A stretch of DNA of 24,231 nucleotides from a virus: positions 1 to 24,231 of the IMG/VR virus record IMGVR_UViG_3300031566_002964; one strand, given 5' to 3'. Below the pieces are notes generated by a model, which saw only the letters and a list, made by a program, of their open reading frames with translations, was not told the origin of the DNA and searched no databases. Positions 1 to 24,231 of this stretch are shown in pieces (within the stretch, counting starts at the first letter, position 1; the number at the start of each line of letters is the position of its first letter). A program made the position numbers and the translations under genes.

Positions 1-1
1 A

Positions 2-1198
2 AACAATTGGTTCTCAAGTGAATTCTTCACGAATTGGGAGTTTCCCAAGCGAATTAGATATATCACAGATCCCAAGTTGGTTGAGGAAATCGGACCCTTT
101 CACTCCGAGGTTGAGAAATGGTGGCCGAAGGGTAAATATGAGGCTATTAAAAGCGGAAAACAGTACTTTTCGCAATATAAAGCAAAGGATTGGGTCATCG
201 ACGTTATGACTTACGATCAAGAGGTGAGACAATTTGAAGGCGGAACCATGGGGATGGTGGTCTTTGATGAACCGCCTCCCCGGTCAATCTGGCACGCTTG
301 TATCGCTAGACTGAGGTTGGGGGGTGTCATTTTGGTAGTTATGACTCCCTTGACATCGGCCGGGTGGTTTTATGACGAGGTGGTCCCCAAGCACCGAGAT
401 AAGATCGTTTACGCCTCCATGGAAGATGCCTGTAAGCAACATGGGGTTCGGGGCCACCTAGAACACGACCAGATCCAAAGAATAATCTCAGAGATGGACC
501 CCGAACAGGTCGAGGCCAGGGCCTATGGCCGGGCCATGTACCTAAGTGGATTGATATTCAAGAACTTTGATTATTCGGTCCACGTTGCCAAGGCCCCGTT
601 ATCTGTTCCTGAGGACGCTAAGGTTTGGCATATCGTTGACCCACATATCGACAAGCCCTTTGCAATGATGTGGGGTTATTGGGGGAAGGATGGAGTGTTC
701 TATCAGATAGCCGAATGGCCCAACCAGGACTTCTATCGAATGAGAGGGAGCGTCCACGGGATACAGGATTACAAGAATATTATCAAGCAGAAGGAACAGG
801 GTTGGAATGTCACAAAGCGTATCATTGATAGGCATTTTGCAGAGACCAGGAACCTATATTCTAACCGTACTTTAAGAGAAGATTTTAGATTGGTAGGAAT
901 ACCTTTCGACCCATCATATTCCACCAAGGAAGAAGTTGATTCCGGGATTCTCCGGGTCAGATCCGTTTTGAATTACAACGTAAAAAAACCCATTGATTCT
1001 GTTAACTGTCCAAAGTACATGGTATCGCCTACCTGTTTAAATACAATCAAAGGCTTTCTAAGGTGGACATTTGACGAACGAGGACATCCCAAGGAGGAAT
1101 ACAAGGATTTCATGGATTTGGTTAGGTATGCCATGATGGCCAATATGCCATCCCGGCAGGAGCCACCGCCACGAATCCCCAAACAACTTTATGGCTGA
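2..1198 (+). CDS. terL: Terminase large subunit, C-terminal part (5' end outside window)
   Basis: This is the packaging motor ATPase/nuclease that cuts concatemeric DNA and drives it into the procapsid through the portal. The frame is open to the window edge, so the N-terminus with Walker A is missing; a TTG at 77 is not a credible start. A Walker B-like VVFDEPPP (Asp at 266-268, Glu at 269-271) ends a hydrophobic strand and is followed by the motif III-like stretch VVMTPLTSAGWFYDE. The C-terminal half fits the RNase H-like nuclease, with acidic residues in HIVDPH, RIIDRHFAE and, near the end, DFMDLVRYAMM. The stop overlaps the portal start by 8 bases (ATGGCTGA), so the two are probably translationally coupled. 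The family call rests on these motifs plus the adjacent portal gene. Confidence 0.9.
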   Translation, partial: NNWFSSEFFTNWEFPKRIRYITDPKLVEEIGPFHSEVEKWWPKGKYEAIKSGKQYFSQYKAKDWVIDVMTYDQEVRQFEGGTMGMVVFDEPPPRSIWHACIARLRLGGVILVVMTPLTSAGWFYDEVVPKHRDKIVYASMEDACKQHGVRGHLEHDQIQRIISEMDPEQVEARAYGRAMYLSGLIFKNFDYSVHVAKAPLSVPEDAKVWHIVDPHIDKPFAMMWGYWGKDGVFYQIAEWPNQDFYRMRGSVHGIQDYKNIIKQKEQGWNVTKRIIDRHFAETRNLYSNRTLREDFRLVGIPFDPSYSTKEEVDSGILRVRSVLNYNVKKPIDSVNCPKYMVSPTCLNTIKGFLRWTFDERGHPKEEYKDFMDLVRYAMMANMPSRQEPPPRIPKQLYG

Positions 1199-3275
1199 AT
1201 TCGATAACGAGGCATTAGGACAAGCAGGAATGATTCCACAGGGTGTAGAGTTATTAAATAACGTATTCCCACAGATCGAAGAGAAAGAGGAACCGAAGAA
1301 GAAAGTCAAATTTAAACCACCCAACCAATCCCAGGAAGATTACGAGATTGCCAACATGGTTATGGAACGGAAGGAATCTTCCAGGAACTTCCGTAGACCA
1401 AAGCAGGAGATATGGGACAAGTTATGGGACCATTACACCCAGAATTATGACTCCACCGGTAAGGAAGGGTGGCAGTCTAAGCGGTTTTGGCCTGAGACCA
1501 TCAAGGTAGTTGAAACGATTTGTTCCAACTTATCAGCTGCTATCCTTGGAGCAGATGTTCCCGTTCAGTGGGAGAGTAAAATCAAGGAGTTTGAGGGTCG
1601 GGTTGATGACATAAACGAGATAGTGAAGAATGACGTAATCAAAGGTAAATTTCATCTAAATGCTAATCAACTCTTAAGGGAGTTATGTCTCTTGGGTACA
1701 GCGGTTGGCCGTGTTGATTACGATAAACGTGTCGAGACCGTAATGGTTAAGAATCGCAAAAAGCCAAACATGATGGAAATCTTTATGAGTAAGTTGAATG
1801 GTGGGAATCCGAAAGTAGATGATTACGAATTTTCTGAGGAAGAAAAGGTTGTCAGTGATACTACAAAGGTGAAATACGTTGATTTGTATAAGTTATTCCC
1901 TGAGCCTTACACATCGGATATATCCAAGGACCATTGGATTATCGAAGAAAGAAGGATATCTAACGCCGAGTTAATGAGGTTGGCCGCCCACCCAGATGAG
2001 TATTACCGGATAGATATAAGTCAAGAGATGTTAATGAGTGGTGAAAGGGACGAGAGGAGCAACGAGGAGACCCAGGCCCGGAGAGATGATCTTCTGCAAC
2101 CGGACGTTGCTCTTAGTTACCTAGATCCTGACAAGCCTCATACTTTGGATGAATACTTCGGACCTGCACCAATATGGATGATTGAACCTGGAAAGAAGAA
2201 TGATGAGAAGCATAAATATGATTTGGCTTATTGTTGGTTTTGGGTTATTGATGGGATGTGGGTAGTCCGAAAGAAACGCAACTGCTATCGAGATGCAGAG
2301 CCGCCTTATTTCAAATTTGAGTATGTCAAGATTCCGACCGATTGGTGGGGCATTGGCCCTGCAGAAATGATGTTATGGCTACAGATCGAAAAGAACGAGT
2401 TGGTCAATACAGCCTTGGACAATGTGAATATTATTTTGAACAAGGTTATCGCCATCCTGAAAGATAAGGTCCCGACAAACACATGGGATCGGTTGAAGTC
2501 TGAGCCAGGAGGGATGTGGTTGTTTGAAAATACGGACGATATCCGGAAGGTAATGATGCCGGTCGAGTTTGGGAATCTCCTGAAAGACATCTACATGATG
2601 ATCGAGATGGTAGACAATGCCATTCAAGAGGTAACGGGTGCGGTGAAGGCTACTATAGGAGTTGGAGGGGCCCAGGAAGAGGCTGGCGGTGGAACCTTTA
2701 GAGGCCAGTTGATGAACAAACAGATAGCCACTGATCGGTTCATGCTTTATGCTCGGACATTAGAGGGTGGCGGTATGTTGGATTGTTTCCGAAAATTCTA
2801 CCAGAGGATTTATCAGTATAAGACTTACGAATCTGTTTCAAAGATTTTAGGTAAAGAGGCTTTCAAGGACTTTGAGTTTATTCCACCAGAGGAATTGGAC
2901 GAGGTTTCAAATCTAACCCCTATGGGAGTTTTAAGTCTAGAGAATCGGGCTGTTAAGCCTGGGATGATGTTGAACTTCGATAAGGCATTTGCCAATGAAC
3001 CTTGGTATAAAAGATACGAGAACGCAAGGAAGATATGGGTTGAAAGTGGGAATGGTGATCCAGATACGGTCACACTTACACCGGATGAGTTAGAGGAATT
3101 TAATAGGGCCAAGAAAGAGATCCTTGCAAGTGGTCAACAGGGGGGGCCTCAGCCTGGGGGGCAACAGAATGAACCTCCCGGTGGGATGGAGCCGCCATTA
3201 CCAGAGATACCGCCAGGACCGCCACAGCCGAATAGCCCAGGACCCTTACCATCGGTTCCAGGGGGGATGCAATGA
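1191..3275 (+). CDS. Portal protein
   Basis: This 694-residue protein should form the dodecameric ring at the capsid vertex through which DNA is packaged and ejected. It directly follows terminase and precedes scaffold and capsid. It has the portal pattern: an acidic/aromatic N-terminal region (EIWDKLWDHY), a segment resembling the wing (FWPETIKVVETICSNL), a central GIGPAEMMLWLQIEKNELVNTALDN region, and a helical crown region (MVDNAIQEVTGAVKATIG). Its length suits long podovirus-type portals. The last 50 residues are a low-complexity Gly/Pro/Gln tail encoded by several G runs (3140-3146, 3156-3161, 3261-3266). No good SD lies just upstream; the nearest AGGAG is 28 bases away, so translation probably depends on coupling to terminase. 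The stop overlaps the next ATG (ATGA). Confidence 0.9.
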   Translation: MAEFDNEALGQAGMIPQGVELLNNVFPQIEEKEEPKKKVKFKPPNQSQEDYEIANMVMERKESSRNFRRPKQEIWDKLWDHYTQNYDSTGKEGWQSKRFWPETIKVVETICSNLSAAILGADVPVQWESKIKEFEGRVDDINEIVKNDVIKGKFHLNANQLLRELCLLGTAVGRVDYDKRVETVMVKNRKKPNMMEIFMSKLNGGNPKVDDYEFSEEEKVVSDTTKVKYVDLYKLFPEPYTSDISKDHWIIEERRISNAELMRLAAHPDEYYRIDISQEMLMSGERDERSNEETQARRDDLLQPDVALSYLDPDKPHTLDEYFGPAPIWMIEPGKKNDEKHKYDLAYCWFWVIDGMWVVRKKRNCYRDAEPPYFKFEYVKIPTDWWGIGPAEMMLWLQIEKNELVNTALDNVNIILNKVIAILKDKVPTNTWDRLKSEPGGMWLFENTDDIRKVMMPVEFGNLLKDIYMMIEMVDNAIQEVTGAVKATIGVGGAQEEAGGGTFRGQLMNKQIATDRFMLYARTLEGGGMLDCFRKFYQRIYQYKTYESVSKILGKEAFKDFEFIPPEELDEVSNLTPMGVLSLENRAVKPGMMLNFDKAFANEPWYKRYENARKIWVESGNGDPDTVTLTPDELEEFNRAKKEILASGQQGGPQPGGQQNEPPGGMEPPLPEIPPGPPQPNSPGPLPSVPGGMQ

Positions 3276-3523
3276 TAAGTAACGAGGACAAAGAACAAGA
3301 GCTAAGGATGTTGGCTAATTCTTATTTAGAGATGAAGAAGTTTCATGCTTGGGGACATTTGATGGATTACATTAGTGGCCTAAAGGAATCCGCAACGATA
3401 GAGATAGATCAGAAGGACCGTGACGAAATTAGCTCAGTTGACATGGGATGGGTAAAAGGAGTTCGTGAGACCGTAGGAAAGATCCAGCGGCATATTGAGA
3501 ACGCTATCAATGAGGCGGTTTAA
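3272..3523 (+). CDS. Small hypothetical protein between portal and scaffold
   Basis: An 83-residue, mostly helical and charged protein. Its ATG overlaps the portal stop as ATGA, and the upstream G-rich tract (GGGGGG at 3261-3266) may act as a poor SD. I do not recognise a family. It contains the stretch ELRMLANSYLEMKKFHAWGHLMDYISGL and ends in GWVKGVRETVGKIQRHIENAI, consistent with two or three amphipathic helices. Small helical proteins at this place in phage head operons are often decoration, chaperone or unknown proteins; nothing here decides among them. A -1 slip on the G run would fuse it to the portal tail. Confidence 0.75.
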   Translation: MISNEDKEQELRMLANSYLEMKKFHAWGHLMDYISGLKESATIEIDQKDRDEISSVDMGWVKGVRETVGKIQRHIENAINEAV

Positions 3524-3524
3524 T

Positions 3525-3665
3525 GTGGAAACTAACGACAACAAAGTTTTTATTGGGAAGTTATTTCAAGTAGCAAGAGAGTTAGAGGAGATGGAGATTG
3601 AAGAACTAATGAAGAAGCACGATGATTGGTTCGATTATATTTCCGCTCTATTTTCGGAGAACTAA
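3525..3665 (+). CDS. Very small hypothetical protein (46 aa, GTG start)
   Basis: This ORF starts with GTG right after the previous stop, with GAGG (3512-3515) about nine bases upstream, and runs to TAA at 3663-3665, one base before the next ATG. The product begins METNDNKVFIGKLF and is acidic and helical (ELEEMEIEELMKKHDDWFDY). It fills what would otherwise be a 140-base gap in a densely packed operon, which supports it being real. It shares the pattern 'helix then H/W-D-Y-I-S-x-L' with the preceding gene (HLMDYISGL against DWFDYISAL), so the two may be related small paralogues. Function unknown. Confidence 0.55.
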   Translation: METNDNKVFIGKLFQVARELEEMEIEELMKKHDDWFDYISALFSEN

Positions 3666-3666
3666 T

Positions 3667-3810
3667 ATGCCTTGGAAAGTTGGTAAGAAAACTGAGAAGG
3701 GTTGGCCCATTAAGAGATCTGACACAGGAAAAACGGTTGGATACTCAAAGACAAAAGAGAAGGCGAAGGCATCCGTAAAGGCTCGTTATGTTAATTATAA
3801 GGGGAGGTGA
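3667..3810 (+). CDS. Small basic phage protein, 'MPW..' type (47 aa)
   Basis: Begins MPWKVGKKTEKGWPIKRSD and continues with GKTVGYSKTKEKAKASVKAR. This resembles a widespread family of tiny phage and bacterial proteins of the form 'MPW-x-KKG-x-W-x-V-x-GKVVG-x-H-x-T-x-x-KAKAQ-x-AL', usually 40-60 residues and of unknown function. I chose the ATG at 3667 over an in-frame ATG at 3622 because GGAG (3656-3659) lies at proper spacing and because the family starts MPW. The ORF ends in GGGGAGGTGA, which doubles as the SD for the next gene. The protein is very basic, so nucleic-acid or virion contact is possible but unproven. Confidence 0.7.
   Translation: MPWKVGKKTEKGWPIKRSDTGKTVGYSKTKEKAKASVKARYVNYKGR
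3803..3810 (+). promoter_or_regulatory. Strong Shine-Dalgarno overlapping a stop codon
   Basis: GGAGGTGA is an 8-base match to the anti-SD complement. Its last three bases are the stop codon of the upstream 47-residue gene, and it lies six bases before the ATG at 3817. Confidence 0.75.
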
Positions 3811-3816
3811 ATTAGC

Positions 3817-4140
3817 ATGGAAGGTTATTGCAAGTTACATAATCGGAGGTTTGTTCATTGTTGTGTCGAAACTTGTCTGGAGTATAGGATGAGGATACAG
3901 GAAGAAATTGAGCCGAGTAAATTTATTGAGAAAACCCCTGGTTTCTATGAGAAAAAGAAAATTAACGAGAAACAATTGGATATTTATGTGGAAAAAGTTT
4001 TAGATGGAATCAATTTTTATGAAGAAAGGAAAGCATTAAATAATTTATGGAAAATAGATTTTTTGAATTTTCGGCCACAACCTGACATGATCGGGCGGCC
4101 AGAAAAGGAGGAAGGATGGAAAACAGTAATGATGTGGTAG
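3817..4140 (+). CDS. Hypothetical protein with N-terminal Cys/His cluster
   Basis: A 107-residue protein preceded by one of the strongest SD sites in the window. The N-terminus carries Cys5, His8, His14, Cys15, Cys16 and Cys20 (YCKLHNRRF then HCCVETCLEYR), a spacing compatible with a small metal-binding knuckle; metal binding is inference. The rest is charged and helical (YVEKVLDGINFYEERKALNNLW). The last 25 bases overlap the scaffold-like gene in another frame. No family is recognised. Its place between portal and scaffold makes a head-assembly role plausible only by position. Confidence 0.7.
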   Translation: MEGYCKLHNRRFVHCCVETCLEYRMRIQEEIEPSKFIEKTPGFYEKKKINEKQLDIYVEKVLDGINFYEERKALNNLWKIDFLNFRPQPDMIGRPEKEEGWKTVMMW

Positions 4141-5087
4141 TGGCCCCGTCTGACGAAGAGAAAACCTCTGAGCAGATTATCACTGAAATAGAAGCGTTAC
4201 AAAAAGGACAACTTAACTCCAATGGCAATATTGGAGATAAGCCCGCTATTTCAGAAGAATCTGAGCAAGTAGTCTCCGAATCAGAACAGGACAAGCCCGC
4301 CGAACCGGAGGAGACTTCATCCTCTGAGGAAGTGACTGCCCCGCCGGGGGACGACAAGGCAGTAGGGAAGTTGATGAAAAAGAAGGGATTCAAATCGGTC
4401 CGTGACTTAGCGAAATCCTACGAACACCTAGAAAGGAAGATGCATCAAGACAAGGGAAAAGAGAAGGAATCTGTGAGGGAATATACCCCTCCTGTGGCAC
4501 AACAACGCCCGTCCACTCAATTCGACCCTATGTCGCTTCAATCTGGCGTTTCAATAGATGAATTAGCTAATCAATACAATATGCAAAGATCCGACTTCGA
4601 GGCAATAATGAGGTTGGTCACAGATGCATCTAACTTGATTGCTGATAAAAAAGTGAAGCCAATGGAAGAACGTCATGCAATCCTTGAAAAGGAGATTCGG
4701 AGAGGTCGTGAATTGCGAATGATCGAAAATGATCCTCTCTCTCGAAACCCAGAGATTCTAGCAGAGATGAATCAAATGTTAGAGGGAGATCCGTCAATAT
4801 TCGCCCAACAACCTGATCCACTATTATATGCCTTCAATGTGGCAATCAATTCAGTGGCCAGGAAAAAATTAGTGGGATCTCAAAATAGTGATGGGAGAAC
4901 ATCCGGAGGACATGGGTCTGAGTTACCATCTACACCACCACCGTCGGGGGGAGGGTCGAGTGGTGGGCCTAGGGGGATTCAGTTAAAACCTCCATCTCAA
5001 TTATCGCCGGAGAAATTTGCCTCCCTTTCAAGTGCCGATCAAGAAAAAGCGTTGAGGAAAATGGGTGTTAACTTCAAGAACTATTAG
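4116..5087 (+). CDS. Capsid scaffold-like protein
   Basis: A 323-residue protein located just before the major capsid gene, where phages of this layout encode the scaffold that templates procapsid assembly and is then lost. The first 85 residues are acidic and Ser/Glu/Pro-rich. Next comes a basic-helical segment GKLMKKKGFKSVRDLAKSYEHL, a pattern typical of phage scaffolds ('gf.s.edLAksY..lE.k'). A helical middle follows (ERHAILEKEIRRGRELRMIE), then a Gly/Ser/Pro linker (PPPSGGGSSGGPRG) and a C-terminal segment SPEKFASLSSADQEKALRKM that could be the capsid-binding helix. AAGGAGG (4105-4111) precedes the ATG. It has no visible protease active site. Confidence 0.75.
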   Translation: MENSNDVVVAPSDEEKTSEQIITEIEALQKGQLNSNGNIGDKPAISEESEQVVSESEQDKPAEPEETSSSEEVTAPPGDDKAVGKLMKKKGFKSVRDLAKSYEHLERKMHQDKGKEKESVREYTPPVAQQRPSTQFDPMSLQSGVSIDELANQYNMQRSDFEAIMRLVTDASNLIADKKVKPMEERHAILEKEIRRGRELRMIENDPLSRNPEILAEMNQMLEGDPSIFAQQPDPLLYAFNVAINSVARKKLVGSQNSDGRTSGGHGSELPSTPPPSGGGSSGGPRGIQLKPPSQLSPEKFASLSSADQEKALRKMGVNFKNY

Positions 5088-5114
5088 GGACGAAGCTGAA
5101 AGGAGTTAATCTAA

Positions 5115-6137
5115 ATGGCAGTTTATACAGATACAGGTGGTGCGACAATCACAACCATGATCCCAAGTTATTACAACAAGATCTGGGTTGAAAGATTAGA
5201 AGCCACTTTAGTATTCGACAAATACGGAGTCAAAGCTGATATTCCTAGAGGCGAAGGTGGTTCAATCATCTGGCACGCTCTTAGGTCTATTGGCCAGGGG
5301 TACACCCTGGACGAAACCACTCCTGCCGGGACCTCTGCGGTCTCGACTCGGAAGGTTTCTGCGGTTCCTGTTTGGAAAGCTCAATTGGTTGATGTGACTA
5401 CTCGTGTTGAAGCTACTGCGGTTAATAATGTTGTGAAAGAGGTCGTTGCTGAGATGGGATATTCAGCGGCTCTGACCAAGGACTCCGACATTGCTGACCA
5501 AATTGGTTTCGGTTCTGCTTGTTCTACTGGTGTGGCTAACGCCGCCTCAGTGACCTTGCCGAGTATTTACACTCAGGGTTTCCCTATTTACGAGGGAAAT
5601 ACCGATACTTGTTACTGGGCAGTGAAGGCTCTGCAAAATGGGTTGTTCTCTTCTGTTCCCACCGTTGCCCACGTTCGTGGTGCGGTGGCTCAGTTGCGGA
5701 CTCTCAATGCACGACCTCATTCAGATGGGACCTATCGAGGAATCATCAGCCCCAAAGCATCGAAACAAATCCGTGCCTCCACCGACTTCGTTGGATGGAT
5801 GGCTTACACGAACCGTGCAGCTATGGAACGTGGAAAACTCGGAGTTATCGAAGATGTGATGTTTGAAGAATCTTCCAACGCTATTCTCGAACCAGTTCTT
5901 GCATCGAATTGGTCGGGACATGTTAGTGCGGGAGACGTTCACGGCATTCTAATCTTCGGAAAAGGTGCTTACGGGACGACAAAGATCCGTGGAGAAGATG
6001 CGAAAGTTAATGTTCTTACTGGTGCCGACAAAGCAGATCCACACAATCTGCACACCTACATTAGCTACAAATTCGCTCATGCTTCTAAGATCCTGAATCC
6101 TTCGGCTGGAATCATTCTGAGCTGGCTGGTAGTCTAA
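5115..6137 (+). CDS. Major capsid protein, N4-gp56 type
   Basis: This 340-residue protein is the likely shell subunit. It matches the N4-gp56 family pattern: IPRGEGGSIIWHALRSIGQGYTLDE near residues 40-70, then KVSAVPVWKAQLVDVTTRVEA, the long helix region (VVKEVVAEMGYSAALTKDSDIAD), RGIISPKASKQIRASTDFVGW, and GKLGVIEDVMFEESSNAI, with the C-terminal YISYKFAHASKILNPSAGII. The family has an HK97-like fold; that is known of the family, not visible here. AAGGAGTT (5099-5106) lies about eight bases before the ATG. Codon use is more GC- and pyrimidine-ending (GTT/GCT/ATC/TCT) than in neighbouring genes, as expected for the most highly expressed gene. A GC-rich hairpin follows the stop. Confidence 0.92.
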   Translation: MAVYTDTGGATITTMIPSYYNKIWVERLEATLVFDKYGVKADIPRGEGGSIIWHALRSIGQGYTLDETTPAGTSAVSTRKVSAVPVWKAQLVDVTTRVEATAVNNVVKEVVAEMGYSAALTKDSDIADQIGFGSACSTGVANAASVTLPSIYTQGFPIYEGNTDTCYWAVKALQNGLFSSVPTVAHVRGAVAQLRTLNARPHSDGTYRGIISPKASKQIRASTDFVGWMAYTNRAAMERGKLGVIEDVMFEESSNAILEPVLASNWSGHVSAGDVHGILIFGKGAYGTTKIRGEDAKVNVLTGADKADPHNLHTYISYKFAHASKILNPSAGIILSWLVV

Positions 6138-6147
6138 CGAATCTTCT

Positions 6148-6186
6148 CATGGGGCCCAGTGGTGCTCCCCCACCCTGGGCCTCATG
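6148..6186 (+). terminator. GC-rich stem-loop after the capsid gene (attenuator, processing site or weak terminator)
   Basis: CATGGGGCCCAG (6148-6159) pairs with CTGGGCCTCATG (6175-6186): 12 pairs including one G-U, with a further GTGG/CCAC pairing possible inside the loop. No T tract follows, so it is not a standard intrinsic terminator. It could be an mRNA stabiliser or partial terminator that sets capsid transcript level above that of downstream genes. Confidence 0.5.
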
Positions 6187-6195
6187 GGGACCATT

Positions 6196-6202
6196 AAAGG
6201 AG
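6196..6202 (+). promoter_or_regulatory. Shine-Dalgarno that selects the GTG start at 6208
   Basis: AAAGGAG lies five bases before GTG 6208. The in-frame ATG at 6184 sits inside the hairpin's 3' arm and has no SD, so GTG is the better start. Confidence 0.65.
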
Positions 6203-6207
6203 AATAC

Positions 6208-6498
6208 GTGAAAAAGAAAATAGAGAAAAGGCAGTCAAAGAAGAAAAGATTTGTTCTTGATATTGATGTGGAGCCAAAGAAGGTTAAAAGGTTTGAACCA
6301 CCGAAAGATATTGTCATAGAAACAAAGCCAAAGGCTTTTTTTGAGCCATGGAGAGAATCTTACGAGAAGTTAAAAGAAAGGATTGAAGAAATTAATCCGG
6401 ATTGTGGTCGAGGTGGATGCTTGCACCCAAAAGAGAACCATGACGATTTCACTGGCGAATGCCACGATCCTGGTTGTAATTGCATAAAATTTATTTGA
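6208..6498 (+). CDS. Small protein with C-terminal Cys/His cluster
   Basis: A 96-residue protein with a very basic first 45 residues (KKKIEKRQSKKKRF) and a C-terminal Cys/His module: Cys66, Cys71, His73, His78, Cys85, His86, Cys90 and Cys92, in the order CGRGGCLHP, ENHDDFTGEC, HDPGCNCIKF. This resembles the short 'CxxCGHxxxxHxxxxGxCxxCxCxxF' modules common in small bacterial and phage proteins, thought to bind a metal. The basic arm suggests nucleic-acid contact; both roles are inference. It lies between the capsid hairpin and the aminotransferase and may be the first gene of the inserted cassette or the last of the head module. Confidence 0.75.
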   Translation: MKKKIEKRQSKKKRFVLDIDVEPKKVKRFEPPKDIVIETKPKAFFEPWRESYEKLKERIEEINPDCGRGGCLHPKENHDDFTGECHDPGCNCIKFI

Positions 6499-6509
6499 TA
6501 GGTTTATAA

Positions 6510-7640
6510 ATGCCTTTGATTGGAATAAAAAAATTCACCCAGTTTGGTACGCCTGGGATAACGGAAGATGAAATATCTGCTGTTTCCGATGTATTGAGAT
6601 CCGGTTGGCTTTCAACTGGTAACGTTTCAATGCAATTCGAGAAAGAATTTGAATCCTATACCATGTCAGAACATACAGCAATCGCTGTAAATTCTTGCAC
6701 CATGGGAATATATCTTTCTTTAAAAGCTATCGGGGTCGGACATGGTGACGAGGTTATTTTACCGCCGTTGACATTTTGTGCAACTCTTAACGCAGTTATA
6801 GCAACTGGGGCCAATCCTGTACTCGTTGATGTAAAAGAGGATGGGCAGATAAATGAAGAATTGGTTAGGAAATCAATAACAGGAAAAACGAAGGCAATAA
6901 TCCCAGTTGATTACACTGGATCTACCTGTGATTTTCTTTTGTTATCTAATATAGCGAAGAAGAACAACATCCCAATCGTTGAGGATGCTGCCCATGGATT
7001 CGGTGGAAGATATTTGATGACTACCAGAAAGATTGGGTCCATGGCAGATTTTGCTTGTTTTAGTTTCTATCCAAACAAGAATATAACGAGTGCTGAGGGT
7101 GGCATGGTTCTCGTTAAAGATCATTTAATGGCGAATAAATTACGCTCAATGTCAATGAATGGTCTTAATACTGATTCGTGGAATCGGAATGCGAATGGGA
7201 ATGGATACCAGGTTGTTACGACTGGATTCAAGGGTAATCTTCCAGATGTATTGGCGGCCATAGGATTGGTTCAGCTTAGGAGATGGAATAAAATACATGA
7301 TAAAAGACTAAGCATTTGGAGAGAATACGAGAAAAACTTTGGCAATAAGCCAATGAGCCACTCGACACATTTATACACGGTTTTGGTAAACGATAGAGAT
7401 TTATTAAGGGAGCAGATGAAGGAAAAAGGAATAGGAACAGGAGTTCATTTTAGGCCTTTGCATTTAGAGCCAGCCTATTCTTACCTTGGCTTTGTTAAAG
7501 GTTCGTTTCCAATTGCAGAACGTATTGGAGAGATGACAATCAGCCTTCCTATTTCAACATCCATGGACGGTGATGATATTTCCAACGTAATTAAGACATT
7601 GAGAGAATTGAGGCCAGAGATCATAAAAGATGAAAACTAA
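6510..7640 (+). CDS. DegT/DnrJ/EryC1/StrS-family sugar aminotransferase
   Basis: A PLP enzyme of 376 residues, the usual length for this family, which transfers an amino group to a keto-sugar nucleotide. Family landmarks are clear: SGWLSTGNVSMQFEKEF (31-47), VNSCTMGIYLSLKAIG (60-75), GDEVILPPLTFCATLNAV (79-96), VEDAAHGFGG (157-166, with Asp159 for the pyridine nitrogen), and SFYPNKNITSAEGG, where Lys190 is the expected Schiff-base lysine. The C-terminus has GTGVHFRPLHLEPAY, also typical. The exact sugar cannot be read; no dehydratase or epimerase partner is in the window, so the keto-sugar would come from the host or from genes elsewhere. The start has only a weak AGG (6500-6502). The gene overlaps the methyltransferase gene by 11 bases. 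An amino sugar made here could feed the glycosyltransferases downstream. Confidence 0.9.
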   Translation: MPLIGIKKFTQFGTPGITEDEISAVSDVLRSGWLSTGNVSMQFEKEFESYTMSEHTAIAVNSCTMGIYLSLKAIGVGHGDEVILPPLTFCATLNAVIATGANPVLVDVKEDGQINEELVRKSITGKTKAIIPVDYTGSTCDFLLLSNIAKKNNIPIVEDAAHGFGGRYLMTTRKIGSMADFACFSFYPNKNITSAEGGMVLVKDHLMANKLRSMSMNGLNTDSWNRNANGNGYQVVTTGFKGNLPDVLAAIGLVQLRRWNKIHDKRLSIWREYEKNFGNKPMSHSTHLYTVLVNDRDLLREQMKEKGIGTGVHFRPLHLEPAYSYLGFVKGSFPIAERIGEMTISLPISTSMDGDDISNVIKTLRELRPEIIKDEN

Positions 7641-8184
7641 AATAGATCATTCGTTAGCCATATCAATCAAGGAAGGCGAAATCCTTGCTGATTTAGTTAA
7701 GAAACGAGATCCGAGGAGGGTTGTTGAGGTTGGTACTGGCCATGGCTATTCAACATCGTGGATGCTGAGAAATTTAAGCGGGAATTCAATCTTGAACACA
7801 CTTGACATTAAAATGCGTAAGATTCCATACAAGATTCCCCATAACATGATTTTTTTAAACGGGAAGCTGTCGGATTATATTTACTATTTCGACAAGAACA
7901 AGATTAAGATTGATTTTTTGTTCCTCGATTCTGACCATCAAATACACAATATAGTTAAAGACGTGGAAATGATTTTGCCACATTTAACAAAAAAGGCATT
8001 GGTCGCTGTTCACGACACAATATATTGTGAGGAAATGGGGAAATGCCTTTCTGATTATTTTAATCGTCTTGATTCAGAAAGACTTAAAACCGTTGGGGTT
8101 AGACCATCTGAAGAAAAATGGATTTACAAAAATCACGACACAGAGTATGGACTTGGTGTCGCAATTCGAGGGGGAGACAAATGA
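7630..8184 (+). CDS. Class I SAM-dependent methyltransferase (Methyltransf_24-like)
   Basis: A 184-residue protein with a Rossmann SAM-binding motif VVEVGTGHGYST (31-42), an acidic strand-2 end (LNTLDIK, 56-61), IDFLFLDSDHQI (94-105) and VAVHDTIYCEEM (125-136). The DSDH/HDT pair is characteristic of Methyltransf_24 and cephalosporin-hydroxylase-like methyltransferases, often found in sugar and surface-polysaccharide clusters. It probably methylates a sugar hydroxyl or the amino group added by the upstream aminotransferase; the substrate is inference. The gene overlaps the aminotransferase by 11 bases and the next glycosyltransferase by 4 (ATGA), so the three are probably co-translated. It is more AT-rich than the capsid gene. 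Confidence 0.85.
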   Translation: MKTKIDHSLAISIKEGEILADLVKKRDPRRVVEVGTGHGYSTSWMLRNLSGNSILNTLDIKMRKIPYKIPHNMIFLNGKLSDYIYYFDKNKIKIDFLFLDSDHQIHNIVKDVEMILPHLTKKALVAVHDTIYCEEMGKCLSDYFNRLDSERLKTVGVRPSEEKWIYKNHDTEYGLGVAIRGGDK

Positions 8185-9863
8185 CAGAGTTAAGGAGAGA
8201 TCCGTTAATTAGTTTCATTGTTCCTGTGTACCAGGTAACAAAGGATATGCTTAAGCGTTGCCTTGAAAGCCTTGTAACGCAGGACTACCAGAACATTGAG
8301 ATCGTTGTTACATTCGACGGACCGGATGATGATCTTCTACCAGTTGTTGGAGATTACTTGAAAAGGCATAAGAATATAAAGGTTATAGAGATAGAACACG
8401 CCGGGGCCTGTGCCGCTAGGAACGCAGGGTTCAAGGCTTCAAGTGGTGAGATTATATCTTTCTTCAATTCTGACTATGTAGCAAAGCCTGGGATGGCGAA
8501 GTTGTGGGTTGATACATTGCAAGACCATCCAGAATTCGGATTTGCATATGGAGCATATGAGTGGAACTCAAGTAACCGAAGTGTTTACTGGTCCAAGGAA
8601 TTTGACGAATTTGAATTAACCCAGGCGAATTACATTGATTGTGGTTTCCCTTTATGGAGAAAACACGTCGTCGAATGGGACCCGGAGGTCAAGTCATTGC
8701 AGGATTGGGACTTCTGGATTCGGGTTGTTAAGAACGGAGTCAAGGGGTACTACCTGACGAGAGACATTAGTTTTGTGGCAGAAATGCCACGCCCTGGCGG
8801 CTTGTCAATGGACTCACACCAAAACTGGGTGGCCAGGGTTAAATTCGTAAGAGAGAAGAATGGGATTCCAACTACTGACATGGTGGCCTGTTCCATTGGT
8901 GCCCCGTTCCACGGGTCCAAGATGGCCCAGATGATCGGGTGCGATTACGATGACGGGGACCATATCATTATGAAGCCAAATGATTACAAGGCTTTGTACA
9001 TGATCGGGTTCTTTATGAGGCCCGCAGATGTTAAGAATATGCACTCAAACATTCTTGGCAAGTTCAAGGATAAGAAGATTATTATTCATTACATTGGAGC
9101 CGATATCTATTGGCTCAGGAAGTTCACAACCGAAGAGCTTAAATTGATTTCAGGTGTTTTGAATAGAGGGAATGCGACGGTTCTGTGCGAGACAGAACTG
9201 GCACAGAAGGAACTTAAGGATTATGGGATAAATTCCGAGATTGTACCGATTCCACCTTACACCGACCTTGATATTAAGCCTTTACCAGAGAAGTTCTCTT
9301 GTGCGATCTTTCTAACCGACAAGAGCAACTTCGACAAGTATTGCCAGAAGGAGACATTATCAATCGTCAGGGCATTGCCAACGGTTAAATTTCATGCCTA
9401 TGGAGATGCCTGCCACGATATCCAATACCCGAACATGATTCACCACGGGAACATGACGACAGAGGAATGGGAGAAGTTTGTGTATAAAACCTCAAGTTAT
9501 TTGAGGATTTGTAGACATGATACTCGTCCGATGGCCTCTGATGAGTTCCTTTTAGCAGGCCGGGATGTCATTAGCAACATTCCAGGCATCGGAGTGGATT
9601 ATATTGACACTGGAGGAGATCCGGAGAAGATGGAGTTCGATCCATTCGAGATAGGTCTAAACGATTCTTATTGGCCGGACACGAAGAAGAAGATCGTTAA
9701 GGCAATTCTAAGTGCAAAGAATAACATCCGATCAGAGGCAGACCGGAGAGATGTGAGGGCAAGACTAGCTTGGGATTTGGATAAACAGAAATATAAAGAC
9801 TTGATTAATTCATTCATTGAAGAAGAAGATAAGGTACTAATAGGGGGAGAATGTGGAAAATAA
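8181..9863 (+). CDS. Bimodular glycosyltransferase: GT2 (GT-A) domain plus GT-B-like C-terminal domain
   Basis: A 560-residue protein. Residues 8-220 are a GT2 domain: ISFIVPVYQVTKDMLKRCLE, VVTFDGPDDD, GACAARNAGFKASSGEIISF, and a nucleotide/metal site FFNSDY at 94-99 where the canonical DxD is N-S-D. LQDWDFWIRV (173-182) fits the acceptor/base region. Residues 255-530 look like a second, GT-B-like module: IIIHYIGADIYWLRKF, ATVLCETELAQKELKDYGI, KFHAYGDACHDI, HHGNMTTEEWEKF and RPMASDEFLLAGRDVISN, the last resembling the GT4 donor-site end. The ATG at 8181 has GGGGGAGA (8170-8177) just upstream and an ATGA overlap with the previous stop; longer in-frame starts lack this. It probably adds one or two sugars to a glycan or protein. 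Confidence 0.85.
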   Translation: MTELRRDPLISFIVPVYQVTKDMLKRCLESLVTQDYQNIEIVVTFDGPDDDLLPVVGDYLKRHKNIKVIEIEHAGACAARNAGFKASSGEIISFFNSDYVAKPGMAKLWVDTLQDHPEFGFAYGAYEWNSSNRSVYWSKEFDEFELTQANYIDCGFPLWRKHVVEWDPEVKSLQDWDFWIRVVKNGVKGYYLTRDISFVAEMPRPGGLSMDSHQNWVARVKFVREKNGIPTTDMVACSIGAPFHGSKMAQMIGCDYDDGDHIIMKPNDYKALYMIGFFMRPADVKNMHSNILGKFKDKKIIIHYIGADIYWLRKFTTEELKLISGVLNRGNATVLCETELAQKELKDYGINSEIVPIPPYTDLDIKPLPEKFSCAIFLTDKSNFDKYCQKETLSIVRALPTVKFHAYGDACHDIQYPNMIHHGNMTTEEWEKFVYKTSSYLRICRHDTRPMASDEFLLAGRDVISNIPGIGVDYIDTGGDPEKMEFDPFEIGLNDSYWPDTKKKIVKAILSAKNNIRSEADRRDVRARLAWDLDKQKYKDLINSFIEEEDKVLIGGECGK

Positions 9864-10560
9864 ACCAAAGATATCTTTTGTTGTGCCAACGAAAGACCGG
9901 ATTGAGTGGGTGGCTGAATGCGTAGGTAGTCTTTTGGCCCAGACTGAGAAGGACATCGAGGTAATTGTCGTAGACGATGGATCTAAGGATGGGACCTACG
10001 AGATGTTGACCGAGTGGCTCAAGGATGAAAAACGATTCAGGATATTCAGGAACGAGGAATCTATTGGAGCAGGTAAGTCTCGGAACCGTGGTACAGCCGA
10101 GGCAAAGTCTGACTTGATTGGTGTCTGTGACGATGATGACTTTTACTCCGTCAATAGGGCAGAGGTTACAATCAATTTCTTTAAAGACAAGGAAGATAAA
10201 GCCGTTATGTTCAATGCTCCATATCTGCGGGTAAATTACACTGGTGATCCGATAGAGATGTTCAAGGGGGAAAAGTTCGACGTTGAAGGATTCAAGAAAT
10301 TTGGTCGAGTTAATTATTTCTGTCATCCTGTTTGTGCTTACTGGAAGGGCGACTTCGATGAGGTCGGAGGGTACAACTCCGAGACCGACAAGTTGACAGA
10401 TGATTATCAATTCGTTGGTGATTGGATTAAAGCAGGAAAAGATATTGCATTTGAGGATACGGACTACCTTTGTTTCCATCGTGTGCTTCCTACGTCTATT
10501 ATGGCAAAGCATAGAGGATTCAGGGAAGAATGGGTAAGGGGGGATAAACCAGTATGCTAG
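9853..10560 (+). CDS. GT2-family glycosyltransferase
   Basis: A 235-residue single-domain GT-A enzyme. It starts at GTG with GGGGGAG (9842-9848) five bases upstream and overlaps the previous gene by 11 bases. Motifs are KISFVVPTKDRIEWV (6-20), VIVVDDGSKDGTYE (37-50), GAGKSRNRGTAEAKSD (72-87) and VCDDDDFY (91-98), which supplies the DxD for metal and nucleotide-sugar binding. LTDDYQFVGDWIKAG matches the acidic base segment. This family transfers sugars from UDP/GDP/dTDP donors with inversion. Acceptor and donor are unknown. It lacks membrane segments, so it should act in the cytoplasm on a glycan or virion protein. Confidence 0.88.
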   Translation: MENKPKISFVVPTKDRIEWVAECVGSLLAQTEKDIEVIVVDDGSKDGTYEMLTEWLKDEKRFRIFRNEESIGAGKSRNRGTAEAKSDLIGVCDDDDFYSVNRAEVTINFFKDKEDKAVMFNAPYLRVNYTGDPIEMFKGEKFDVEGFKKFGRVNYFCHPVCAYWKGDFDEVGGYNSETDKLTDDYQFVGDWIKAGKDIAFEDTDYLCFHRVLPTSIMAKHRGFREEWVRGDKPVC

Positions 10561-12392
10561 AAAAGAAAGGCACCAAGGAAGAATTTATAAATGAACACAT
10601 TCATTACCCGGACATCTGGCCTGGTGGGATAGAGAATTATCCTTTCACTAGATCGAGGATTCTCCCCATTTATTACGAGATCCCAGAAGGTGCAAAGGTG
10701 TTGGACGTTGGTGCCAATTCTGGCGAGTTCATGCAATTGCTTAAAAAGAAGAAGGGTTGTGACGTAACCGGAGCCGACATATCTGACGTTGTTGTGGAGA
10801 TAGCCAAAAAGAAAGGTCTTAACATGGTCCACGTTGATGCTGAGACATTGCCATTCCCTGACAATACGTTTGATGTTGTTACTCTAATGGAGACTCTTGA
10901 GCATTTCCACGAACCTATTAAGTATCTAAAAGAAATAAGTCGAGTTCTTAAGCCAGGAGGTTACATTCTTGGCACTTGTCCTCATGCGAACCTTGAAAGG
11001 TACGTCCATGAAGATTCCAGGCTTCATCACCAATATTACACGGAAGAAAGTCTTTATAAGGATTTAAAAGAGGCATTTGGAGATGTTCATATTAAGTCAT
11101 TAACAGGCGGTCAGTACAGCCTTGGATTTATCAATAGCCATTTAGCAAGCGAACCATGCGAGCTTTTATTTAAAGCAGGTAAGGGTAAATGTGAACCATG
11201 GGAATCAATCATTCAAAATACCAACGATACTAGAGTTTGGTGGGGATTCACTCAGTTGGCCGGAGTTGTTTACTACCGTATGAGAGGATATGCAGAGAAG
11301 ATGGGAATACATGGGATAGAATCCGGGTTCGAGATGTTCCCTTATAACGGGAGCGAGTCACAGATGAAATGGCAGGAAAGGATCCATTCTGGAATCTTAC
11401 AGAACGAGCTTGAATCAATCTTAAAGGTTTCAGATATTTCTATTTGGCAGGTAATGTCCTCCAAATGGGGTGTTGCGTTCCTTCAATGTGCCAAGGATTT
11501 AATAGGGAAGCCGATTGTCACAGAGGTGGATGACTGGTTGTTTGACCTTCCGTCTTACAACATAGCGTCACACCCGTTTAAGCCAAATTCAGACATGGAG
11601 AGGATGGCCTATATGCAATTGGAGCTTTCCGATGCCATTATTTGTTCGACTCAGTACATTAAAGACGGGCTAAAGAAATTCTTCCCTAACAAGCCGATGT
11701 ATGTGGTCAGAAATTCCATCGACTTCGCTCTTTGGGAAAACACAGAGATTAAAGCACCAGATATGTATCCAAAGGAAGAGGGCGTGATCCGGATAGGTTA
11801 CACAGGGTGTGCTAATCACAACGGAGACCTAGAGTTGATTCGGCGGCCATTGAGGAAGATTGTCGAGAAGCACCCTCAGGTCGAGTTCATGTGTTACCAG
11901 GAGTTTGATGCCCTGAAAGGACTCCCACGGGCTAAATACACGAACAAATGGGTAACGATTGACAGGTATCCAGATGAGATAAGGCGTTGGAACCTTGATA
12001 TCGGGATTGCCCCGTTGAGGGACAATGACTTTAATCGGTCCAAGTCTAACCTTCGGTGGCTTGAGTACTCAGCAATGAAAATCCCAACGATTGCGAGTGA
12101 TGTTTACCCGTTCACCAACAGCATATCGCATACAAACAACGGGATATTGGTCAAGAATTCAGATTTAGATTGGTTTGAAGCCTTGGAAGAGTTGGTTTTA
12201 AATCAGAAGAAAAGGCTAAAAATAGGCGAGAAATCCTATCAAACCGTAAAGAACAAATTCAACATGGATAAGGTGTCTGGGGAGTACGCCGCTATCCTGA
12301 AGGAGATAAAATGCAACGGAGTGACATCGAAACAGAAATTGGCAGACTCCTCGGAGATCCAAACCATGACCGTTGGAGCGTCACAGCCCTAA
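10554..12392 (+). CDS. Methyltransferase-glycosyltransferase fusion
   Basis: A 612-residue two-domain protein. Residues 30-200 are a class I methyltransferase: AKVLDVGANSGEF (47-59), VTGADISD (71-78), LPFPDNTFDVVTLMETLEHF (99-118) and RVLKPGGYILGTCPH (130-144). Residues 290-586 form a GT-B/GT4-like glycosyltransferase: EVDDWLFDLP (324-333), DAIICSTQYIKDGL, YVVRNSIDFALW, IRIGYTGCANHNGDLE (a P-loop-like donor site), NLDIGIAPLRDNDFNRSKS and RWLEYSAMKIPTIAS. The 26 residues after Lys586 are read out of frame from the adaptor gene and look like accidental extension. The start overlaps the upstream GT by 7 bases, with only a G-run SD (10536-10543). Fused methyltransferase-glycosyltransferases suggest capping or modification of a growing glycan; the acceptor is unknown. 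Confidence 0.85.
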   Translation: MLEKKGTKEEFINEHIHYPDIWPGGIENYPFTRSRILPIYYEIPEGAKVLDVGANSGEFMQLLKKKKGCDVTGADISDVVVEIAKKKGLNMVHVDAETLPFPDNTFDVVTLMETLEHFHEPIKYLKEISRVLKPGGYILGTCPHANLERYVHEDSRLHHQYYTEESLYKDLKEAFGDVHIKSLTGGQYSLGFINSHLASEPCELLFKAGKGKCEPWESIIQNTNDTRVWWGFTQLAGVVYYRMRGYAEKMGIHGIESGFEMFPYNGSESQMKWQERIHSGILQNELESILKVSDISIWQVMSSKWGVAFLQCAKDLIGKPIVTEVDDWLFDLPSYNIASHPFKPNSDMERMAYMQLELSDAIICSTQYIKDGLKKFFPNKPMYVVRNSIDFALWENTEIKAPDMYPKEEGVIRIGYTGCANHNGDLELIRRPLRKIVEKHPQVEFMCYQEFDALKGLPRAKYTNKWVTIDRYPDEIRRWNLDIGIAPLRDNDFNRSKSNLRWLEYSAMKIPTIASDVYPFTNSISHTNNGILVKNSDLDWFEALEELVLNQKKRLKIGEKSYQTVKNKFNMDKVSGEYAAILKEIKCNGVTSKQKLADSSEIQTMTVGASQP

Positions 12393-13051
12393 GGGATCGC
12401 ACTCAGGAGGCCCAGATAGCTGTTCAGGCCCTTACAAATGCGATTAGGACGGTTGAGACCCTAACACCTACGGCAGAGACCCAGGAAGTTGACATAAACG
12501 ATAATACCATCGACATCATTAGGGCCACCATAACGGATTCAGATGGTGACATTTTAGCTTTAGAGGGCAGAAGCCGAAGTGACCTTGATTTTTACGTCCC
12601 CAACTGGGAAAACCAGGATTCTGGGAAACCTACCCATTTTTTCTACGATGCCTCCAACAATCAGTTGGTTTTGTACCCCAAACCTTCCGCAGATTACGCC
12701 ATTGCCGATGCCCTAAAGGTCTGGGAGGTCAGGATTCCAGAAGAATTGACAGGCGATACAGACGAACCATTCGATAATAATGCCGCAATGCAAGCCTACG
12801 CCAATTCCATTGTTCACTGGGTAGTAGCTCAATGTTGGATGGATGACGGAACCCCTGAGGCCCTTGGAAAGTCTAGATTCCATAAGTCTGGATCTATTGA
12901 GAACCCAGGAGAGTTTGAAAAATACATACGATTAATCAATGCGAAATTCAATGCTCCGTCAGTTATTCCTGCCAGGATTAAGTGGTATCCGCAAGGTGGG
13001 CGGGTAGGTGGGCGGAGAGTAAGTAAATCGAATCCGTTTGGAGGATACTGA
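12311..13051 (+). CDS. Head-tail adaptor (connector) protein
   Basis: A 246-residue protein of the kind that forms the ring below the portal (T7 gp11/P22 gp4-like role). The pattern is typical: an N-terminal helical pair (IETEIGRLLGD, WSVTALRDRTQEAQIAVQAL), then TPTAETQEVDINDNTIDIIRAT, a 'G-x-P-x-x-F' segment GKPTHFFYDASNNQLVLYPKP (about residues 114-134), and a helical C-terminal region with VHWVVAQCWMDDGTPEAL. It is followed at once by the beta-propeller tail gene, as expected. AGGAG (12301-12305) sits five bases before the ATG and confirms the start, even though the upstream fusion gene continues 82 bases into it in another frame. The C-terminus is basic and Gly-rich (GGRVGGRRVSKSN). Confidence 0.85.
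   Translation: MQRSDIETEIGRLLGDPNHDRWSVTALRDRTQEAQIAVQALTNAIRTVETLTPTAETQEVDINDNTIDIIRATITDSDGDILALEGRSRSDLDFYVPNWENQDSGKPTHFFYDASNNQLVLYPKPSADYAIADALKVWEVRIPEELTGDTDEPFDNNAAMQAYANSIVHWVVAQCWMDDGTPEALGKSRFHKSGSIENPGEFEKYIRLINAKFNAPSVIPARIKWYPQGGRVGGRRVSKSNPFGGY
13040..13045 (+). promoter_or_regulatory. Shine-Dalgarno that selects the TTG start at 13053
   Basis: GGAGGA lies seven bases before TTG 13053. The more upstream in-frame TTG at 13038 overlaps this SD and has none of its own. Confidence 0.7.
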
Positions 13052-13052
13052 G

Positions 13053-15854
13053 TTGATTAAAAGATTATTAACGCTAGGATGCCTTCTAGGGGCTCTAATA
13101 TGCCCCACAATGGACGTTTTTGGCCAGGACGTATCCCAGTACCCTTTAATGCCATTCGGGACGCTTAATGACTCGGATAACCCCCTTGTATTGCAGGGGA
13201 ACATGGCCCAGGACCTTCTTAATGTCGATATTAGCCCAGGCGGGTTGTCGATTATTAAGCGAGAAGGGTATTCGTTACAGCACGATTTAACCATTACGAC
13301 TTCACCCGTTCATGGTATTTATAATTTCTTTGATTCCAATGGTAATGAGGTACAGCTTTATTTTAACGATGGATATGTGTCCGCTTCCGTTGGAGGTACC
13401 TATCCCGATGTCCTTTTATCCACTCAAACCCTGGATGCCACATGGCAATGCACCGATGGGGAAGGATACGCATATTGCGTTACCAATGGAAGGAATGGAT
13501 TATTAAAGACAAACGGGGTCTCTTACAGTTGGATTATTCCGGTTGCTACCGGGACGATGGTAACAATGAGCCAGACAAGAATGGCCATGGCCGGATTCTC
13601 TGATTATCCAAATCGTGTCGATTTTTCTGGATCTGTTGACTTTACGGATTGGGTATTGGGAACGGAAGATTATGATCCAATCAATTTTACGATTGTGGCC
13701 CCAGGTGCCAAGATAACGCATTTGACTTATGCTTTCGGTAAGTTTATATGGTTTAAGGAAAATTCTTTTGGATTTATCTTGGAAGGTGATACTTTAGACG
13801 ATTGGATGATTCGGACAATATCTCCGAATGTCGGGACGGTGGATAATACGTCTGTTTACTACAACGGGATTCTTTATTTTAGAGGTAACGACAGTCATAT
13901 TTATGCTTATGATGGGTCTAATCTCACAGTCACATCTAAAGATATTTCTACACTGGTTGATTCGGCTCAATCTAAACTTTCAAATTCGTGGTCCCAATCG
14001 AGTTATTCAGATTTCACGACTGGTTCATCCATCACCGCATCTGGTTATTTAACGGTATCACAGACGGAAAACTCAATATTTTTAACCACTGGAACACCAC
14101 CTACATCATTAGTTGATACTTCTGAAGCTGATTTTAGTTCTGGGACAGTTTCAAATACAACCACCACAGTTGTACCTGGGTCTGTATTATTAGAATTTAT
14201 TTCAGATTCAACGAATAGGCTTGATTATTCGGCTTCAACGTCTGCTGCGAATGCCTATTGTTTAGCAAGCCCGGATTTTGGAATTTCTCAGCAATTTATA
14301 GCAACACATACTTTCCATATTTCATCAATTACAATAGGTGTTGATAAAGTTGATGCTGGAGGTATTGGTGATTGGAAAATACAGTTGAGGGATGACAATT
14401 CAAATACACCCGGTATATTATTACAAGAAATTGATTTGTTGGCAACAGATATTCCAGCAGGTGCGAGTTTGTATTCAACTAATTTTGCAACAACAACAAA
14501 AATATCGTCTGGAACGGCATATTGGATTTCGTTGGTTTTCGACCAAGGTAGTGGGAGTTGTAGTTTGGTTGGGCCAACAACTAGAATAGCATGGGATCAA
14601 CTTGATGTAGCAGGGCCTTTTGATACCTATTCAACACAAACACCGGCATTAATAAATACAAATAAAAGGCATTTTCTTGAGGTTTATGGTATCGGATATT
14701 CGACATCCGGTTTTTTTACATCTCGCCCACATAATGTTGATTTATCAACAGATACATGGTTATGGTCCTGGGGTATACTTGAATCAACAGAGGTTTTGAA
14801 TTCACAATCAATAACTTATGAAACTCAAACAGCAACATCATCAACTGGTGTATGGGAATCTTTAGTTTCTGTATCTGGTGGAATTCCAATATCAAGTGTT
14901 AAGGAATATATTAGGTATAGGGCAAATTTGTTAACAACAGATTCGTCTACATCTCCAATAATAAATGATGTAACGATAAATATGGGAGACAAAGTTAGAC
15001 CAGAAGGAATTTATTATTCTCCTGTCCATGATACTCAAAATGTAACCTCCTGGGATTCATTTTCATCTGATTATTCCTTAAATAATGGGACGATTGATTT
15101 TTATGTTCGTGCGTCAACAGGTGAATTTTCCGTAAATTCAACAACCCCAACCTGGACAAGTGTTTCAAACGGAGATATTCCTTCGATATCAACTGGGATT
15201 TATTACCAAAACAGAGCAGATTTCTCTGTTACCCATTCAACACAGGAGCCGATATTGAATAGTTTCACTCAAAATTGGTTTGAAGGAGCAGCAGATGATA
15301 AAAGTTATGCTATTTATTTTGATGATGGGATTTGGTGGTCAATTACTGCGGGAGATGGGGCCACATATAATAACAAGGTTCTTCGTCTGGATCTTCAAAA
15401 CAATGGATTTACTGTTTACGATATCCCTGCTAATGGGTATCTCGTAAGGGCTCAAAATCTTTATTTCGGAAGTTCTGTTTACGGGAAGATTTACAAATTT
15501 GGTGACGTAGATAGCGACGACGGGTCCGATATCGAAGCCTATTGGAAATCGAAGGATTATTCAGCCGGGTTGCCATTTCAAGATAAAGAATTGGTCAACG
15601 TATCTCTAGCGGCTGATAGCGTTGAGAATTCTACTGTTACTGTGTCTTACCAAGTTGGTTCAACTGAATCTTCATACAATGTGCCATTGGAGGCACCTGG
15701 CGAAGAATCAACGAAATACAATAAGAATATTCCGTCTGGTACTTATGGCCAGATAATGAATTTCAAGATTGGCAACGATGCCTCTGATCAGCCATTTGAG
15801 ATATTCGGGTTCCAAATTGGCATTCGGGCTAAACCATGGAGGCCAACCCCGTGA
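13053..15854 (+). CDS. Large beta-propeller tail (nozzle-like) protein with signal peptide and inserted beta-sandwich domains
   Basis: A 933-residue protein. The TTG start is set by the SD and gives MIKRLLTLGCLLGALICPTM, then DVFGQD, a Sec-type signal peptide with possible cleavage near residue 25. After it comes PFGTLNDSDNPLVLQGNMAQDLLNVDI, typical of phage propeller/nozzle proteins that follow the adaptor. Propeller strands recur through residues 50-300 (VHGIYNFFDSNG, QVSLYFNDGY-like blades, FGKFIWFKENSFGFIL, YFRGNDSHIYAYDG). About 403-548 is an insert resembling the choice-of-anchor R type (FHISSITIGVDKV, LRDDNSNTPGILLQ, GTAYWISLVFDQG). Then come two similar beta-sandwich repeats (about 553-645 and 653-745), and propeller-like sequence resumes. 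The middle (about 14080-15270) is more AT-rich than its flanks. It probably forms the tail tip and binds glycans; that is inference. Confidence 0.8.
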   Translation: MIKRLLTLGCLLGALICPTMDVFGQDVSQYPLMPFGTLNDSDNPLVLQGNMAQDLLNVDISPGGLSIIKREGYSLQHDLTITTSPVHGIYNFFDSNGNEVQLYFNDGYVSASVGGTYPDVLLSTQTLDATWQCTDGEGYAYCVTNGRNGLLKTNGVSYSWIIPVATGTMVTMSQTRMAMAGFSDYPNRVDFSGSVDFTDWVLGTEDYDPINFTIVAPGAKITHLTYAFGKFIWFKENSFGFILEGDTLDDWMIRTISPNVGTVDNTSVYYNGILYFRGNDSHIYAYDGSNLTVTSKDISTLVDSAQSKLSNSWSQSSYSDFTTGSSITASGYLTVSQTENSIFLTTGTPPTSLVDTSEADFSSGTVSNTTTTVVPGSVLLEFISDSTNRLDYSASTSAANAYCLASPDFGISQQFIATHTFHISSITIGVDKVDAGGIGDWKIQLRDDNSNTPGILLQEIDLLATDIPAGASLYSTNFATTTKISSGTAYWISLVFDQGSGSCSLVGPTTRIAWDQLDVAGPFDTYSTQTPALINTNKRHFLEVYGIGYSTSGFFTSRPHNVDLSTDTWLWSWGILESTEVLNSQSITYETQTATSSTGVWESLVSVSGGIPISSVKEYIRYRANLLTTDSSTSPIINDVTINMGDKVRPEGIYYSPVHDTQNVTSWDSFSSDYSLNNGTIDFYVRASTGEFSVNSTTPTWTSVSNGDIPSISTGIYYQNRADFSVTHSTQEPILNSFTQNWFEGAADDKSYAIYFDDGIWWSITAGDGATYNNKVLRLDLQNNGFTVYDIPANGYLVRAQNLYFGSSVYGKIYKFGDVDSDDGSDIEAYWKSKDYSAGLPFQDKELVNVSLAADSVENSTVTVSYQVGSTESSYNVPLEAPGEESTKYNKNIPSGTYGQIMNFKIGNDASDQPFEIFGFQIGIRAKPWRPTP
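15838..15842 (+). promoter_or_regulatory. Shine-Dalgarno that selects the GTG start at 15851
   Basis: GGAGG lies eight bases before GTG 15851. The in-frame ATG at 15836 overlaps the SD and so is unlikely to be the start. Confidence 0.7.
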
Positions 15855-16561
15855 AGAAATTACTATTTCTTTTGATCTTTTATCCGGTAATTGGGTTGTG
15901 CGAGGGACCGATATATCAGCACAAAGATCCATTTGTCCAGTTGGAGATTGAGAACATTTACAAAGATATTCGATCCGGGATAAATAGATATCTATCTCAA
16001 TCCAGTGTTACATCTACCTATTTAATGAATTCGAGTGCAACGGCAACTTATATTCCATATATCGGAGCAAATACAGACATTAATCTCGGAGAGAATGATT
16101 TAACGATTGCCGGGACTGTTACACAAACAGCACAACCATCATTTTTGGCTATAAGTACAACCACCCAATCGGATGTTACCGGAGATTCTACTGAGGCAGT
16201 TGTTGTTTTTGGAACCAAGGTTTATGATTTAGGAGACGATTTTTCAACACAAGTTTTTACGGCACCTGTTGGAGGGAAGTATTGGTTTGGATGCCAGGTA
16301 AGACTTGATGACCTTTTGAATTCTGGTGCCGCCGCCTTGACTTTAAAATTGAACACAGCAAACCGGGATTATTGGTCTTACTTTGTGGATGTTGGATTTG
16401 GGTCAGACAGAGAAACGTTTGCCATCTCTGCGGTAGCTGACATGGACGCAAACGATACTGCCCATTGCAGCGTTAAGGCAGATTCAGGGACTAAAACCGT
16501 AGAGATTGATGGGAACGGAAGTGTAATGGTTACTTATTTTTCAGGATCTTTAATTAATTGA
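15851..16561 (+). CDS. Exported fibre-like protein with C1q/TNF-like C-terminal domain
   Basis: A 236-residue protein whose GTG overlaps the previous stop (GTGA). The N-terminus MKKLLFLLIFYPVIGLCEG reads as a signal peptide. Next comes a short helical/collar stretch (PFVQLEIENIYKDIRSGI), then YIPYIGANTDINLGENDLTI, a motif common in phage tail fibres, and from about residue 95 a jelly-roll of C1q-like type: VVVFGTKVYDLGDDF, FTAPVGGKYWFGCQVRLD, and the closing VMVTYFSGSLI. C1q-like heads trimerise and serve as receptor-binding tips in several phages. It sits between the propeller and the ejection genes, so a small tail fibre or tip knob is likely. The role is inferred from fold pattern and location. 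Confidence 0.75.
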   Translation: MKKLLFLLIFYPVIGLCEGPIYQHKDPFVQLEIENIYKDIRSGINRYLSQSSVTSTYLMNSSATATYIPYIGANTDINLGENDLTIAGTVTQTAQPSFLAISTTTQSDVTGDSTEAVVVFGTKVYDLGDDFSTQVFTAPVGGKYWFGCQVRLDDLLNSGAAALTLKLNTANRDYWSYFVDVGFGSDRETFAISAVADMDANDTAHCSVKADSGTKTVEIDGNGSVMVTYFSGSLIN

Positions 16562-16568
16562 GGTGAAT

Positions 16569-16895
16569 ATGAGAAAGTTAATTTTTGTTTTGTTTTTGAT
16601 TCCTTCGGTATCCTTTTGTGAGACGATAACCGTCACCCATTCGGATGGTAGGTCCGCTATTATTGATGATTCGGAAATCAAGATAGTTGAGAATGATGTG
16701 ATTGACGCATTTGAGTGGCTAGAGGGTGCCTGGAATGGGAAAGTAAGTAGTTGCGAGAGCAGGATAATTGACCAAGAGGTAATAAAGTCGATTGAGAATG
16801 GAGAACAAATCCCAATTTTAAAAGAAGATATTGTTCAAAAATATTTTGACCGTCCTGGGTATAAGAACAGGAAAGACAAGGAAAAGGAGAAATAA
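16569..16895 (+). CDS. Small exported protein with signal peptide
   Basis: A 108-residue protein. GAGGTGA (16560-16566) precedes ATG 16569, which is preferred over the overlapping GTG at 16563. MRKLIFVLFLIPSVSFC is a clear hydrophobic leader. The mature part is acidic then basic: ITVTHSDGRSAIIDDSEIKIV, a short beta-rich piece resembling an SH3-like or 'HxDGR' strand pair, followed by helix (VIDAFEWLEGAWNGKV) and a Lys/Glu tail (RKDKEKEK). No family is recognised. The leader closely resembles that of the large deacetylase fibre at 21147, including its SD. Possible roles include a periplasmic accessory or fibre chaperone; nothing decides. Confidence 0.65.
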   Translation: MRKLIFVLFLIPSVSFCETITVTHSDGRSAIIDDSEIKIVENDVIDAFEWLEGAWNGKVSSCESRIIDQEVIKSIENGEQIPILKEDIVQKYFDRPGYKNRKDKEKEK

Positions 16896-16896
16896 G

Positions 16897-18060
16897 ATGG
16901 CTGAAATTAACGAAGATGCGATTTTACAGAAAATAGATGAAAGTGGTGGTATCGGTTCTTACGGTGAGGGAAGAATCGGAACGGGCATCCAAGAAATGCA
17001 AAAACTTGCCGGGATGGTTCAAAGTGGTGATATTGATTATGAACAATATGCCAACATTTCTCAAAAGGTAGTCCCAAAGATAAACCAGATTATTGGGAGT
17101 CTTTACAGTGGCGGTTCTGCCTCTGCATCGGCGGCCCAGAATGTAGGTGCCCAGGATTTTCTTGATAACTTTTACACTGAATTCCTAGCCAACAGGGACG
17201 CAAAGCAAATGATGGGTCGATACCTAGAGCCAGAAGAGTTGGCTATGGCTCAGTCAGCCTATTCGGGTCCAAATGGTGAGACAACCGGAAGGGCATTTGT
17301 GGCTAATGTATCAGAACGCTACAAAGCCTCCCCTGAGTACCTTAAAGGACAATCTGGCGAATATGGAGGCCAGGTAAGCCAAATGTTCCAGTCATTGATT
17401 GGGAGGGATGCAACCCCTGACGAGATTGAGCATTTTGGTTCTATGCTTGCCAGTGGCAACACGGATGCCTTCGAGTTAAGTAATTTTATGAAGCAAACCC
17501 CGGAATACATAGAAAGGCAGGACCAATTATTCCGTGAGGGTGTAGCTACCGAGATGGAACCCCAGGAAAGGAAATTGTTAGAGAGAGGCCGTGAGGATAC
17601 CTTGAGGCGTTACGCTAAGGCAGGGACGCAACACTCCCCTGCATTGGATTTCGCTATCACTAAAATGATGGGCGACCTGGCAGATAAAAGATCCAGTTAT
17701 TTGACTGGATTAAAGGTCGATCAATACGGAGGCCAAAAAGATGCAGCCCGTCAGGATTACATGACCTCTTTAAACAAGTATTTAAGTGATCTTGATTACG
17801 AGAAGAATTTGAGAAATCAAAATTTGAATGCGTTGACCCAAAGGGGATGGAATGCACAGGACTATATGACGCAATCCCGTGATTATCAGAATTGGCTTAA
17901 TTCTCAGGGTGGTACACAAAAAACTGGTCTTGGGGCAGGAGTTGGTTCATTGGTTGGAGGTGCGGCAGGATTGTATTTTGGAGGCGGGAACCCAATGGCT
18001 GGCATGGCAGGATCACAAATGGTATCGGGAGTAGGATCTTTATTTGATAATTTTAGTTGA
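16897..18060 (+). CDS. Candidate internal virion/DNA-ejection protein with DUF4214-like repeats
   Basis: A 387-residue protein starting at ATG 16897, with GGAG (16886-16889) seven bases upstream; an in-frame upstream ATG at 16831 lies within the previous gene and has no SD. Two segments resemble DUF4214 (found in phycobilisome-linker-like and adhesin proteins): residues 88-150 (FLDNFYTEFLANRDAKQMM ... YKASPEYLK) and 159-205 (QVSQMFQSLIGRDATPDEI ... MKQTPEYIE). Helical, Gln/Tyr-rich sequence follows (DYMTSLNKYLSDLDYEKNL). The C-terminus is a Gly-zipper hydrophobic stretch (GLGAGVGSLVGGAAGLYFGG ... MAGMAGSQMV) that could insert in membranes, as in podovirus ejection proteins. It is the first of three such candidates in a row. 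Confidence 0.65.
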   Translation: MAEINEDAILQKIDESGGIGSYGEGRIGTGIQEMQKLAGMVQSGDIDYEQYANISQKVVPKINQIIGSLYSGGSASASAAQNVGAQDFLDNFYTEFLANRDAKQMMGRYLEPEELAMAQSAYSGPNGETTGRAFVANVSERYKASPEYLKGQSGEYGGQVSQMFQSLIGRDATPDEIEHFGSMLASGNTDAFELSNFMKQTPEYIERQDQLFREGVATEMEPQERKLLERGREDTLRRYAKAGTQHSPALDFAITKMMGDLADKRSSYLTGLKVDQYGGQKDAARQDYMTSLNKYLSDLDYEKNLRNQNLNALTQRGWNAQDYMTQSRDYQNWLNSQGGTQKTGLGAGVGSLVGGAAGLYFGGGNPMAGMAGSQMVSGVGSLFDNFS

Positions 18061-18077
18061 TTTAGGAGGAAAATAAA

Positions 18078-19214
18078 ATGGCATTACAATTTACACCATA
18101 TCCAGTAAAAGAAAAACAGACTAGAGATTTTGGAAAAGAGGTTGGAGAACCTTTCCAAAAAGCTCTTATGATGTTGGTCCAAATGGATCAACAAAAAAAA
18201 CAGCAGGAATTACAGAAAGAGTTGATGGACATCAAAAGGAAAGAGGCTAGATTTCAATATGGATACGATGTCCCCACAGGGATGGAAGGACTCCCAGGAG
18301 CTACAAGAGGCCAACAGACAATGGCTTCATTGGCACCGGATCAGCCGTATTTGTATGCGAAACCTGGTTTGCAGGGTCAGACTATGCAAGGTCCAGGGAT
18401 GGGACCAAGGGCACAGGTTCCGACTTCTTCTCTTGTTGATAGGCATAAACAATTCCTATCCGCACAGGGTCAACCAAAGATCCCGATGTCTACCCGTGTT
18501 CCAGGATCAATCGAAAGAAAGGAATCCTTTGATCGTGCCGATTTGATGGCAAGGAGAGAGCAAACTGCCGCAGATAGAGAATTCAATAGAATGGTTGACA
18601 TGAGTACTCTTGGCATGAAGAGAGAAGAATTGGATTTGAGAAAAGATGAATCTTTTAGTAAGGCTCAAAAACCAGTACAAGCAAGAAAGCGAATGACGAA
18701 TCTTTTATTCGGTGAAGGTGGGATGCAGGAACTTTATGATGATTTGAATGATATGGGTGCCATTGTAAACGAAAAAAATCCGTCTCTTAAGAATGTTTGG
18801 AACAGAGCAAGTGCATCTGATCTTGGACAATCTATTGGTAAATCATTTGGGACGAGAGTTCAATCAAAGCGTAACCAAATTAACCAAAAAAGACCCCTGT
18901 TGATTAACTATATTCGCCAGGCTTCTGAAATGGGAGCAAGAGGATTGGACTCTGAGAAGGAATTAGAGTTTTATTTACAGGCCGCTACTGATCCGGGTTT
19001 GGATTACAAGTCAAACATCAATGCCTTGCAAGTATTGGATGAGGCATACGGATCAGGTGGTTGGAATTCGGAGAGACCTTATATTGCCGATAAAAATAAA
19101 TATCCTGTAAATAGTAGACAGCCTGAAGGACAGCAGGGGACAGTCCCATTTGGGCAACAATCAATAGGACAGCAAAGAAAAGTGGGAAGATTCATAATGG
19201 AGGTATTACCATAA
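18078..19214 (+). CDS. Candidate internal virion/ejection protein, helical and Gln-rich
   Basis: A 378-residue protein with AGGAGG (18064-18069) before its ATG. The N-terminal third is a coiled-coil-like helix (LMMLVQMDQQKKQQELQKEL), then a Gly/Pro/Gln region (residues about 65-140), then a second charged helical block (RREQTAADREFNRMVD, MKREELDLRKDE). The C-terminal half contains INYIRQASEMGARGLDSEKELEFYLQAATDPG, which resembles a recurring motif in phage internal/ejection proteins ('gaRgl.dk.le...kal..p'). It ends Gln-rich (QPEGQQGTVPFGQQSIGQQRK). Position between the adaptor/nozzle genes and the tail fibre, plus low-complexity helices, fits a DNA-ejection or tail-core protein. No enzyme motif is visible. 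Its stop overlaps the next ATG by one base (TAATG). Confidence 0.6.
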   Translation: MALQFTPYPVKEKQTRDFGKEVGEPFQKALMMLVQMDQQKKQQELQKELMDIKRKEARFQYGYDVPTGMEGLPGATRGQQTMASLAPDQPYLYAKPGLQGQTMQGPGMGPRAQVPTSSLVDRHKQFLSAQGQPKIPMSTRVPGSIERKESFDRADLMARREQTAADREFNRMVDMSTLGMKREELDLRKDESFSKAQKPVQARKRMTNLLFGEGGMQELYDDLNDMGAIVNEKNPSLKNVWNRASASDLGQSIGKSFGTRVQSKRNQINQKRPLLINYIRQASEMGARGLDSEKELEFYLQAATDPGLDYKSNINALQVLDEAYGSGGWNSERPYIADKNKYPVNSRQPEGQQGTVPFGQQSIGQQRKVGRFIMEVLP

Positions 19215-20530
19215 TGCCTAGATATAAATTCACTGATCCAGAAACTCAAAAAACAATTATTTTAACAGGCAATTCCCCTCCGTCAGAGGAAGAATTAAAT
19301 CAAGCGTTTTCTATTGCGGGAGGCAATGAGCCTATGTCTTTTGGTGGATTTGCCTCTAATGTTGGAAAAGAAATTGGTCAAATACCAGAGATGGTTGGAG
19401 GTGCGGCTACTCTTATTAGGGCGGCTTCTCCTTTACCAACCGGGATGAGCCCTCAGGAAAGAGGCAGGGTATTAAAAGGTGTAGGGAAATCACTATATGA
19501 GGCTGTTCCGCATACACGAATAGAGGATGGTGAGGCCAGATTTGATCCGGGAGATATATATCGACGAGGCAAAGAGATAGTCACTCATCCAGTTAAATCA
19601 TTTTACGATAAGCCTTTAACAACTGCTTTGGATGTTGGTGCGGTGGCTTCACCTGCTTTAAAGGCTACCAGGTTTGGCAAGGCGGCAACCGTTGGCCAGT
19701 GGATTGCTCCAAGGGCCGCAGTTGGAGTTGCGAAACCTGGTCCAATAAAAAGGGCTTTAGCGGGAGGTCTTGAAAAGGTTACAGGTATTCCATCTGAGGC
19801 AGCGATTAATGTTTACAATAAACCATTGTCTCTATTAAAGGCACCAACTCAAAAAAAAGTTGCTTCGGCTTATGCGAAGGCAGAATTTCAAAATATCCCA
19901 TCAAGTGTGGAAGATATAATTAGCAAGGGTTCAATTTCAACAAAAGGATTCATTAAAAGAGGAACCAATGCAATAAAGGAATTTATTGAAAAAGGAACCG
20001 AAAAGGCTAAGGATATTTTTGAGGCTCGTCAAGCATTGGACAAAGAAATCGCATTACTCGAAAATCAGAAAAAATTAGCAAAGGGCGGATCAAAAGCAAC
20101 ACTTGTAAATGCAATAGAAGCAAAAAATAAGTTAAGGCAAACTTTTAACCTTGCTTTAGACAAGATGGCTCCAAAATTAAGGGAAGCTGATAGGATGGCA
20201 TCTAGCCGTTTCAAGGTTGCTCCTTTTAGAGATTTGTCACTTCCTGGTAACATCAATCTATTTTCGCCAAAGGGAATATTAAGAGCAGTTCCTGGTGCCC
20301 CGACTGCAATAGGGGCTGGCGTTGCGGCTTTAGGAACTGGGGCTAAAGTATTAAAGGGGACGGCACAGATACCAAAGATAATTGGAACCAAAGGATATCA
20401 GGCAGGAAGGGCTGTTAATGTTGCAGGAAAACCATTAACCGAGGAAGAAGCTAGAGAATACATGAGGAAAGCCGGGGGGGACAAGGAAAAGGCCCGCAAA
20501 TTAGCAAGAATGGATGGGAGGCGATTCTAG
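19214..20530 (+). CDS. Candidate internal virion/ejection protein, basic with Gly/Ala-rich segments
   Basis: A 438-residue protein whose ATG overlaps the previous stop by one base; GGAGGT (19199-19204) lies nine bases upstream. It begins MPRYKFTDPETQKTIILTG, then SPPSEEELNQAF, an N-terminal pattern shared by many phage internal proteins ('..l.G..pPteeELn..f'). The middle is strongly basic and Ala/Gly-rich with several weakly hydrophobic stretches (TTALDVGAVASPALKATRFG; AVPGAPTAIGAGVAALGTGA), plus charged helices (AIKEFIEKGTEKAKDIFEAR, LDKEIALLENQKKLAKGG). The C-terminus has LTEEEAREYMRKAGGDKEKARKLARMDG. This mixture resembles podovirus ejection proteins that form a channel across the envelope; that role is inference, and no lytic transglycosylase motif is seen. 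Confidence 0.6.
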   Translation: MPRYKFTDPETQKTIILTGNSPPSEEELNQAFSIAGGNEPMSFGGFASNVGKEIGQIPEMVGGAATLIRAASPLPTGMSPQERGRVLKGVGKSLYEAVPHTRIEDGEARFDPGDIYRRGKEIVTHPVKSFYDKPLTTALDVGAVASPALKATRFGKAATVGQWIAPRAAVGVAKPGPIKRALAGGLEKVTGIPSEAAINVYNKPLSLLKAPTQKKVASAYAKAEFQNIPSSVEDIISKGSISTKGFIKRGTNAIKEFIEKGTEKAKDIFEARQALDKEIALLENQKKLAKGGSKATLVNAIEAKNKLRQTFNLALDKMAPKLREADRMASSRFKVAPFRDLSLPGNINLFSPKGILRAVPGAPTAIGAGVAALGTGAKVLKGTAQIPKIIGTKGYQAGRAVNVAGKPLTEEEAREYMRKAGGDKEKARKLARMDGRRF

Positions 20531-21150
20531 TGGATATATTCGACAAGATTGCAATCCAAGACACAAACAGCAAGAAACCTGTCATTCTCCGAGTTCTATC
20601 TCCTTCACAGAAAGAGGATATATTCGATAAGTTAGAGAAGGAATTTCGGCCTCTTGTTAAGAAGTTATTAACGGAACCGAATAAGAATGACGTAGAAATG
20701 ACCAAGAGGATGCTTTCTCTTATAAGGGGAGAGTTGTCGAAGATCAAGATGCCTGAAAAGGTGATCGAGAAGATCATAGAAAAGGAGATAGTCAAAGAGC
20801 CAAAGAAAGACATTCCAAAGCCTGTAGACAATAAGCTAAGCAGACAGATAGAAGATTTGATTAAGAAGGTTTCTGAGTTAGAGACTGATTTAAGAAAAGA
20901 GCAGGGCAGATCCCATATATACTCGGTTCCAATTCGATTGCCTGAGCAGATGGGGAATGGGAATAAGTTTCTCAAAACTATTGAATCGGGAGGCGGGTCT
21001 ACAATGCAATGGCAGGATGTTATATCTGCCTTTGACAATACTTATTTCCCAACTGGAAAAGGGTTAGTGTTTCAATCGCCAGATGGGACATTTTATTTAT
21101 TGAGCGTAGGGAACGGGGGCGTTCTCCAAACCACAGAGGTGACACCTTGA
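20530..21150 (+). CDS. Coiled-coil protein ahead of the tail fibre
   Basis: A 206-residue protein with a GTG start overlapping the previous stop by one base and GGGAGG (20516-20521) eight bases upstream. Residues 10-85 are helical. Residues 80-130 form a Lys/Glu heptad-like coiled coil (KVIEKIIEKEIVKEPKKD; LSRQIEDLIKKVSELETDL). The C-terminal 70 residues are beta-rich (SHIYSVPIRLPEQMG, FDNTYFPTGKGLVFQSPDG, TFYLLSVGNGGVLQTT). A coiled coil leading into a small beta-rich end suggests a trimeric fibre adaptor or base for the deacetylase fibre encoded next. No family is recognised. Confidence 0.65.
   Translation: MDIFDKIAIQDTNSKKPVILRVLSPSQKEDIFDKLEKEFRPLVKKLLTEPNKNDVEMTKRMLSLIRGELSKIKMPEKVIEKIIEKEIVKEPKKDIPKPVDNKLSRQIEDLIKKVSELETDLRKEQGRSHIYSVPIRLPEQMGNGNKFLKTIESGGGSTMQWQDVISAFDNTYFPTGKGLVFQSPDGTFYLLSVGNGGVLQTTEVTP
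21136..21142 (+). promoter_or_regulatory. Shine-Dalgarno that selects the TTG start at 21147
   Basis: GAGGTGA, a full match to the anti-SD complement, lies four bases before TTG 21147. It makes this TTG the natural start of the long open frame that runs off the window. Confidence 0.75.
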
Positions 21151-24100
21151 AAAGATTAATTCCGTTTTTATTTCTTCTATGTCCTTCGATATCGTTTGCA
21201 TGGACAGCAGTAGGATCTCCGGTTGGGACGATACAACTGAGGAATGACCTGCAAAGTGGAGCGACTCTCTATGTGTCAAGTGGAACAATAGAGGGAAATT
21301 TATATGTTGATAGTCTATTCCAGGTTGGAACACCTGGGATATCAATGAGTGATGCCGATTTATATTTTGATGCAGGGACTGTGTACCCAGGACTTCATTT
21401 GAATATAGATGATCCAACTGGATCGCAACTAAATACAATTTATTTTGACATTTCCAATACAGAGAATGATTATATTCAGTACGCACTGGCTTCTGGATTT
21501 AATGTTTACGTTGCGTCAAGCGGTCCTACGCTAAGATTCAGCATAGCCAGGACAAACGGCGGCACAATATCCATGAAGGATGACCAGGGGGTAGAGAAGT
21601 TTTCAGTCCACACGGATTCGGTTACATCTTTCGCTAATTTATTCGCAGACAAGAATTTCATTTCTACCGGACAGATAACCAATAGCGGTGAGGATTCCCC
21701 ATTTGTTTTTGGCCATACTAGATCAAACAAATTTGACTTAACCGCAAGATCAACAGCCACAACCAGAACACCAATGGTCACATTCATGTTCGATGATGGA
21801 TATCTTACAGATTATACAATAATGTTTTCCACGGCCCAGGCCAAGGGTGTTCCAATGGGTTGTGCAATCGTAACAGATGCAATTGGAACTGCTAATTATA
21901 TGACCCAGGAACAGATATTAGAACTCCAATCCGCTGGATGGGAAATAATGAGCCATACAAAATCCCATGTTGATTTACGAACATTAAACGAGGATCAACT
22001 TGTGGAAGAATTGAGAGGTTCTAAGTTGGCACTTGAAAGTTTCGGTTGTGTTGTGAATAATTTTGTGAATCCATTCCATTACTCAGGAGAGTTTATCCGC
22101 AATATCATAAAGAGATATTACAGGGCAGCAAGAAGCAACGATGCAAACACATATCCGAACAACCAATCTGTTCTGTATACATACAAACTTGGTGGATATT
22201 TGGCGGGGGCACTTAGCGAGGCAGCTATGGAAGCTATAGTTGATTCAGCGGAGACATCCGGTGAATGGGTGATATTTTATCTACATCAAACGGATGCTGC
22301 TGACGCAACACGAATAGGGAATGTCATTGATTATATTCAGGCCAAGGGAATAGCAATTGTTACAATCAATGAGGCATTGAATGAGTGGGAAAACATAATT
22401 GATTACGGGGATCAGGGGATGGGTACATCTTTCTCTCTTGCCCCAGATGGATCAATAAAAGCCAATACAGTAGGTGCAGTAGGATCTGTAGAGATTTGGA
22501 ATCCGGCATATCCCCAGGCACACAATGTTTCATTGACCTATTCTGGATCAGATTTAATGCTAACTCCATATGGAGCGAATGACGTAAAAACAGCAGCCGG
22601 GATAGCATCTTTCAGGCCAAACGACAGAAGGTTGACTGAGCTTGGACAAACATCAGCCGAGTGGGCCACGGTTTGGGCCAAGGGCATGTCGTCAAGCTAT
22701 CAAGACTTAAATTTCCAAGCAGCCCGTGATATATTCCTTAAAACTGGAGGTGCCGTAACCAGGCTTGAGGTAGACGAAGGTGGAGAATTCAAATTCCAGG
22801 GTAACGATCTCACGGGAATTGGGAATCTCACATCCACTGGAACCGTGCAGGTTGGACAGGTTTACTCAACATTTACAGCGAATGGTTCTGCAACCACCTA
22901 TATGAAGAAGAACCTCTACAATCTTCCATACGATAGTTTTGAGGGTGAAACGGCATATCTCGATGACACCACAATGAATGTTACCGGGACAATTGTTGCC
23001 GGTGCGTCATACGGGAGGCGATTAAATATCCTTGATTCTTCTGACATTGAAATAACAGATGCAGGATCATATACAATCCACTCGGATTATATAAACCGTG
23101 CATTTTCAGGAACGATGGGTGGAGAAGCTGATTCTTCAGTAAGTCTATATGGCCGATATACAGGTCTTTCTGGAAACATGGCAGACACAAATTCGACTGT
23201 TAATAAATATGGTCATAAAATAGTGGTTGCTGGAACGGGCGATCTCAATATTGGATTGGATGTAGCCGCCGGAGAGGCAACGTCCAATATTGCCATCAAT
23301 GTTCTTGCCGGGGATGTAATCATAGCTGCTGATGACACGAAACTTAGCCTTGGGGCCGCAGGATCAGTGGACAGTTATCTTCAATTCGGTGGAACCGACC
23401 TGGAATATTACTCATCTGGAAGCCATGTTTTCACCGGGACTGTGGCGGCTGAGGGGATTTCCATAGATTCGACGATCAACCACACAATAGTAGATTCGTC
23501 TGGCGATCTTATAATAACAAACCCAAATTTGAACGAAGATATTTTCTTTAATTTCAATGATGATAGCACGATGAAAACAATTGGAATTGATAGCTCAAGA
23601 AGCAGACTTTATTTACCAGCCAGTGGGATACTTGAAATCGGGGACGCAGAGATAACAAATGGGTCGAACAGCTACCAATTAAAAACAGCCGCCCATTGGT
23701 GGTCGGATGGGAGGATGAGTATCGGACCAGCTTCCCCGGAAAACGATTACAGCATTAAAATTGTTGGACAGGATACGTCAAGCAACACGCATTTATATTA
23801 CGGAAAACTTGATGACGAACATACCGACTATTTTCTTCAGTTTGTTGACGAGGGGGACACAGACAAACTTCTTATTCCTGCGGACGGAAGTATTGTTTCC
23901 GCAGGGATGGTTCGTCAAGCATCCACATGGCACGTTTATGGCGGGACACAAGCCGCTTCCACAACTATTCCATGTGCGACCCAGGACACATGGTACATGA
24001 TGACCGATGCACAGGGGTTATGGAATGGTACGGAGGCCGATGGGTTTACTCTTGCCGGGGACACAATGACAGTAACCAATACCGGAGATTATTCCGGTTC

Positions 24101-24231
24101 GTTGTCAATGACATTTTCAGATTCCACCGGGAGAGATTTCCAGTTTCGTGTTTACAACATAACCACAGCCGCCTCCGCTACCTTGAGCATTGGGGCCACA
24201 ACAACCGGGGCAACAAATTTTGCGAACGTCA
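21147..24231 (+). CDS. Tail fibre/spike with CE4 polysaccharide deacetylase domain and signal peptide (3' end outside window)
   Basis: The frame is open from TTG 21147 to the window end, at least 1028 codons, and overlaps the previous stop (TTGA). Residues 1-18, MKRLIPFLFLLCPSISFA, are a textbook signal peptide with an S-x-A cleavage site. Residues 20-200 are fibre-like beta repeats. Residues about 208-400 are a CE4/NodB deacetylase: FMFDDGY (Asp216 and Asp217), SHTKSH (His270 and His274; the H-[ST]-x-x-H metal motif), NPFHY (308-312, at the position of motif 3), and IFYLHQTD (His380). CE4 enzymes remove N- or O-acetyl groups from chitin-, peptidoglycan- or capsule-type glycans using a divalent metal. 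The rest is long, Gly/Thr/Asp-rich fibre sequence (LGAAGSVDSYLQFGG; LYLPASGILEIGD), ending in a jelly-roll-like segment (from about residue 940). It probably deacetylates the host surface polysaccharide during adsorption. Confidence 0.88.
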   Translation, partial: MKRLIPFLFLLCPSISFAWTAVGSPVGTIQLRNDLQSGATLYVSSGTIEGNLYVDSLFQVGTPGISMSDADLYFDAGTVYPGLHLNIDDPTGSQLNTIYFDISNTENDYIQYALASGFNVYVASSGPTLRFSIARTNGGTISMKDDQGVEKFSVHTDSVTSFANLFADKNFISTGQITNSGEDSPFVFGHTRSNKFDLTARSTATTRTPMVTFMFDDGYLTDYTIMFSTAQAKGVPMGCAIVTDAIGTANYMTQEQILELQSAGWEIMSHTKSHVDLRTLNEDQLVEELRGSKLALESFGCVVNNFVNPFHYSGEFIRNIIKRYYRAARSNDANTYPNNQSVLYTYKLGGYLAGALSEAAMEAIVDSAETSGEWVIFYLHQTDAADATRIGNVIDYIQAKGIAIVTINEALNEWENIIDYGDQGMGTSFSLAPDGSIKANTVGAVGSVEIWNPAYPQAHNVSLTYSGSDLMLTPYGANDVKTAAGIASFRPNDRRLTELGQTSAEWATVWAKGMSSSYQDLNFQAARDIFLKTGGAVTRLEVDEGGEFKFQGNDLTGIGNLTSTGTVQVGQVYSTFTANGSATTYMKKNLYNLPYDSFEGETAYLDDTTMNVTGTIVAGASYGRRLNILDSSDIEITDAGSYTIHSDYINRAFSGTMGGEADSSVSLYGRYTGLSGNMADTNSTVNKYGHKIVVAGTGDLNIGLDVAAGEATSNIAINVLAGDVIIAADDTKLSLGAAGSVDSYLQFGGTDLEYYSSGSHVFTGTVAAEGISIDSTINHTIVDSSGDLIITNPNLNEDIFFNFNDDSTMKTIGIDSSRSRLYLPASGILEIGDAEITNGSNSYQLKTAAHWWSDGRMSIGPASPENDYSIKIVGQDTSSNTHLYYGKLDDEHTDYFLQFVDEGDTDKLLIPADGSIVSAGMVRQASTWHVYGGTQAASTTIPCATQDTWYMMTDAQGLWNGTEADGFTLAGDTMTVTNTGDYSGSLSMTFSDSTGRDFQFRVYNITTAASATLSIGATTTGATNFANV

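Follow-up and report, generated by a model that had tools for sequence, protein, structure and literature searches.

The last reading frame of a viral contig encodes a long, adhesin-like protein that carries a CE4 polysaccharide deacetylase domain in its N-terminal half. There is about an even chance that this protein is a tail-fibre or spike adhesin of an SU10-like podovirus, which trims host polysaccharide through its CE4 domain and is made as a Sec preprotein that is loaded onto virions late. The more unusual aspect is its apparent secretion-type start, which is shared with three neighbouring genes and would be needless for tail proteins assembled inside the cell. The DNA analysed (hereafter the window) is the entire IMG/VR record IMGVR_UViG_3300031566_002964, a linear fragment of 24231 bases.

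Genes in the window are ordered as a partial large terminase, portal, major head protein, a block of sugar genes, adaptor, and tail and other late genes, with the CE4 frame last. Three of them were assigned as follows:

Positions 1191–3275, plus strand: portal protein, SU10 type (PF23899, E=6.2e-21), without signal peptide
Positions 5115–6137, plus strand: major head protein (phrog_1357, E=2e-26), without signal peptide
Positions 12311–13051, plus strand: head-tail adaptor, SU10-type (PF24175, E=8.5e-20), without signal peptide

The window is a fragment of an SU10-like podovirus, and the CE4 gene falls within its tail module, downstream of the genes for portal, head and adaptor and of further late genes. 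The portal and adaptor families are common to the window and to SU10-like and phiEco32-like podoviruses, though the portal is distant (its best matches among cultured phages reach about 20-22% identity) and the structural genes of phiEco32, unlike four tail-module genes of the window, lack signal peptides. Against cultured phages, the other tail proteins that were compared gave either no match or no more than a general similarity to spikes, and a host search for portal matches in 543 genomes, from the phyla of two CE4-bearing bacteria, returned distant portals only. A second contig from a different metagenome (L002) is 99.9% identical across window positions 1-9030. The sugar genes, at 6510-12392, are placed between the head and tail genes and encode a DegT-type aminotransferase (PF01041, E=4e-98), a methyltransferase, two family-2 glycosyltransferases and a methyltransferase-glycosyltransferase fusion; their products may act on sugars of the host surface or on glycans of the virion.

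The CE4 gene and its start were read as follows:

Positions 21147–24231, plus strand: TTG-started gene for a fibre-like adhesin that contains the CE4 domain (frame open for at least 1028 codons; codon usage in frame)
Positions 21135–21142, plus strand: ribosome-binding site AGAGGTGA (GAGGTGA), read directly, 4 nt before the TTG

The frame reading and the GAGGTGA site bear out the uninterrupted frame of at least 1028 codons, with a Shine-Dalgarno sequence before a TTG, that a preliminary description had claimed. The 3′ end of the frame lies beyond the contig, from which the C-terminus of the protein is missing. Upstream of 21147 the same frame stays open for 37 codons, the TTG being the first start codon there, and this TTG overlaps the TGA of the preceding gene. 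Compared with its 7-base site, the later starts are preceded by a 4-base GGAG site (GTG 21273) or by none (ATG 21345). With the other window genes as reference, codon usage favours frame 1 over the other two along the ORF, by a narrow lead across the first 50 codons. The next in-frame ATG (21345) is codon 67. The earlier warning that an ATG-only gene finder would miss the gene or cut its N-terminus applies to such a program alone, since the commonly used gene finders allow TTG starts. The ‘fibre-like repeats’ of the same description proved to be an impression of composition: BLASTP self-comparison detected no self-repeat, and neither PHROG nor Pfam fibre domains matched. Outside the CE4 domain, searches of the ORF against Pfam (above cutoff) and PHROG likewise matched no N-terminal tail-anchor domain or fibre family. 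Viral scans with single sequences (the whole fibre, the CE4 domain and the product of gene 13053) found no relatives; two-sequence alignments worked as queries where these gave none.

Domain and motif positions within the protein are:

Positions 21759–22391, plus strand: CE4 deacetylase domain, residues about 205-415 (PF01522, AlphaFold, Foldseek)
Positions 21792–21797, plus strand: motif 1, F215-D216-D217-G218, in which D216 is the catalytic base (by family rule) and D217 a metal ligand, invariant in alignments A1 and A4
Positions 21954–21968, plus strand: motif 2, H270-T-K-S-H274, metal ligands, both histidines invariant in A4
Positions 22068–22082, plus strand: motif 3 position, N308-P-F-H-Y, with the proline invariant in A4 and the usual arginine absent
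Positions 22281–22286, plus strand: motif 5, L379-H380, with the catalytic-acid histidine invariant in A1 and A4

The FDDG, H-T-x-x-H, NPFHY and LH motifs previously noted by eye were thus located at residues 215-218, 270-274, 308 and 379-380, and they stand above chance. The HMM search that had been proposed matched Pfam PF01522 (Polysacc_deac_1) over residues 205-299 with E=7.8e-11 and 42.4 bits, above the cutoff of 23.1. An AlphaFold model built from 18 sequences (mean pLDDT 81, pTM 0.80, most of the core >90) has the deformed (beta/alpha) barrel of CE4, whose absence had been named as grounds for refutation. In Foldseek searches of the PDB the model matched solved CE4 enzymes best (7ax7, E=1.5e-9; 7fbw; 2j13), with further matches to 2c71 and to the turret protein of virus HFTV1 (8qpg, TMq 0.70); searches of BFVD matched viral tail proteins. 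Residues D216, D217, H270, H274 and H380 are all invariant among the 18 relatives in A4, and the fold match suggests that the ligands have the geometry of a CE4 metal site. Motif 4 could not be assigned in this domain. At motif 3, Asn-Pro-Phe replaces the arginine, which most near relatives also lack; loss of this arginine is a known variation inside the CE4 family, and its absence was therefore not counted as exclusion from it. The claim of a CE4 deacetylase built into a phage tail fibre is supported in part: the predicted CE4 fold and the metal-site residues are present inside a long protein of adhesin type, encoded by the last tail-module gene on the contig.

The main substrates of CE4 enzymes are N-acetylglucosamine polymers and acetylated xylan. 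The domain would most likely act in a metal-dependent manner on contact, removing acetyl groups from acetylated sugars of the host surface polysaccharide, and this deacetylation would let the phage bind the polysaccharide or pass through it; the acetylated capsule or exopolysaccharide proposed earlier would fit as substrate. In a tree of 28 CE4 domains, the window domain is nearest to those of two phage records (L013 and L016), followed by secreted CE4 proteins of Geobacteraceae and Nitrospirota, both placements without strong support. Its bacterial relatives are secreted proteins or lipoproteins.

CE4 domains in viral adhesion proteins have precedents, including tail proteins of Arthrobacter, Gordonia, Staphylococcus and Bacillus phages and the HFTV1 turret. 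Searches with tblastn found similar CE4 domains in 19 records of cultured phages, where several of the proteins bear the annotation tail fiber or minor tail protein. A NodB-type deacetylase as a fibre domain is hence uncommon, as first described, but its rarity was overstated given these 19 records and the HFTV1 capsid turret. Long proteins with an internal CE4 domain include the tail fiber of Staphylococcus phage Madawaska, the minor tail protein of Gordonia phage Forza, proteins of Arthrobacter phages and gp673 of Bacillus phage G; these share 24-29% identity with the window over the CE4 domain, but belong to different phage groups with mostly Gram-positive hosts. The capsid turrets of HFTV1 bear a zinc-bound CE4 domain, whose zinc site was resolved by cryo-EM and for which trimming of host glycans at adsorption has been proposed (PMC12494034). 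The turret head protein (gp31; PDB 8qpg) resembles the window protein in its CE4-type deacetylase domain, though it resides on the capsid of an archaeal virus and its CE4 domain is C-terminal. Deacetylating tail proteins are otherwise represented by gp63.1 of phage G7C and gp66 of Pectobacterium phage Possum, which are SGNH enzymes (PMC9569702). They share the role of host-polysaccharide-deacetylating tail adhesin proposed here, but have an unrelated fold and mechanism, being serine hydrolases rather than metal-dependent enzymes. As adhesin domains, CE4 deacetylases add to the lyases, glycosidases and SGNH esterases already counted among tail enzymes, and they might find use against biofilm sugars or capsules that are acetylated.

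Four genes of the window are predicted to have a canonical signal peptide at a start backed by a ribosome-binding site, according to a rule-based scan that required a charged n-region, an uncharged hydrophobic stretch and a small residue at -1 (slashes mark the predicted cleavage sites):

Positions 21147–21200, plus strand: predicted Sec signal peptide of the CE4 gene, MKRLIPFLFLLCPSISFA/WTAVG, cleavage before W19 (rule-based scan with controls)
Positions 13053–15854, plus strand: 933-aa tail-module protein directly after the SU10-type adaptor, signal peptide MIKRLLTLGCLLGALICPTMDVFG/Q (TTG start, GGAGG site)
Positions 15851–16561, plus strand: fibre-like protein, signal peptide MKKLLFLLIFYPVIGLC/E, cleavage site uncertain (GTG start, GGAGG site)
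Positions 16569–16895, plus strand: small protein, signal peptide MRKLIFVLFLIPSVSFC/E, cleavage site uncertain (ATG start, GAGGT site)

The CE4 protein is thus predicted to begin as a canonical Sec preprotein, a feature overlooked in the preliminary description that complicates a simple assignment to the virion. No signal peptide was found by the scan in the 14 other window genes tested, among them the portal, head, adaptor, ejection-type and sugar genes. T7, P22, phiEco32 and lambda supplied 64 control genes, nearly all of them structural, of which lom and Rz1 alone scored, both known to be exported; bor scored as expected; random internal segments of window proteins never passed (0/20000). 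Three of the four signals are obscured if the longest frames are taken, as these begin at 13038, 15836 and 16563. The product of gene 13053 is possibly the nozzle, by position alone; its structure prediction from one sequence was unusable (pLDDT 32). The 15851 protein matches phrog_15750 (E=2.8e-9) and, weakly and below cutoff, a C1q-type domain (E=0.0011). Inheritance of the signal together with a secreted bacterial CE4 domain was considered and is unlikely, given that about 185 residues of other sequence lie between the two and that three neighbours have signals too.

Comparable starts occur in other phage records. The nearest case is a tail protein (L013; PHROG tail family, E=5e-15) of IMG/VR record 3300037484_001098 (G001), which has a 46% identical CE4 domain and begins with a signal peptide, but whose CE4 domain is C-terminal and whose tail set is T7-like rather than SU10-like. 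Two further proteins of this record have signal peptides: a 664-aa protein with CBM96 and a weak resemblance to lyase-14, and a 578-aa spike whose C-terminal domain is of the K1-lyase type (PF24146, E=6.5e-12; G001:34649-36385, L065:14649-16382), whose signal MKRLRVLMALLFHVSFLPALPGWA/A was missed by the rule-based scan and called by eye. The portal, head protein, T7-like fibre anchor and ejection protein of G001 have none, and the spike gene follows the anchor gene immediately. In record G003 (L066:9514-13672) a stand-alone 232-aa CE4 protein lacks a signal, while the 467-aa gene that overlaps it and two further genes nearby have one. In the Nitrospirota search group, one genome has a contig (L081:3529-4985) on which two signal-peptide genes come after the portal, the second of them resembling a collar fibre. 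The cultured-phage CE4 proteins that were read start without a Sec signal, except for the ‘glucosaminyl deacetylase’ of Arthrobacter phage Gorpy (L006:1811-3172), which starts with a Tat-like twin-arginine signal KRRGLLRLGTLLTALTGASTLSSMSAEAA and thereby suggests export of some of the CE4 proteins of phages.

These starts leave three options: fibres that are exported and join the tail late, enzymes secreted to act at the surface of the infected cell, or a signal that goes unused. A virion adhesin is favoured by the PF01522 match, the CE4 model, the BFVD matches to tail proteins, the invariant residues and the position of the gene; by relatives fused into tail proteins (Madawaska, Forza and L013); and, if fibres are exported and join late, by the signal peptides themselves, G001 repeating the combination of CE4 tail protein and spike, both with signals. 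Counting against it are a Sec signal unexpected on a protein assembled on the tail in the cytoplasm, the lack of a known N-terminal tail anchor, the absent motif 3 arginine, the unplaced motif 4 and a C-terminus beyond the contig. Under the virion-adhesin reading, the TTG-started preprotein would be expected to pass through the infected cell's inner membrane, and the exported fibre would join virions at a late stage such as lysis. Rather unlikely, though it deserves serious consideration, is an exported phage enzyme and adhesin that functions off virions, secreted by the infected cell to deacetylate the host's own polysaccharide in the periplasm or at the surface. Such an enzyme could block superinfection, prevent new virions from adhering to debris or, ahead of lysis, make the coat looser. 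It would account for a canonical signal at the best-supported start and in three neighbours, and is in keeping with the secreted or lipoprotein bacterial CE4 relatives, the twin-arginine signal of Gorpy, and the G001 anchor without signal beside a spike with one. However, the gene in nozzle position has a signal too, yet virions would be expected to contain a core component of the tail; in several other phages the domain belongs to a protein with a tail fibre or minor tail protein annotation; and the length and composition of the CE4 protein are fibre-like.

The two remaining explanations keep the fibre on the virion and question either its catalysis or its start. A CE4 pseudoenzyme that recognises an acetylated glycan without cleaving it is improbable: the motif 3 arginine is absent and CE4 pseudoenzymes are known, such as the Foldseek match BA3943, but the metal-binding and both catalytic residues are invariant across 18 relatives, most of them equally without the arginine. 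Very improbable is a start further in, at GTG 21273 or ATG 21345 for example, which would reduce the signal peptide to an artefact and the protein to an ordinary fibre assembled in the cytoplasm. The weak GGAG before the GTG and the narrow codon-usage preference in the first 50 codons agree with such a start, but the TTG has the longer site and the stop/start overlap, and four genes of one module give signals at their best-supported starts, which no random segment does.

More broadly, it is tentatively proposed, as a rather doubtful generalization, that in some uncultured phages the tail adhesion proteins (fibres, spikes and possibly the nozzle) are Sec preproteins that are exported and either loaded outside the cytoplasm or used at the cell surface. 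If such adhesins are indeed exported, tail completion or trimming of the host coat would take place beyond the inner membrane; functional signal peptides would challenge the rule that the tails of tailed phages are finished in the cytoplasm, for which the window offers a directly testable case. Searches of open-access full text turned up no account of tail fibres with Sec signal peptides; for rumen Bacteroides phages, one or two proteins with signal peptides are reported, unnamed in the passages concerned (PMC5723332).

In the larger of two pattern samples of viral contigs, signals were found in 1/45 S74-type fibre frames and in 5/271 other frames of the same loci, and signal peptides as a general feature of fibres were rejected on these counts. 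The rate in the window (4/18) is higher, with a Fisher p of about 0.001 for a contig that was not randomly chosen. Predicted signal peptides on fibres and spikes therefore appear rare but repeated, recurring in several unrelated uncultured phages while scarce overall. The two samples together provided three more fibre frames with signals (L092, L121 and L136), of which L092 (reverse complement 6996-12819) is a 1725-aa frame directly after tape-measure and tail genes. All three are long fibre genes in tail modules with signals that end in A/Q or G/Q, a style common in Bacteroidota, and may reflect a habit of Bacteroidota phages.
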